Positions 1 through 50,652 of a DNA stretch of 50,652 nucleotides are shown here, one piece after another. Each line of letters begins with the position of its first letter. Positions within the stretch are counted from its first letter, which is position 1. The stretch is from assembly GCA_027486935.1 (NCBI GenBank), contig JAIXOF010000164.1, positions 1 to 50,652 on the forward strand. Direction: 5' to 3'. Position numbers and translations under genes: made by a program. The notes beneath the pieces were generated by a model, which saw only the letters and a program-made list of their open reading frames with translations, did not search any database and was not told the origin of the DNA. This DNA is from Cyanobium sp. C1_MAG_00004 (lineage in GTDB: Bacteria; Cyanobacteriota; Cyanobacteriia; PCC-6307; Cyanobiaceae).

Positions 1-210
1 AGCTGCGGCATCGCAGGTGCGATCCGGGCTGGGCTCGACCTGACGCAGCAACGCGGCCGCCGCCAGAAACTGGGCTTCGATCTGCTCCAGCTGCTGCCCC
101 TGCAGACGCCCCTGGGTCATCGCCTGGGCACTGGAGGCGCCCATCTGGGCGGCACCGCTGCAAGCTCCTAAAAACAACGCAGCGGCCACGACCACTTCGA
201 TCAGGTTCAT
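1..210 (-). CDS. Prepilin-like protein, N-terminal part (cut by window edge)
   Basis: The gene starts at the ATG complementary to 208-210 and runs off the left edge, leaving 70 codons. The product opens MNLIEVVVAAALFLGACSG, which matches the hydrophobic prepilin N-terminus (G/xxLIEVVVA) recognised by type IV prepilin peptidase. The codon before the ATG encodes Gly, as at a prepilin cleavage site, so the true start may lie further upstream, although I found no in-frame start close by. The start overlaps the stop of the upstream gene by four bases (ATGA), which indicates translational coupling. It is probably a minor pilin or pseudopilin of the type IV pilus assembly; which one cannot be told from this fragment. 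Confidence 0.6.
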   Translation of the reverse strand, partial: MNLIEVVVAAALFLGACSGAAQMGASSAQAMTQGRLQGQQLEQIEAQFLAAAALLRQVEPSPDRTCDAAA

Positions 211-725
211 GCCCGTGCCCCCCGCAGACCGAGCTCCTGCACCGCCGTGACCTGCAGCTGCGCGGTGGACGCAGCCGCAGGCGCCAGGCCCAGGCGGTAA
301 ACGGCGCGCCAGGGGCGCTCGCCCGTGAGCTGGAGCTCCAGTTCGGCGCTGGCAACGGCACCCGCCGCCGGCCGATAGGCCGCGACCCGGTACCCCTGGC
401 CGCCCACCTGGCCCTGCTGCAGCGCCGCGACCGCCTCCTCACCCAAGCCGCAGCTGGGTGCCACCGCGGCCCACTGGGCCAGGTCGACGGCCAGCAGGCA
501 GTTGGCCTGGGTGACCAGGGCGGCGACCTGCTGCTGGGCAGCCGATGCCAGCAGGTCCTCGACCTGCAATTGGCGCTGCTGATCGGCCACCCGTGCCCGG
601 TTATGCAGGGCCAGCAACTGCAGCGAACCGCTGCTCAGCAGCAACAGCAGCGAACCGCCCAGGGCGACGGGCAACGCAAAGCCGTCTCGCCGGTTGGGCA
701 GGGCGCGAGCGCAACGCAGGGGCAT
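207..725 (-). CDS. Prepilin-like (PilX/pseudopilin-type) protein
   Basis: This 172-residue protein has a short basic leader (RRDG) followed by FALPVALGGSLLLLLSSGS. That is the layout of a class III signal: a prepilin-peptidase site after Gly and an approximately 20-residue hydrophobic helix. Residues 40-75 look like an amphipathic alpha-helix rich in Gln and Ala, as in the extended N-terminal helix of pilins. The rest has two Cys that could form a disulfide. It is the upstream partner of another prepilin-like gene with a 4-base overlap, so both are likely minor pilins of one operon. The gene begins 46 bases after the lepA stop on the same strand. The family is inferred from the N-terminus only; the C-terminal part is not recognisable. 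Confidence 0.6.
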   Translation of the reverse strand: MPLRCARALPNRRDGFALPVALGGSLLLLLSSGSLQLLALHNRARVADQQRQLQVEDLLASAAQQQVAALVTQANCLLAVDLAQWAAVAPSCGLGEEAVAALQQGQVGGQGYRVAAYRPAAGAVASAELELQLTGERPWRAVYRLGLAPAAASTAQLQVTAVQELGLRGARA

Positions 726-771
726 GGGCAGGAGCTCCCGGAGAAGGACCCCGGAAGTGTTCCCACGCCCC

Positions 772-2580
772 CTACTGGTTGAGCTTGAGCACGGCCATGA
801 AGGCCTCTTGGGGGACTTCCACCTTGCCCATCGCCTTCATGCGCTTCTTGCCCTTGGCCTGCTTCTGCAGCAGCTTTTTCTTGCGGCTGATGTCGCCGCC
901 ATAGCACTTGGCCAGCACATCCTTGCGCATGGCGCTGATGCTCTCGGAGGCGATCACGCGACTGCCGATCGCCGCCTGGATCGGAATCTTGAACTGCTGA
1001 CGGGGGATCAGCTCCTTGAGCTTTTCCACCAGCCCCTTGCCCACGTTGTAGGCCTTGTCGCGGTGCACGATCGTGGTGAGCGGATCGGCCTTTTCGGCGT
1101 TGATCAGCACATCGAGGCGCACCAGCTCGTTCTTGCGGTAGCCGATCAGGCTGTACTCCATCGAGGCGTAGCCCTTGGTTCTGGACTTCATCTGGTCAAA
1201 GAAGTCGGTCACCACCTCGGCCAACGGCATCTCGTAGTGCAGGGTCACCCGGTCGGTGGTGATGTACTTCATGTCGATGAACTCACCGCGACGCTCCTGG
1301 CACAGCTCCATCAGGGTGCCGTTGTAGGTGTTGGGGGTGTAGATCTCGAGCTTGACGTAGGGCTCCTCGATCGATTCGCGCTTCTGCGGATCAGGCAGGG
1401 TCGCAGGGTTGTCGACCATCATCGTGCTGCCATCGAGCATGTTGACCCGGTAAATCACCGATGGTGCGGTGACGATCAGGTCCAGGTTGTATTCGCGCTC
1501 GAGCCGCTCCTGCACGATTTCCATGTGCAGCAGGCCCAGAAAGCCGCACCTGAATCCGAAACCCATGGCGCTGCTGGTTTCGGGTTCGTACTTCAGGGCC
1601 GCATCGCTGAGCTTGAGCTTGTCGAGGGCCTCGCGCAGATCGGGATACTGGTCGGCATCGGTGGGGAACAACCCACAGAACACCATCGGCTTGGCCTCGG
1701 TGTAACCGGGCAGCGGCTCGGCGGCGGGATCATTCACCAGGGTGATCGTGTCGCCAACGCGGGCATCGGCCACCGCCTTGATCGAAGCGGCCAGGTAGCC
1801 CACTTCACCGGCATGCAACGAGTCGACCTGCCTCTGGTCGGGGGCCATCACCCCCACCTCATCGAGCTCGTAGGTCTTGCCGCTGGCCATCAGCAGCACC
1901 TTGTCCTTGCGGGAGACGGTGCCGCTGATCACCCTGAAATAGACGATCACGCCGCGGTAAGCGTCGTAATAGCTGTCAAAAATCAGCGCCTTGAGCGGTT
2001 CCTGGATCAGGTCTTTGGGGGGCGGTACCCGATCGACAACCGACTGCAGGATCTCGGGCACACCCAGGCCGGTCTTGGCCGAGCAGACGATCGCATTGGA
2101 GCAGTCCAGCCCGATGATCGCCTCGATCTCCTCTTTGATGCGGTCGGGGTCGGCACCGGGGAGGTCGATTTTGTTGAGAACCGGAATGATCTCCAGGTCG
2201 TTCTCAAGGGCCAGGTAGACGTTGGCCAGGGTCTGGGCCTCAACACCCTGACTGGCGTCGACCACCAACAGGGCGCCTTCGCAGGCCTGCAGCGAACGGC
2301 TCACCTCATAGCTGAAATCGACGTGGCCGGGGGTGTCGATCAGGTTGAGGATGTACTTCTCGCCATCGGCCGCCGTGTATTCCATCCGGGCGGCCTGGAG
2401 CTTGATCGTGATCCCCCGCTCCCGTTCCAGCTCCATGTTGTCGAGAAACTGCTCCTGCATGTCGCGGGCAGCGACGGTGCCGGTTTCCTGCAACAGCCGG
2501 TCGGCCAGGGTCGATTTGCCATGGTCGATGTGGGCAATGATGCAGAAATTGCGGATCCTGGAGGCTGGGACGTCGGTCAT
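772..2580 (-). CDS. lepA: Elongation factor 4 (LepA) GTPase
   Basis: The 602-residue product is a full-length LepA/EF4, a ribosome-associated translational GTPase that acts on stalled or mispositioned ribosomes and in initiation. The P-loop AHIDHGKST is near residue 16. The switch motif RERGITI, then [14 protein letters not shown] and a CSAKTG G5 motif follow in order in the first 190 residues. Domain II, the EF-G-like domains and the LepA-specific C-terminal domain with a Lys-rich tail ([18 protein letters not shown]) complete it. An AGGA lies about ten bases upstream of the ATG. It is divergent from the Nfu gene, with 135 bases between the two starts. Nothing departs from the family. Confidence 0.97.
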
Positions 2581-2715
2581 GGAGCGATCCTAAGGACGGG
2601 CCCCGGAAATCCATGCCCAATCGCCACGACGGCTCGCTGCTGGGTAGGGCCGGTTGGGTTGGGCAGAAGGGCGCCAACGCTTTCTAAGGTGAGTGAATGA
2701 CGCCGCACCGCCCCC

Positions 2716-2976
2716 ATGAGTAACGAAGCAGTGACCAGCGATCCCCACGCCCTTACCCTTGAGAACGTGGAGCGCACCCTCGACGAGCTGCGCCCATACC
2801 TGATGGCCGATGGCGGCAACGTTGAAGTCGTCGAGATCGACGGTCCGATCGTTAAGGTGCGACTTCAGGGAGCCTGCGGCAGCTGCCCCAGCAGCACCAT
2901 GACGCTGAAGATGGGCATCGAGCGCAAGCTGCGCGAAGCCATCCCCGAAGTGGCCGAAGTCATCCAGGTGCTCTGA
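2716..2976 (+). CDS. NifU C-terminal-domain (Nfu) iron-sulfur scaffold
   Basis: This 86-residue protein is a stand-alone NifU C-terminal domain of the cyanobacterial/plastid CnfU type. The motif GACGSCPSS carries the paired Cys54 and Cys57 (CxxC) that hold a transient iron-sulfur cluster across a dimer, for delivery to apoproteins such as ferredoxin and photosystem I subunits. The [12 protein letters not shown] segment is typical of the family. The ATG follows a C-rich stretch with no Shine-Dalgarno sequence. The gene precedes serS by 44 bases on the same strand. The family is certain; the client proteins are inferred from relatives. Confidence 0.94.
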
Positions 2977-3020
2977 GCCCTTCCCCTTAGGCTGCGCCAA
3001 CCCTTGCCCCATCTGGCCCC

Positions 3021-4310
3021 GTGCTCGACCAGCGGCTGCTGCGCGACAACCCTGAGCTGATCACAGCCCAGCTGGCACGCCGCGGTCTTGACGTCGACCT
3101 GACCGGGGTTCAGCTGATCGCCAGGCAGGAGCGGGACCTCGAGCAGCAACGCAGCGAACTGCAGGCCGAGGGCAACCGCATCGGAAAGCAGGTGGGCCAG
3201 CTCATCCAGGCAGGTGCAGCCCCCAACAGCAGCGAAGTCCAGGAGCTCAGGGACGCCGGCAATCGCATCAAACAGCAGGTCGCGGTCCTCGAAGAGGAGG
3301 AAAAGGTCCTCGAAAGCCGTCTGCGCGAACAGCTGCTTACCCTGCCCAACCTGCCTTCGCCTGAGGCACCGGACGGCCGCGACGAACGGGACAACGTCGA
3401 GGTGCTGACCTGGGGCGAGCCCCGACTACCTGAAGCAGGCGAAACCCTGGCTGAGCACTGGCAGATCGCTGAGCGGCTGGGGTTGTTTGAAAGCGAACGC
3501 TCGGTGCGGATCGCCCAGAGCCGTTTTGTCACCCTGCTGGGGGCCGGCGCCCGACTGGAGCGCGCCTTGATCAGCTTCATGCTCGATCTGCACGGCCGCA
3601 AGGGTTATCAGGAGGTGCTGCCGCCGATCCTGGTGAACAGTGCCAGCCTGACCGGGTCGGGCCAATTGCCCAAGTTTGCCGAGGAGAGCTTTCGCTGCGC
3701 CGACGACGACCTTTGGCTGACACCCACCGCCGAGGTGCCGGTCACCTCATTGCACCGTGGTGAGGTGATCCCGGCCGAGCAGCTGCCCCTCAAGTACGTG
3801 GCCTACACGCCCTGTTTTCGCCGCGAAGCCGGCAGCTATGGCCGGGATACCCGCGGCCTGATCCGGCTGCACCAGTTCAACAAGGTGGAGCTCTACTGGT
3901 TCTGCCATCCCGACCATTCGGCCGAAGCGCACCAGCAGATCACCGCCGACGCCGAGGCCGTGCTGCAGGCCCTGCAGCTGCCCTACCGCAAGATCGAACT
4001 CTGCAGCGGCGACCTGGGTTTCTCGGCGGCGCGCACCTACGACCTCGAGGTGTGGTTGCCGGGGGCAGGGGCCTACCGCGAGATTTCGAGCTGCAGTGTC
4101 TGCGCTGACTTTCAGGCGCGACGCAGCGGCATTCGCTGCAAGGACGGCAAGGCGACCCAACTGCTGCACACCCTCAACGGCAGCGGTCTGGCGGTGGGCC
4201 GGACGATGGCCGCCCTGCTGGAGAACGGCCAGCAGGCTGATGGGTCGGTGATGCTGCCGGCGGCTTTAGCCCCCTATTTCGGCAGTGATCGGATTCAGGC
4301 ACCACAATGA
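3021..4310 (+). CDS. serS: Seryl-tRNA synthetase
   Basis: The 429-residue product charges tRNA-Ser (and tRNA-Sec where present) with serine in the cytosol. Residues about 30-100 form the long antiparallel coiled-coil arm that grips the tRNA variable arm, rich in Glu, Gln and Arg. Class II motif 2 is visible as TPCFRREAGSYGRDTRG, followed by LHQFNKVE. Motif 3 is near the C-terminus around GLAVGRTMAALLENGQ. The start is a GTG with no clear ribosome binding site; the MLDQRLLRDNPE opening aligns with the normal N-terminus, which supports it. Length is normal. Confidence 0.97.
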   Translation: MLDQRLLRDNPELITAQLARRGLDVDLTGVQLIARQERDLEQQRSELQAEGNRIGKQVGQLIQAGAAPNSSEVQELRDAGNRIKQQVAVLEEEEKVLESRLREQLLTLPNLPSPEAPDGRDERDNVEVLTWGEPRLPEAGETLAEHWQIAERLGLFESERSVRIAQSRFVTLLGAGARLERALISFMLDLHGRKGYQEVLPPILVNSASLTGSGQLPKFAEESFRCADDDLWLTPTAEVPVTSLHRGEVIPAEQLPLKYVAYTPCFRREAGSYGRDTRGLIRLHQFNKVELYWFCHPDHSAEAHQQITADAEAVLQALQLPYRKIELCSGDLGFSAARTYDLEVWLPGAGAYREISSCSVCADFQARRSGIRCKDGKATQLLHTLNGSGLAVGRTMAALLENGQQADGSVMLPAALAPYFGSDRIQAPQ

Positions 4311-4333
4311 CCTCTGGCTTGTAGGGGTGCGGC

Positions 4334-5425
4334 ATGGGTGTTCTGAGCGCGCTGGCAATCCTGGCCGGGCTGATCGTCGTCCATGAAACAGGGCACTTTC
4401 TGGCTGCAACCCTGCAGGGAATCCGGGTCAGCAGCTTTTCGATCGGGTTTGGACCGGTACTCCTCGAACGGCAGGTCCGGGGTGTGCAATTCGCCCTGCG
4501 CGCGATTCCCCTGGGCGGCTTCGTGGGCTTCCCGGATGACGAGGACGACGACAGTGCGCTGGCGGCCGACGATCCCGATCGGCTTCGCAACCGTCCCCTG
4601 CCGCAGCGTGCCCTGGTGATCGCAGCCGGCGTCCTGGCCAACCTGCTGCTGGCCTGGCTGGTGCTGGTCGGCCAGGGCATGGTGATCGGCATTCCGAGTG
4701 GTTTCAGTGCCATACCCGGAGTGGTGGTCAGCGGTGTCCAGCCCGAGCAAGCTGCCGCCATGGCCGGCCTACAGGCCGGTGACCGCATCACCGCCCTTGG
4801 CGATCACAGCCTGGGTGGTGGCCAGGATGCCGTCAGCGACCTGGTGGCCCTGATTCAACAGGCCCCGCAGCAACAACTGCCCCTGACCGTGCAACGGGAC
4901 GGTCACAACCTGACCCTGCAACTGACACCGGCAGATATGGGCGGGGTGGGCCGCATCGGCGCCCAGCTCCAGCCCAATGGCAGCGAAACCTACCGACCGG
5001 CCCGCGGGCCGCTGGACGTTCTGCGTCAGGCCAACCACGACTGGAGCCTGCTGCTCAAGCGCACCGTGGACGGGTTTGTCACGCTGTTCAGCCATTTCGG
5101 CGAGACCGCCGGCCAAATCTCGGGGCCGGTCAAGATCGTCGAAATGGGTGCATCCCTGGCTGAACAGGGCGGGGGCAGCCTGTTCCTGTTCACCGCCCTG
5201 ATCTCCATCAACCTGGCCGTGCTGAACGCCCTGCCGCTGCCGCTGCTGGATGGCGGGCAGATGGTGCTGCTGCTACTGGAAGGTCTGCGCGGTCGGCCAT
5301 TGCCCGAACGACTGGAGATGGCCTTTGCCCAGTCGGGCTTCGTCTTTCTGGTGGGCCTGAGCCTGGTGTTGATCGTCAAGGACACCACTCAGCTGTCGGT
5401 GGTCCAGCAACTGCTGGGGCGGTGA
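4334..5425 (+). CDS. rseP: RseP-type site-2 intramembrane metalloprotease (M50)
   Basis: The 363-residue membrane protein has the zinc-binding HExxH motif as HETGH at residues 17-21 inside the first transmembrane helix. A PDZ domain spans about residues 125-200 (around GLQAGDRITALG). The second catalytic motif near the C-terminus reads NALPLPLLDGG, supplying the third ligand, Asp. Such enzymes cut transmembrane anchors during regulated intramembrane proteolysis, for example of anti-sigma factors, and clear signal-peptide remnants. The gene lies 23 bases downstream of serS and 65 bases upstream of rpsN, on the same strand. With a single PDZ domain it is shorter than E. coli RseP, which is common in cyanobacteria. 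Substrates are unknown. Confidence 0.93.
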   Translation: MGVLSALAILAGLIVVHETGHFLAATLQGIRVSSFSIGFGPVLLERQVRGVQFALRAIPLGGFVGFPDDEDDDSALAADDPDRLRNRPLPQRALVIAAGVLANLLLAWLVLVGQGMVIGIPSGFSAIPGVVVSGVQPEQAAAMAGLQAGDRITALGDHSLGGGQDAVSDLVALIQQAPQQQLPLTVQRDGHNLTLQLTPADMGGVGRIGAQLQPNGSETYRPARGPLDVLRQANHDWSLLLKRTVDGFVTLFSHFGETAGQISGPVKIVEMGASLAEQGGGSLFLFTALISINLAVLNALPLPLLDGGQMVLLLLEGLRGRPLPERLEMAFAQSGFVFLVGLSLVLIVKDTTQLSVVQQLLGR

Positions 5426-5490
5426 TACGACAGATCCCGGCCGGCCACCAGGTAAAGTGACGAGCTAACTCTCCAGACCAAGCAAGCCGG

Positions 5491-5793
5491 ATGGCGAAGA
5501 AGTCGATGATCGCGCGCGACGTCAAGCGCAAGAAGATGGTCGATCGGTTTGCTGCCAAGCGTGCAGCCCTGAAGGCCGCCTTTGAAGCAGCCGCCGATCC
5601 GATGGAGCGTCTGGAGATCCACCGCAAAATCCAGGCCCTCCCGCGCAACAGCGCACCCAGCAGGATCCGCAACCGCTGCTGGGCCACTGGCAAGCCCCGT
5701 GGTTTTTACAGGGACTTCGGTCTCTGCCGCAACCAACTGCGCGAGCGCGCCCACAAAGGCGAACTGCCTGGTGTGGTCAAGTCCAGCTGGTGA
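5491..5793 (+). CDS. rpsN: Small ribosomal subunit protein S14
   Basis: The 100-residue basic protein is the long, zinc-free S14 form. It opens [20 protein letters not shown] and carries the conserved [13 protein letters not shown] and [16 protein letters not shown] blocks near the C-terminus. It binds 16S rRNA in the head of the 30S subunit. The CxxC zinc pairs of the short form are missing, as expected for this type. A strong intrinsic terminator follows about 35 bases after the stop. Confidence 0.97.
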
Positions 5794-5827
5794 ACGCCCT
5801 GGGGCAGCCCAAATCGATCGATCAGAC

Positions 5828-5854
5828 AAAGCGCTCCCACGAGCGCTTTTTTTG
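5828..5854 (+). terminator. Intrinsic terminator after rpsN
   Basis: A perfect 9-bp stem (AAAGCGCTC paired with GAGCGCTTT) closes a CCAC tetraloop and is followed by a run of T residues. It ends the rseP/rpsN transcription unit before the pnp leader. Confidence 0.9.
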
Positions 5855-5898
5855 TGACCAGAGCCTCGACAACAGCCTCCCTGCAACGGGAGTAACGC

Positions 5899-5920
5899 CA
5901 GCCTTGATGGAGCAAGGCTG
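5899..5920 (+). promoter_or_regulatory. Hairpin in the pnp 5' leader
   Basis: CAGCCTTG and CAAGGCTG form a perfect 8-bp stem with a six-base loop, followed by six A residues, about 78 bases before the pnp start. It cannot terminate transcription on the + strand because no T run follows. In E. coli the pnp leader contains a hairpin cut by RNase III and used for autoregulation; a similar role here is inferred from position only. Confidence 0.4.
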
Positions 5921-5997
5921 AAAAAACACCAAAGTCCAGCAGACCACCGGCGCCAAGTGCGAGAATGGTGAATGAAGTCAAATGGACATAAAGCCCA

Positions 5998-8133
5998 GTG
6001 CAAGGACAGACTCAGTCGATCTCCTTCGATGGTCGGGAGATCCGACTGACCACAGGCCGCTTTGCTCCCCAGGCTGGGGGTGCGGTCATGGTCGAATGCG
6101 GTGACACCTCCGTTCTGGTCACCGCCACCCGTTCTGGTGGACGTGAAGGAATCGATTTCCTGCCGCTGATCTGCGACTACGAAGAAAGGCTGTATGCCGC
6201 AGGTCGCATTCCCGGCAGTTTCATGCGCCGCGAAAGCCGCCCCCCCGAGCGGGCCACACTCATTGCGCGCCTGATCGACAGGCCGATGCGTCCCCTGTTT
6301 CCAGGTTGGATGCGCGACGACCTTCAGATCGTGGCCACCTGCCTGTCGCTGGATGAACGGGTCCCGCCCGATGTTCTGGCGGTGACCGGTGCGTCAATGG
6401 CCACCCTGCTGGCCAAGATTCCCTTCCATGGGCCCATGGCAGCCGTACGGGTCGGCCTGCTGGGTGATGACTTCGTTCTCAATCCCAGCTATCGCGAAAT
6501 TGAGCGCAGCGAACTGGATCTGGTCGTCGCTGGAACACCAGCCGGCGTCATCATGGTCGAGGCAGGCGCCAACCAGCTGCCCGAACAAGACGTGATCGAA
6601 GCGATTGACTTCGGTTACGAGGCTGTCAGTGAACTGATCAAGGCCCAGCTCGATCTGATCAAGAGCCTGGGGATCGAGCAGGTGATCCCTGAAAGCATCA
6701 CTGAAGACAAAACCCTTCCCGAATTCCTTGAACAGGAATGCAGCAAAGGCATCGGCGATGTGCTGAAGCAGTTCACCCTCAGCAAAGGGGAGCGGGACGA
6801 GAAGCTGGATGCAATCAAGGCCGAGGTTGCCGGCAAGATCGGAAGCCTCAAGGACGACGACAGCATCAAGCTGGCCAGCAGCAGCAACAGCAAAGCCCTG
6901 GGCAATGCCTACAAGGCCCTGACCAAGAAGCTGATGCGGGCGCAGATCGTCAACGAACACGTCCGGGTCGATGGGCGCAAGCTGGATGAAGTCCGCCCGA
7001 TCCAGGCAGCAGCAGGGGTCCTGCCCAAGCGGGTCCACGGTTCTGCACTCTTCCAGCGGGGGCTGACCCAGGTCCTCTCCTGCGCAACCTTGGGCACACC
7101 CAGCGATGCCCAGGAGATGGACGATCTCAACCCGTCCACCGAAAAAACGTACCTCCACCACTACAACTTCCCGCCCTACTCAACGGGAGAGACCAAGCCC
7201 ATGCGCAGCCCTGGTCGCCGCGAAATCGGCCACGGAGCCCTGGCTGAGCGGGCGATCGTGCCCGTGCTTCCCCCCAAGGAATCCTTTCCCTACGTGCTGC
7301 GGGTGGTCTCGGAATGCCTTAGTTCCAATGGCTCCACCTCGATGGGATCTGTCTGCGGCAGCACACTGGCACTGATGGATGCGGGTGTGCCCCTCAAGGC
7401 GCCGGTCAGCGGTGCTGCCATGGGCTTAATCAAAGAAGGATCGGAAGTTCGCATCCTGACCGACATTCAGGGGATCGAGGATTTCCTCGGTGACATGGAC
7501 TTCAAGGTGGCGGGTACCGACAAAGGGATCACCGCCCTGCAGATGGACATGAAGATCACAGGGCTTGAGCTCGGAACCGTTGCCGAAGCCATCAACCAGG
7601 CACGCCCCGCAAGGCTGCACATCCTCTCCAAAATGCTTGAGGCCATTGAGAAGCCGAGGGACACCCTCAGCCCCCATGCCCCCAGGCTGCTCAGCTTCAG
7701 GATTGATCCTGAGCTGATCGGCACCGTGATCGGTCCGGGCGGCCGCACGATCAAAGGCATCACGGAGCGAACCAACACCAAAATCGACATCGAAGATGGA
7801 GGCATCGTCACGATTGCCAGCCACGACGGTGCAGCTGCTGAAGAAGCCCAACGCATCATCGAGGGCTTGACCCGGCGTGTGTCCGAGGGTGAGGTCTTCA
7901 GCGGTTCGGTGACCCGAGTGATACCCATCGGAGCCTTCGTCGAAATCCTTCCAGGCAAAGAAGGGATGATTCACATCTCCCAGTTGTCAGAAGCCAGGGT
8001 TGAAAAGGTTGAGGATGTCGTCAATGTGGGCGATCAAGTCACCGTACGCGTCCGGGAGATTGACAATCGCGGCCGCATCAACCTCACACTTCGCGGTGTG
8101 CCGCAGCAGGAAACAACAGAAACGGCAAGCTGA
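5998..8133 (+). CDS. pnp: Polyribonucleotide nucleotidyltransferase (PNPase)
   Basis: The 711-residue enzyme degrades RNA 3' to 5' by phosphorolysis, and in cyanobacteria also adds heteropolymeric tails. Two RNase PH-like domains (about 1-215 and 310-545) flank an alpha-helical linker rich in Lys, Asp and Ser. The active-site region of the second half includes [23 protein letters not shown] domain follows ([20 protein letters not shown]) and an S1 domain ends the protein (about 620-695, [19 protein letters not shown]). The start is GTG at 5998, which gives the usual N-terminus ahead of [17 protein letters not shown]. It is transcribed alone, between two intrinsic terminators. Confidence 0.97.
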
Positions 8134-8184
8134 ATCCAGTTAAGAGTCGAGTCGCAATCGGCGATGTTTAAGCAAATGATGCAG

Positions 8185-8211
8185 GCCAGCTCTTATCAGA
8201 GCTGGCTTTTT
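8185..8211 (+). terminator. Intrinsic terminator after pnp
   Basis: GCCAGCTC pairs with GAGCTGGC (8 bp) around a TTATCA loop, followed by five T residues. It marks the end of the core segment; the lower-G+C accessory region begins just after it. Confidence 0.9.
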
Positions 8212-8310
8212 GTTGGAACAAGTCAGTCAGTATTCTGTGACATTTGACCTGCGGCAAGAGGGAAAAGAGAAAGTCAACATAAGATCGATGTGGGTCAAAG
8301 AATTGCTTAA

Positions 8311-10107
8311 ATGCGACGTAACATGCCCGCCGTGTTGGCACTGGCAGCTCTCAGCAGCGTTCCTGTTGCAGCAACAGCAGAGGAAGGTCGGGCATACCCA
8401 TCAGCTGAAGCCGGAAATAACCAGTCAATTGAAGCTAAAGGCGAGAATCAGCAGACCGGAATTGATCTGGGGATCATTGCCGCCGAATCAATCCGTGCTC
8501 CACGCCCGAAACCGAGTCAAAGTGAAATAGAAAAAAAAGAGGACAAACTAGAAAGCGAAAAAGAGGAGGGTATACCGACATTTAACTCGCTATTTGGCAT
8601 CCCAGAGCAAGGACCGGGCTTCAAGCCGTCCCAAGCAATCCGCTGTGATGCGATCAGACACCTGAAGACACCCTCGACCTACAGAAGACTGGACTCGTTC
8701 TTCAGGCCCGAGGTTCTTCTACCGAAGGCCAAGGAATCCGACTTCCTGAAGCGGGATTTTCTAACCAGTAACTGGGGGGGCACAAGAACGAATTTATACA
8801 AAGCAGGTGTCGATTTCTACGGCTGCTGGGGTATGGACCAGCTCAATGTTCTGCAAGGCAATGTATCAACTGATCCAAATGTAAAGACACCAGCTCCAAA
8901 TTACCAAGACCAGCAAAATTACGTACAACTGTACGGGCTCGACTTTTACTCACATTTGGTCAACAACAAGTGGAAGGGTGGCCAACTTCACTTCTCATTT
9001 GCATGGCCAGAAACAAGACCGATCTGGATGTTCGGCAATAACCTGTATGCAGCGTCCCAATCAATCCATGGAAATTTTTACTACGATACTGGCGGTGGAA
9101 GGACCAACGGGGGCTCAGGCAATTCAGCAGCCTCATACCAAGGCTTTAGGGTCTTCGAGATCTGGGTTCAGCAAAGATACGGCAAAAAGCAAATAAACTA
9201 CGTAAGAGCCGGAAATATTTATCCTTGGATTAGTTTTAACCGGACTATCCTGGCGGCGATGTTCAACTTTTGGACCTTTGACGAACCTGGCAGTTTTGGA
9301 ACAATCCCTAGCGCAGGCAGAGGACCGATCTATCCAACGGCTCCACTAGGCGTCCAGTGGTACCAGGTGATTAACAACAACATGGAATTCCTGGCACAAG
9401 TTGGAGCAGGATATTACGACCCATCTGGTGGGATCCAAAACAGGAGAGGACTTACTTGGTTTCTTGATAACAACAACGGGATCGAGGGCGTAACCCAACT
9501 AACGTTTAAAGGGGGAACCTACAGTGCAAACAACAAGGACTTTGGCCTACCATGGCTATTGCATCTTGGCTGGCAGTTCCACACAGGGCGGGTCTACAGC
9601 AATTATTTGGATGTCAATGGGAATGCTGCACAAGTCACGGGGCTACCTTACAAGCAGTACAACTTCAATACAGGTTTCTATGCCACACTCGAATCAATGC
9701 TATTCAGGGAAAAAGGGAGTTACAACCAGGGACTAACCGGCTTCATAAAAACGACGCAATACTTTCAAGAATACGTCAACCAGATCAAAAACACTTATGT
9801 CATGGGTCTGGGCTATGAAGGTCTGCTGCCCGGCAGGAACAACGACATCCTCATGGCGGGCTTTGGCATCATCAACATGACACAGGGGGCTAAACAATAC
9901 GAAAGCCTGAGTACATCATGCGCACAGAAAACCGGGGGAGGATGCATCAGCTCCGGTGTTCAGTACATCTTCGAAGCCGGTTACTCTGCAAAGATTACAC
10001 CTTGGATGTTCGTTCAACCATCCATACAATACCTTGCCCAACCAGCAGGCAGAATGGATCTGGGTAACATCACAACGTTTACAATATCAGTGGGTTTCGC
10101 TTTCTAA
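8311..10107 (+). CDS. OprB-family carbohydrate-selective-type porin without an SLH domain
   Basis: The 598-residue product begins with a signal peptide (MRRNMPAVLALAALSSVPVAATA) and ends in Phe after alternating hydrophobic strands (TTFTISVGFAF), the signature of an outer-membrane beta-barrel. From about residue 150, FLTSNWGGTRTNLYKAGVDF matches the start of the OprB barrel. Residues about 65-90 form a charged Lys/Glu linker. The SLH domain that anchors ordinary cyanobacterial Som porins to peptidoglycan is not seen; the N-terminal 150 residues do not match it. It lies in the low-G+C region just upstream of a secreted protein gene on the same strand, so it may admit the substrate of the neighbouring enzymes. 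OprB membership is secure; the sugar specificity of relatives should not be assumed. Confidence 0.85.
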   Translation: MRRNMPAVLALAALSSVPVAATAEEGRAYPSAEAGNNQSIEAKGENQQTGIDLGIIAAESIRAPRPKPSQSEIEKKEDKLESEKEEGIPTFNSLFGIPEQGPGFKPSQAIRCDAIRHLKTPSTYRRLDSFFRPEVLLPKAKESDFLKRDFLTSNWGGTRTNLYKAGVDFYGCWGMDQLNVLQGNVSTDPNVKTPAPNYQDQQNYVQLYGLDFYSHLVNNKWKGGQLHFSFAWPETRPIWMFGNNLYAASQSIHGNFYYDTGGGRTNGGSGNSAASYQGFRVFEIWVQQRYGKKQINYVRAGNIYPWISFNRTILAAMFNFWTFDEPGSFGTIPSAGRGPIYPTAPLGVQWYQVINNNMEFLAQVGAGYYDPSGGIQNRRGLTWFLDNNNGIEGVTQLTFKGGTYSANNKDFGLPWLLHLGWQFHTGRVYSNYLDVNGNAAQVTGLPYKQYNFNTGFYATLESMLFREKGSYNQGLTGFIKTTQYFQEYVNQIKNTYVMGLGYEGLLPGRNNDILMAGFGIINMTQGAKQYESLSTSCAQKTGGGCISSGVQYIFEAGYSAKITPWMFVQPSIQYLAQPAGRMDLGNITTFTISVGFAF

Positions 10108-10267
10108 ACCGCAGCAAAGAGCTGGCCGAAGAAAAGTTGAAGTTGAAAACAGGTGTGACCTAAAAAGGACTGGTACAAGCAGTTAAAAGGAAAAAACCTG
10201 GAAGAAATGCAAAAAGCTGCTGATGCAAGGATGGGCAACTAAGATGGAATGGAATCGACTTACACCA

Positions 10268-11239
10268 ATGAAAATCTCCAGACTTCCTGGTACAAGACCA
10301 TTTCTGGCGCTGGGGGCTCTAGCACTCACAGTGGCCTCAGCGGGCTCGGTACTAGGGGGCATGATCGGCGCCCCAGTCGCAGCGCAGCCAGCCGCAAAGA
10401 CAACTTCACTCCAACCAATTGAAGGATGCCAAGCAGGTAGCTGCACGCTGAACTTCGGCAGTACCGCACAAATGGGCAATGGCACGATGAAAGCTTATGC
10501 TTTTGTACAGAGCGGGAAGCAAATCAAGGAAATTGGCGTCCTGATGGATGCAAAGGTTCTTGAAGGTCTTCCCCAGAATTGCGGTAGCGAAAAGCCAACA
10601 GCTGGTGCTAAATGGCTGATCTGTCAAGCGACTGATAAGAATCCAAAGGGGCAAATGAATGACACGATGGTCACGACTCTTGCCATGCCAAAAAATGTAG
10701 TCGACCTGGCAAATATTGACAAGCTAGACATCAGCTGGCTTCCGTTTGGACATGCCCCTGAGAAAGTATGGGACAAACCACAGTTTGATGTTCATTTTCC
10801 ATTCCGCAATCCAACTGGCGGTCAAGACAGTAATAAGTTTTATGCACCGCAAGTGCCCACAAGTCAGCTTCCTTCTGGCTACATGGTGCTACCCGGCAGC
10901 GGCTTCCACTGGGACACCGAGGCCCTTCAAGGCCACTCCCATGCTGCCGACCCGAAGCAATCACCAGAATTTGCAGGCGGGCCTTTCCTGGCTAATTTCC
11001 TATACATTGCGTACAACGGCCGGGCAATTGGCTACGAAGTCTATGCAAGCACGCAATTGCTAAACAGCAAAGGAATCTACAATCGCAATCTCGATCTGCC
11101 AGAACAATCAGCTGGGACGAAGAATGTACCCTCAAAGCTGAGGATATCCTATGAGCCTCAACTGAATGCATATCGTGTATCCCTCTATGCCTACAAGGCC
11201 CTGCCAGAAGGCAATCAAGGTACCGGACACAAGCACTGA
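10268..11239 (+). CDS. Secreted DUF5602/TTHB210-like protein
   Basis: Starting at the ATG at 10268 gives a 323-residue protein with a clear signal peptide (SRLPGTRPFLALGALALTV, then a small-residue stretch to VAAQ). An in-frame ATG at 10223 would add 15 polar residues and is less likely. The mature part contains LDISWLPFGHAPEKVWDKP, DVHFPF and GSGFHWDTEALQG, ending in a segment ANFLYIAYNGRAIGYEVY. This His/Trp pattern (HFxF ... GxHW ... IAYNG) resembles what I recall of the DUF5602 family typified by Thermus TTHB210, whose function is poorly known. The clustered His could bind metal. It sits between the porin and a small unknown gene, so a periplasmic binding or accessory role for the porin substrate is an inference only. 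Confidence 0.6.
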   Translation: MKISRLPGTRPFLALGALALTVASAGSVLGGMIGAPVAAQPAAKTTSLQPIEGCQAGSCTLNFGSTAQMGNGTMKAYAFVQSGKQIKEIGVLMDAKVLEGLPQNCGSEKPTAGAKWLICQATDKNPKGQMNDTMVTTLAMPKNVVDLANIDKLDISWLPFGHAPEKVWDKPQFDVHFPFRNPTGGQDSNKFYAPQVPTSQLPSGYMVLPGSGFHWDTEALQGHSHAADPKQSPEFAGGPFLANFLYIAYNGRAIGYEVYASTQLLNSKGIYNRNLDLPEQSAGTKNVPSKLRISYEPQLNAYRVSLYAYKALPEGNQGTGHKH

Positions 11240-11259
11240 CGACATTAAAAGAAGGCATC

Positions 11260-11697
11260 ATGACACAACCTACATGGACACCCCTGGAAGAACCAGCGGA
11301 GGCAAGGCAGGCACGGCAACAAGCGAGTGGCGATAAGCCAAACGAAGCTGGTTTCTGGAATCGAGACGATCTGATCTACGTCGGTGATCTCAACTGGACA
11401 CAATCGCCTAACTTTGTGGGGTATGAATTCATTACTGACATCAGACGCCGTGGCGTGAGTGGCTTCCAGTACCAGTACGGTTTACTTGGTTTGGGAGATC
11501 ATGGTGAAATAGCTCAAACAATGATCTGTGAAGTCCGAGATCAGGAGGCTGATACCAATGGTTTCGACATGCTGGTCGGAACCGAGTGGCAACCCGGGCC
11601 ACTCAAAGCCTGGTTAGATACACTGAGCCTAGAGGTTCAAGATGTAGCCAGGACTCGATACCGAGCCCTGGTGAACTGGGTCAAGGGCAGGCTCTAA
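11260..11697 (+). CDS. Unrecognised 145-residue protein
   Basis: I do not recognise this family. The product has no signal peptide and no membrane segment. It is rich in Trp and aromatic residues in the middle (GFWNRDDLIYVGDLNWTQS, VGYEFITDIRRRG) and ends in an amphipathic helix (ARTRYRALVNWVKGRL). The start is supported by an AAGAAGG ribosome binding site eight bases before the ATG and by the 20-base gap after the secreted DUF5602-like gene, which suggests one operon with it. Its stop codon overlaps that of the convergent NTF2-like gene by a few bases. Confidence 0.65.
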   Translation: MTQPTWTPLEEPAEARQARQQASGDKPNEAGFWNRDDLIYVGDLNWTQSPNFVGYEFITDIRRRGVSGFQYQYGLLGLGDHGEIAQTMICEVRDQEADTNGFDMLVGTEWQPGPLKAWLDTLSLEVQDVARTRYRALVNWVKGRL

Positions 11698-12113
11698 GAC
11701 TGATAAGCAGGATGGGTTGGTCTCAGTAACTTGTACACGCATATTTCTGAGACCAAACCATCATTAATTTTGTAGATCACAATCTCGCAAGCGAGGGGGT
11801 GATCCTGGTCATCAAGAGCAAGGAGCTCGCCCCAGACTTCCCCATTGAGATTAGGGTCAGCTTTGACGGATGTGCGTAGCAGCTTGTAATGAATATTCCG
11901 AGGCCAAAGGGCTTGCATACGCTCTAGAAAAGGGTGAGCAAGGTTGACATCAACCTCAGGCTCCCCAGGATGAACGGTAAGCAGATCCGTAGCAAAGATA
12001 CTTGTCATTGCATCGACATTGCGCTCATTAAACGCACGAACGTAGCGATGCAAAGGTGTCTCAGAAGCATCACTATTTAAGAAAGGTGCATCTAACGATG
12101 GACTAGGGCTCAT
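11694..12113 (-). CDS. NTF2/SnoaL-like domain protein 1
   Basis: With the start at the ATG complementary to 12111-12113 the product has 139 residues. After a short Ser/Pro lead, residues about 18-135 form one NTF2-like cone fold: a helix pair (TPLHRYVRAFNERNVDAMTS), a turn with FATDLLTVHPG, and the beta sheet ending in CEIVIYKINDGLVSEICVY. This superfamily includes SnoaL cyclases, ketosteroid isomerases and epoxide hydrolases; the sequence does not say which. A longer reading frame up to 12284 exists but would overlap the flavodoxin gene start and adds a sequence without protein character. The gene is divergent from the flavodoxin, with about 144 bases between. Confidence 0.7.
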   Translation of the reverse strand: MSPSPSLDAPFLNSDASETPLHRYVRAFNERNVDAMTSIFATDLLTVHPGEPEVDVNLAHPFLERMQALWPRNIHYKLLRTSVKADPNLNGEVWGELLALDDQDHPLACEIVIYKINDGLVSEICVYKLLRPTHPAYQS

Positions 12114-12257
12114 GCAGTGAGGAATGACTTCACCCATTGTGGCCTTGCCAGCACAACAAGGAGACGAGAGGGTACGACTTTGTTGTGAAATCAAGGCGGA
12201 CGGTTGGCTGTCAAAGGGAAAGAGGGGTAGATTGGTAGGAAACTGAGGACCAGTTCC

Positions 12258-12839
12258 GTGCCAATCATCAAGGTTGTGTTCCACTCAGGGAGCGGGAACA
12301 CCAAAGCCCTTGCAGAAGCTGTGCACAAAGGGGCACAGGCACATGGTGATGCCGAGCTCATGGAAATTGTCGGGTCACAAATTCAGGAGGGACGGTTTAA
12401 GGATGACGAATTCCTGAACAAACTCGACCAAGCTGACGCGATCATTTTTGGTAGTCCAACCTATATGGGTATGGTCAGCGGTCAGATGAAGGCGTTCCTC
12501 GACGCAACCAGCAGCCGTTGGATGGGAGGAACCTGGAATTCGAAGCTTGCTGCAGGTTTCACGACAAGCCTTGGGCTCAGCGGTGACAAGCAGTCAACCC
12601 TGAGCTACTTGGTCACTGTTGCCTGTCAACACGGCATGATCTGGGTCAGCAGTGATGCCCCGAATAGCCTGTTCAGCGGTGAATCGATGGAAGAAGCGAC
12701 CAACAGGCTCAGCAGCTCAACAGGCGTGATGAGTCAGGTCAACTTCGGTGCTGAGTTCAAGCCAAGCAACGGTGATCTGAAGACAGGTGAAATGCTTGGA
12801 ACAAGGGTGGCCAAGCTGGCTGCAAAACTAGGCGCCTAA
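12258..12839 (+). CDS. WrbA-like flavodoxin-family NAD(P)H:quinone oxidoreductase
   Basis: The 193-residue product begins at a GTG with GAGG about eleven bases upstream. The FMN phosphate loop SGSGNTKALAEAV sits at residues about 10-22, and GSPTYMGMVSGQMKAFLDAT is the typical second flavin-binding block of WrbA-like proteins. Relatives reduce quinones with two electrons, using FMN and NAD(P)H, and protect against redox cycling. It is flanked by SnoaL-like genes on both sides and ends at a strong bidirectional terminator, so it is probably transcribed alone. A role in reducing a quinonoid intermediate of this cluster is an inference. Confidence 0.85.
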   Translation: MPIIKVVFHSGSGNTKALAEAVHKGAQAHGDAELMEIVGSQIQEGRFKDDEFLNKLDQADAIIFGSPTYMGMVSGQMKAFLDATSSRWMGGTWNSKLAAGFTTSLGLSGDKQSTLSYLVTVACQHGMIWVSSDAPNSLFSGESMEEATNRLSSSTGVMSQVNFGAEFKPSNGDLKTGEMLGTRVAKLAAKLGA

Positions 12840-12860
12840 ACGAAAGCAGCCTAGGTATAA

Positions 12861-12888
12861 AAAAAGGGTGCCAAACGGCACCCTTTTT
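12861..12888. terminator. Bidirectional intrinsic terminator
   Basis: AAAAAGGGTGCC pairs with GGCACCCTTTTT around an AAAC tetraloop. The arms carry an A run on one side and a T run on the other, so the hairpin can stop both the + strand flavodoxin transcript and the converging - strand SnoaL-like transcript. Confidence 0.9.
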
Positions 12889-12912
12889 CATGAAGAATTG
12901 GAGCAAAATCAA

Positions 12913-13311
12913 TCAGGCCTTGAGTTGCTCAACGAGCGTATACTGATCCCAAACATTCCAAAGCTCGGCAATTTTGTCGGCTTCTATTCTAAAAATTGTG
13001 ATGCCATTAACGTCAATCTTTTTGTCGGTCGGAGGCATGCCGTAAAAGTTACCAGTTTGGGTACCGGTGCATTGCCAACGGCAAATGACCCGGTCACCCT
13101 GCTCATAAATGTCCTTGACATCGTAGAAAGCGTCAGGAATCCCGTCGAGAAAACCACCAATAAATCCCTTGGCAGCTTCAGCTCCAACAATGTCATGGGC
13201 ATTAACATGGCCGACATAAGAATCGGTCAAAATCTGGTCAAGCAAATCAACGCGTTTCTCGTTATAAACGGTATAAAACTGAAGCGCAGCCTCGACAGTA
13301 GACGATGCCAT
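12913..13311 (-). CDS. NTF2/SnoaL-like domain protein 2 (ester-cyclase type)
   Basis: Starting at MASSTVEAALQFY gives 132 residues; an in-frame ATG 25 codons upstream adds an unlikely lead. This is the clearest SnoaL/ester-cyclase member of the cluster: YVGHVNAHDIVG, then GDRVICRWQCTGTQTGNFYGM and PTDKKIDVNGITIFRIE, closing with ELWNVWDQYTLVEQL. The pattern GD-V-R-W-GT---G---G-PPT-K---NGI--FRIE-DKI-E-W---D is that of the family of aklanonate cyclase relatives. The late Asp in the closing WDQY segment is the likely acid/base position. It lies 132 bases downstream of the GMC oxidoreductase on the same strand and may be co-transcribed with it. Confidence 0.82.
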   Translation of the reverse strand: MASSTVEAALQFYTVYNEKRVDLLDQILTDSYVGHVNAHDIVGAEAAKGFIGGFLDGIPDAFYDVKDIYEQGDRVICRWQCTGTQTGNFYGMPPTDKKIDVNGITIFRIEADKIAELWNVWDQYTLVEQLKA

Positions 13312-13443
13312 GATGAATTCAGGGAAGGGATAGGGAGTCACTAAACAACTGATAGCTCGGGAAGCCCACTCTTCTTCTGAAAACAAGAGCCATGAGCCAA
13401 GTTAGTCAGTAAAAGAGGGGAAGCACCGCAGGTACCAACAGAA

Positions 13444-14964
13444 TTAATGACCTTCCAATAAAAGGCTAGCAGCATTTTCAGCGAGAACCATCGTGGGGAC
13501 GTGATTGTTTCCCGCAGTGGCGTGTGGAGTCACAGACGAATCTGCAATGCGGACACCCTTGACACCATGAACGCGCAAATGACCATCAACGACACTGCAA
13601 TCTGGATCAGCTCCCATGGAACAGGTTGCCACTGGATGCCAAAGGGTGCTGGCACCGGCACGAATATAAGCTTCTGCATCGATGTCACCCGGTGCAAGTT
13701 CGTCTGCTGCAAAATCAGACATCGCTTTGGTCGTGGCTAGTTGCCTGATCACGTCAATTGACTTCTGGAAGACAGTCACATCAGCCTTGTCAGAGAGGTA
13801 TTGGGGATCGATGACAATCTGTCCATCTGCCTGAAGGCGAATACTGCCGGAGCTGCGGGGTTGAACAAGAATCGGTAAAAAGATCATGACCGGCCCGCCC
13901 AAGGGCGGCAAAAATTGCTGCAAAGGCTGAGGGGACGCCGGTGTGTAGTTCAACTGCAGATCGGGGGCACCATAGGGACTATTTCCATTGAGATCAAGGA
14001 ATAGGACGTTGCCTGTTAAGATCTCAGGTTCGGGCAGGGGTTTCTTGAGTCTATAAATAATAGGCAATTGCAAGTGGTCCATGAGCTGTTGACCCACAGC
14101 ATTAAGATCCTGGTGAACCTTGAGACCTGCAGCCTGAAGGTCAGCTGCAGGTCCAATACCAGAGCGCAGCAGGATCTGTGGGGTCAGCAAAGCACCTGCG
14201 GTCAAAATGACGTCGCCATCGCAATGCATGGTGTGCTCATGACCTTCACTGTCGCGAACCACGACACCAGTGACCCTGCCATGCGAAGAATAGGCAAGTC
14301 TTTGAACAGGACTGTTGGGAGATATGGTTAACAATGGTGAGGCAAGAACTGGCTCAAGATAGGCATTGAATGCACTATGGCGATTGCCGTCCAAGCCAAT
14401 ATTGAATTGCAGCGGTCCGGCGCCACCAGCTTGCACTGGACCGTTGTAATCCCAATCATTTGCCTGATACCCCAGCTCCTTGGCCGCTGCTTGAAAGGGT
14501 TGGGAATAAGAACGCGGATCAGGGCAGCTGCGTACTGTCATCACGCCGCTTGAGTAGCGACCAGGTGCGGGACCGTCTACATAATTTTCGAGGCGAGATA
14601 AGGCCGTTTCAATCCTGGGACGACTCCAAAGATCACCACCCTTCTCAGCAAGAAGCTGATAGTCACCCTGGTGGCAACGAACGTACATCATCGCATTGAT
14701 TGCAGAGCTACCGCCAACCAATCGGCCTTGATTGATCGTGATCTCGCGCCCTGCAAGCCCAGGCTGAGGGGAGGTCTTCAATGCCCAGTCGTGGGAAGAA
14801 CCCCAAAGATTGGTGAAACCTCCAACGGAATCAACATTGGAAAAATGGCGCCTCAGAGGTCCAGCTTCGACAAGCAAGACCCGACGACCAGCGTCAATGA
14901 GACGCCTGGCAAGAACACATCCGGCTGCGCCGGCTCCAACAATGATGTGGTCGTAGCTGGCCAT
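13444..14964 (-). CDS. GMC-family FAD oxidoreductase
   Basis: The 506-residue enzyme has the N-terminal FAD site VGAGAAGCVLARRLIDAG followed by VLLVEAG. The GMC signatures are NQGRLVGGSSAINAMMYVR and, later, GALLTPQILLRSGIGP. The active-site His is seen in STLWHPVATCSMG and the C-terminal FAD/His segment is HATAGNNHVPTMVLAENAA. Members oxidise primary or secondary alcohols (choline, aryl alcohols, sterols, sugars), and a few are hydroxynitrile lyases; the substrate cannot be read from sequence. No signal peptide is present, so it is cytosolic. It is divergent from the tandem SnoaL-like gene and sits at the centre of the NTF2-like cluster. Confidence 0.9.
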   Translation of the reverse strand: MASYDHIIVGAGAAGCVLARRLIDAGRRVLLVEAGPLRRHFSNVDSVGGFTNLWGSSHDWALKTSPQPGLAGREITINQGRLVGGSSAINAMMYVRCHQGDYQLLAEKGGDLWSRPRIETALSRLENYVDGPAPGRYSSGVMTVRSCPDPRSYSQPFQAAAKELGYQANDWDYNGPVQAGGAGPLQFNIGLDGNRHSAFNAYLEPVLASPLLTISPNSPVQRLAYSSHGRVTGVVVRDSEGHEHTMHCDGDVILTAGALLTPQILLRSGIGPAADLQAAGLKVHQDLNAVGQQLMDHLQLPIIYRLKKPLPEPEILTGNVLFLDLNGNSPYGAPDLQLNYTPASPQPLQQFLPPLGGPVMIFLPILVQPRSSGSIRLQADGQIVIDPQYLSDKADVTVFQKSIDVIRQLATTKAMSDFAADELAPGDIDAEAYIRAGASTLWHPVATCSMGADPDCSVVDGHLRVHGVKGVRIADSSVTPHATAGNNHVPTMVLAENAASLLLEGH

Positions 14965-15121
14965 GGCGTGAAATGAGACTGAAAGAAGAAGCCTCTATGA
15001 AGACAAACTAGCCAAAATGAAGGGGAGCAAATGTGAAAAGAAGCTGAAAACCATACTGAGTTGCGTGAAGTACAAGACTTCGCGGCCATAATTGGATTGT
15101 CGTACGCGGATTCAGAGACCC

Positions 15122-15994
15122 GTGTCGCTTTCCAAGGCTCCGGTTGGCAACAAGAAACTCGCCGACATTTATTACAGCAAAGTGATGAATGGGGGCGTCG
15201 TCAGTGCCATACCCTCGATTCTGGGTGAAGACTTTACCTTCACAATCCCCACACACCCTGAAGTATTCCGTGGTATCAAGGGATTTGAAGAGGAGGTGAG
15301 TGGTCTGCATGGAGCATTCCCCGATGTCCATCTCGACGTGCACCACAGATGGATTTTTGATGATCTCATCCTGGGCCTGTGGACCGGAACAGGTACACAC
15401 ATTGGCAGCAAGCCACTCAGCACACCAGCGGGTCCGCTTCCTGCCACAGGCAATTCCTTTAAAATTGAAGGTGTGAGCTGGATCAAGGCCGATGGACAAC
15501 AATTGCGTGAAAATCTGGCTAACGAAGACACCTTACGAATTGTGCACGATCTAGGTGTCAAGGACTGTTCAGCCTTGTACGTGGCAGCAGCATCGGCATT
15601 GGTACAGCAGGCGCAATTTGGACACTCAACCCAGGCCCAACCTGCTGCCAACAACGAAGTACTTGCAAAAGAGGTCCTGCTCAATCACCCGTTATTGACT
15701 CAGCACGCACGTGGACGCGGTCAGGTCAACTCGTTTTTCAGTTGTTATTGGAATGCGTTTGACAACGTCGATCTCCAAATTACACACAGCAAGTCTGGTG
15801 CAGGAGTCAATGCCTATCGATGGGTTTTTGAAGCAAATCACGTTAGACGATTCTTTGGAATTCCGGCAAGTGGCAAGCGCGTTCACCACCAAGGAGTAAC
15901 AGTATGCATCACAAATACACGTGGCGAGGTTGAAATGATGTTCAGCAATGAAAACCTGATCGTCCTACTTGGACAAATGGAATCCGGTTCATGA
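15122..15994 (+). CDS. Tandem SnoaL/ester-cyclase-like protein (two NTF2-like domains)
   Basis: The product (290 residues from GTG 15122; an in-frame TTG at 15092 would give 300) contains two related NTF2-like domains. The first (about 10-145) shows FTFTIPTHPEVFRGIKGFE, GTGTHIGSKP, PATGNSFKIEGVSWIKADG and closes on DTLRIVHDLG. The second (about 165-288) shows ANHVRRFFGIPASGKRVHH, GVTVCITNTRGEVEMMF and LIVLLGQ. The repeated G-H ... P-(A/S)(T)G ... G(V/S) pattern marks both as ester-cyclase type, so this is probably an internal duplication or fusion. NTF2-like proteins usually dimerise, so the tandem may form its own pseudo-dimer. No Shine-Dalgarno sequence decides the start. It leads a + strand run with the next two SnoaL-like genes and the VOC gene. 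Confidence 0.75.
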   Translation: MSLSKAPVGNKKLADIYYSKVMNGGVVSAIPSILGEDFTFTIPTHPEVFRGIKGFEEEVSGLHGAFPDVHLDVHHRWIFDDLILGLWTGTGTHIGSKPLSTPAGPLPATGNSFKIEGVSWIKADGQQLRENLANEDTLRIVHDLGVKDCSALYVAAASALVQQAQFGHSTQAQPAANNEVLAKEVLLNHPLLTQHARGRGQVNSFFSCYWNAFDNVDLQITHSKSGAGVNAYRWVFEANHVRRFFGIPASGKRVHHQGVTVCITNTRGEVEMMFSNENLIVLLGQMESGS

Positions 15995-16142
15995 TTAAAA
16001 AAGATGTCAATGCCGCGACTGGCTTCCACCACGGCTAGAAATAAATAGGCTCGAGAAAGAGCCTGTGAGTTCCGTGCATGACAGGCGGAGCCCAATCACG
16101 AAGCTTGAATCCCACTAATAACAATCACAACACAAAAAAACA

Positions 16143-16568
16143 ATGTCATTCACCCACCCCGAACTCTGGGCCTTCGCTAGCACGTGGTATCGCTACCTTG
16201 ATGTGCATGCGCCGCTAGAAAGCTTTCGGAGCCTCATTACAGAAGATGCAGAATTTGTCTTTCCTGAGGTAACGGTCAAAGGCTTCTCTGGCTACCAAGG
16301 CTGGTATGACACGGTTGTCGGCATCTTTTTTGATGAGCAGCATACACTAAAAATTGCTGACATTCAAAACGATTCTGGCCAAGAATGTACCGCACATGTT
16401 GTTGTCAATTGGCATGCAAGCATCTGGACCCCACCAGCACCACTCAGCACTCGCTTGATGATGGATGCAGATCAGACCTGGACCGTTAGGCGCACAGACG
16501 AAGGCTTGAGGGTTGCCAAGTATGTTGTCAACAATATGACCTACGAACCGGGTTCCTGCAAACTCTGA
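16143..16568 (+). CDS. NTF2/SnoaL-like domain protein 4
   Basis: The 141-residue product opens with helices (ELWAFASTWYRYLDVHAPLE), continues with LITEDAEFVFPEVTVKGFSG and YQGWYDTVVG, and then runs through the beta sheet up to VAKYVVNNMTYEPGS. This is the single-domain NTF2-like layout. His, Trp and Tyr are abundant in the presumed pocket (VVNWHASIWTPP). It lies 148 bases after the tandem SnoaL-like gene and 57 bases before the next NTF2-like gene, all on the + strand. The fold assignment is by pattern; the reaction is unknown. Confidence 0.7.
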   Translation: MSFTHPELWAFASTWYRYLDVHAPLESFRSLITEDAEFVFPEVTVKGFSGYQGWYDTVVGIFFDEQHTLKIADIQNDSGQECTAHVVVNWHASIWTPPAPLSTRLMMDADQTWTVRRTDEGLRVAKYVVNNMTYEPGSCKL

Positions 16569-16625
16569 CCCAAAACCAAGATACCTCAACCGGATTGTTT
16601 TCACTTCTCACCTATTAACAACATC

Positions 16626-17021
16626 ATGAAAAACGTACCCGACACAAAGCTTGGGAATCTGTACAGAGAACACATCAATCTAATCCTTAAAAAGGACATC
16701 GAGGCCTGCCTGCGGCAATATGCACCCGACGCTCTACTGATCTCCAGCTTTGAAAAGACTCCTAAGTATTTCCGAGGGAGAGATGAGTTACGCGAGCATT
16801 TTCAAGGAATCCTCGGCATTGATGGTCTGGAAACGGAAATTGCCTTCTGGGCCGAGACAGAAAATCCGACAACACTGATGATTGTTGAAGCAATCACAAT
16901 GCAGACCCCTGGAGGTGAAGCAAAAATGCGTTTTGCCGATAGCTGGGTACTGAATGAAAAGGGCGAAATCCAAATTCATTTTGCAGGCATGACCCAGTAC
17001 CCAGATGGTTCAGTAGCCTGA
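16626..17021 (+). CDS. NTF2/SnoaL-like domain protein 5
   Basis: The 131-residue product has the NTF2-like opening LYREHINLILKKDIEACLRQ with YAPDALLISSFEKTP, then YFRGRDELREHFQGIL, and the strand segments TLMIVEAITMQTP, AKMRFADSWVLNEKGE and IQIHFAGMTQ. The order (helix pair, acidic strand, G-R-DEL helix, long sheet) is typical of SnoaL-like_2 and nuclear-transport-factor-2-like bacterial proteins. It sits between another NTF2-like gene and the VOC gene, with a 52-base gap to the latter. The biochemical role is unknown. Confidence 0.72.
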   Translation: MKNVPDTKLGNLYREHINLILKKDIEACLRQYAPDALLISSFEKTPKYFRGRDELREHFQGILGIDGLETEIAFWAETENPTTLMIVEAITMQTPGGEAKMRFADSWVLNEKGEIQIHFAGMTQYPDGSVA

Positions 17022-17073
17022 ACTGGCAACTAAACAATTAGAAACCGAGTGACTTTCTGAGCCATAGAACATC

Positions 17074-17487
17074 ATGCTTCAAATCATTTCCCAACTAGCC
17101 CTCACATGCAAAGATCAGGCGACTACTGAGTCCTGGTATTGCAACAACTTTGGCTTTAAGCGAGCACGGGTAGCAAAACTACCAGATGGCCATGAGATCA
17201 TCTTCATTAAGATGGCAGACTCAAGTTTCTACCTTGAACTCTTCTGGTCAGATAGTGAGTCAGGCCTTCCAGACGCGATCAACGATGGTCCAACTTATCC
17301 CGGATTCAGACACCTTGCATTCAAGGTCGATGATGTGGATAAAAAACTGGCATCAATGAACAGCGTAGATATTACACTCGGCCCCCTCGACTTCGATGAC
17401 TTCATCCCTGGATGGCGAACTGTGTGGATCAGAGATCCAGACGGGCGAATTGTCGAAATCTCGCAGGGGTTTACGGACGAAACCTGA
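17074..17487 (+). CDS. VOC (glyoxalase/dioxygenase fold) protein
   Basis: The 137-residue product is a single vicinal-oxygen-chelate unit of two beta-alpha-beta-beta-beta modules: ISQLALTCKDQATTESWYC with FYLELF, then PGFRHLAFKVDDVDKKL with RDPDGRIVEISQ. Of the usual four metal positions, Glu (FYLELF), His (FRHLAF) and Glu (GRIVEI) are visible, but the first ligand, normally His in the opening strand, is Gln here. Members include glyoxalase I, extradiol dioxygenases and epimerases. It is the last gene of the + strand SnoaL-like run and converges on the TPR/2OG gene, with 44 bases between the stops. Confidence 0.8.
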   Translation: MLQIISQLALTCKDQATTESWYCNNFGFKRARVAKLPDGHEIIFIKMADSSFYLELFWSDSESGLPDAINDGPTYPGFRHLAFKVDDVDKKLASMNSVDITLGPLDFDDFIPGWRTVWIRDPDGRIVEISQGFTDET

Positions 17488-17531
17488 TCAAACTAGCCTT
17501 TTCGCAGTATGGAAAGCGAAGAAGGCAAGGC

Positions 17532-19040
17532 CTAGCTCACATTAAATGCAACACATATTCGATCCCCTTCGGCAACGAAGGGGATCGTTTCATGTGGCAA
17601 GAAAGACGGGAAGAGAACAAGAAGACCTGGTCTCGGAGTCACAGTGAAGCCGCATGCAGGTTCTTGCCAAAGAGGATTGGGACTAAACCAGAGGCTCCCC
17701 TCGTTACTGGCATTGGCGGCAAGCTTTGGTGGTGTGCTGAGGTAAAGTACGCCACTGATTTGTGCTTCTGGATGGGTATGGCGTAGCTGCTGTCCCCCAG
17801 GACGCAAAACAACTGCCCAACCGCTGTAACGGTCTAGAGAAGATCGATTTTCATGGAGCTTGAACGGAAACTGGTCTTGGTGTTGATGGCGATAGGCCTC
17901 AACAGCAGGTGACAGATAGGACAGCAAGCTTTGACTGAATTGATCATCCGAACGGTTCAGCAGTTCATGTGACTGCAAACCACCAACTGTTGGCTTGCCC
18001 GGTCGATTATCAATCAGGCTGGGGTCAGATTTCAGCCAAGTGATCCATTGAGAAAGCAGAGGGTCATGGGAATGGAACAGCTGTTGCTGCTGCACCAATG
18101 ATGAATACTCCAAGGGCCATTGAGGGAATGTAAGTGCACGCTGACTGGGTGGAAGATCTGCCCAAGCGGCAAGCAACTGAGCAGGAAATGCTCCGTGAGT
18201 AGCGGTGAAAGCACTGAGAACACGGCCAGCAGCTTCGGGCCAGTCACCACGATCCATCGCGGTGAAGATCAATGGCAACTGCACTTGTAGGTCAGATGGC
18301 TGCTCGTCAAGGAGCCTCTGCCAATGCATTCGTGCCTCTTCTAGCTCACCATTGTGGCGGCATAACTCGGCCTGCAGCAAACGTGCATAGCGAGAATGGG
18401 GGTCCAAGACAAGCAGTTCATCAACAATCCTGCGCGCTAGCTGTCGATCACCATAGTCAAGATGAAAACGGGCTGCATTCATCAGGACCGCAGGATGTTG
18501 AGGCCAGCGTGCAAGAAGATTGGAATAACAGGAAGTAGCCTTAAGAACAGAACCGGATTCAGTCAGGGCAAGAGCAAGATTGAGCTGCGGCTCCACCGCA
18601 TCAGGATGAGATTGCACAAGAGCCTCGAGAATCAACGCAGCTCGCTGGATATGTCCACATGCCATCAGTGCTTCTGACAAAGACAATTGCAAAGCAGCTT
18701 CGTTGGGGCGCAGCCGATCTGCAACAGTCAACCAGCGCAGGGCCAAAGCAGATTCACTCGCGCGGAGTGCAGACTGACCAATCAGGGCAGCGAAGGCCGC
18801 AGGGAACGAATCATCCGGTTGAAGGTCTTGACTGAGCTTGAGAACCTCCTCAAAGCGGCCAAGCTGGAAATACAAGCGGGCCAGGTTGGTACGGATGGGC
18901 ATTGCCCCAGGGTCAAGCTCAAGAGCCTTCGTCCAAAGCTGCTCAGCCAAATGAGGTTGACCACTACGTGCCATGGCAACCGCCTGTCCGTTCAACGCTT
19001 GGACTTGGTTCTGACGGTTGGAGTGCATCGACAAGCTCAA
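17532..19040 (-). CDS. TPR protein with C-terminal putative 2OG-Fe(II) oxygenase domain
   Basis: Residues about 15-300 of this 502-residue protein are tetratricopeptide-like helical repeats (for example GQPHLAEQLWTKALELDPG and AVEPQLNLALALTESGS). The C-terminal 100 residues contain GWAVVLRPGGQQLRHTHPEA, SGVLYLSTPP, GSLWFSPNP and LLVLFPSFLPHETIPF, ending in RICVAFNVS. This is the double-stranded beta-helix pattern of the 2OG-FeII_Oxy_5 family: the HxH region and the later His after FPSFLP are the likely iron ligands, and Arg of the closing strand binds 2-oxoglutarate. The TPR part probably recruits a protein or peptide to be hydroxylated. A terminator separates it from the AGE-STAS gene upstream, so it needs its own promoter. 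The substrate is unknown. Confidence 0.75.
   Translation of the reverse strand: MSLSMHSNRQNQVQALNGQAVAMARSGQPHLAEQLWTKALELDPGAMPIRTNLARLYFQLGRFEEVLKLSQDLQPDDSFPAAFAALIGQSALRASESALALRWLTVADRLRPNEAALQLSLSEALMACGHIQRAALILEALVQSHPDAVEPQLNLALALTESGSVLKATSCYSNLLARWPQHPAVLMNAARFHLDYGDRQLARRIVDELLVLDPHSRYARLLQAELCRHNGELEEARMHWQRLLDEQPSDLQVQLPLIFTAMDRGDWPEAAGRVLSAFTATHGAFPAQLLAAWADLPPSQRALTFPQWPLEYSSLVQQQQLFHSHDPLLSQWITWLKSDPSLIDNRPGKPTVGGLQSHELLNRSDDQFSQSLLSYLSPAVEAYRHQHQDQFPFKLHENRSSLDRYSGWAVVLRPGGQQLRHTHPEAQISGVLYLSTPPKLAANASNEGSLWFSPNPLWQEPACGFTVTPRPGLLVLFPSFLPHETIPFVAEGDRICVAFNVS
17560..17587. repeat. Perfect 12-bp inverted repeat inside the 3' end of the TPR/2OG gene
   Basis: CGATCCCCTTCG and CGAAGGGGATCG flank a GCAA spacer. 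The repeat encodes the TIPFVAEGDR segment near the C-terminus on the minus strand. On the + strand it lies about 70 bases after the VOC stop and is followed only by TTTC, so it is at best a weak terminator for that operon. Confidence 0.6.
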
Positions 19041-19066
19041 AGAACCTTGACTCTGTCACCATACAG

Positions 19067-19095
19067 AAAAAACCCCCGGAGCTTTCGCCCCGGGG
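19067..19095 (-). terminator. Intrinsic terminator after the AGE-STAS gene
   Basis: On the minus strand CCCCGGGGC, a GAAA tetraloop and GCTCCGGGG form a 9-bp stem (one G-T pair), followed by G and six T residues. It lies about 50 bases after the stop of the AGE-STAS gene and separates it from the TPR/2OG gene. Confidence 0.88.
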
Positions 19096-19142
19096 AATAG
19101 TCAACGTCAAAGCATGCTTTGAGGAAGTCGATCAATTGGTCG

Positions 19143-21296
19143 CTAGAGCACCGGGAATTCCTCAGCAAGCTCAGCATCCTCCAAAGACTGACGAACCTCA
19201 GCAGAGGGGTTCCGAAGTGAGAGCTGGAATTGGGAACCAGCTCGCTGCTTGGTGAAAAGAAGATAATTCCAGCCTGTATTGCTGATGAATTTCAGGTGGG
19301 TCAAATCAAGAACAAGACCTTTGAGCCCTTGCAGCTTTTCAACCTGCTGCTTGAGATAACGCAACGAAGACGTGTTCAATTCGCCATTCAGGGAGAAAGT
19401 GGCTATGCCATTCTCATAGGTAAGGAGATTGGCATCAAAACCCATGCCAGCAGGTGTAATGCGGCAACGAACTTTCAACGGCTCTGTGGAATCTGGCAGA
19501 TTGACACACAACTTCTGGCGATCAAAATTCTCGTAAATCTTATCGTCAATCCAAACCTCTGTGAGCTCGATACTACCCTTGGGGAGCAAATCAGGAGCAA
19601 CCCTGAGAATATTGTCGGGCCAAGCACCAGGATTCGGACTGAAGTAGAAGTCCATTGGCTGACGATTGACAAGAAGATTCGTGTAAATCGCCGCCAAGAA
19701 GCAGAGTTCAAATGAGTGGTAACCAGCCATTGAGTGGCTGCCCTTACCGCGCTCGGTACCTAGTGCATAGGGCTGGCCATTGGCAAGGACGTTGAAATAA
19801 ATTCCGCCCTCTTCATAATCAAGGAACCAACCGTTGTAGAAGGCAGAACCCTCACGGGCATAACGCAAATACTCAGGCTTATCGTTATAAACACCGGCCA
19901 TGATGTAGTAAGCGAGGATGCCCTGCTCCTGCTGCCACCAAGCCTTGCGGTCATGCCAAACAAGACGATGGAAATCCTCACCGTCTTTCTTGGTACGTTC
20001 CATCATGTCGTACCAGCCACCGCGCTGATTATCACAGCCAGCTGCTGGAATCGCATCAGCAATTTGATGGGCGAAAGTCTTATAGCTCTCCTTCTGACGC
20101 AGACTCTGCATTCGCGTCAGATTCCAGGCAACTTTGAGGTTATGTCCAACAACACAACGTGCCTGGTGGATACCCCATTTAAGGTCGTGACTCCAGTCGT
20201 CAAAGAACTTTTCGTTCATGAATGGACTGTAACCATAATCCGGGAAGTGATCACAAATGGTATCAAAGGTAGACTCCAGGAAGTCGGCATATTCTGTATT
20301 TTCAGTCGCAAGATAAAGGTTAATCAAATAGGCTGGTGCATGATCGCCTACAGAGTTCCAATTCTTCTTAGCCTTATTGATTCCGAGCGAATCCGCCTTG
20401 GCGTCAAAAGTAACAGGATCAACGTGGGAATAGTAGCCACCATAAGGACCATGGTCCTTGTAATATCGATTAAGGAAGGAAATAGTATCCTCAATATCAA
20501 CGAGAATCTCCTTGTCGCCCGTCAGGCGATAGGTCTGAGTTGGGCCTGCCAGTGCATAGATCTGCTCATAGCAGGGAATGGCATTACCGCCTTCATCCCC
20601 GCCGGCGGTCGACCCCATGTACTTTCGGACTGAGCCGTCAGATTGAATATCAATCTGGCTATACCAATAAGTAATGCCCTCAGTAGTATCTTTATGCCTG
20701 AAGTGTTGCTGCATATATGCAGTACCCTTCGTTGCTGCCTCAAGGGCACGTTCATCACCAGTCATCATGTAGGCCGTGGCAAAGCCATAGACCAGACGTG
20801 AAACAGTATCTAGATTCTGGACACCATCGAGCTTCTTGCCTTCAGCACTTAGGTCAGTGCGGAAGTTCTTGAAGTCAATCGTTTCGCCTTCATTGACCTG
20901 GAACTGTGATTCGAGGTAAAAATTAAGAAGCTGTTGAATTTGATGAATCCACCAGTTCTGCTCTTCAAAGCGAAGGTGATCAGCTGAACGACCAAACACA
21001 AGTATGTGCTTGGCTTCAAACTTCAGGCCACTTGCTTCAGGATAGAAAACGCCATAAGCATGCATGAACCTCCCCACGACGAGAAGATCGGCCATACTGG
21101 GAGCGACCTGAAAGGGCTCACCAAGATTCCGAACGAGCTCTGCATAGCAGGCAGCAGTGACTTTGACGGTAAAAATGCGGCCGTCAGAGGTCTCAACCTC
21201 AACAAAACCCTGACTATCAAAAACGCCAGGGAAATCAACTTTACGAATGTAGCCAGCGATCAGATCAGAGAAAGAAAAATTGAGCTGTCCGGTCAT
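19143..21296 (-). CDS. AGE-family epimerase/isomerase fused to a C-terminal STAS domain
   Basis: This 717-residue protein has three parts. Residues 1-105 form an uncharacterised beta-rich lead. Residues about 120-545 form the alpha6/alpha6 barrel of N-acylglucosamine 2-epimerase (AGE) relatives, with DRKAWWQQEQGILAYY and WFLDYEEGGIYF as the clearest marks; relatives epimerise or isomerise free sugars. From about residue 631 a STAS (anti-anti-sigma) domain follows: IATFSLNGELNTSSLRYL, then GLVLDLTHLKFISNTGWNYL. At the place where SpoIIAA-type proteins have the phosphorylated Ser before Gly, this one has Thr674 (SNTGW). In Synechocystis, as I recall, an AGE-like protein and a STAS phosphoprotein are separate neighbours in the icfG cluster. 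The gene lies 71 bases downstream of the glgX-type gene. Confidence 0.82.
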   Translation of the reverse strand: MTGQLNFSFSDLIAGYIRKVDFPGVFDSQGFVEVETSDGRIFTVKVTAACYAELVRNLGEPFQVAPSMADLLVVGRFMHAYGVFYPEASGLKFEAKHILVFGRSADHLRFEEQNWWIHQIQQLLNFYLESQFQVNEGETIDFKNFRTDLSAEGKKLDGVQNLDTVSRLVYGFATAYMMTGDERALEAATKGTAYMQQHFRHKDTTEGITYWYSQIDIQSDGSVRKYMGSTAGGDEGGNAIPCYEQIYALAGPTQTYRLTGDKEILVDIEDTISFLNRYYKDHGPYGGYYSHVDPVTFDAKADSLGINKAKKNWNSVGDHAPAYLINLYLATENTEYADFLESTFDTICDHFPDYGYSPFMNEKFFDDWSHDLKWGIHQARCVVGHNLKVAWNLTRMQSLRQKESYKTFAHQIADAIPAAGCDNQRGGWYDMMERTKKDGEDFHRLVWHDRKAWWQQEQGILAYYIMAGVYNDKPEYLRYAREGSAFYNGWFLDYEEGGIYFNVLANGQPYALGTERGKGSHSMAGYHSFELCFLAAIYTNLLVNRQPMDFYFSPNPGAWPDNILRVAPDLLPKGSIELTEVWIDDKIYENFDRQKLCVNLPDSTEPLKVRCRITPAGMGFDANLLTYENGIATFSLNGELNTSSLRYLKQQVEKLQGLKGLVLDLTHLKFISNTGWNYLLFTKQRAGSQFQLSLRNPSAEVRQSLEDAELAEEFPVL

Positions 21297-21367
21297 GGGA
21301 AAGTCTTGAGGATGAAAAATGATTGATTAAATAAAAAATGACGAGTCGCTTTTAAGATTTCAATTGT

Positions 21368-23548
21368 TCATGCCCCACCCCCTGGCGCTGGGACCCTTGT
21401 TGTGAGTGCAACAATGCTGCGGGCAGTAACAAGGTATGAATCATTCGTGAAGATGGGCGCATCTTCAAGTGGGAGAATATCCATTGGCGAAGGCTGGGCA
21501 GTATCGATGGTGCGTCTCCATGTCAAACCCGCGAAGTTAGGCACCTCAAATTCAACTGCTTCCCAATGCATGTTCATCATCACATGAACATTGGCTAGAC
21601 CATCAGTATCTTCAGCGACATCGCCAAGGGTGACTGCCAAGCAGCATGCATTGGGATCCTGCCAATTGGGCTGATTAAGCTGGGGACCATGCCAGCTGAT
21701 CTCAGAAACGCCATATCGGTTCTGCTTGTCTGCAGTAAAGAACTTACCCTTAAAGTGAAGTATATAATCCTCGCGCTTTTGCATCAATAAGTGCCAAAAG
21801 CGAATCATCTCCTGAGAATCCGCAGATCCAATTTTTTCCCAGTCATACCAGTTCAGCTCATTATCTTGACAGTAGGTGTTGTTGTTGCCCTTCTGACTAC
21901 GCATGAATTCGTCGCCACCGACGATCATGGGTACACCCATAGATAGCATCAACATACAAGCAAAGTTCTTAACTTGGCGCTTGCGAAGATCGTTGACAAA
22001 CTGGTCACTCGTTTCTCCCTCGGCTCCACAATTCCAGCTTAAATTATCAGAAATTCCATCATTATTTCCCTCACCGTTGGCCCAATTACGCTTCTCATTG
22101 TAGGCGCACAGATCATACAAAGTAAAACCGTCATGGGCAGTAATGAAATTCACACTGTTGACGGGATCCTCATGCTGCCATTGGTAAAGATCTGCACTAC
22201 CTGTGATGCGCGAAGCTACTTCACCAATTACACCAGGATCACCTTTGACGAATCGGCGAATAGCATCTCGATATTTGCCATTCCACTCAGCCCAGCGAGC
22301 TCCGGGGAAGTAGCCAATTTGATAGAGACCAGCCGCATCCCAGGCTTCAGCAATCACCTTGCTGGAGCCGAGCACATCGTCGAGCTCAATGGACCAGATC
22401 ACCGGAGGATGCGGCAAGGGGGATCCATCTTCACCTCGGGTAAGGACCGACCCCTCGTCAAAACGGAAGCCGTCGACATGCATCTCCTGCACCCAATAGC
22501 GCAGACAATCCAGAATTAATTTCTCACCAATGGGGTGATTACAATTGAAGGTATTACCACAGCCTGTGTAGTCGTAGTAAAACTCCTTCGAACCGTTTTG
22601 GCCAGTTAGGTAGTAATAAGTACTATTGTCAAAGCCTTTAAAAGAGAACGTTGGCCCCTGATGGTTGCCCTCATCAGTGTGGTTAAAGACAACATCGAGG
22701 ATAACTTCAATCCCTGCCTTGTGAAAGGCCTTGACCATATCTCGGAATTCATCAACGTGACAGCCCGACTCAGGGCTTGTGCAATACGCTTGATGAGGGG
22801 CGAAATACCCCATGGTGCTGTAGCCCCAGTAGTTGACGAGCTTCTGACCTTCGAATTCCTTGAATACGTCTGTGCAATCAAAGCTGAAAACAGGCAACAG
22901 TTCGACAGCAGTCACCCCCAGTGACTTCAGATAGGGTATTTTTTCAATTGCCCCTAAAAATGTTCCTGGATTCTTCACCCCACTGGTTGGGCTCTTGGTG
23001 AAACCTCCAATGTGCATCTCATAGATAACGGTTTCAGCCATCGGGCGACGCAGTGGTTGATCGCCTTCCCAGTCATACCCCCTGGGATCAATAACTACAC
23101 TGCGGATGCTCTGGTGAAGGTTGTCACCTGGTTGGCAAGCAGCACCTCGATTCCAAAGACCGAGATAATTACCCTTTGAATAAGGATCAACAAGAACCTT
23201 CTGTGGATCAAAGCGATGGCCGTTCCAGGGCTCATTCGGGCCGTTCACTCTGTAGGCATAGCCGATGCCTGGTTTTAAACCCTGAATATAGACGTGCCAA
23301 AGGTAAAAACTTTTGTTTGAAACTGGATTCAGATCAATGACTTTAAAGGGATCAGGGTCACTGGGATGCCTGAACAAAAGCAACTGAACCGATGTAGCAT
23401 TAGCACTATAAACAGAAAAATTCACCCCTTCGTCGTCAACTGTTGCGCCGAAAGGATGGGGTGAACCAGAGTAAATTCGAAATTCTTCCCCTGCTGAGCT
23501 CAGCGGGCGTCCTTTAAGGATCTGGGAAGGGGAGCTTGCAAGAGTCAT
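21368..23548 (-). CDS. glgX: GlgX/isoamylase-type glycogen debranching enzyme
   Basis: The 726-residue GH13 enzyme hydrolyses alpha-1,6 branches of glycogen. An N-terminal CBM48-type beta-sandwich (about 30-130, from PFGATVDDEGVNFSVYS) precedes the TIM barrel. Catalytic motifs are present: DVVFNHT, DGFRFDEGSVL (nucleophile Asp), VIAEAWDAAG (acid/base Glu) and FITAHDGFTL (stabilising Asp). The usual GlgX blocks NWANGEGNNDG and PMIVGGDEFMRSQKGNNN also occur. Length and layout match the isoamylase/GlgX family. It lies upstream of the AGE-STAS gene and downstream of the ThDP enzyme on one strand. G+C here is lower than in the flanking core, so it may be one of two copies in the genome. Confidence 0.93.
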   Translation of the reverse strand: MTLASSPSQILKGRPLSSAGEEFRIYSGSPHPFGATVDDEGVNFSVYSANATSVQLLLFRHPSDPDPFKVIDLNPVSNKSFYLWHVYIQGLKPGIGYAYRVNGPNEPWNGHRFDPQKVLVDPYSKGNYLGLWNRGAACQPGDNLHQSIRSVVIDPRGYDWEGDQPLRRPMAETVIYEMHIGGFTKSPTSGVKNPGTFLGAIEKIPYLKSLGVTAVELLPVFSFDCTDVFKEFEGQKLVNYWGYSTMGYFAPHQAYCTSPESGCHVDEFRDMVKAFHKAGIEVILDVVFNHTDEGNHQGPTFSFKGFDNSTYYYLTGQNGSKEFYYDYTGCGNTFNCNHPIGEKLILDCLRYWVQEMHVDGFRFDEGSVLTRGEDGSPLPHPPVIWSIELDDVLGSSKVIAEAWDAAGLYQIGYFPGARWAEWNGKYRDAIRRFVKGDPGVIGEVASRITGSADLYQWQHEDPVNSVNFITAHDGFTLYDLCAYNEKRNWANGEGNNDGISDNLSWNCGAEGETSDQFVNDLRKRQVKNFACMLMLSMGVPMIVGGDEFMRSQKGNNNTYCQDNELNWYDWEKIGSADSQEMIRFWHLLMQKREDYILHFKGKFFTADKQNRYGVSEISWHGPQLNQPNWQDPNACCLAVTLGDVAEDTDGLANVHVMMNMHWEAVEFEVPNFAGLTWRRTIDTAQPSPMDILPLEDAPIFTNDSYLVTARSIVALTTRVPAPGGGA

Positions 23549-23665
23549 GGAGGGAAGCTCAGTAAGAGGAAGGAGAAAGGACTGTCAGGAAAAAATTGGT
23601 CGTATCTTCACACCATTGAAATCGTCATGGTCCTAGACAGTTACTGAGCCGTTCATTAGCCCCTT

Positions 23666-25423
23666 TCATTGTCCGCACTTCACGCCAACCAGATCTGGGC
23701 GGACATCGCCTTCCAGAACTAAATTGATCAGGTAGGGACCCTGATAAGCCAACATACGCTCGATCGCAGGCTGAACTTGATCCGGATTCCAAACCCTTTC
23801 GCCAGCCACTCCAAAGCTCTGCGCAATAACGTCAAATGAGATTTCCGGATTGGACAGATCAAAGGACGTCGGGAAAGACCTACCCTCAATACCTCTTTCT
23901 TTCCAGTATTGAGTAATGTTCGCCTGCAACAGCCGATAGGAACGGTTTTGGCAAACAACAAACTTGGCATTCACACCGTGGCGAGCTGCCGTCCAGAGGC
24001 ATTGAATGGTATACATGCTGCCGCCATCGCCAGAAAAGCCAACAACCGTTTGGTCTGGATGCGCAAGCTTGGCTCCGATTGCACCTGGGAAACCTGTTCC
24101 CAGTGAGCCACCCCTAGTCAACATCTTATCGCCTGGCTTTATGCCGGGAATAAAGTACTCAAGAGGAGGGGAATTTGTCAGCGCCTCGTCGAATATAATT
24201 GAATTCTCTGGCAAAAGCTCTGCCAACGTCTTCATGAAAAAGCCGGATTTCATGTACGTTGTTTGATCATCGTATGCCTCACTCGCCAGTTTTGGTGTGG
24301 CTTCGTAGATTTCGGGAATCTTGCTGTTAGCGCGTGGCGAAGCGTCTGAGTGCTGGCGCAAACGTGATGCGGCAGCCTGCTCAAATTCCAATGATGATTC
24401 GGCTCTAAGCCGACTCAACAGGGCATCAACAAAAGCGAGGGGTCTACACACATAGGAATAGTCAACCCGATGATTCTTGGCAATGTTATTTATATTCGTG
24501 TCAGCGTGAACCACTGTCGTACCTGGCGAAAAGATATCGCCTAGATGAGGGAAGACCTCGGGCAGCAGATAGCAACCCAGCGCCAGAACAAAATCGGCCT
24601 CCTGGATCAAGGGCAGACTGGCAAAGCCGAACATATGGCCTGTGCTGCCGAAATACAAGGGATGGTTACGGGGAAAGTTCACCTCGCCACCATCTGCCTC
24701 ATAAACCTTGGCGCCCATCCGCTCTGCCAATTCGACGATTGGAGCAAGACCACGGTCAGCGGTACATCCCAGTCCTGCCTTGGAAGTCCAGGCGACACCG
24801 TCGCCAGCCAAAATGATCGGATTTTTGGCGTTCTGAATCAAGCCAATCAAACGATCCAGGCTTTGTTCATGCGGAACAGTGTCAAAGCTTGGAATATGCG
24901 CAGGAAAAATCTCCTCAGTTACTTCCTGATCGAGGATGTCTTCCGGTAGACATAGATAAACCGGCCCGCATGGTGGAGTGCAGGCAATCTTGATGGCTCG
25001 TCTGACCATGCGCAGCAAACTTGAAGGATGCTGAACCATGGCTGACCATTTGGTCACTGGTTTAGCCATGGCGACAAGATCAGCCGCCATCTGAGCATCC
25101 ATTGCCTGATATTTGATTCCGGAATCCCCCCCGATGACGACCAAAGGAGATTGCCCTTTGTAGGCCTGGTAAAGATTGCCAATGGCATTACCAAGTCCTG
25201 GCGAACTGTGAATCTGAACCAGGGCCGGCTTGAAGCGGGCCCTGGCGTAGCCATCTGCACAGAGGACAGCGATTGACTCTTGAAGTGTCAGCACATACCG
25301 CATCTGCGGCAAGTCCTCAATAGCATCAAGAAATCCCTGCTCGACAGTGCCAGGGTTGCCGAACATGTGGTCAATACCGTTAGCCAGGAATTGACGCAGA
25401 ATCGCTTCGTGTCCCCTCATCAT
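23666..25423 (-). CDS. ThDP-dependent decarboxylase, benzoylformate-decarboxylase-like
   Basis: The 585-residue protein has the three-domain ThDP fold. The N-terminal half shows MFGNPGTVEQGFLDAIED and the cofactor-activating Glu in LTLQESIAVLCADGYARA. Next comes LVQIHSSPGLGNAIG, whose His fits the active-site His70 of benzoylformate decarboxylase. The ThDP/magnesium motif is GFSGDGGSMYTIQCLWTAA ending in CQN. The IHS-PG-GNA block separates it from acetolactate synthases, which relatives are often mis-called. The likely reaction is non-oxidative decarboxylation of a 2-keto acid to an aldehyde; the substrate is unknown. It is 58 bases downstream of the DJ-1/PfpI gene and 117 upstream of the GlgX-type gene on one strand. 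Confidence 0.82.
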   Translation of the reverse strand: MMRGHEAILRQFLANGIDHMFGNPGTVEQGFLDAIEDLPQMRYVLTLQESIAVLCADGYARARFKPALVQIHSSPGLGNAIGNLYQAYKGQSPLVVIGGDSGIKYQAMDAQMAADLVAMAKPVTKWSAMVQHPSSLLRMVRRAIKIACTPPCGPVYLCLPEDILDQEVTEEIFPAHIPSFDTVPHEQSLDRLIGLIQNAKNPIILAGDGVAWTSKAGLGCTADRGLAPIVELAERMGAKVYEADGGEVNFPRNHPLYFGSTGHMFGFASLPLIQEADFVLALGCYLLPEVFPHLGDIFSPGTTVVHADTNINNIAKNHRVDYSYVCRPLAFVDALLSRLRAESSLEFEQAAASRLRQHSDASPRANSKIPEIYEATPKLASEAYDDQTTYMKSGFFMKTLAELLPENSIIFDEALTNSPPLEYFIPGIKPGDKMLTRGGSLGTGFPGAIGAKLAHPDQTVVGFSGDGGSMYTIQCLWTAARHGVNAKFVVCQNRSYRLLQANITQYWKERGIEGRSFPTSFDLSNPEISFDVIAQSFGVAGERVWNPDQVQPAIERMLAYQGPYLINLVLEGDVRPDLVGVKCGQ

Positions 25424-25481
25424 GCACTCAGGTGTTTAGCTTTGGACGAATGTGATTTGTACTAGCCAACCAACTGGCCCA

Positions 25482-26360
25482 TCACCAGCCGTAACGGCGC
25501 AGGCCCTGTTCAAGAACCTTGACCATCAGCTCACCGACAAGTTGCGAATCCTGGGTTGAGCGGCCGGTCAGGAATGGGTAATCCAGAATGGTGGACAGGG
25601 TCTTGCCGACGCCTCCGTGGTACTTGCCATGGGGTCCAGTTGCGTCACGCAGGATGTACTCCAACGGATAGAACGGAGGCCCAAAGTTGGCGGAGGTGTT
25701 CATGGGCTGGCCGTCATAGCCGTACATCTGCGCAAAACCAGTGCCTTCCTTGTAGTCATATTCACGGGCATGACCGGTGACATGCTTGCCCCAGATGATG
25801 CTCTTGCGCTCTGTCCAATCGCGAGCGAAGGCCAGGCAGGTGACGCAATAGCACTCAGCGGCGATGAGCTTGTCGCGATTCACATAACCCAGAATCAGGT
25901 TATGCAAACGCTCATTGTTGACCATATCGACCATGGGACCGCTGCCACCAGGCAACAGGAGGGCGTCATAGCCATCAACAAACTTGGCCCAGAACTCGTC
26001 ACGTTTGTTATTGAAAGCCTCGAGATCGTGACCAAAATTTGGGCTGTTGAAGTAAGGCATCAACGGCAGCTGCTCTGCCAGATTGATCGGATTGTTGAGC
26101 AAATCTGAATTCTCAACCTCCTTGGTGCGGCGAGCAAAGTGCTCGCTCGTGACACCCTTGTCCAGCGGAGGATCGATGTAGGTGGGGTCGTAGCTAGGGG
26201 GCAGTGCCGGTGGCTTGCGACCAAAGGGAGTCATGAAATCGAGCTGGTAGCCCGCTCCGGTGAGCACATCCAGGGGGCCGATCAGCTCCTCCCCCCAGTA
26301 CCCCCACTCGGACAGAACGACAAGGATGCGCTTGCTCATGGCTTGGCGATTGAAGGGCAT
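25482..26360 (-). CDS. DJ-1/PfpI-superfamily protein
   Basis: The product is 292 residues from the ATG at 26360, or 285 from the second ATG at 26339 (MSKRILVVLSEWGYWGEE), which looks the more natural N-terminus. The Rossmann-like class I glutamine-amidotransferase fold is evident: DALLLPGGSGPMVDM, then a nucleophile elbow AAECYCVTCLAFARDW with Cys where DJ-1 and Hsp31 have theirs, and a late HVTGHAREYDY. Relatives are deglycases, glyoxalases III or chaperones; this large form with an inserted LPPSYDPTYIDPP loop is nearer to the Hsp31-like group. As first gene of the minus-strand carbon block it faces a divergent E-set-type gene across 164 bases, which must hold both promoters. Confidence 0.83.
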   Translation of the reverse strand: MPFNRQAMSKRILVVLSEWGYWGEELIGPLDVLTGAGYQLDFMTPFGRKPPALPPSYDPTYIDPPLDKGVTSEHFARRTKEVENSDLLNNPINLAEQLPLMPYFNSPNFGHDLEAFNNKRDEFWAKFVDGYDALLLPGGSGPMVDMVNNERLHNLILGYVNRDKLIAAECYCVTCLAFARDWTERKSIIWGKHVTGHAREYDYKEGTGFAQMYGYDGQPMNTSANFGPPFYPLEYILRDATGPHGKYHGGVGKTLSTILDYPFLTGRSTQDSQLVGELMVKVLEQGLRRYGW

Positions 26361-26524
26361 GGAGCCCGGCTATGACTCTCTAGCAGTGTCTGAACGGCAG
26401 GGCCAGAAACACTGATACAAGTTTTCAAATCCTCAACAGTCGCTTCCTACCATTGATTTCAAACACTGCAGCCGTTGATTTTCGTGGCTAGCACGGAAGG
26501 ACACCAACGGCGACCCGGCATCCC

Positions 26525-28168
26525 ATGGTTCAACCCTTCCCCTGCCACAGTCGCCACCATCTTTTCGGCGATCAAATTCACAGCGTTTCTGTGCTGGGTA
26601 ACGTTAATGCCCGGCGCTGGCGCTGGAATCCTTTTGATTCAGACCTGGAGCTTGTGCGGGTCGACGATCACCTGTGGGAGCGGCCCCTGAGGCTGCAAGC
26701 TGCGCGTGGTCCTGAACACAGCGGCCTGTACGCCCTGCGGCTTGTGGTCAACCACAACCCCAGACGGCAGCTCAAAGCCAGCAGCAGCGGCCACAGCGAT
26801 GGCCTCTGCTGCTGGCATCTGGCTGAGGACCCGTTGGGCGAGCGATACGACAATCTGCGCTTCAAGGCCAACCACGATGGCGAGGCCCTACTTCGCTACG
26901 ACAGCAGCCGACAGATCGTGAGCCTGATTCCATGCGCCTCTGCCGCAGGGGACGTCTCATGGATCGAGCCGATCGAGACAATCGAGAGCTACGAGCTCAA
27001 TGGTTTTGTCTGGGACGAGCTCGACATGTTCAACAAGTTCCAGACCCGCAGGCCAGGGCGTGCGTTCAAACAGGATCCCGATGGCGCCTGGTCGCTTGAG
27101 GTCCCCCTCAAGCGCAATGGGGGCATCGACTTTCGCGCTGATGGGGTTTACCAGTTTCTGATCTCTGCGCAGCAGGATGAGGACTACGGCTTTGCCGCGC
27201 TCAATGACGGTCGCGGAACCCTGGTGCGGGGAACGGGCTTTGGCAGCAGCCATGGCACCGCCATGCACTCGGGCTGCACCATCAAGGTGGAGGCGGATGG
27301 TCCCCACCGCTTTCGACTGGTGGATCCCCACATCCATCCGCGCATCGAGGTGCAGGCCCCGGATGGCTCACCCGTGCCGCTACTGAACCGCCGCGACTCG
27401 ATTCAGCTGCTGGGCTCGGTGCACAAGGAATCACCCTTTGACCCGACGCTGCCCGGTCGCAACCTTGAGCCTGCTGGCTCCGATGGCAATCTGCTGAGCC
27501 TCGAGCTCGAGGCCGCAGCCGGAGAGCACGTGATCAACTTTGCCATTGGCGGCGAGTTGTTCCTCGACACCATGGGCTTCGGCTGCTGGCTTGAGGAGAC
27601 CGATCAAACCGAAGGAATGGCCCTGCGCGGCATTGCCTGGCACGGCAAACCGCAGGAGTGGAACATCTTTTTCAAACTCAGCCAGGCGAGCCGTCTGCGG
27701 TTCAGTTATCAACTGGAGCGTGACGAGTTCGCCATCGCGGTCGTGGACGGTCCGGGACGACTGGAGCCCACAACTGGCCTGAGCAGCCTCTCACTAGTGG
27801 GCAGCTTCGACTCTCCTCTGGAGGCCTGGAACCCCCGCTCGGCCGCCAACCTGATGGAACACCTTGGTGGGGGTCGCTACCAGCGCTGTGTATTACTCAA
27901 GGCAGGAACGACCTATAGCTACAAATACGTCGGCAATCGCAGTGATTGGCAACTGGTCTTCGCCGACTACGAGCTCGACAGCTACGGCACGGACTTTAAT
28001 GGTGACAATCCAGCCGCTGGAGACCCGAGCCAACGGCAATTGCGCCGCCATGGCCAGCTCACGACCCATGGCAATCCACCAGCCCTTAACTTCACGCCGA
28101 TCCATAGCGGCCCCCATCGTTTTTTTGCCGATGTGATTAGCGGGGCCTACTCGGTTCACCCGCTCTGA
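26525..28168 (+). CDS. Uncharacterised multi-module beta-sandwich (E-set/CBM48-like) protein
   Basis: I do not recognise a named family for this 547-residue protein. Its sequence reads as three or four beta-sandwich modules, each with the aromatic and turn pattern of glycogen-binding or pullulanase-type E-set domains: about 20-80 (VLGNVNARRWRWNP), about 170-275 (DPDGAWSLEVPLKRNGGI, GVYQFLISAQQDEDYGF), about 280-380 (GSVHKESPFDPTLPGRNLEP) and about 420-540 (LSLVGSFDSPLEAWNP, YSYKYVGNRSDWQLVFADYE). The last matches the AMPK-type glycogen-binding layout best. There is no signal peptide, no membrane segment and no visible catalytic barrel. Its place beside the GlgX-type gene suggests a glycogen-associated role, which is inference. 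Confidence 0.6.
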   Translation: MVQPFPCHSRHHLFGDQIHSVSVLGNVNARRWRWNPFDSDLELVRVDDHLWERPLRLQAARGPEHSGLYALRLVVNHNPRRQLKASSSGHSDGLCCWHLAEDPLGERYDNLRFKANHDGEALLRYDSSRQIVSLIPCASAAGDVSWIEPIETIESYELNGFVWDELDMFNKFQTRRPGRAFKQDPDGAWSLEVPLKRNGGIDFRADGVYQFLISAQQDEDYGFAALNDGRGTLVRGTGFGSSHGTAMHSGCTIKVEADGPHRFRLVDPHIHPRIEVQAPDGSPVPLLNRRDSIQLLGSVHKESPFDPTLPGRNLEPAGSDGNLLSLELEAAAGEHVINFAIGGELFLDTMGFGCWLEETDQTEGMALRGIAWHGKPQEWNIFFKLSQASRLRFSYQLERDEFAIAVVDGPGRLEPTTGLSSLSLVGSFDSPLEAWNPRSAANLMEHLGGGRYQRCVLLKAGTTYSYKYVGNRSDWQLVFADYELDSYGTDFNGDNPAAGDPSQRQLRRHGQLTTHGNPPALNFTPIHSGPHRFFADVISGAYSVHPL

Positions 28169-28171
28169 GGT

Positions 28172-28981
28172 GTGATGCTCGCCAGCGTTCTGCCCGTGCC
28201 GTTCGAAATGCCGCCGATGACCCAGGGGGGCAGCCAATGGGATGCCCTGCTCTGGGGTTTTGTGGCCTCGGTCTCACTGCTGGTTTCAGCCGTGGTGGGA
28301 AGCCGTCTGAAGCCGGGAACCAAGACCGTGGCGGGCCTGCTGGCTTTCACTGCAGGAGTGCTGATCGCCCTCCTGTCGTACGACCTGATCGGCGAGGCCT
28401 TTGCAGTGGGTGGTCTGGCACCATCGTTTTTGGGCATGGGCATCGGTCTGTTGGCCTACGTCAGTGCCAACCGCTGGCTGGCCAGGCTGGGCAACCGTGA
28501 TCGCCGTTCCTGTGAACACGGCGGGAACGCCACCGCCAGCACTGGTGCCATGGCCCTGGTCCTGGGCGCGTTGATCGATGGCATCCCTGAGGCGGCCAGC
28601 ATCGGCATCGGCCTGCTCGAAACGCGGTTCATCAGCGTGGCGGTGATTGCCGGTGTATTCATCGCCAACATTCCCGAAGGGCTCGCCAGCGGGGCGGGCC
28701 TGAGCCGCACCGGCTTGTCGCACAGACGAATCGCATTGATCTGGGGCCTGGTGACGCTGGCCTGCACGCTGTCGTCCTGGCTGGCCTTTGTGTTGCTTCG
28801 CGAGAGCGGCCCGTTTGTGCAGGCAGCGCTGATCGCGACTGCCGGCGGTGGCATCCTGGCGATGACCCTACAGACCGTCATCCCGGAAGCCTTTGATGGA
28901 ACGGACGATCTGATCAGCGTGCTGGGGGCGATCGGCTTTGCCGTTGTCTTCACGCTTTCCCACGTCGTCGCCATCCGTTGA
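28172..28981 (+). CDS. ZIP-family metal transporter
   Basis: The 269-residue membrane protein has about eight transmembrane helices. The ZIP signatures are GALIDGIPEAASIG (helix 4) and FIANIPEGLASG (helix 5), where His is often found; here the metal positions are Asp, Pro-Glu and Asn, as in a subset of bacterial ZIP proteins. It would move zinc or another divalent metal across the inner membrane. The start is GTG 28172 or the adjacent ATG 28175. It starts three bases after the stop of the E-set-type gene, so the two are probably co-transcribed. Confidence 0.88.
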   Translation: MMLASVLPVPFEMPPMTQGGSQWDALLWGFVASVSLLVSAVVGSRLKPGTKTVAGLLAFTAGVLIALLSYDLIGEAFAVGGLAPSFLGMGIGLLAYVSANRWLARLGNRDRRSCEHGGNATASTGAMALVLGALIDGIPEAASIGIGLLETRFISVAVIAGVFIANIPEGLASGAGLSRTGLSHRRIALIWGLVTLACTLSSWLAFVLLRESGPFVQAALIATAGGGILAMTLQTVIPEAFDGTDDLISVLGAIGFAVVFTLSHVVAIR

Positions 28982-28988
28982 GGCTGAC

Positions 28989-30428
28989 TCAGAACAGCAA
29001 CAGACAGGCACCCCGCGCCGACGCCTGCACCAGTGGGGAAGGACCGAAGCCGACACCGGAGGGATGCACGGCTGAAATCGTGATCAACAGCAGCCCAACC
29101 AGGGCCAACAAACGCCAGCTCTTCAGGGACAGGGCCCATCGACTGAGCCAGGCTGGATCACGACCAAGGGGTTCAGCAGCCTTGGCAGCCGAGAGGCCCG
29201 GCAGGACGAGCAACAACACGGCCAGGCTCAAGGGCCTGAGCCAAAGATCGTCGACCAGTTGGTAGACGAACAGGGCAGCCAGCAACGGCAGGGCGAATGG
29301 CGCCATCTGCCGAAGGTGCTGAACACGACGCGGGACGAACGCGGTGGCCAATAAAGCCGCTGCCACCGAGCCGATCAGACCGGTCCCCTGCAGCAGCGCC
29401 AACCACAAATTGTGAGGAGTGCAGGCCGGGGAGCCCGGCGGGATCGCCGCGATCCCCTGCCCCAGCCAGGGATGGGCCAACACGGAGCGTGCATAGGCCG
29501 ACCAGAGCACAAGGCGTTTGTCGGTTTCGGGTGCGGCCGGTGTGAGCTCAGCGGCATTGCGGTCGACCAGCAAACCGAAGAACTGACCGCCGTCGACACC
29601 CCCGCTCAGCAGGGCCCCCAGCAGGGCCCCACTGAGCAAGGCGGCGACGGACCACCAGCACAGCCTCCGTTGGGCCGGGCCGCTCTGCAGACCCAGCACT
29701 GCCAGCGTTGCGGTGCCGAGGCTGATGGCGACAAACGCACCGTCACCCTGGCTGAGCACGACCTGGGCCATGCCCAGCCAGGGCACCCCGATGGCCACCA
29801 GCCACCAGAACCATCGGCGGTGTCGAATCACACCACGCTGCAGTTGCTGCAGCAGAGGGATGAACGTCCAGATCAACAGCACGGTGAGCTGGTTGGCCCA
29901 GCGGGGATTGAGAAACAGGTAGGGGGCTGAGGCGATCTGGCCATCGGGACCGAGCCTCTGAACCCACATGTAGGGAGCGACCCGATGCAGGTGATCCAGC
30001 AGCCAAAGCCCCACATCGATGCCCAGCAAGGCCAGGCTGAACAACGCCAGCAGCCGGATGGTGTCGCCTGTGTGGTGCTGCCAGGCATCGCGCAACAGCG
30101 GCAGCAGGGAAAACTGCAGCAGGAGCAGACCCAGAAACCCCAGAGAGATCCAGGGGAGCGGACCTGCTGCCCCCGACAGCAACGCCATGGCTGTCAAGCC
30201 CAGCAACCCCAGCCCATACCAGCCGCTTAAGGGCTTGTGACCCAGGGCACCTACCGGTTGAGGGCGATAGCTCCAGGCCAGAAGACCAACAGCAACCAGC
30301 AACTCGACCAGGCGCTGGGCCTGAAACTTGAGCTGGGGAATCGGCTCGGCCAGGGAGACAACGATGCCGACAAGCAGCAGCAACAGCGCCCAGCGCAGGG
30401 GGTTGCGGCGTTGCCGCTGATCGATCAC
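28989..30428 (-). CDS. O-antigen-ligase-like polytopic membrane protein
   Basis: The 479-residue protein has about eleven hydrophobic segments and one large loop between residues about 270 and 340. The loop ends in ETDKRLVLWSAYARSVLAHP and the next helix is preceded by CTPHNLWLALLQGTGLIG, matching the Wzy_C/WaaL pattern (W ... HPW-GQG ... HN--L-LL---G--G). Such enzymes transfer undecaprenyl-linked glycan to lipid A core or to glycoprotein. No other cell-surface polysaccharide gene is beside it. It converges on the ZIP gene with seven bases between the stops. The family call is firm; substrate unknown. Confidence 0.78.
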   Translation of the reverse strand: MIDQRQRRNPLRWALLLLLVGIVVSLAEPIPQLKFQAQRLVELLVAVGLLAWSYRPQPVGALGHKPLSGWYGLGLLGLTAMALLSGAAGPLPWISLGFLGLLLLQFSLLPLLRDAWQHHTGDTIRLLALFSLALLGIDVGLWLLDHLHRVAPYMWVQRLGPDGQIASAPYLFLNPRWANQLTVLLIWTFIPLLQQLQRGVIRHRRWFWWLVAIGVPWLGMAQVVLSQGDGAFVAISLGTATLAVLGLQSGPAQRRLCWWSVAALLSGALLGALLSGGVDGGQFFGLLVDRNAAELTPAAPETDKRLVLWSAYARSVLAHPWLGQGIAAIPPGSPACTPHNLWLALLQGTGLIGSVAAALLATAFVPRRVQHLRQMAPFALPLLAALFVYQLVDDLWLRPLSLAVLLLVLPGLSAAKAAEPLGRDPAWLSRWALSLKSWRLLALVGLLLITISAVHPSGVGFGPSPLVQASARGACLLLF

Positions 30429-30446
30429 AACACCCCAGGGCGCAGA

Positions 30447-31373
30447 TCAGAGTGCGAAGCCGGGCTCGATGGTTGCCATGGCCCGCTGGGCCCGCTCACA
30501 CAAGTCGCCGTGAAGCAGACCATGGCTCGCAATCAGGCAACCTGCCTGGCGCACGTCACCGCTGTTGTAGACGAGGGGGCGGCCATCGGCATGACTGAAG
30601 GCCCCACCCGCCGCCAACAGCACGGCCTCGGGGGCGGCCATATCCCAATCCTTGGGAGCGCTGGTGCCAGACAACGAGATGTAGAGGTCCGTCTCGCCGC
30701 GCAGGATGGTGGCCACCTTGCCGCCGACGCTGCCGATCGAGCGGGTCTGGCCGACCTCCAGGGCGACCAGCAACTGCTCGAGGCGCTGGTCGCGGTGATT
30801 GCGGCTGGCCACCAGCACCAGCTCGGCAGGTGTGCGCCGGTCGCTCAAGCGCACCGGGGTCTGTTGGCCGGCGCGGTTCTCGCACCAGGCCTTGCCGGCG
30901 GTGTCATCGAGCAGGCCGAACCAGAGCTCTTCGAGCGCGGGCAACAGCACCACACCCAGGACAGGCCTGTTGTTGCGCACTAGAGCCAGATGCACGGCGT
31001 ACTCGCCCGTGCCCTGCAGAAAGTCCTTGGTGCCATCGAGGGGATCAAGGATCCACAACCACTCGGCCGCAAGAGGCTCACCCGGCACCAGCTGCTCCTT
31101 GGCCGTCTCCTCGCTGAGCAGAGTCCAGGGAGCCAGAGGGAACGCCTGCTGCAGGCCATCGAGCAGCCAACGGTTAACCGCCAGATCGGCGGCGCTGACC
31201 GGACCCTCACCACCGTCATCGACGCTCAAAGCGCGAGAAAAGCCATAGGGGGGCTGCTCACCGCGGGCATAGGCCAACAGGATGTCGGCCGCCCCCCAGG
31301 CCAGGCGCCGCAACTCAGACAAGAGCGCCACGCTGCTGATGCCTTCGGGCACAAGGGCAGATGGGGGCATCAT
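30447..31373 (-). CDS. cysQ: Inositol-monophosphatase-family 3'(2'),5'-bisphosphate nucleotidase (CysQ-like)
   Basis: Starting at MMPPSALVPEG gives 308 residues; the reading frame stays open upstream, but that part runs antisense through rsmI. Motifs of the lithium-sensitive phosphatase family are present in order: LLSEETAKE, WILDPLDGTKDF (metal-binding DPLDGT) and KDWDMAAPEAVLLAAGG (second metal Asp). CysQ-type enzymes turn 3'-phosphoadenosine 5'-phosphate into AMP during sulfate assimilation; inositol-1-phosphate phosphatase activity is the alternative. Two ATGs stand side by side at 31373 and 31370. It is divergent from rsmI with only 39 bases between starts. Confidence 0.85.
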   Translation of the reverse strand: MMPPSALVPEGISSVALLSELRRLAWGAADILLAYARGEQPPYGFSRALSVDDGGEGPVSAADLAVNRWLLDGLQQAFPLAPWTLLSEETAKEQLVPGEPLAAEWLWILDPLDGTKDFLQGTGEYAVHLALVRNNRPVLGVVLLPALEELWFGLLDDTAGKAWCENRAGQQTPVRLSDRRTPAELVLVASRNHRDQRLEQLLVALEVGQTRSIGSVGGKVATILRGETDLYISLSGTSAPKDWDMAAPEAVLLAAGGAFSHADGRPLVYNSGDVRQAGCLIASHGLLHGDLCERAQRAMATIEPGFAL

Positions 31374-31412
31374 GGAACCAGAACAGGGGGCGGCGCCCCA
31401 ACGAGGTGCATT

Positions 31413-32285
31413 GTGCAGGAGGCCGAACCCGCCGCCGGTGTGCTGTATCTGGTGGGGACACCGATCGGCAATCTGGGCGATCTGACGCCCCGGGCCCGGC
31501 AGGTGCTGGCCGGCGTGAGCCTGATCGCCTGCGAGGACACCCGCCGCAGCGGGCTGCTGTTGCACCAGCTGGGGCTGCGTCAGGGCGAGAAGGTCGCACG
31601 GTTGGTGAGCTTTCATCAGCACAACCAGAACAGCCGCATCCCTGAACTGCTGGCAGCCCTGGCCGCCGGTCACGCGGTGGCTGTGGTCAGTGATGCAGGC
31701 CTGCCTGGCATCTCGGATCCCGGCGAGGCCCTGGTGGCTGCCGCCCGCCACCATGGGCATGGGGTGATCTGCGTGCCCGGTCCCAGTGCCGTGACCACCG
31801 CCCTGGTCAGCAGCGGCCTGCCGACCGAACGGTTCTGCTTTGAGGGATTTTTGCCGGCCAAGGCCTCCCAGCGGCGGGCGCGACTGGCTGAACTGGCCGA
31901 TGAGCCGCGCACGGTGGTGCTGTTCGAGGCGCCGCACCGGTTGCTGGAGCTGCTCGAAGACCTGCTCGCCAGCCTGGGGGACCGGCCGCTGCGGGTCGCC
32001 CGCGAGCTGACCAAACGCCATGAAGAACAGGTCGGTCCGTCGGTGAGTGCTGCCCTGGAGCACTTTCGGCGGGTCGCACCCCAGGGCGAATGCACCCTGG
32101 TGCTGGGGGGGGCGCCGCCGGCTGCCGCCGCGGTCTGGAACGAGACGGAGCTGCGCAGCGAACTGGCGGCGCTGTTGGCCCAGGGGCTAAGCCGGCGGGA
32201 AGCAGCGCGCACCCTGGCAGAGCGCAGCGGCCACAGCAAACGGGAGCTGTATGGATTGCTGCATCAGGAGGCGGCAGACTCCTGA
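31413..32285 (+). CDS. rsmI: 16S rRNA (cytidine1402-2'-O)-methyltransferase
   Basis: The 290-residue product belongs to the tetrapyrrole-methylase fold and methylates the 2'-OH of C1402 in the decoding centre of 16S rRNA with SAM. Motifs: LYLVGTPIGNLGDLTPRA at the N-terminus, ACEDTRRSG, AVVSDAGLPGISDPG and VPGPSAVTTALVSSG. The start chosen is GTG 31413, with GAGG eight bases before; an open frame extends much further upstream but overlaps the cysQ-like gene antisense. Twenty bases after its stop a small membrane protein gene begins on the same strand. Confidence 0.95.
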   Translation: MQEAEPAAGVLYLVGTPIGNLGDLTPRARQVLAGVSLIACEDTRRSGLLLHQLGLRQGEKVARLVSFHQHNQNSRIPELLAALAAGHAVAVVSDAGLPGISDPGEALVAAARHHGHGVICVPGPSAVTTALVSSGLPTERFCFEGFLPAKASQRRARLAELADEPRTVVLFEAPHRLLELLEDLLASLGDRPLRVARELTKRHEEQVGPSVSAALEHFRRVAPQGECTLVLGGAPPAAAAVWNETELRSELAALLAQGLSRREAARTLAERSGHSKRELYGLLHQEAADS

Positions 32286-32305
32286 TCAGACCTTCCTTCG
32301 ATGGA

Positions 32306-32533
32306 ATGCTGCTGCGCCTGCGCCTGACCATGACCAGCCTGATCGGCGGTGGGCTGTTGCTGCTGCTGCTGTGTCTGGGGGCCCAGAACCTGGACAACCG
32401 GCCGCAGCTCAATCTCGGGGTCGGGCGCAGTGCTCCGTTGCCGGTTGGCTTCGTCGTCGGGATCGCGATGGTGATCGGGGTGATCAGCGGCGGGATCACT
32501 GCCGCTCTGCTGGCACCCCAACAAGAGGATTAG
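32306..32533 (+). CDS. Small LapA/DUF1049-like membrane protein
   Basis: This 75-residue product has two transmembrane helices: SLIGGGLLLLLLCLGAQN and LPVGFVVGIAMVIGVISGG. Between them is DNRPQLNLGVGRSAP, the typical QN---V-LN-G loop of LapA-like (DUF1049) proteins. E. coli LapA takes part in lipopolysaccharide assembly; the cyanobacterial role is unknown. It follows rsmI by 20 bases and its stop overlaps the convergent HTH gene stop by four bases. The small size is normal for the family. Confidence 0.65.
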   Translation: MLLRLRLTMTSLIGGGLLLLLLCLGAQNLDNRPQLNLGVGRSAPLPVGFVVGIAMVIGVISGGITAALLAPQQED

Positions 32534-33342
32534 CAGCCCGGCAGGGCGTAGAGGTTGCCTTCAACCACCAATCGGGTGATGCCCTTGACCTGCAGGTAAG
32601 AGGCACGGCGCACGAACACGTCAGGATCGGGCATCTTGATCACCCGCTGGGTACGGCCGCAATGACGCTTGGCCTGCCTGGGGTTGGCAAACAGCTGCAG
32701 GGCCTGCAGCTCTTCTTCATCGGGGGGAAGCTGACCCAGCTCGGTGAACTCGCGCAGCGGCCTGGCCTGCAGTTCAACGGTCTTGTCGACCAGCATGTAG
32801 AGACTTTCGGGAAATTCAGCCGCCTCTAGGGGCTGCACCGCGACAGGCTCGTGATTGATGGCCAGCGGCAGCACCGCAATCGGGGTAAAGATGTCGTCGT
32901 CACCCTCGCCTTCGTCGTCGCTGTCGGCGTCATCACCGGCAAAGTCGTCGGCGTCATCGATCGCCAGGATGGAGCCGTCCTCGCTGGCGTCGTCACGACT
33001 GCTATCGCCAGAACCGGTGTCTTCGGAACTGGCAGCGACCTGCTGGTCCGGCTCGGATCGCAGGTCGGGTTCGGGCTCCGGCTGGATGTCCTGAACGGGT
33101 TGGATGTCCTGAACGGGTTGGCTGACTGAAGCTGGCTCGACTGGGGCTTCAGCCAGCGCACCCCGGTTGCGCTGCTGCTTGAGCTGCTCGTATTCAGCAG
33201 GGTCAAGGGCGGCCTTGACCGTGCGGCTCACGGTGTTGGGACTGCAGCCGTAAGCCGCTGCCAACTCGGCACTGCTCTGCCCCTGGCGGTAGCGCTCGAC
33301 CAGCTCGCTCTTCTGGCTGTCGGTGAGCCGGCTGGCCGCCAT
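32530..33342 (-). CDS. Acidic helix-turn-helix protein of unknown function
   Basis: The 270-residue protein starts with a resolvase/Hin-type helix-turn-helix: LTDSQKSELVERYRQGQSSA then LAAAYGCSPNTVSRTVKAAL. A disordered, strongly acidic linker follows (about 65-160; ADDFAGDDADSDDEGEGDDD). The C-terminal 100 residues carry PLREFTELGQLPPDEEELQA and GRTQRVIKMPDPDVFVRRAS, ending VVEGNLYALPGC. I know similar proteins only as conserved picocyanobacterial hypotheticals. It may be a DNA-binding regulator; no recombinase domain is present, so it is not a transposase or invertase. A tandem 18-bp repeat sits in the linker. It is upstream of tRNA-Arg, reading away from it. Confidence 0.72.
   Translation of the reverse strand: MAASRLTDSQKSELVERYRQGQSSAELAAAYGCSPNTVSRTVKAALDPAEYEQLKQQRNRGALAEAPVEPASVSQPVQDIQPVQDIQPEPEPDLRSEPDQQVAASSEDTGSGDSSRDDASEDGSILAIDDADDFAGDDADSDDEGEGDDDIFTPIAVLPLAINHEPVAVQPLEAAEFPESLYMLVDKTVELQARPLREFTELGQLPPDEEELQALQLFANPRQAKRHCGRTQRVIKMPDPDVFVRRASYLQVKGITRLVVEGNLYALPGC
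33083..33118 (+). repeat. 18-bp tandem repeat, two copies
   Basis: TGGATGTCCTGAACGGGT occurs twice without a gap. It lies in frame in the acidic linker of the HTH protein, where it encodes a doubled VQDIQP. Copy number could vary by slippage without shifting the frame. Confidence 0.85.
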
Positions 33343-33427
33343 GGGCGAAATCTGCGCAGCTCACCACTGTAAGGGCTGTTGACCAGACCACGAGGCCCAG
33401 GGTCAGCTGCTGACAGAATGGCCAAGG

Positions 33428-33501
33428 GCTCCCTTAGCTCAGCTGGATAGAGCAGCTGCCTTCTAAGCAGCCGGTCGATGGTTCGAGTCCATCAGGGGGC
33501 G
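33428..33501 (+). tRNA. tRNA-Arg (anticodon UCU)
   Basis: All arms fold: the 7-bp acceptor stem GCTCCCT/AGGGGGC with one T-G pair, the D arm GCTC...GAGC, the anticodon stem GCTGC/GCAGC with loop CTTCTAA (anticodon TCT, reading AGA/AGG) and the T arm GATGG/CCATC around TTCGAGT. The discriminator base is G. CCA is not encoded. It lies alone between the HTH gene and arfB; no integration site remnant is visible beside it. Confidence 0.96.
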
Positions 33502-33541
33502 TTTCAATTGCTGAACGGTGTGGGCATGTCAGGCTCGCCCC

Positions 33542-33994
33542 ATGGCCGAAGCGATTCCCGGTGGCGACCTGCGGGTGACGGCCGAGATCCTGATCCCGGC
33601 TGGCGAACTGCGGTGGCGGTTCAGCCGCTCCTCAGGGCCAGGAGGGCAGAACGTCAACAGCACCGACTCGCGGGTGGACCTGATGTTTGACCTGGCAGGC
33701 ACCAACGCCCTGCCACAACGGCTGCAGGCGCGGGCGCTGGCACGGCTGACGGACCAATTGGTCGACGGGTGTCTGGTGATCACAGCCCGAGAGCACCGCA
33801 GCCAGTGGCAGAACAGAACGGCGGCCCAACGGCGTCTGGTGGGCCTGCTGCTGGAGGCCATGCGAGCGCCGGCTCCCCCGCGGCGGGCAACCCGTCCCAC
33901 GCGCGGGTCGGTGGAGCGCCGTCTCAGAGCCAAACGACAGCGCAGCAACCGCAAGGGTCAACGCCGCAACCAGAGCCTGACGCCTGAGGACTGA
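33542..33994 (+). CDS. arfB: Alternative peptide-chain release / peptidyl-tRNA hydrolase factor ArfB
   Basis: Starting at MAEAIPGGDLRV gives 150 residues. The catalytic GGQ motif appears in RSSGPGGQNVNSTDSRVDL, and the C-terminal tail is rich in Arg, Lys and Gln (ERRLRAKRQRSNRKGQRRN). This is the ArfB/YaeJ layout: the tail enters the empty mRNA channel of a stalled ribosome and GGQ hydrolyses the peptidyl-tRNA. The lack of codon-recognition domains excludes RF1 and RF2. An in-frame ATG eight codons upstream is possible but abuts the tRNA 3' end. Confidence 0.9.
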   Translation: MAEAIPGGDLRVTAEILIPAGELRWRFSRSSGPGGQNVNSTDSRVDLMFDLAGTNALPQRLQARALARLTDQLVDGCLVITAREHRSQWQNRTAAQRRLVGLLLEAMRAPAPPRRATRPTRGSVERRLRAKRQRSNRKGQRRNQSLTPED

Positions 33995-34045
33995 CGCCGT
34001 AGAACTGACGTCTAAGGCCTCCGTTGAAGGCCTGCTGAACCTGGT

Positions 34046-34351
34046 TCAGGCCTGCAGCGAGGGCTGACAGAACAGCACAATCAGCCAGATGGCGCCGATG
34101 ATTGGGATCAGCCCCAGGAAGATCCAGGGCCAGGACTTGCCCACGTCCCGCAGACGCCGCACCACCAAGGGGATGCCGGGCACGATGCTGGCCACGGTGT
34201 AAAGCGCGTTGAGCTTGTCCCAGATGATCGCGGTAATGAAGGCCACGATCAGGTTGGCCAGCACAAACCACCAGTAATCCCCACGGTTGGAGCGTCCTTC
34301 GTAGTCGAAGGATCGGCTCCAGCCAGCCGTGTAGGCCTCGATCAGACGCAT
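34046..34351 (-). CDS. DUF805 membrane protein
   Basis: From the ATG at 34351 the product is 101 residues; a TTG at 34396 overlapping the end of lnt is the alternative start. The DUF805 pattern is clear: YEGRSNRGDYWWFVLANLIV, a second helix region, VVRRLRDVGKSWPWIFLGL, and a last helix (IPIIGAIWLIVLFCQPS). Three to four transmembrane segments are seen. The family is widespread and its function unknown. It is the last gene after lnt on this strand and converges on arfB. Confidence 0.85.
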   Translation of the reverse strand: MRLIEAYTAGWSRSFDYEGRSNRGDYWWFVLANLIVAFITAIIWDKLNALYTVASIVPGIPLVVRRLRDVGKSWPWIFLGLIPIIGAIWLIVLFCQPSLQA

Positions 34352-34383
34352 GGCGGTGTTGGCGACCTGCCGTTTATACCCGC

Positions 34384-35868
34384 TCAGCCCCGCCAACGCC
34401 AGCGCAGCACCGCAGCGCCCAGGGTCAGCAGCAGCAGCGGTCCATCACCAAAGCGCACATAGGGGGTCCATTGGTGCAGCAACGGCACGGTGAACAGCCC
34501 CGTACCCGCAGCCCCGGTTGGGAGCGCGGCAGTCACCTGAGCGCGGGGGTTGATCAGCAGGCTGGGACCGGTGTTGGCGGCGCTGACCAGCCAGCGACCG
34601 GTCTCGAGGGCACGCAGCTGGGCCAGGGCCGCAAACTGACGCTGCAACAGGGCCGGGTACGGATCAAGATTGGCGCTGGCCAGGAGCCAGCGGGCACCGT
34701 CCCGCACCGCCGCAGCCAGGGCGCCTCCGTCAGAGAGTTCGTAGCAGATGGCAGCGGCCAGGGGCACCGTAGGACGGCTCAGCAGGCGCGAAGCCGCCCC
34801 CGGCTCGACCCCACCCACGGCCGACAGCCCGCTCCAGCGCGCCAAGCCTGCCAGGGGCACCCACTCGCCCAGGGGCACGAGGCGATGCTTGTCGAGCCAG
34901 CTGGTGGGGACCGCTTGGCCGGGGGCAAACCGCAGCAGGGCACTGCGCTGCTCAAGCAGCTCTGGGCCCTCGTGCCAGCGGAAACCACCGCTGATCAACT
35001 CGATCGGAGCCCCGTCCGGCAAACGTGGTTCGAGGCCCATCGCCCCCTCGGGAAGCACCAACAGGTCCGCACCCTGGCGGCGCCCCTGCTCTAGGGCGTT
35101 GGCCAGCTGCCGTTGCAATGACAGGCGCTGGGGCGGGTCGAATTTGTCGCGGGTGGGGATCGCCGGCTGCAACACCAGCACCTGCTCGGCAACGGGCTCG
35201 GAGACCGGCGCCGCAGCCGGCCAAAGAGGCTGGCGCAACAGCATGAGTGCGCCCAGCCCATGGCTCAGCGCCACCGCCGCCAGCCCCACCGCCGCCCAAT
35301 GGCGTCGGTGGGTGGGCTGCAACAGCAGACGCCACAGCAACCAGCCCAGGACCAGTTGGACTGACGCCAGCAGCCCACTGCCCCCCAGGGCCACCAGCGC
35401 CGCCAGGGGGCGATCGGCCGGCAGGGCTGAGGCCCCCAGACCCAGCCAGAACAGGGGCCCACGGGCCAGCAGGGTTTCGCCCACCCCCCAGAGCAGCGCC
35501 AACAGCAGGGCGGTGGTCCACCGGGACGGATCAAGACGCCGGGCCGCCGCCAACCAACCAGCCACCAGCACACCTCCCAGCCCACTGATCAAGGCCAGCA
35601 GCAGCAGACACAGCGGCAGGCTCAACGGCAGCGGCACGCCGATCCAGTCGAGCGGGTGCAGGCCCAGGAGCCAGCCATGGCTGATGGCCACGGCCGTACA
35701 ACCCCAGACCAGGCCGCTCCAGGGGCGGGAGGCCAGGGACCACAGACCAGCCAGCGCCAACCACAGCAACGGAGGCCAGCCCAGCGGCGGCAGAGCCAGC
35801 GCGGCAAGCAGACCCGTCCCGGCTGACAGAATCACAGCCGACAACCATCCCGAGCGGCCTGAGGCCAT
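34384..35868 (-). CDS. lnt: Apolipoprotein N-acyltransferase
   Basis: With the start at 35868 ([14 protein letters not shown]) the product is 494 residues; an ATG three codons upstream is possible. An N-terminal membrane domain of six to seven helices is followed by the periplasmic nitrilase-like domain. The catalytic triad is seen as VLPEGAMG (Glu), [14 protein letters not shown] (Lys) and [10 protein letters not shown] (Cys). The enzyme adds the third acyl chain to the N-terminal Cys of lipoproteins. Longer open frames upstream run antisense through the FKBP gene and are rejected. Its start codon overlaps that of the divergent FKBP gene by two bases. Confidence 0.93.
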
Positions 35869-36490
35869 GCGCGACATCCTGATCAGCTCTGCTGTCTGTG
35901 TGATCTGCCTGATGGTGGCCCTGGTGAGCCAGCTGGTGGCTCCCACCACAGTGGCAGCTGCCGCCCCGGCCGTCGCCGTTGTGAGCGCCCCCCCAGCGGC
36001 CACAACGGCACGCACCGAAAGCCGCTTCGAGTTGGACCCCGAAGACCCCAACCCCACCCTGTTTGCCATGGCCCCCCAGACCCCCGCTGCTGACGATGCG
36101 AACACCATGGCCCAGGCCGGCGCGCTGGGCGGCGCACTCGACGCCCCCAAGGAGCGCCAGACCCCGAGCGGCCTGCGCATCACCGACCTGGTGATCGGCA
36201 CCGGCACAGAAGCCGTCGCCGGCAAGACCGTGGCGGTCAACTACCGCGGCACCCTGGAGAACGGCAAGGAATTCGACAGCAGCTACGGCCGCGGTCCCTT
36301 CAGCTTTCCCCTGGGCGGCGGCCGGGTGATCAAGGGCTGGGACGAAGGCGTGGCAGGCATGAAGGTCGGCGGCAAGCGCAAGTTGGTGATCCCCCCTGAC
36401 CTGGCCTATGGCGAGCGGGGTGCCGGCGGTGTGATCCCCCCGAACGCGACCCTGGTCTTTGAAGTGGAACTGCTCGAGGTGAAGGGCTGA
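35867..36490 (+). CDS. FKBP-type peptidyl-prolyl cis-trans isomerase, exported
   Basis: The 207-residue product has an N-terminal signal or anchor ([20 protein letters not shown]), an Ala/Pro-rich linker to about residue 95, and a C-terminal FKBP domain (about 100-207: [68 protein letters not shown]). Aromatic and Asp residues of the isomerase pocket are present. It would assist folding in the periplasm or thylakoid lumen. A GAGG lies close to the ATG; starts further in would cut the signal. It is divergent from lnt with overlapping ATGs. Confidence 0.92.
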
Positions 36491-36612
36491 GGCGCAAACG
36501 CAAGGGCCGGGTACCACCACCTGGCCCCAGAAATCGAAACCTGTAGCGATCGTTAGGATGCGCCGGCCGTCTGGAACCCCGGCCGGCACCCTCAAGCACC
36601 CGCACCTGTTCC

Positions 36613-37212
36613 ATGGCTCACACGCTGCCCGCGCTGCCTTACGACCTCGACGCGCTCGAGCCCCACATCTCGCGCCAGACGCTCGAGTTCCACCACGGCA
36701 AGCACCACAACGCCTACGTCACCAACCTCAACAACCTGGTGACCGGCAGCGAGCTCGAGAACAAGAGCCTCGAAGACACCATCACCGCCGTGGCCGGTGA
36801 CGCCGGCAAGGCCGGCGTGTTCAACAACGCCGCCCAGGTCTGGAACCACAGCTTCTACTGGCAGTGCATGAAGCCCGGTGGCGGCGGTCAGCCCACCGGC
36901 GCCCTGGCCGACAAGATCAACGCCGACTTCGGCAGCTACGAAGCCTTCGTTGAGCAGTTCAAGGCAGCCGGTGCCACCCAGTTCGGCAGCGGCTGGGCGT
37001 GGCTGGTGCTGGAGAACGGCACCCTCAAAGTCACCAAGACCGGCAACGCCGACCTGCCCCTGGCCCACGGCCAGAAGGCCCTGCTGACCATGGATGTGTG
37101 GGAGCACGCCTACTACCTGGACTACCAGAACCGTCGTCCCGATTACATCACCACCTACCTCGAAAAGCTGGTGAACTGGGACTTCGTGGCCGCCAATCTG
37201 GCTGCTGCCTGA
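36613..37212 (+). CDS. sodB: Iron superoxide dismutase
   Basis: The 199-residue product has the four metal ligands His27 (EFHHGKHH), His79 (VWNHSFYW), Asp161 and His165 ([12 protein letters not shown]). [15 protein letters not shown] and [20 protein letters not shown] mark it as the iron rather than the manganese type. It turns superoxide into oxygen and hydrogen peroxide in the cytosol. Codon use is strongly biased to C-ending codons, in keeping with high expression. An intrinsic terminator lies 70 bases after the stop. Confidence 0.96.
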
Positions 37213-37280
37213 ATTAAGGATCAGCCGAATCAGGCCAAAGGGATCAACATCCACTTTGGTCTCTTGTGAAGATCGCGATT

Positions 37281-37308
37281 GCCCTCGGTGTTACCGGGGG
37301 CATTTTTT
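37281..37308 (+). terminator. Intrinsic terminator after sodB
   Basis: GCCCTCGGT and ACCGGGGGC form a 9-bp stem (one T-G pair) with a three-base loop, followed by A and six T residues. Confidence 0.87.
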
Positions 37309-37375
37309 ATGCTTGCGCCAACCCGAACAAGCGCAGCTGCTCGGGTTGAGCAGAGCGGTTGAGAGCTGTCACCTC

Positions 37376-38635
37376 CTATAAGCAAGAGGCGAGAAACGCA
37401 TCAAAGTCCAGGTTGACCTGATCAGCCCCATCGAAAGCGAAGCAAGCCAATAGCCCCGGGAAATGCGACGTTGACTGCAGGGCCTGACTGATGGCCACAC
37501 AATCTCCGGTACGCGCATGTGATTTCGCCAATGCATGGGCACACAGCTCAACGTAGGTTTGCAGGCAGCAGAAATCCATTTTCTCAAGCGCAACCGATCC
37601 CTTCCAGTCCCGAAACTGACGCCAGTAACAATGGCCTCCGTCCCGCAGGAAACCCCAGCCCAAAAAAGGATCACTGGCAGATTGCATGAGCCGCTGACCT
37701 TCGACCACTCGCCTGCCGTGATGCACAGGCACTTGACCAGGGGTCGAGTCCGGCAAGACCAACACCGAAGTGACAGCCTCTTTGACCTGAAGGATCATCA
37801 CATCGCGTGGCCGTTCACCTTGCAGCAAAGCAAGGCAACAACGGCGACCAACAGAGCCAACGCCGACCACCTTGAGGACACGGTGTCGCTCTGCGAATGA
37901 AGCAAGAAGATGCTTCATCTCTGGCCGAAGCGTCTCAAGATAGCCATCGGCGATGGAAGGCATCCATCGATCGTCTGCACAGACTTGTAGATTTGAGACA
38001 GCAGAGCTGAAGCGAAGCCCGCCCTCACCGTCAACACACAGTCGTCGCACAATCTGGCTGACATCGTTGTTCAACGCCTTTGCCGCAACCTTGCTCAAAT
38101 AATCAGCAAAGTGAGCACCATCAAGCTCTCGGATAAACTCAGAGGCTTGAATGCGTGAATACCAGACATCAAGTCGATTCATCGCAGCATATTGAGACAT
38201 GCTTTTTCGATACCGCTTCGCCAACGACTTCACGCAGAGACGCTGCGCGTCGCCATCAAATCCCAACTCTCTTGCAGCCAATACAGCGCTGACACCCAGC
38301 CTTTTCAGATCCCATTCAAACGGACCAGGGGTGGTCTCATCGAAATCATTGATATCAAATAAAAGTGTGCGTTCAGGCGAGGCATAGAAACCGAAATTCA
38401 TCAGGTGCGCATCGCCACACAATTGCACCTGGATTCCTGAATCGACCTGACGGCTCAAATCGTGCGCCATCAGGCCCGCCGATCCCCGAAAAAAGGCAAA
38501 GGGTGAAGCGCTCATCCGGCGGCGCCGCAGTGGCAACAGCTCGATGAGCCTGCCCTTTTCCTGGAGCCTGTTGAACTCAGTGACCTGTTCTCCACGCACG
38601 CAGGCTTGCGTCGACCTGAACACATCAACAAGCAT
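37376..38635 (-). CDS. DUF2252 protein
   Basis: The 419-residue product matches DUF2252: SPFAFFRGSAGLMAHDL, VQLCGDAHLMNFGFYASPE, LLFDINDFDETTPGPFEWDL and later VVGVGSVGRRCCLALLQGE with VVEGQRLMQSASDPFLGW. The GDAHLxNFG and DxNDFDE blocks resemble the catalytic and magnesium loops of aminoglycoside-phosphotransferase-like kinases, so a kinase-type activity is plausible but unproven. It has no signal peptide. G+C is lower than in its neighbours, suggesting a younger arrival. It converges on sodB, with the sodB terminator between. Confidence 0.85.
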   Translation of the reverse strand: MLVDVFRSTQACVRGEQVTEFNRLQEKGRLIELLPLRRRRMSASPFAFFRGSAGLMAHDLSRQVDSGIQVQLCGDAHLMNFGFYASPERTLLFDINDFDETTPGPFEWDLKRLGVSAVLAARELGFDGDAQRLCVKSLAKRYRKSMSQYAAMNRLDVWYSRIQASEFIRELDGAHFADYLSKVAAKALNNDVSQIVRRLCVDGEGGLRFSSAVSNLQVCADDRWMPSIADGYLETLRPEMKHLLASFAERHRVLKVVGVGSVGRRCCLALLQGERPRDVMILQVKEAVTSVLVLPDSTPGQVPVHHGRRVVEGQRLMQSASDPFLGWGFLRDGGHCYWRQFRDWKGSVALEKMDFCCLQTYVELCAHALAKSHARTGDCVAISQALQSTSHFPGLLACFAFDGADQVNLDFDAFLASCL

Positions 38636-38756
38636 GACTACTCACATCAAAGCTGTGAACTGATTGAAATCATCAACAACGCACCGCATGGCTCAAGTTG
38701 CCAGCGCCCTAGCCCCAAAGATCACCATGGACGGCGCTGGCATCGATTAAGGCCGA

Positions 38757-39206
38757 TCAAAAGGGGCCTTCAGAAGGGGGATCCTGAGCAGGATGGACAG
38801 CCTGGCCAAGCAGGGTTGACAGAGCAATCCAGCCAACAACCAGACCAATGGATAGGGTCAACACATGAAGAATCAACGCAAGAGGGGCTAAAGCGGTGGC
38901 TTTTATGAGCGAATCCTGAGCCAACCGCAGAAGGGCAGCCGATGCGAAGGTCAAGCCAGTGGCGATCAACAGGTCTAGGCCCGCCCGCTTCACACGCTTC
39001 AATTCCGCAAATGTCGAAATAGGCGGATTGACACGCGCCCAACTGATGGCAAACGAAGCGAAAGTCAAAAATATAACAAAACCAGCTGTTGGGAAAACTT
39101 CATTTGCATCTCGAAAGTCACGGCATTGAAGCACCACAACAAGGACCACAACAGCAGCAAGGATCACCCTGATCGCCTGTGCAGCCCAGACGCGCACCGC
39201 GTTCAT
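38757..39206 (-). CDS. Small polytopic membrane protein, unknown
   Basis: Starting at MNAVRVWAAQAIRV, the product is 149 residues with four hydrophobic helices (VILAAVVVLVVVLQC; FVIFLTFASFAISWA; LLIATGLTFASAALL; LALILHVLTLSIGLVVGW). Between helices 2 and 3 is a basic loop (ELKRVKRAG). I recognise no family. A start 29 codons upstream is open but would overlap the end of queA. It lies 28 bases downstream of queA on the same strand and 121 bases upstream of the DUF2252 gene. Confidence 0.6.
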   Translation of the reverse strand: MNAVRVWAAQAIRVILAAVVVLVVVLQCRDFRDANEVFPTAGFVIFLTFASFAISWARVNPPISTFAELKRVKRAGLDLLIATGLTFASAALLRLAQDSLIKATALAPLALILHVLTLSIGLVVGWIALSTLLGQAVHPAQDPPSEGPF

Positions 39207-39234
39207 CGACGTTGCAGGAAGAATGCGCTCAATG

Positions 39235-40365
39235 CTAAGGCAAGTGGATCGAAGGGACCACCGCTTCCGGAGCGATCCACATCGCATCGCCATAGGAAAA
39301 GAAGCGGTACTCGCGTGCGATCGCCTCGGTGTAGAGATCCAGCAGCCGCTGCCGGCCGATCAGGGCACTGACCAGCAGCAACAACGAGCTTTTGGGCAAA
39401 TGAAAGTTGGTGAGCAGGCCCTGCACCACCGCAAAGCGGTAACCGGGCTGAATCACCAGGTTCACCGGCCCGGTGTGGGGCGCCAGCTCGCCGTTGTGCA
39501 ACTGCGCCACCGCCTCGAGGCTGCGCACGCTGGTGGTGCCCACGGCGATGACCCGGCCGCCCCGCTCGCGGCAGGCAGCCACGGCCTGCACCAACTGGGG
39601 GCTCACCTCAACCCATTCGCTGTGGAGCTGCAGCTGGCTCAGGTCTTCAGTGTCAACCGGCCTGAAGGTGCCCAAGCCCACATGAAGCGTGGTGCTGGCG
39701 AGCTCCACCCCCCGCGCCCTGATCGCCGCCAGCAGCTCATCGCTCAGGTGCAACCCTGCCGTGGGTGCCGCCACCGAACCCGGCTGGGCGGCATAGCGGG
39801 TCTGGTAACGCTCGTTGTCCGAGGGGTCGTGCGTGTGGATGTAAGGCGGCAGGGGGATGGCGCCATAACGCAGCAGCAGCGGCTCCAAGGACGCCGCATC
39901 GGCGCACTCGGGGGGGAACTGCACAATGCGGCCGCCGGTTTCGGGGTCACTGCCCAGCACCGTGAGCGGCAACGGCGACTGGCCATCGGCATGAACCGTG
40001 ATGATGTCCCCCGGCTTGAGCCGTTTGGCCGGCTTGGCCAGGCACAGCCACTGGCCAGGCGCCAAGGCGTCCTGCCAGGGCTCCAGCACCAGCAGCTCGA
40101 CGGCGCCGCCGGTGGCGCGGCTCGCCTCGAGCCTGGCCCGCAGCACCCGGGTGTCGTTGACGACCAGCAGATCGCCGGGCTGCAACGCGTGTTGCAGGTC
40201 CCAGACGCTCAGGTGGCGGGCATGGGGCGCTGGGCCCACGCCAGCAGGATCAACGGCCAGCAGGCGCGCGCTGTGGCGTGGCTCCACCGGCCGCTGGGCG
40301 ATGCGCTCGGGCGGCAGCGCAAAGTCGTAGCTCGACAGCCGCCGATCGGCTGGATCAGAGGGCAA
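39235..40365 (-). CDS. queA: S-adenosylmethionine:tRNA ribosyltransferase-isomerase
   Basis: The 376-residue enzyme moves the ribosyl part of SAM to preQ1 in tRNA to give epoxyqueuosine. Typical blocks are [20 protein letters not shown] at the N-terminus, [44 protein letters not shown] and [19 protein letters not shown]. Its first eleven bases overlap the end of pdhC (stop at 40355), so the two are translationally coupled. It contains a HIP1 octamer. Confidence 0.96.
39317..39324. repeat. HIP1 octamer
   Basis: GCGATCGC, the highly iterated palindrome of cyanobacterial genomes, lies inside queA. Confidence 0.6.
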
Positions 40366-41734
40366 GGCTCTCGGGGTTGCTCTCGATCAGCTGGGCCAGA
40401 TCCTTGAGGAAGGCCGCCGCATCGGCGCCGTAGATGACCCGGTGGTCACAGGTGAGGTTGACCTGCATCTGGTTGGCGACGCGCATCGAACCGTCCTTGC
40501 CGGCCACCACCGTGGGCCGCGAACCTGCCACCGCCAGGATGGCTCCGGTGCCAGGGGGAAGGATCGCATCGAAGCGATCAACGCCGAACATCCCCAGGTT
40601 GGAGAGGGTGAACGTACCGGTGCTGTATTCGTCAGGCTGCAGCTGCTTGCTGCGGGCCCGGGCCACCAGGTCGGCCCAGTTGCGGGCCATCGCATAGATG
40701 TCGGTCTTGTCGGCGGACGCCAGCACCGGGGTGATCAGGCCGCCATCTTCCATGGCCACCGCCACCGCCACGTTGATGGCTGCGGGATAGACCATGGCGC
40801 TGCCGTCGGCGCTGGTGGCCGCATTGACCTGGGGGTGCCGCGCCAGGGTGACCGCAACCGCCTTGGCCAGCAGAGCGGTCATGGTCACGCCCTTGCTCTT
40901 GACCTGCCTGTAGAACGCGTCGAGCTTGGTGGTGGTGATCGTGTAGCCCACCCGGAAGGTGGGCACCGCCAGGCTGGCCACCATGTTGCGGTTGACCGCG
41001 TTCTGCAGGGTGTTGAAGGGGACGGTCTCGCCCGGGCGGCCAAAGGCACTGCCAGCCGGGGCTGGGGCGGCGCCGTTGCCAGCTGCCGCCGCACCGTTGC
41101 CGCCAGCTGCCACCGCAACCGCAGGGCCAGGGCCCTCAGCCACCCAGGGCACGGTGTTGGGCTGGCCCTTGGCAGCCAGCACGTCGTCGGCCTGGATACG
41201 GCCATGGGGACCGCTGCCACGCAGCGCACCCAGGTCGACACCCAGCTGGCCGGCCAGTTTCTTGGCCCGGGGGCTGGCCACCACGCGTCCGCTGGCACTC
41301 GAGGCCGGAGCCGAGACCGCCACGGAGACTGGGGCAGGGGCGGCAACCGCAGGTGCGGCCACAGCCGGGGCAGGAGCGGGTGCCTGGGCAGCGGCCGCAG
41401 GTGCCGCAGCAGGAGCGGGGGCTGCAGGGGTCGGGGCAGCGGCCGCGGCCGGAGCCTGGGGTGCCTTGGCCTGGGCCTCGGCGATTTCGGCTTCGGTCTC
41501 GACGATCAGGCCGATCGTTTCACCCACCGGTGCGGTGCCGCCGGCGCCGACGATCACCGCTGCCAGGAAACCCTCTTGAAAGGACTCGACATCCATGTCG
41601 GCCTTGTCGGACTCGACCACCAGCACCGACTCGCCCCGGGCGACTCGGTCGCCCGGTTTCTTGAGCCACTCGACGACCTTGCCCTCCGTCATCGTCGACG
41701 AGAGGGCTGGCATGAAGATGTCGTGAGTGGCCAA
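40355..41734 (-). CDS. pdhC: Pyruvate dehydrogenase E2, dihydrolipoyl acetyltransferase
   Basis: The 459-residue subunit carries one lipoyl domain (about 1-80) with the lipoylated Lys in [13 protein letters not shown], an Ala/Pro-rich hinge (about 90-150), an E3/E1-binding domain ([30 protein letters not shown]) and the catalytic acetyltransferase domain. The active-site block reads [17 protein letters not shown], with Tyr where proteobacterial enzymes have Asp; this is, to my knowledge, the normal plastid and cyanobacterial form. It makes acetyl-CoA for fatty-acid synthesis and the TCA pathway. It overlaps queA; lipB, needed for its lipoylation, is 2.5 kb upstream on the same strand. Confidence 0.95.
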
Positions 41735-41791
41735 CGGAGGACTGCCGCACTGATGGGGCGGATTTTACGCAGGCACTTCTGAGAACCAGGC

Positions 41792-42238
41792 TCAGAGGGC
41801 TCCCTCGATGGCCTCGATCACCCCGTCGCGCACGACGATGGCCATCTGCAGCTTCTCGACCAGGTTGTCGCCGACCTGCACCTGACAGAAGCTTTCCAAC
41901 TGGCCCTGTTCAACGATCTGCTCCATCTCGAGCTCACGCACCTGACGCTGCTGCTCGAGCATCTGGCGCTTCTGCTCTTCGAGCTCGGCCCGCTTGGCCG
42001 CCACCTGCTGCTGGATCGAGGCGACCTGGTCCTGGACACGCGGGTCGAGGGGATTGGCGCTCTGACGGCGGATCTCATCGATCACCTGCTGGCCCTCGAG
42101 CTCCAGCTGGGAGAGCTGGTTGTCACTGGTGGCCAAGGCGGTGCTGAGTTCGCGCTCGGCGTCCTCCTTCCAACGGGGGGTGACCACAGCCCGCACCGTG
42201 ATCGAACGCTTGACCTGGAGGCCTTCGCCAGAACTCAT
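41792..42238 (-). CDS. YlqD-family protein
   Basis: The 148-residue protein opens with a beta segment (VKRSITVRAVVTPRWKED) and continues as a long coiled coil (about 25-110: AAKRAELEEQKRQMLEQQ and similar), ending in QVGDNLVEKLQMAIVVRDG. This matches the YlqD family found in Bacillus and cyanobacteria, whose function is unknown. It lies 57 bases upstream of pdhC and 27 bases downstream of the acyl-CoA/ACP synthetase gene, all on one strand, so a single operon is likely. Confidence 0.85.
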   Translation of the reverse strand: MSSGEGLQVKRSITVRAVVTPRWKEDAERELSTALATSDNQLSQLELEGQQVIDEIRRQSANPLDPRVQDQVASIQQQVAAKRAELEEQKRQMLEQQRQVRELEMEQIVEQGQLESFCQVQVGDNLVEKLQMAIVVRDGVIEAIEGAL

Positions 42239-42265
42239 GACAACGTCAAAACAGCGCTCAGCGTG

Positions 42266-44218
42266 TCAGCGGGCGTAGATCGCGTCAATGGCTGCACGGT
42301 CCCGTGCAGCGATTCGGTCGCGCCGCTGCTTGAGGGTCTGGGTGAGCAGTCCGTTCTCGATCGAGAAGGGCTCCACCAGAGCCACCCCGGCAAGTCGTTC
42401 GTCGGCGCGGGCGCCGGGTCGGTCCTGCAGGCGCCGGTTGAAGCGGCTGGCGAGGGCCTTGAGCAGCGCGGGGGCGTCCAAGGGCAGGCCCTGCTCGGCA
42501 GCAAAGGCCGCCAGGGCTTCGGCCTTGGGCACCACCAGGGCACCCAGGGCCTTGCGGTCCTGACCGACCAGCATCACCTGCTCGACCAGCACACAGGCCA
42601 CCAGGCACTCTTCGAGCGGGCCAGGCTCGATGTTCTCGCCGCTGCTGAGCACAATCGTGTCCTTGGCACGGCCGCTCAGCACCAGCGAACCATCGGCCAG
42701 CAGGCAGCCCAGGTCACCGGTGTCAAACCAGCCCTCAGCGTCGAGCACCTTGGCGGTGGCCTCGGGCTTGCCCAGATAGCCCCCCATCACCTGGGGCCCC
42801 TGGGCCAGCACCAGGCCCCGCTGGCCCACCGCCAGGGTGGTGCGCCGCTCGGGATCGACGATGCGGATGGCGGTACCGGGCAATGGCTGGCCGGAACTGC
42901 CGCGGCGGTTGCACCAGCGGCGGCGGCAGCTCAGCACCGGGCTGGTCTCGGTCAGGCCGTACCCCACTAGAAGCTCAATCCCGATGGCCTCAAAGAACCC
43001 ATCGACATGCATCGCCAGCGCCCCGCCACCGCTGATCGCGGTGCGCAGTCGACCACCCACCAGTTGGCCCCGCACCTTGGGCCAGATCAGACGACAGGCC
43101 AGGGCATGGGCCGGCCAGCGCAGCAACGCCAATGCTGCGGCCGCCAGCCGGGTCACAGACGGTTCGGGCGCCAGGGTCAAGTCGAGCGCCCGCCGGCGGG
43201 CCAGACACCAGGCGCGGCTGTTGGCCAGGGCGGCGCCGATCAGCCGTTGGCGGGCCGCCGGCATCGCCGCAAGGGCATCCTCGAAGCCCGACAGCAGCGC
43301 CTCCCACAGGCGCGGCACGCTGATCAGGTAGTGGGGCCGCACCGCCTGCAGATCGCTGCGCAACTGCTTGAGGGTGGTGTAGGTCTGACGGCAGCCACAG
43401 GACAACAAAAAGTATTCGGCGCTGCGCTCGTAGGCATGCCAGATCGGCAGCACGCTCAGCACCCTGTCGCCGGGGCGCGGGTTGACCGCCACCCCCAGGG
43501 TGCGCAGCTGGTGCAGCAGGTTGGCGTGGCTCAGGGGCACACCCTTGGGCTGGCCCGTGGTGCCCGAGGTGTAGAGGATCGTGGCCAGGTCGGCCTCAGC
43601 CTCCACCGGTGGCTGCAGCTGGCCGGCGGCGCGGGCCTGTTCGCCGCGAGCCAGCAGCTCACCCCAGCTGATCGGCACCGGTTGGCGCCCCGCCGCCGGC
43701 GGGGTCGGTGCGCCCGGTTCATCCTGCAGAACCACCACAAACCGCAGCCGCTGCAGCTGCTCAGCCGGAAGCTCCAGCCGCTGGAGCAGGGCCGCCGTTT
43801 CGACCACCAGGCCCACGGCGCCTGCGTCATCGACGATGTAACGCAGCTCTTCGGCCGGAGCCGCCGAGCCCCGCACCGCATCGGCCGCACCGCATCGCAT
43901 GATCCCCTGGTCGGCCTGCAACCAGCGGGGGCCATTTTCAGCGAACAGGGCCACCACGTCGCCGGCCTCCAGACCCAGGGCCGCAAAACCGGCGGCGGCA
44001 GCGGCGATGCCCGCCTGCAGCTCGCGGTAGCTGAGGTTCTGGGGGGGGTTGGCGTGGGGTGCCTCGAGGGCAGGGGCATCACCATGGCGCTGGGCCAAGC
44101 CATCCCAGAGCTGATCGAGGCGCGTCAGATGGCTCCAGTCGCTGCGCTGGGCCAGGGCCTGCTGGTCCTGGCGGCTGCCACGCCAATGCACCTCGGCTGT
44201 GGTGGTGAGGCGAAGCAT
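42266..44218 (-). CDS. Long-chain acyl-CoA / acyl-ACP synthetase (AMP-forming)
   Basis: From MLRLTTTAEVHWRGS the product is 650 residues. Adenylate-forming motifs are complete: ATILYTSGTTGQPKGVPLSH, ELLVGYGLTETSPVLS, EGWFDTGDLG and GRAKDTIVLSSGENIEP, with a closing Lys region NGLLTQTLKQRRD. In cyanobacteria the single enzyme of this type is usually the acyl-ACP synthetase (Aas) that recycles free fatty acids. The open frame continues 36 codons upstream over the lipB end but without family similarity. The pathway assignment (Aas rather than FadD) is from what is known of cyanobacteria. Confidence 0.9.
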   Translation of the reverse strand: MLRLTTTAEVHWRGSRQDQQALAQRSDWSHLTRLDQLWDGLAQRHGDAPALEAPHANPPQNLSYRELQAGIAAAAAGFAALGLEAGDVVALFAENGPRWLQADQGIMRCGAADAVRGSAAPAEELRYIVDDAGAVGLVVETAALLQRLELPAEQLQRLRFVVVLQDEPGAPTPPAAGRQPVPISWGELLARGEQARAAGQLQPPVEAEADLATILYTSGTTGQPKGVPLSHANLLHQLRTLGVAVNPRPGDRVLSVLPIWHAYERSAEYFLLSCGCRQTYTTLKQLRSDLQAVRPHYLISVPRLWEALLSGFEDALAAMPAARQRLIGAALANSRAWCLARRRALDLTLAPEPSVTRLAAAALALLRWPAHALACRLIWPKVRGQLVGGRLRTAISGGGALAMHVDGFFEAIGIELLVGYGLTETSPVLSCRRRWCNRRGSSGQPLPGTAIRIVDPERRTTLAVGQRGLVLAQGPQVMGGYLGKPEATAKVLDAEGWFDTGDLGCLLADGSLVLSGRAKDTIVLSSGENIEPGPLEECLVACVLVEQVMLVGQDRKALGALVVPKAEALAAFAAEQGLPLDAPALLKALASRFNRRLQDRPGARADERLAGVALVEPFSIENGLLTQTLKQRRDRIAARDRAAIDAIYAR

Positions 44219-44288
44219 CGCGGCAGCCCTGGCAAAAGCAAAGCAATTCTGGCGCTTGTCTGCTGCGGTTCTGGCAAACGGCAGCCCC

Positions 44289-44945
44289 TCAGCCGGGCCG
44301 CAACCGCAGCCCAAACCGCTGGGCAAACGCCTCCAGCAGCAGGGGCCGCACCTGGGCGGTGGTCAAACCCGGGATCCAGTCGACCAACCGCCCCACCGGC
44401 CGATCGCTGATGCCGCAGGGCACGATCGCAGCAAAACCGGCCAGGTCGCAACTGACATTGAGCGCCAACCCGTGCTGGCTGATCCAGCGCCGCGCCCCCA
44501 CGCCGATGGCCGCCAGCTTGCGCCCCTCAAGCCAGACGCCGGTTTGCCCTGAGCTGCGCTCACCAGCCAGCTCAAGGCTGCTCAACACATCGATCACCAC
44601 CTGCTCAAGGGCACGCAGATAGAGGTGCAGATCGGCACCGTGACGCTGCAGGTTGAGCACCGGGTACAGCACAAGCTGGCCGGGGCAATGGTGGGTGACC
44701 TCACCGCCGCGGTCGATGCGAAACAGCGGGTGCGGTGGGTTGGCGGGGTCAAAGCGCAGAAACTCCGGATCGGCCCCGCGGCCCAGGGTGTAACAGGGCT
44801 GATGCTCAAGCAGCAGCACAGCGGCGGGGCCTTCGGGATCCTCGAGCAGACGCTGCTGCAGTTGCCGCTGCTGCTGCCAGGCCTGGGCAAACGGCACCAA
44901 CCCCGGCGGTTCAAGAAGGATTGCGTCGCTGCTGGTCCTGCCCAT
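44289..44945 (-). CDS. lipB: Lipoyl(octanoyl)transferase
   Basis: The 218-residue enzyme transfers octanoyl from acyl carrier protein to the lipoyl domains of E2 and GcvH subunits. Visible are the GRGAD and [19 protein letters not shown] blocks, the catalytic Lys in [10 protein letters not shown] and the catalytic Cys in [14 protein letters not shown]. Length is normal. It is divergent from hpf with 51 bases between the starts and precedes the acyl-CoA/ACP synthetase gene by 70 bases. Confidence 0.94.
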
Positions 44946-44996
44946 CAGCCCTTCCTAGCGTTGGTCAATCCCGAGCTCAGGAGGGCACGAGGATCC

Positions 44997-45581
44997 ATGA
45001 AACTGCTCATCCACGGTCGCAATCTCGAGGTAACCCCGGCGATCCGGGAGTACACCGAAACCAAGTTGACCCGTGCCATCAACCACTTTGATGGACTGGT
45101 CAAAGAGGCTGATGTGCACCTGTCGGTGGCCCGCAATCCGCGGGTGCCCCAGCAGACCGCCGAGGTCACGATGTTCGCCAACGGCACCGTGATCCGAGCC
45201 CAGGAGCGCTCGGACAACCTCTACGCCAGCATCGATCTGGTGGCCAGCAAGCTGACCCGCCAGCTCAACCGCTTCAGAGAGCGCCTGCATGAGCGCAATC
45301 ACGGACCGGTGCATCGCTCGGCCCGGGACGAAGAGGCTGGCGCAGCCGCCCTGCCACCTCCGGGTTCCACCCTCACCGACGGTCTGGAGGCCAGCACCCC
45401 CAGCCGCGGCGTGCGACGCAAGTACTTCGCCATGCCGCCGATGAGCGTGGACGACGCCCTGCAGCAGCTCGATGTGATCGACCACGATTTCTTCGTGTTC
45501 CGCGACAGCGACACCGGCCAGATCCAGGTCGCCTACCGACGCAACCACGGCGGCTACGGGGTGATTCAGGCTAAGGACTGA
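44997..45581 (+). CDS. hpf: Long-form ribosome hibernation promoting factor (LrtA/HPF)
   Basis: Starting at MKLLIHGRNLEVTPAIREY gives 194 residues. The N-terminal S30AE domain (about 1-100) binds the decoding centre of idle 30S subunits. A linker leads to the C-terminal dimerisation domain (KYFAMPPMSVDDALQQLDVI, FRDSDTGQIQVAYRRN, GGYGVIQ), the part that pairs ribosomes into 100S particles. In cyanobacteria the gene is known as lrtA, the light-repressed transcript. An AGGAGGG-like stretch (GAGGGCACGAGG) lies ahead of the ATG. It runs with deoC downstream. Confidence 0.94.
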   Translation: MKLLIHGRNLEVTPAIREYTETKLTRAINHFDGLVKEADVHLSVARNPRVPQQTAEVTMFANGTVIRAQERSDNLYASIDLVASKLTRQLNRFRERLHERNHGPVHRSARDEEAGAAALPPPGSTLTDGLEASTPSRGVRRKYFAMPPMSVDDALQQLDVIDHDFFVFRDSDTGQIQVAYRRNHGGYGVIQAKD

Positions 45582-45607
45582 ATCACCGCACCTCCAGGAG
45601 GGTCCCC

Positions 45608-46282
45608 TTGAACGCTGAGCGTCCCGATCTGGCTCCCTTGATCGACCACGCCCAGCTGGATCCCCTGGCAGGGCGCGAGGCAATCGAGCGCTGCTGTGAC
45701 GAAGCCCGCCACTTCGGTTTCGCCGGGGTGTGCGTGGCTTCCCGCTGGGTGGCCCATGCCAGGGAGCGGCTACCCCGCAACAACGGGGGCCCCCAGCCCC
45801 TGCTGGTGTCGGTGATCGGGTTTCCGTTTGGCGCGGTGGACCCGTCGATCAAACGGGCCGAAGCCGAACTGGCGGCCGAGCAAGGTGCCGACGAGCTGGA
45901 TGTGGTACCCGACTTCGGGGCTCTGGCCGACCGGGACAGCACCCGCCTCCACGCCGATCTGGCCGCCGTTGCTGAGGTGGGTCTGCCGTTCAAGGTGATC
46001 CTCGAAGCGGGCAAACTGCCTCCCGAGGCCCTGGAGCTGCTGGTGGAGGTGAGCATCGATGCCGGTGCCACCTTTCTCAAGACCGGTTCGGGCTTTGGCC
46101 CCGCCGCCACCATCGCCCAGGTGCAGACCCTGCGGCAGCTGGCCCGCGGCCGGGCCGCCATCAAGGCCTCAGGGGGAATTGCCGGTCTCGAGGCAGCCCT
46201 GGAGCTGGTGACAGCCGGCGCCACCCGCCTGGGCACCAGCCGCGGTGTCGCCCTGATGGAGGCGCTCAGAACCGGTGGCTGA
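45608..46282 (+). CDS. deoC: Deoxyribose-phosphate aldolase
   Basis: The 224-residue TIM-barrel enzyme splits 2-deoxyribose 5-phosphate into glyceraldehyde 3-phosphate and acetaldehyde. The active site is visible: GADELDVVPDFG (Asp), FKVILEAGKL (Lys) and AGATFLKTGSGFGPA (Schiff-base Lys). GGIAGLEAALELV and GTSRGVALM close the barrel. The start is a TTG with a perfect AGGAGG seven bases upstream, which decides it. It starts 26 bases after the hpf stop and is followed eight bases later by recO. Confidence 0.93.
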   Translation: MNAERPDLAPLIDHAQLDPLAGREAIERCCDEARHFGFAGVCVASRWVAHARERLPRNNGGPQPLLVSVIGFPFGAVDPSIKRAEAELAAEQGADELDVVPDFGALADRDSTRLHADLAAVAEVGLPFKVILEAGKLPPEALELLVEVSIDAGATFLKTGSGFGPAATIAQVQTLRQLARGRAAIKASGGIAGLEAALELVTAGATRLGTSRGVALMEALRTGG

Positions 46283-46290
46283 ACCGTGCC

Positions 46291-47097
46291 GTGGCTGAAC
46301 TGACCGTCGAAGGCCTGGTGCTCAGCAGCCAGGCCCTGGGGGAGCAGGACCGGCTGCTGGTGACCCTGACGGCCGACCAGGGGCTGCTGCGGCTGGCTGC
46401 CCCTGGTGCCCGGCGGCCGCGCAGCAGCCTTGCCGCGGCCGTGCCCCTGGCCCACCTGCGGCTGCAGATTGGGGGCGGGCGCGGCCTGCGGCGCATCCGC
46501 CAGCTGCAGGTGCTGCATCACTACGGAGCCCTGGGGGCACGGCTCGAGACCCTGGCCGCTGGCCAGGCCCTGTGTGAACTGGCCCTGGCCATGGTCGGAG
46601 CCGACGATCCAGCCGAGGCGCAGCTGGCCCACCTGCTGCTCCAATTGCAACGGCTAGAGGAGCTGGTCGCTGAGCGGGGCCCGGCCCTCGAGGCGCTGGC
46701 CCTGCTGGTGCAGGGAGGGCTGCAGCAGCTGGCGCTGGGTGGGTACGCATTACCGCTGCAGACCTGCGCCCACAGCGGCGCCCCGCTCGAGCCGCCGATC
46801 GGCGAATGGAGCTGGCGCTGCAGCCTGCTCAGTGCCGAAGGTCTGGTGATCGGAGCGGTGGCCGGGTCCCCGGTGCAACTCAATCCATCGGAGCTCGCCC
46901 TGCTGCAGCGGCTGACCCGGCCCCACCTGCCCCGCAGGCGCGACGGGGAGCTAATGGGTCCCGAACCGGTGTGGTTGAACCTGCTGCAGCTGCTGGAGTG
47001 CTGGTGCCGCGAGCACCTGAACCGACCGATCCGGGCCCTGCGCCTACTGCGCAGCTGCTACGGCAACATGGCAAACCAGCCACCAGATCCGGCTTGA
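46291..47097 (+). CDS. recO: DNA repair protein RecO
   Basis: The 268-residue protein has the N-terminal OB fold of RecO (VEGLVLSSQALGEQDRLLVT, GLLRLAAPGARRPRS) and a helical C-terminal part. The Cys positions of the zinc finger of some RecO proteins are reduced here to CAHSGAPL and one more Cys. RecO loads RecA on gapped DNA together with RecR. The start is GTG 46291. Its stop overlaps the TTG start of the MFS gene (TTGA). Confidence 0.9.
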   Translation: MAELTVEGLVLSSQALGEQDRLLVTLTADQGLLRLAAPGARRPRSSLAAAVPLAHLRLQIGGGRGLRRIRQLQVLHHYGALGARLETLAAGQALCELALAMVGADDPAEAQLAHLLLQLQRLEELVAERGPALEALALLVQGGLQQLALGGYALPLQTCAHSGAPLEPPIGEWSWRCSLLSAEGLVIGAVAGSPVQLNPSELALLQRLTRPHLPRRRDGELMGPEPVWLNLLQLLECWCREHLNRPIRALRLLRSCYGNMANQPPDPA

Positions 47098-48449
47098 GCA
47101 GCGCTGCCAACACCAACGGACTGCTGGCCGTACTGAAGCAACGGGGCTTCAGGGAGCTTTGGATCGGCCAGATCTGTTCGCAACTGGCTGACAAGTTCTA
47201 CATCGTGTTGATGGTGTTCCTGATTGCCCAGGTGTGGGTGAGCGACACCCCGGGCAGCAACCCGGCCCTGGCCGAGGCCGCGGCGGCGATGCGACTCAAT
47301 CTCGAGAGTCGGGCCCAGGTGATCACCCTGCTGGCCACCGGCATCTACGTGGCCAACACGATCCCGGCGGTGTTGCTGGGCACGGTGGCCGGGGTCTGGG
47401 CCGACCGCTGGCCCAAACGCACGATGATGGTGGCCTCCAATGGCCTGCGGGCCCTGTTGGTGCTGCTAGCACCTCTGTGCCTGCTGCCTGGGCCCAGCTG
47501 GCTGGGGTTGAGCTGGGGGTACTGGGGTCTGGTCCTGATGACCCTGCTGGAGTCGGTTCTAACCCAGTTCTTTGCCCCGGCCGAGCAGGCGGCGATCCCG
47601 CTGCTGGTGCCGCCCCAGCTGCTGCTGGCCGCCAACTCGCTGTATCAGGCCACCAGCATGGGCGCGACGATCGTCGGCTTTGCGCTGGGGGATCCGATCC
47701 TGCGACTGCTCGAGGCGCTGCTGGCCCGCATCGGCATCCCCGGCGGCGAATTCGTGTTGCTGCCGTTCTGCTACGGCCTTGCAGCTCTGGCGATCAGTCG
47801 CATCGATCTGCAGGAAGCCCCCAGGCCTCCCCGTCAGGCCAGCGTCTGGCAGGAGATTGGCGAGGGCGTGGCCGTGTTGCGCAACCGTCCGAGCGTGCGC
47901 AGCGCCATGGCCCACCTTGTGCTGCTGTACAGCCTGCTGGCGGCCCTGTACGTCCTGGCGATCAGCATGGCCTCGCTGATTCCGGGGTTGGGCCCGACCC
48001 AGTTCGGCACCCTGCTGGCCATGAGCGGTGTCGGCCTGGCCCTGGGAGCGGTGCTGGTCGCCCAGCTCGGCGCGGGCCTCAACAGGCGCCGCCTGGCTGC
48101 CGGCGGGCTTGGGATCATGGCCTGGACCCTGGTGCTGCTGGGCCAGGTGCGGGGCAACCTGGTCTTCACCCTGCTGTTGTGCGCCCTGCTGGGGGTCGGC
48201 GCCGCCCTGCTGGCGATTCCGGCCCAGACCACCATCCAGGAAGACACTCCCGAAGCCATGCGCGGCAAGGTGTTCGGCCTGCAGAACAACCTGATCAACG
48301 TCGCCCTGAGCCTGCCGCTGGTGCTGGCGGGAACGGTGGTCAGCCGCTACGGGCTGCTGCCGGTGCTGTGGATTCTGGCGGGCCTGAGCCTGGCCGCAGC
48401 GCTGATGGAGCGGCCCTGGCAGGGAGGGTCCCGCAACGAGCGCTGTTAA
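47094..48449 (+). CDS. Major facilitator superfamily transporter
   Basis: From TTG 47094, overlapping the recO stop, the product is 451 residues with about eleven to twelve transmembrane helices. The loop 2-3 motif reads GVWADRWPKRTMMVAS (MFS motif A, G-x-x-x-D/R-x-x-R-R). Helix 1 begins GFRELWIGQICSQLADKF, as in LplT/EntS-like exporters. The frame is open 96 codons further upstream, but that part is antisense-like sequence inside recO. Substrate unknown; lysophospholipid or drug exporters are the nearest types by eye. Confidence 0.85.
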   Translation: MSSAANTNGLLAVLKQRGFRELWIGQICSQLADKFYIVLMVFLIAQVWVSDTPGSNPALAEAAAAMRLNLESRAQVITLLATGIYVANTIPAVLLGTVAGVWADRWPKRTMMVASNGLRALLVLLAPLCLLPGPSWLGLSWGYWGLVLMTLLESVLTQFFAPAEQAAIPLLVPPQLLLAANSLYQATSMGATIVGFALGDPILRLLEALLARIGIPGGEFVLLPFCYGLAALAISRIDLQEAPRPPRQASVWQEIGEGVAVLRNRPSVRSAMAHLVLLYSLLAALYVLAISMASLIPGLGPTQFGTLLAMSGVGLALGAVLVAQLGAGLNRRRLAAGGLGIMAWTLVLLGQVRGNLVFTLLLCALLGVGAALLAIPAQTTIQEDTPEAMRGKVFGLQNNLINVALSLPLVLAGTVVSRYGLLPVLWILAGLSLAAALMERPWQGGSRNERC

Positions 48450-48474
48450 CTTCGTTGAGCCTGCAGACGGTTCA

Positions 48475-49686
48475 GTGGCGCACATTGCCTGGCTGGGCAA
48501 GAAGTCGCCGTTCTGCGGCAATGTCACCTACGGGCTGACCACCACCCACGCGCTGCGCAGCCGCGGCCACGGGATCAGTTTCATTCATTTCGACACCCCC
48601 GCCACCAGCCTGGGCAGACAGGCCGCGGCCGAACGGATCAGCGACAGCGAGCGGGACGACAGCAGCGGCGACAACCCCGAAGTGGCCCTGCCCTATTTGG
48701 TCAAAGGGCAGGTGTACACGATTCCGTCGCTGGGGGCCCAGCGGGAACTGCGCGAATCGCTGGCACGGCTGCGGCCCGATCTGGTGCACGCCAGCCTGAC
48801 CCTGTCGCCGCTGGATTTTCTGCTGCCGGATCTGTGCCAGCAGCTGGGGCTTCCTCTGGTGGCCACGTTTCACCCGCCGTTTGATGCCAGCCTGCGCAAC
48901 CTGACCGCCGGCACCCAGCAGCTGACCTATCAGCTGTATGCACCCTCGCTGGCCCGGTTTGACCGGGTGATCGTGTTTTCCGACATCCAGGCCGAGGTGC
49001 TGCAGCGCCTCGGCGTGCCCAGCGATCGCCTGGCCGTGATTCCCAATGGTGTCGACACGACCCTGTGGCGACCCGGCCACCCGAGCAGCGACAGCCCTGA
49101 ATTGGCCGAGCTCAGGCGCCGCTTCGCCGGGCAACGGGTGTTTCTCTACATGGGCCGGGTGGCCACCGAAAAGAACGTCGAAGCCCTGCTCAAGGCCTGG
49201 CGTCTGGTGCGGCCGGCGGGCTGCCTGCTGGTGATCGTCGGCGATGGGCCGGCACGCTCAGCCCTGCAGCAGAACACCATCGACGACGCCGGGGTGATCT
49301 GGTGGGGTTACGAACCCAGTCTGGAGCGGCGGGTGGCCTTTCAACAGCTGGCCGAGGTGTTTCTGTTGCCCTCACTGGTCGAGGGGTTGTCCCTGGCCCT
49401 GCTCGAGGCCATGGCGGCCGGCAGTGCCTGTGTGGCCACCGATGCCGGAGCCGATGGCGAGGCGCTCGACGGTGGCGCCGGCATCGTGATCAGCACCCAG
49501 GGGGTCACCACCCAACTGCGCACCCTGTTGCCAGTGCTGCGCGACCAGCCGGTGCTGACCGCCGAGCTGGGACGCCGGGCCAGGGCCCGGGCGCTCGAGC
49601 GTTACACCCTGAGGGGGAACATCGACGCCCTTGAGCGGCTCTACCAGGAGCTGCTCAGCGGCCGACCCAACCTGGTGGCCGCCTGA
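48475..49686 (+). CDS. GT4-family glycosyltransferase
   Basis: The 403-residue GT-B enzyme has an N-terminal acceptor domain (HIAWLGKKSPFCGNVTYGL, ATFHPPFDASLRNLTAG) and a C-terminal donor domain. VIPNGVDTTLWRPG, FLYMGRVATEKNVEALLKAW and the EX7E block SLVEGLSLALLEAMAAGSA are typical of retaining GT4 transferases that use nucleotide sugars. The start is GTG 48475 (MAHIAWLG). It runs 25 bases after the MFS gene. Many cyanobacteria have such a gene for a glycolipid or sucrose-type product; the acceptor here is unknown. It contains a HIP1 octamer. Confidence 0.88.
   Translation: MAHIAWLGKKSPFCGNVTYGLTTTHALRSRGHGISFIHFDTPATSLGRQAAAERISDSERDDSSGDNPEVALPYLVKGQVYTIPSLGAQRELRESLARLRPDLVHASLTLSPLDFLLPDLCQQLGLPLVATFHPPFDASLRNLTAGTQQLTYQLYAPSLARFDRVIVFSDIQAEVLQRLGVPSDRLAVIPNGVDTTLWRPGHPSSDSPELAELRRRFAGQRVFLYMGRVATEKNVEALLKAWRLVRPAGCLLVIVGDGPARSALQQNTIDDAGVIWWGYEPSLERRVAFQQLAEVFLLPSLVEGLSLALLEAMAAGSACVATDAGADGEALDGGAGIVISTQGVTTQLRTLLPVLRDQPVLTAELGRRARARALERYTLRGNIDALERLYQELLSGRPNLVAA
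49022..49029. repeat. HIP1 octamer
   Basis: GCGATCGC lies inside the glycosyltransferase gene. Confidence 0.6.
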
Positions 49687-49716
49687 ACCGAGAACGGAGC
49701 TTCAGGTCCGGTCTGC

Positions 49717-50652
49717 TCAGGTCCACATCGAGGGATCCCGGCACTCGGGCAGGTCGGCAAACGGAGAGTCAGCCCCCAACAGGTCTGCGCTGATGCCCAG
49801 ACAGATCTGGTTGAGCGGCAGCGAAAAGCTGCTGCCATCGCGGTCGAACGGACCTTCCACGTAGGCGCCGATCCGCTCTGCCACCAGAAAACCCAGGAAC
49901 AACAGGGCCCCCAACCAGGGCCTGCCGTTGCCAAGAAAGACCATGAACAGGTCATAGCCGAACACCCAGGCGATCAGCCGCACGAACACGTCGTAGGCCG
50001 GCGGGATCGGCGTGTTGCGGATTTTCTGCAGTCCGCCCAGGGCAGTGGTGAACGCCTCGGCGCTGCGCAGCAGGGCATCGCGCCCCAGGTCGCTGATCAG
50101 GCCCTGGGCATGCAGGTGATGCAAGGCTGCGGCCCGTACCCAGACCACCTGCAGCAGGGTCACGTCCTCGCCCAATCCCAGCTGGGCAGCCAGGGCCAGC
50201 ACACGCTGGCGGTGACTGCGCAGGCCGAAGTTGCGCAGCTCCAGATTGGCCAGCCACACCAGCAGCACCTGCACCTGCAGCAGGCGGCGATGCTCGCCAT
50301 CCGGGTGTTCATCTGGACCCAGCACCGCCAGCAGGGCCTCGCGCCATTGACGGCTCTGGTTGACCAGCGAACCCCACAGACCACGGGCCTCCCACCAGCG
50401 GTTGATCGCCTGGGTGTTGCGAAAGCCCAGAAAAATGGACACGGCGATCCCCAGAACCGGAAAGGCGGACCCCTCGGTCATGCCCACCAGACCAAACGGT
50501 TTGATCCAGAGCGAGACCAGGCAGACGCCCACCAGAACAAGCAGGTCAAAGCGCATGCGCACCAACAGCTGACCCAGCACCCGTGGGTAATGGCGCCGGG
50601 CGGTGTGGGGGGCCGGTGGCCCCGGGTGCTGGACGACAACCTCAGCCGCCAT
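49717..50652 (-). CDS. Bestrophin-family (UPF0187) anion channel
   Basis: The 311-residue protein has the bestrophin layout: VLVGVCLVSLWIKPF as first helix, LGIAVSIFLGFRNTQAINRWWEAR with the conserved FRNxxAxxRWWEAR block, a long helical cytosolic part and QKIRNTPIPPAYDVFVR before the last helices. The C-terminal FSLPLNQICLGI is also typical. Relatives are voltage-linked chloride channels of the thylakoid or proton-motive-force tuning. The ATG is the very last codon visible, at the right edge, so a start further upstream cannot be excluded. It converges on the glycosyltransferase gene. Confidence 0.88.
   Translation of the reverse strand: MAAEVVVQHPGPPAPHTARRHYPRVLGQLLVRMRFDLLVLVGVCLVSLWIKPFGLVGMTEGSAFPVLGIAVSIFLGFRNTQAINRWWEARGLWGSLVNQSRQWREALLAVLGPDEHPDGEHRRLLQVQVLLVWLANLELRNFGLRSHRQRVLALAAQLGLGEDVTLLQVVWVRAAALHHLHAQGLISDLGRDALLRSAEAFTTALGGLQKIRNTPIPPAYDVFVRLIAWVFGYDLFMVFLGNGRPWLGALLFLGFLVAERIGAYVEGPFDRDGSSFSLPLNQICLGISADLLGADSPFADLPECRDPSMWT

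Follow-up and report, generated by a model that had tools for sequence, protein, structure and literature searches.

The SnoaL-like (NTF2-like), GMC oxidoreductase, and VOC genes of Cyanobium sp. C1_MAG_00004 lie in a larger gene cluster whose core is very probably a single co-inherited unit, and the sharing of the gene set, in similar order, by cyanobacteria, Bacteroidota, and Verrucomicrobiota points to a shared pathway. Gene content, order, and co-occurrence were observed directly, as were the folds and the catalytic residues kept in the GMC, AGE, and DJ-1 proteins. The reading favored here, tentatively and at rather less than an even chance, is that of a horizontally moving metabolic cluster working on a sugar derived from alpha-glucan (glycogen). 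The window (the whole stretch of 50,652 nucleotides that was analyzed) harbored the following genes in and around the cluster:

11694–12284, reverse strand: SnoaL_A, with a weak SnoaL_2 match (20.3 bits against a cut-off of 27)
12258–12839, forward strand: WrbA-like flavoprotein (Pfam FMN_red, 62 bits, over cut-off)
12913–13386, reverse strand: SnoaL_B, SnoaL (PF07366) protein of 157 aa (Pfam SnoaL, 106 bits, over cut-off)
13444–14964, reverse strand: GMC flavoprotein oxidoreductase of 506 aa (Pfam GMC N and C domains, over cut-off)
15092–15994, forward strand: SnoaL_C, tandem double SnoaL of 300 aa (two PF07366 stretches, 76 bits, over cut-off)
16143–16568, forward strand: SnoaL_D, SnoaL_4-type protein of 141 aa (Pfam SnoaL_4, 27.6 bits, over cut-off)
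16626–17021, forward strand: SnoaL_E, 'MKNVPDT' NTF2-like protein of 131 aa (Pfam SnoaL_2, 31.4 bits, over cut-off)
17074–17487, forward strand: VOC (glyoxalase-fold) protein of 137 aa (Pfam Glyoxalase, 39 bits, over cut-off; alignment)
17532–19040, reverse strand: accessory TPR plus 2OG-Fe(II) oxygenase-like protein (Pfam)
19143–21296, reverse strand: AGE-fold sugar epimerase/isomerase-like protein with a C-terminal STAS domain, 717 aa (STAS by Pfam; fold by model)
21368–23548, reverse strand: GlgX-type glycogen debranching enzyme, GH13/CBM48 (NCBIfam TIGR02100)
23666–25423, reverse strand: ThDP enzyme, benzoylformate-decarboxylase-like (Pfam; best PDB matches)
25482–26360, reverse strand: DJ1a, a DJ-1/PfpI (ThiJ-like) protein (Pfam, alignment)
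26525–28168, forward strand: protein of 547 aa bearing a starch-binding-type domain, weakly matched (X25/CBM_20)

An earlier note on this DNA had described a cluster of SnoaL-like, GMC, VOC, and WrbA-like genes at 11694–17487, and all of these genes were recovered at those positions. Its count of six SnoaL domains in five proteins was confirmed, with SnoaL_B, C, D, and E exceeding their Pfam cut-offs and SnoaL_A staying below; the true start of SnoaL_A is probably an internal ATG because the annotated start overlaps the WrbA gene. The grouping of the SnoaL genes is more than chance, since PF12680 matches seven times across the complete genome of 2.98 Mb and three of these matches fall within 3.7 kb at the cluster. 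The boundaries had to be redrawn, with SnoaL_A and WrbA placed outside the unit (neither had a counterpart in any related cluster searched, and close relatives of both were hardly found within the family) and with the AGE-STAS, GlgX, ThDP, and DJ1a genes extending it to 26360. Counterparts of the TPR/2OG-Fe(II) oxygenase-like protein (26–31%) occurred in picocyanobacterial clusters only. The gene at 26525–28168 also adjoins the cluster in picocyanobacteria, with counterparts beside clusters at seven loci, and its membership of the conserved unit is uncertain; in a contig of the same genus that carries this gene, the sequence stops just past it.

When 84,980 genomes were scanned for SnoaL_E, 41 loci were uncovered, distributed over Synechococcus, Prochlorococcus, Cyanobium, Oscillatoria, Nostoc, and Trichodesmium, Dyadobacter, Runella, Persicitalea, Arundinibacter, and others, and an Opitutaceae bacterium. 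The cluster is no cyanobacterial speciality, since it is also found in Bacteroidota and Verrucomicrobiota, and its hosts range from marine picocyanobacteria to bacteria of fresh water and soil. Together with G094 (a cyanobacterium of another family) and three more loci, a comparison set of 45 was obtained, in which many loci were interrupted by contig ends and two records were of doubtful organism (L022, a 'proteobacterium' MAG, and L062, flagged as contaminated). The full core of seven genes (SnoaL_D, SnoaL_E, ThDP, DJ1a, VOC, AGE, and GlgX) was found together at 28 of the 45 loci, and the core genes found at each locus shared one strand in 45/45. SnoaL_D was present at 43 loci, VOC and ThDP at 40 each, DJ1a at 37, GlgX at 34, AGE at 33, and GMC at 25, proportions that are conditional on SnoaL_E because nearly all of the loci were found via this protein. 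Moreover, STAS and RsbW genes adjoined GlgX at 24–25 loci, at least three SnoaL genes were present at 29 (maximum seven), and CoxL/CoxS at 9–10, while the extra genes in some relatives comprised CoxL/CoxS/XdhC, SDR, ADH, AKR, P450, and ABM. At least three SnoaL-like genes together with GMC and VOC genes, the combination named in the earlier note for a neighborhood survey, were detected at 18 other loci, and the conserved content of the neighborhoods bears out the earlier proposal that the genes travel as a unit; neither of the outcomes named as speaking against it (mostly non-NTF2-like folds, or genes that do not travel together) was seen. In G094, the GMC gene is followed by close relatives of SnoaL_E (75% identity) and SnoaL_B, and then by DJ-1, VOC, AGE-type, STAS, GlgX-type, and RsbW-type ATPase genes. 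The Nostoc C052 plasmid cluster carries malQ and glgX, and the Runella rosea plasmid cluster contains a glycogen synthase gene and has a TonB receptor downstream; malQ and glycogen synthase were each found in a single annotated cluster. Pairwise protein distances were correlated (r 0.58–0.98), much of which is due to the split between phyla.

Among 386 cyanobacterial genomes, SnoaL_E was found in 8, SnoaL_D in 9 (the same eight plus one weak case), DJ1a in 11, and AGE in 35, with SnoaL_D, DJ1a, and AGE present in all eight SnoaL_E genomes (hypergeometric P = 8e-16, 1e-14, and 2e-9, with relatedness ignored; the eight genomes represent eight genera and five families). In one of the eight, G388, SnoaL_E is less closely related (47%). 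Linkage of the genes is partly lost in G274 and G094, with some of them far apart, yet they co-occur; in G274, DJ1a adjoins AGE and is distant from SnoaL_E. The AGE-GlgX-STAS part is not confined to genomes that have the SnoaL/ThDP part (35 cyanobacteria against 8), so that these could be distinct modules that are often neighbors.

Within the window, the GC content is 0.47–0.53 across 8.2–26.4 kb versus 0.59–0.70 in the flanks, and this 18-kb low-GC island shows the dip expected for acquired DNA. An OprB carbohydrate porin gene is located upstream of the cluster inside the same island. The window copy is rearranged and occupies both strands, whereas single-strand order prevails elsewhere. The search used gave no DJ1b in the window's own genome, and the window's cluster has no adjoining RsbW gene. 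In addition, no Rfam RNA or riboswitch was detected near the cluster (the sole Rfam match being a tRNA at 33428), promoter and terminator scans gave counts at or under shuffled expectation, PADLOC returned no defense-system match, and a scan of viral contigs yielded no SnoaL_E relatives.

For the SnoaL proteins, profiles place SnoaL_B–E in the SnoaL/NTF2-like superfamily, and the fold does so for SnoaL_E, the one SnoaL protein modeled, whose AlphaFold2 model (pLDDT 91) matched ketosteroid isomerase (KSI)/NTF2 structures at Z of about 15, as the earlier assignment of an NTF2-like fold would predict. SnoaL_B shares 49% identity with a SnoaL encoded close to the G094 GMC gene, SnoaL_C matches the double SnoaL of the Dyadobacter/Arundinibacter clusters at 27–33%, and SnoaL_E retains 65–89% identity across the three phyla. 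The best profile matches of SnoaL_E were the polyether epoxide hydrolase MonB and KSI, both of the same fold, but the KSI catalytic set Tyr16/Asp40/Asp103 was not retained: His16 stands at the Tyr16 position and Ser41 at the Asp40 position (aligned by eye over the profile overlap), and SnoaL_E has its own conserved residues Glu15, His16, Glu77, Asp105, Trp107, and His118. The GMC protein has both N and C domains with invariant catalytic His443 and Asn486 (alignment). In the GMC tree it grouped with the G094 cluster GMC (97/94) and then with the Bacteroidota cluster GMCs (100/98), so that it is of the cluster type; its branch is long, and it is separated from the remaining cyanobacterial GMCs in the sample. 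This clade did not take in the GMCs from the clusters of Oscillatoria, Cyanobium CH-040, and Opitutaceae, which makes repeated recruitment of GMC probable.

GlgX scored 692.5 bits with TIGR02100 (cut-off 640.9), which identifies it as a GlgX debranching enzyme, and the same genome harbors two paralogues 46% and 40% identical to it. The AGE protein matched the glucose 2-epimerase 8h1k by profile (E 2e-6), and residues 99–547 of its model matched sugar 2-epimerases/isomerases at Z 33–37 over 360–384 residues. The (alpha/alpha)6 barrel and catalytic His pair of the AGE superfamily are present, with Gly-His385, Asp371, and His527 aligned or invariant; Asp254 of RsGE and the Gly-His motif both align. 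The fold and the barrel His/Asp positions are those of 8h1k of Runella slithyformis, cellobiose 2-epimerase, and D-mannose isomerase (5x32), whereas identity to these is about 15–20%, the window protein has an extra N-terminal beta domain and the C-terminal STAS, and a Lys replaces the Glu that follows the Gly-His motif in RsGE. We regard the window protein as a putative sugar epimerase/isomerase. The best PDB matches of the ThDP enzyme were benzoylformate decarboxylases, with likeness to 1bfd over the whole length and Glu47 and His70 kept as Glu49 and His72. Ser26 is replaced by Thr26 and no His occupies the 281 position, so that two of the four residues considered (Ser26, Glu47, His70, and His281) are absent; the enzyme therefore has a substrate other than that of benzoylformate decarboxylase and probably catalyzes another reaction as well. 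DJ1a has invariant Glu18, Cys170, and His197 (alignment) and matches DJ-1 homolog D and Hsp31-like proteins.

These fold classes are well supported, and from them we infer a substrate, chemistry, step order, product, and regulation. GlgX would debranch alpha-glucan, and the AGE-fold protein may catalyze 2-epimerization or aldose–ketose exchange of a sugar. The GMC flavoenzyme would oxidize an alcohol, with a molybdenum hydroxylase additionally or instead in some clades, and the ThDP enzyme could cleave or join a 2-oxo acid or hydroxyketone. The small carbonyl compounds formed in this way might then be isomerized, dehydrated, or hydrated by DJ-1, VOC, and several NTF2-like proteins. Under stress, the pathway would probably be switched on through the STAS domains, which many relatives combine with RsbW-type kinases. 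An alpha-glucan-derived sugar is a plausible material for the core, if somewhat short of an even bet. It counts against the sugar reading that the substrate is not pinned down by any conserved transporter or product-defining enzyme, and so do the occurrence of the AGE-GlgX-STAS part on its own, the Lys after the Gly-His motif of the AGE protein, and the lack of DJ1b and of an adjoining RsbW gene noted above. A bolder and doubtful version is a new branch of glycogen metabolism, spread horizontally among the three phyla, in which debranched alpha-glucan would be epimerized, oxidized, and rearranged by the NTF2-like/ThDP/DJ-1/VOC set into a protective or signaling compound under STAS/RsbW control.

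NTF2-like proteins act as cyclases, isomerases, and hydratases in polyketide and polyether pathways. With such roles here, the cluster might turn a sugar or 2-oxo acid into a specialized small molecule (a solute, pigment, or signal), which we consider unlikely: the many SnoaL genes per locus, the nearness of the SnoaL_E profile to MonB and KSI, the P450, SDR, and ABM genes adjoining some clusters, and the patchy distribution are consistent with it, whereas the core is without a synthase of known scaffold and its conserved neighbors are sugar genes. In agreement with the earlier note, no polyketide synthase or other scaffold synthase was found among the window genes scanned. That note preferred conversion of an imported compound, and the oxidoreductase-rich content with CoxL/CoxS at some loci, the OprB porin, and the TonB receptor in Runella rosea are in keeping with such breakdown. 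Across clades, however, the core is conserved with glycogen genes and not with a transporter or receptor, and because the conserved neighbors are intracellular alpha-glucan genes this reading is weakened and now seems quite unlikely.

Another reading is a stress module for the removal of reactive carbonyls that form during glycogen mobilization, with DJ-1 and VOC as glyoxalases and the redox clean-up left to GMC, aldo-keto reductase, and alcohol dehydrogenases. The invariant Cys and His of DJ1a and its Hsp31-like matches, the VOC protein, the AKR and ADH genes of some clusters, and the STAS/RsbW genes would fit, but the ThDP enzyme, the AGE protein, and the highly conserved SnoaL_D and SnoaL_E are left unexplained, making this improbable. 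Accidental gathering of genes with nothing in common in one genomic island, to which the two strands and low GC of the window copy might hint, deserves almost no credence, given content, order, and strand conserved in three phyla and near-perfect co-occurrence; it is refuted for the core, and SnoaL_A, WrbA, and the two genes at 10223 and 11260 are the only ones for which it still stands.

At least seven enzymes have thus kept content and order across three phyla, implying that the gene set must do something definite. The usual setting of NTF2-like enzymes is antibiotic pathways, and the alpha-glucan cluster proposed here links them to glycogen metabolism and stress-type switches. Some of the hosts can be cultured, Dyadobacter, Runella, and Nostoc among them, so that direct tests of the cluster are feasible.

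No study of this gene combination was located in the open-licence literature searched, consistent with the earlier statement that no described pathway has this make-up. The Anabaena low-temperature operon lti46 was rejected as a counterpart because its proteins are different, all0458/lti46.2 being a Dps protein and all0459 ferritin-like (PMC4915528). The cluster on the Runella rosea plasmid NZ_CP030852 is annotated, although no study of it was located, and has the order DJ-1, ThDP, GMC, six SnoaL-type genes, SnoaL_E, DJ1b, VOC, AGE, STAS, glgX, STAS, and RsbW. It lies on a single strand and possesses DJ1b, separate STAS genes, RsbW, and glycogen synthase, whereas the window cluster is without DJ1b and has its AGE protein fused to STAS.

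The gene for the AGE-fold sugar epimerase/isomerase-like protein (AGE) occurred in ~9% of the sampled cyanobacteria (35 of 386 genomes). AGE and the glycogen debranching enzyme gene glgX stand as their own module in L078, L079, L085, L086, and L091-L094, frequently accompanied by STAS, DJ1b-like (second DJ-1-type protein), and RsbW genes.

In the window, the cluster lies in a low-GC island (8200-26400; GC 0.47-0.53 vs 0.59-0.70 in the surroundings), flanked by PNPase on one side and the 26525 gene on the other, and including:
8311-10107, OprB porin
10223, gene without a Pfam match
11260, gene without a Pfam match

The start regions of SnoaL_A (11694-12284, minus strand) and the WrbA-like flavoprotein gene (12258-12839, plus strand) overlap, and the true start of SnoaL_A is probably an internal ATG. 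The 26525-28168 gene, which adjoins the cluster in picocyanobacteria, encodes a 547-aa protein with no Pfam family at significance and a weak match to the pullulanase X25/starch-binding type; its counterpart (71% identity) was also present in the same-genus genome G004, where a search for the window's GMC found none.

Among relatives, the molybdenum hydroxylase genes CoxL, CoxS, and XdhC were added to the cluster in L082-L083, L087, and L034, whose hosts are Nostoc-type and other filamentous cyanobacteria. In two Bacteroidota clusters, RsbW is immediately followed by an nSTAND1-WD40 protein gene:
L063, 19013-22204, directly after RsbW
L049, 17311-20390, directly after RsbW
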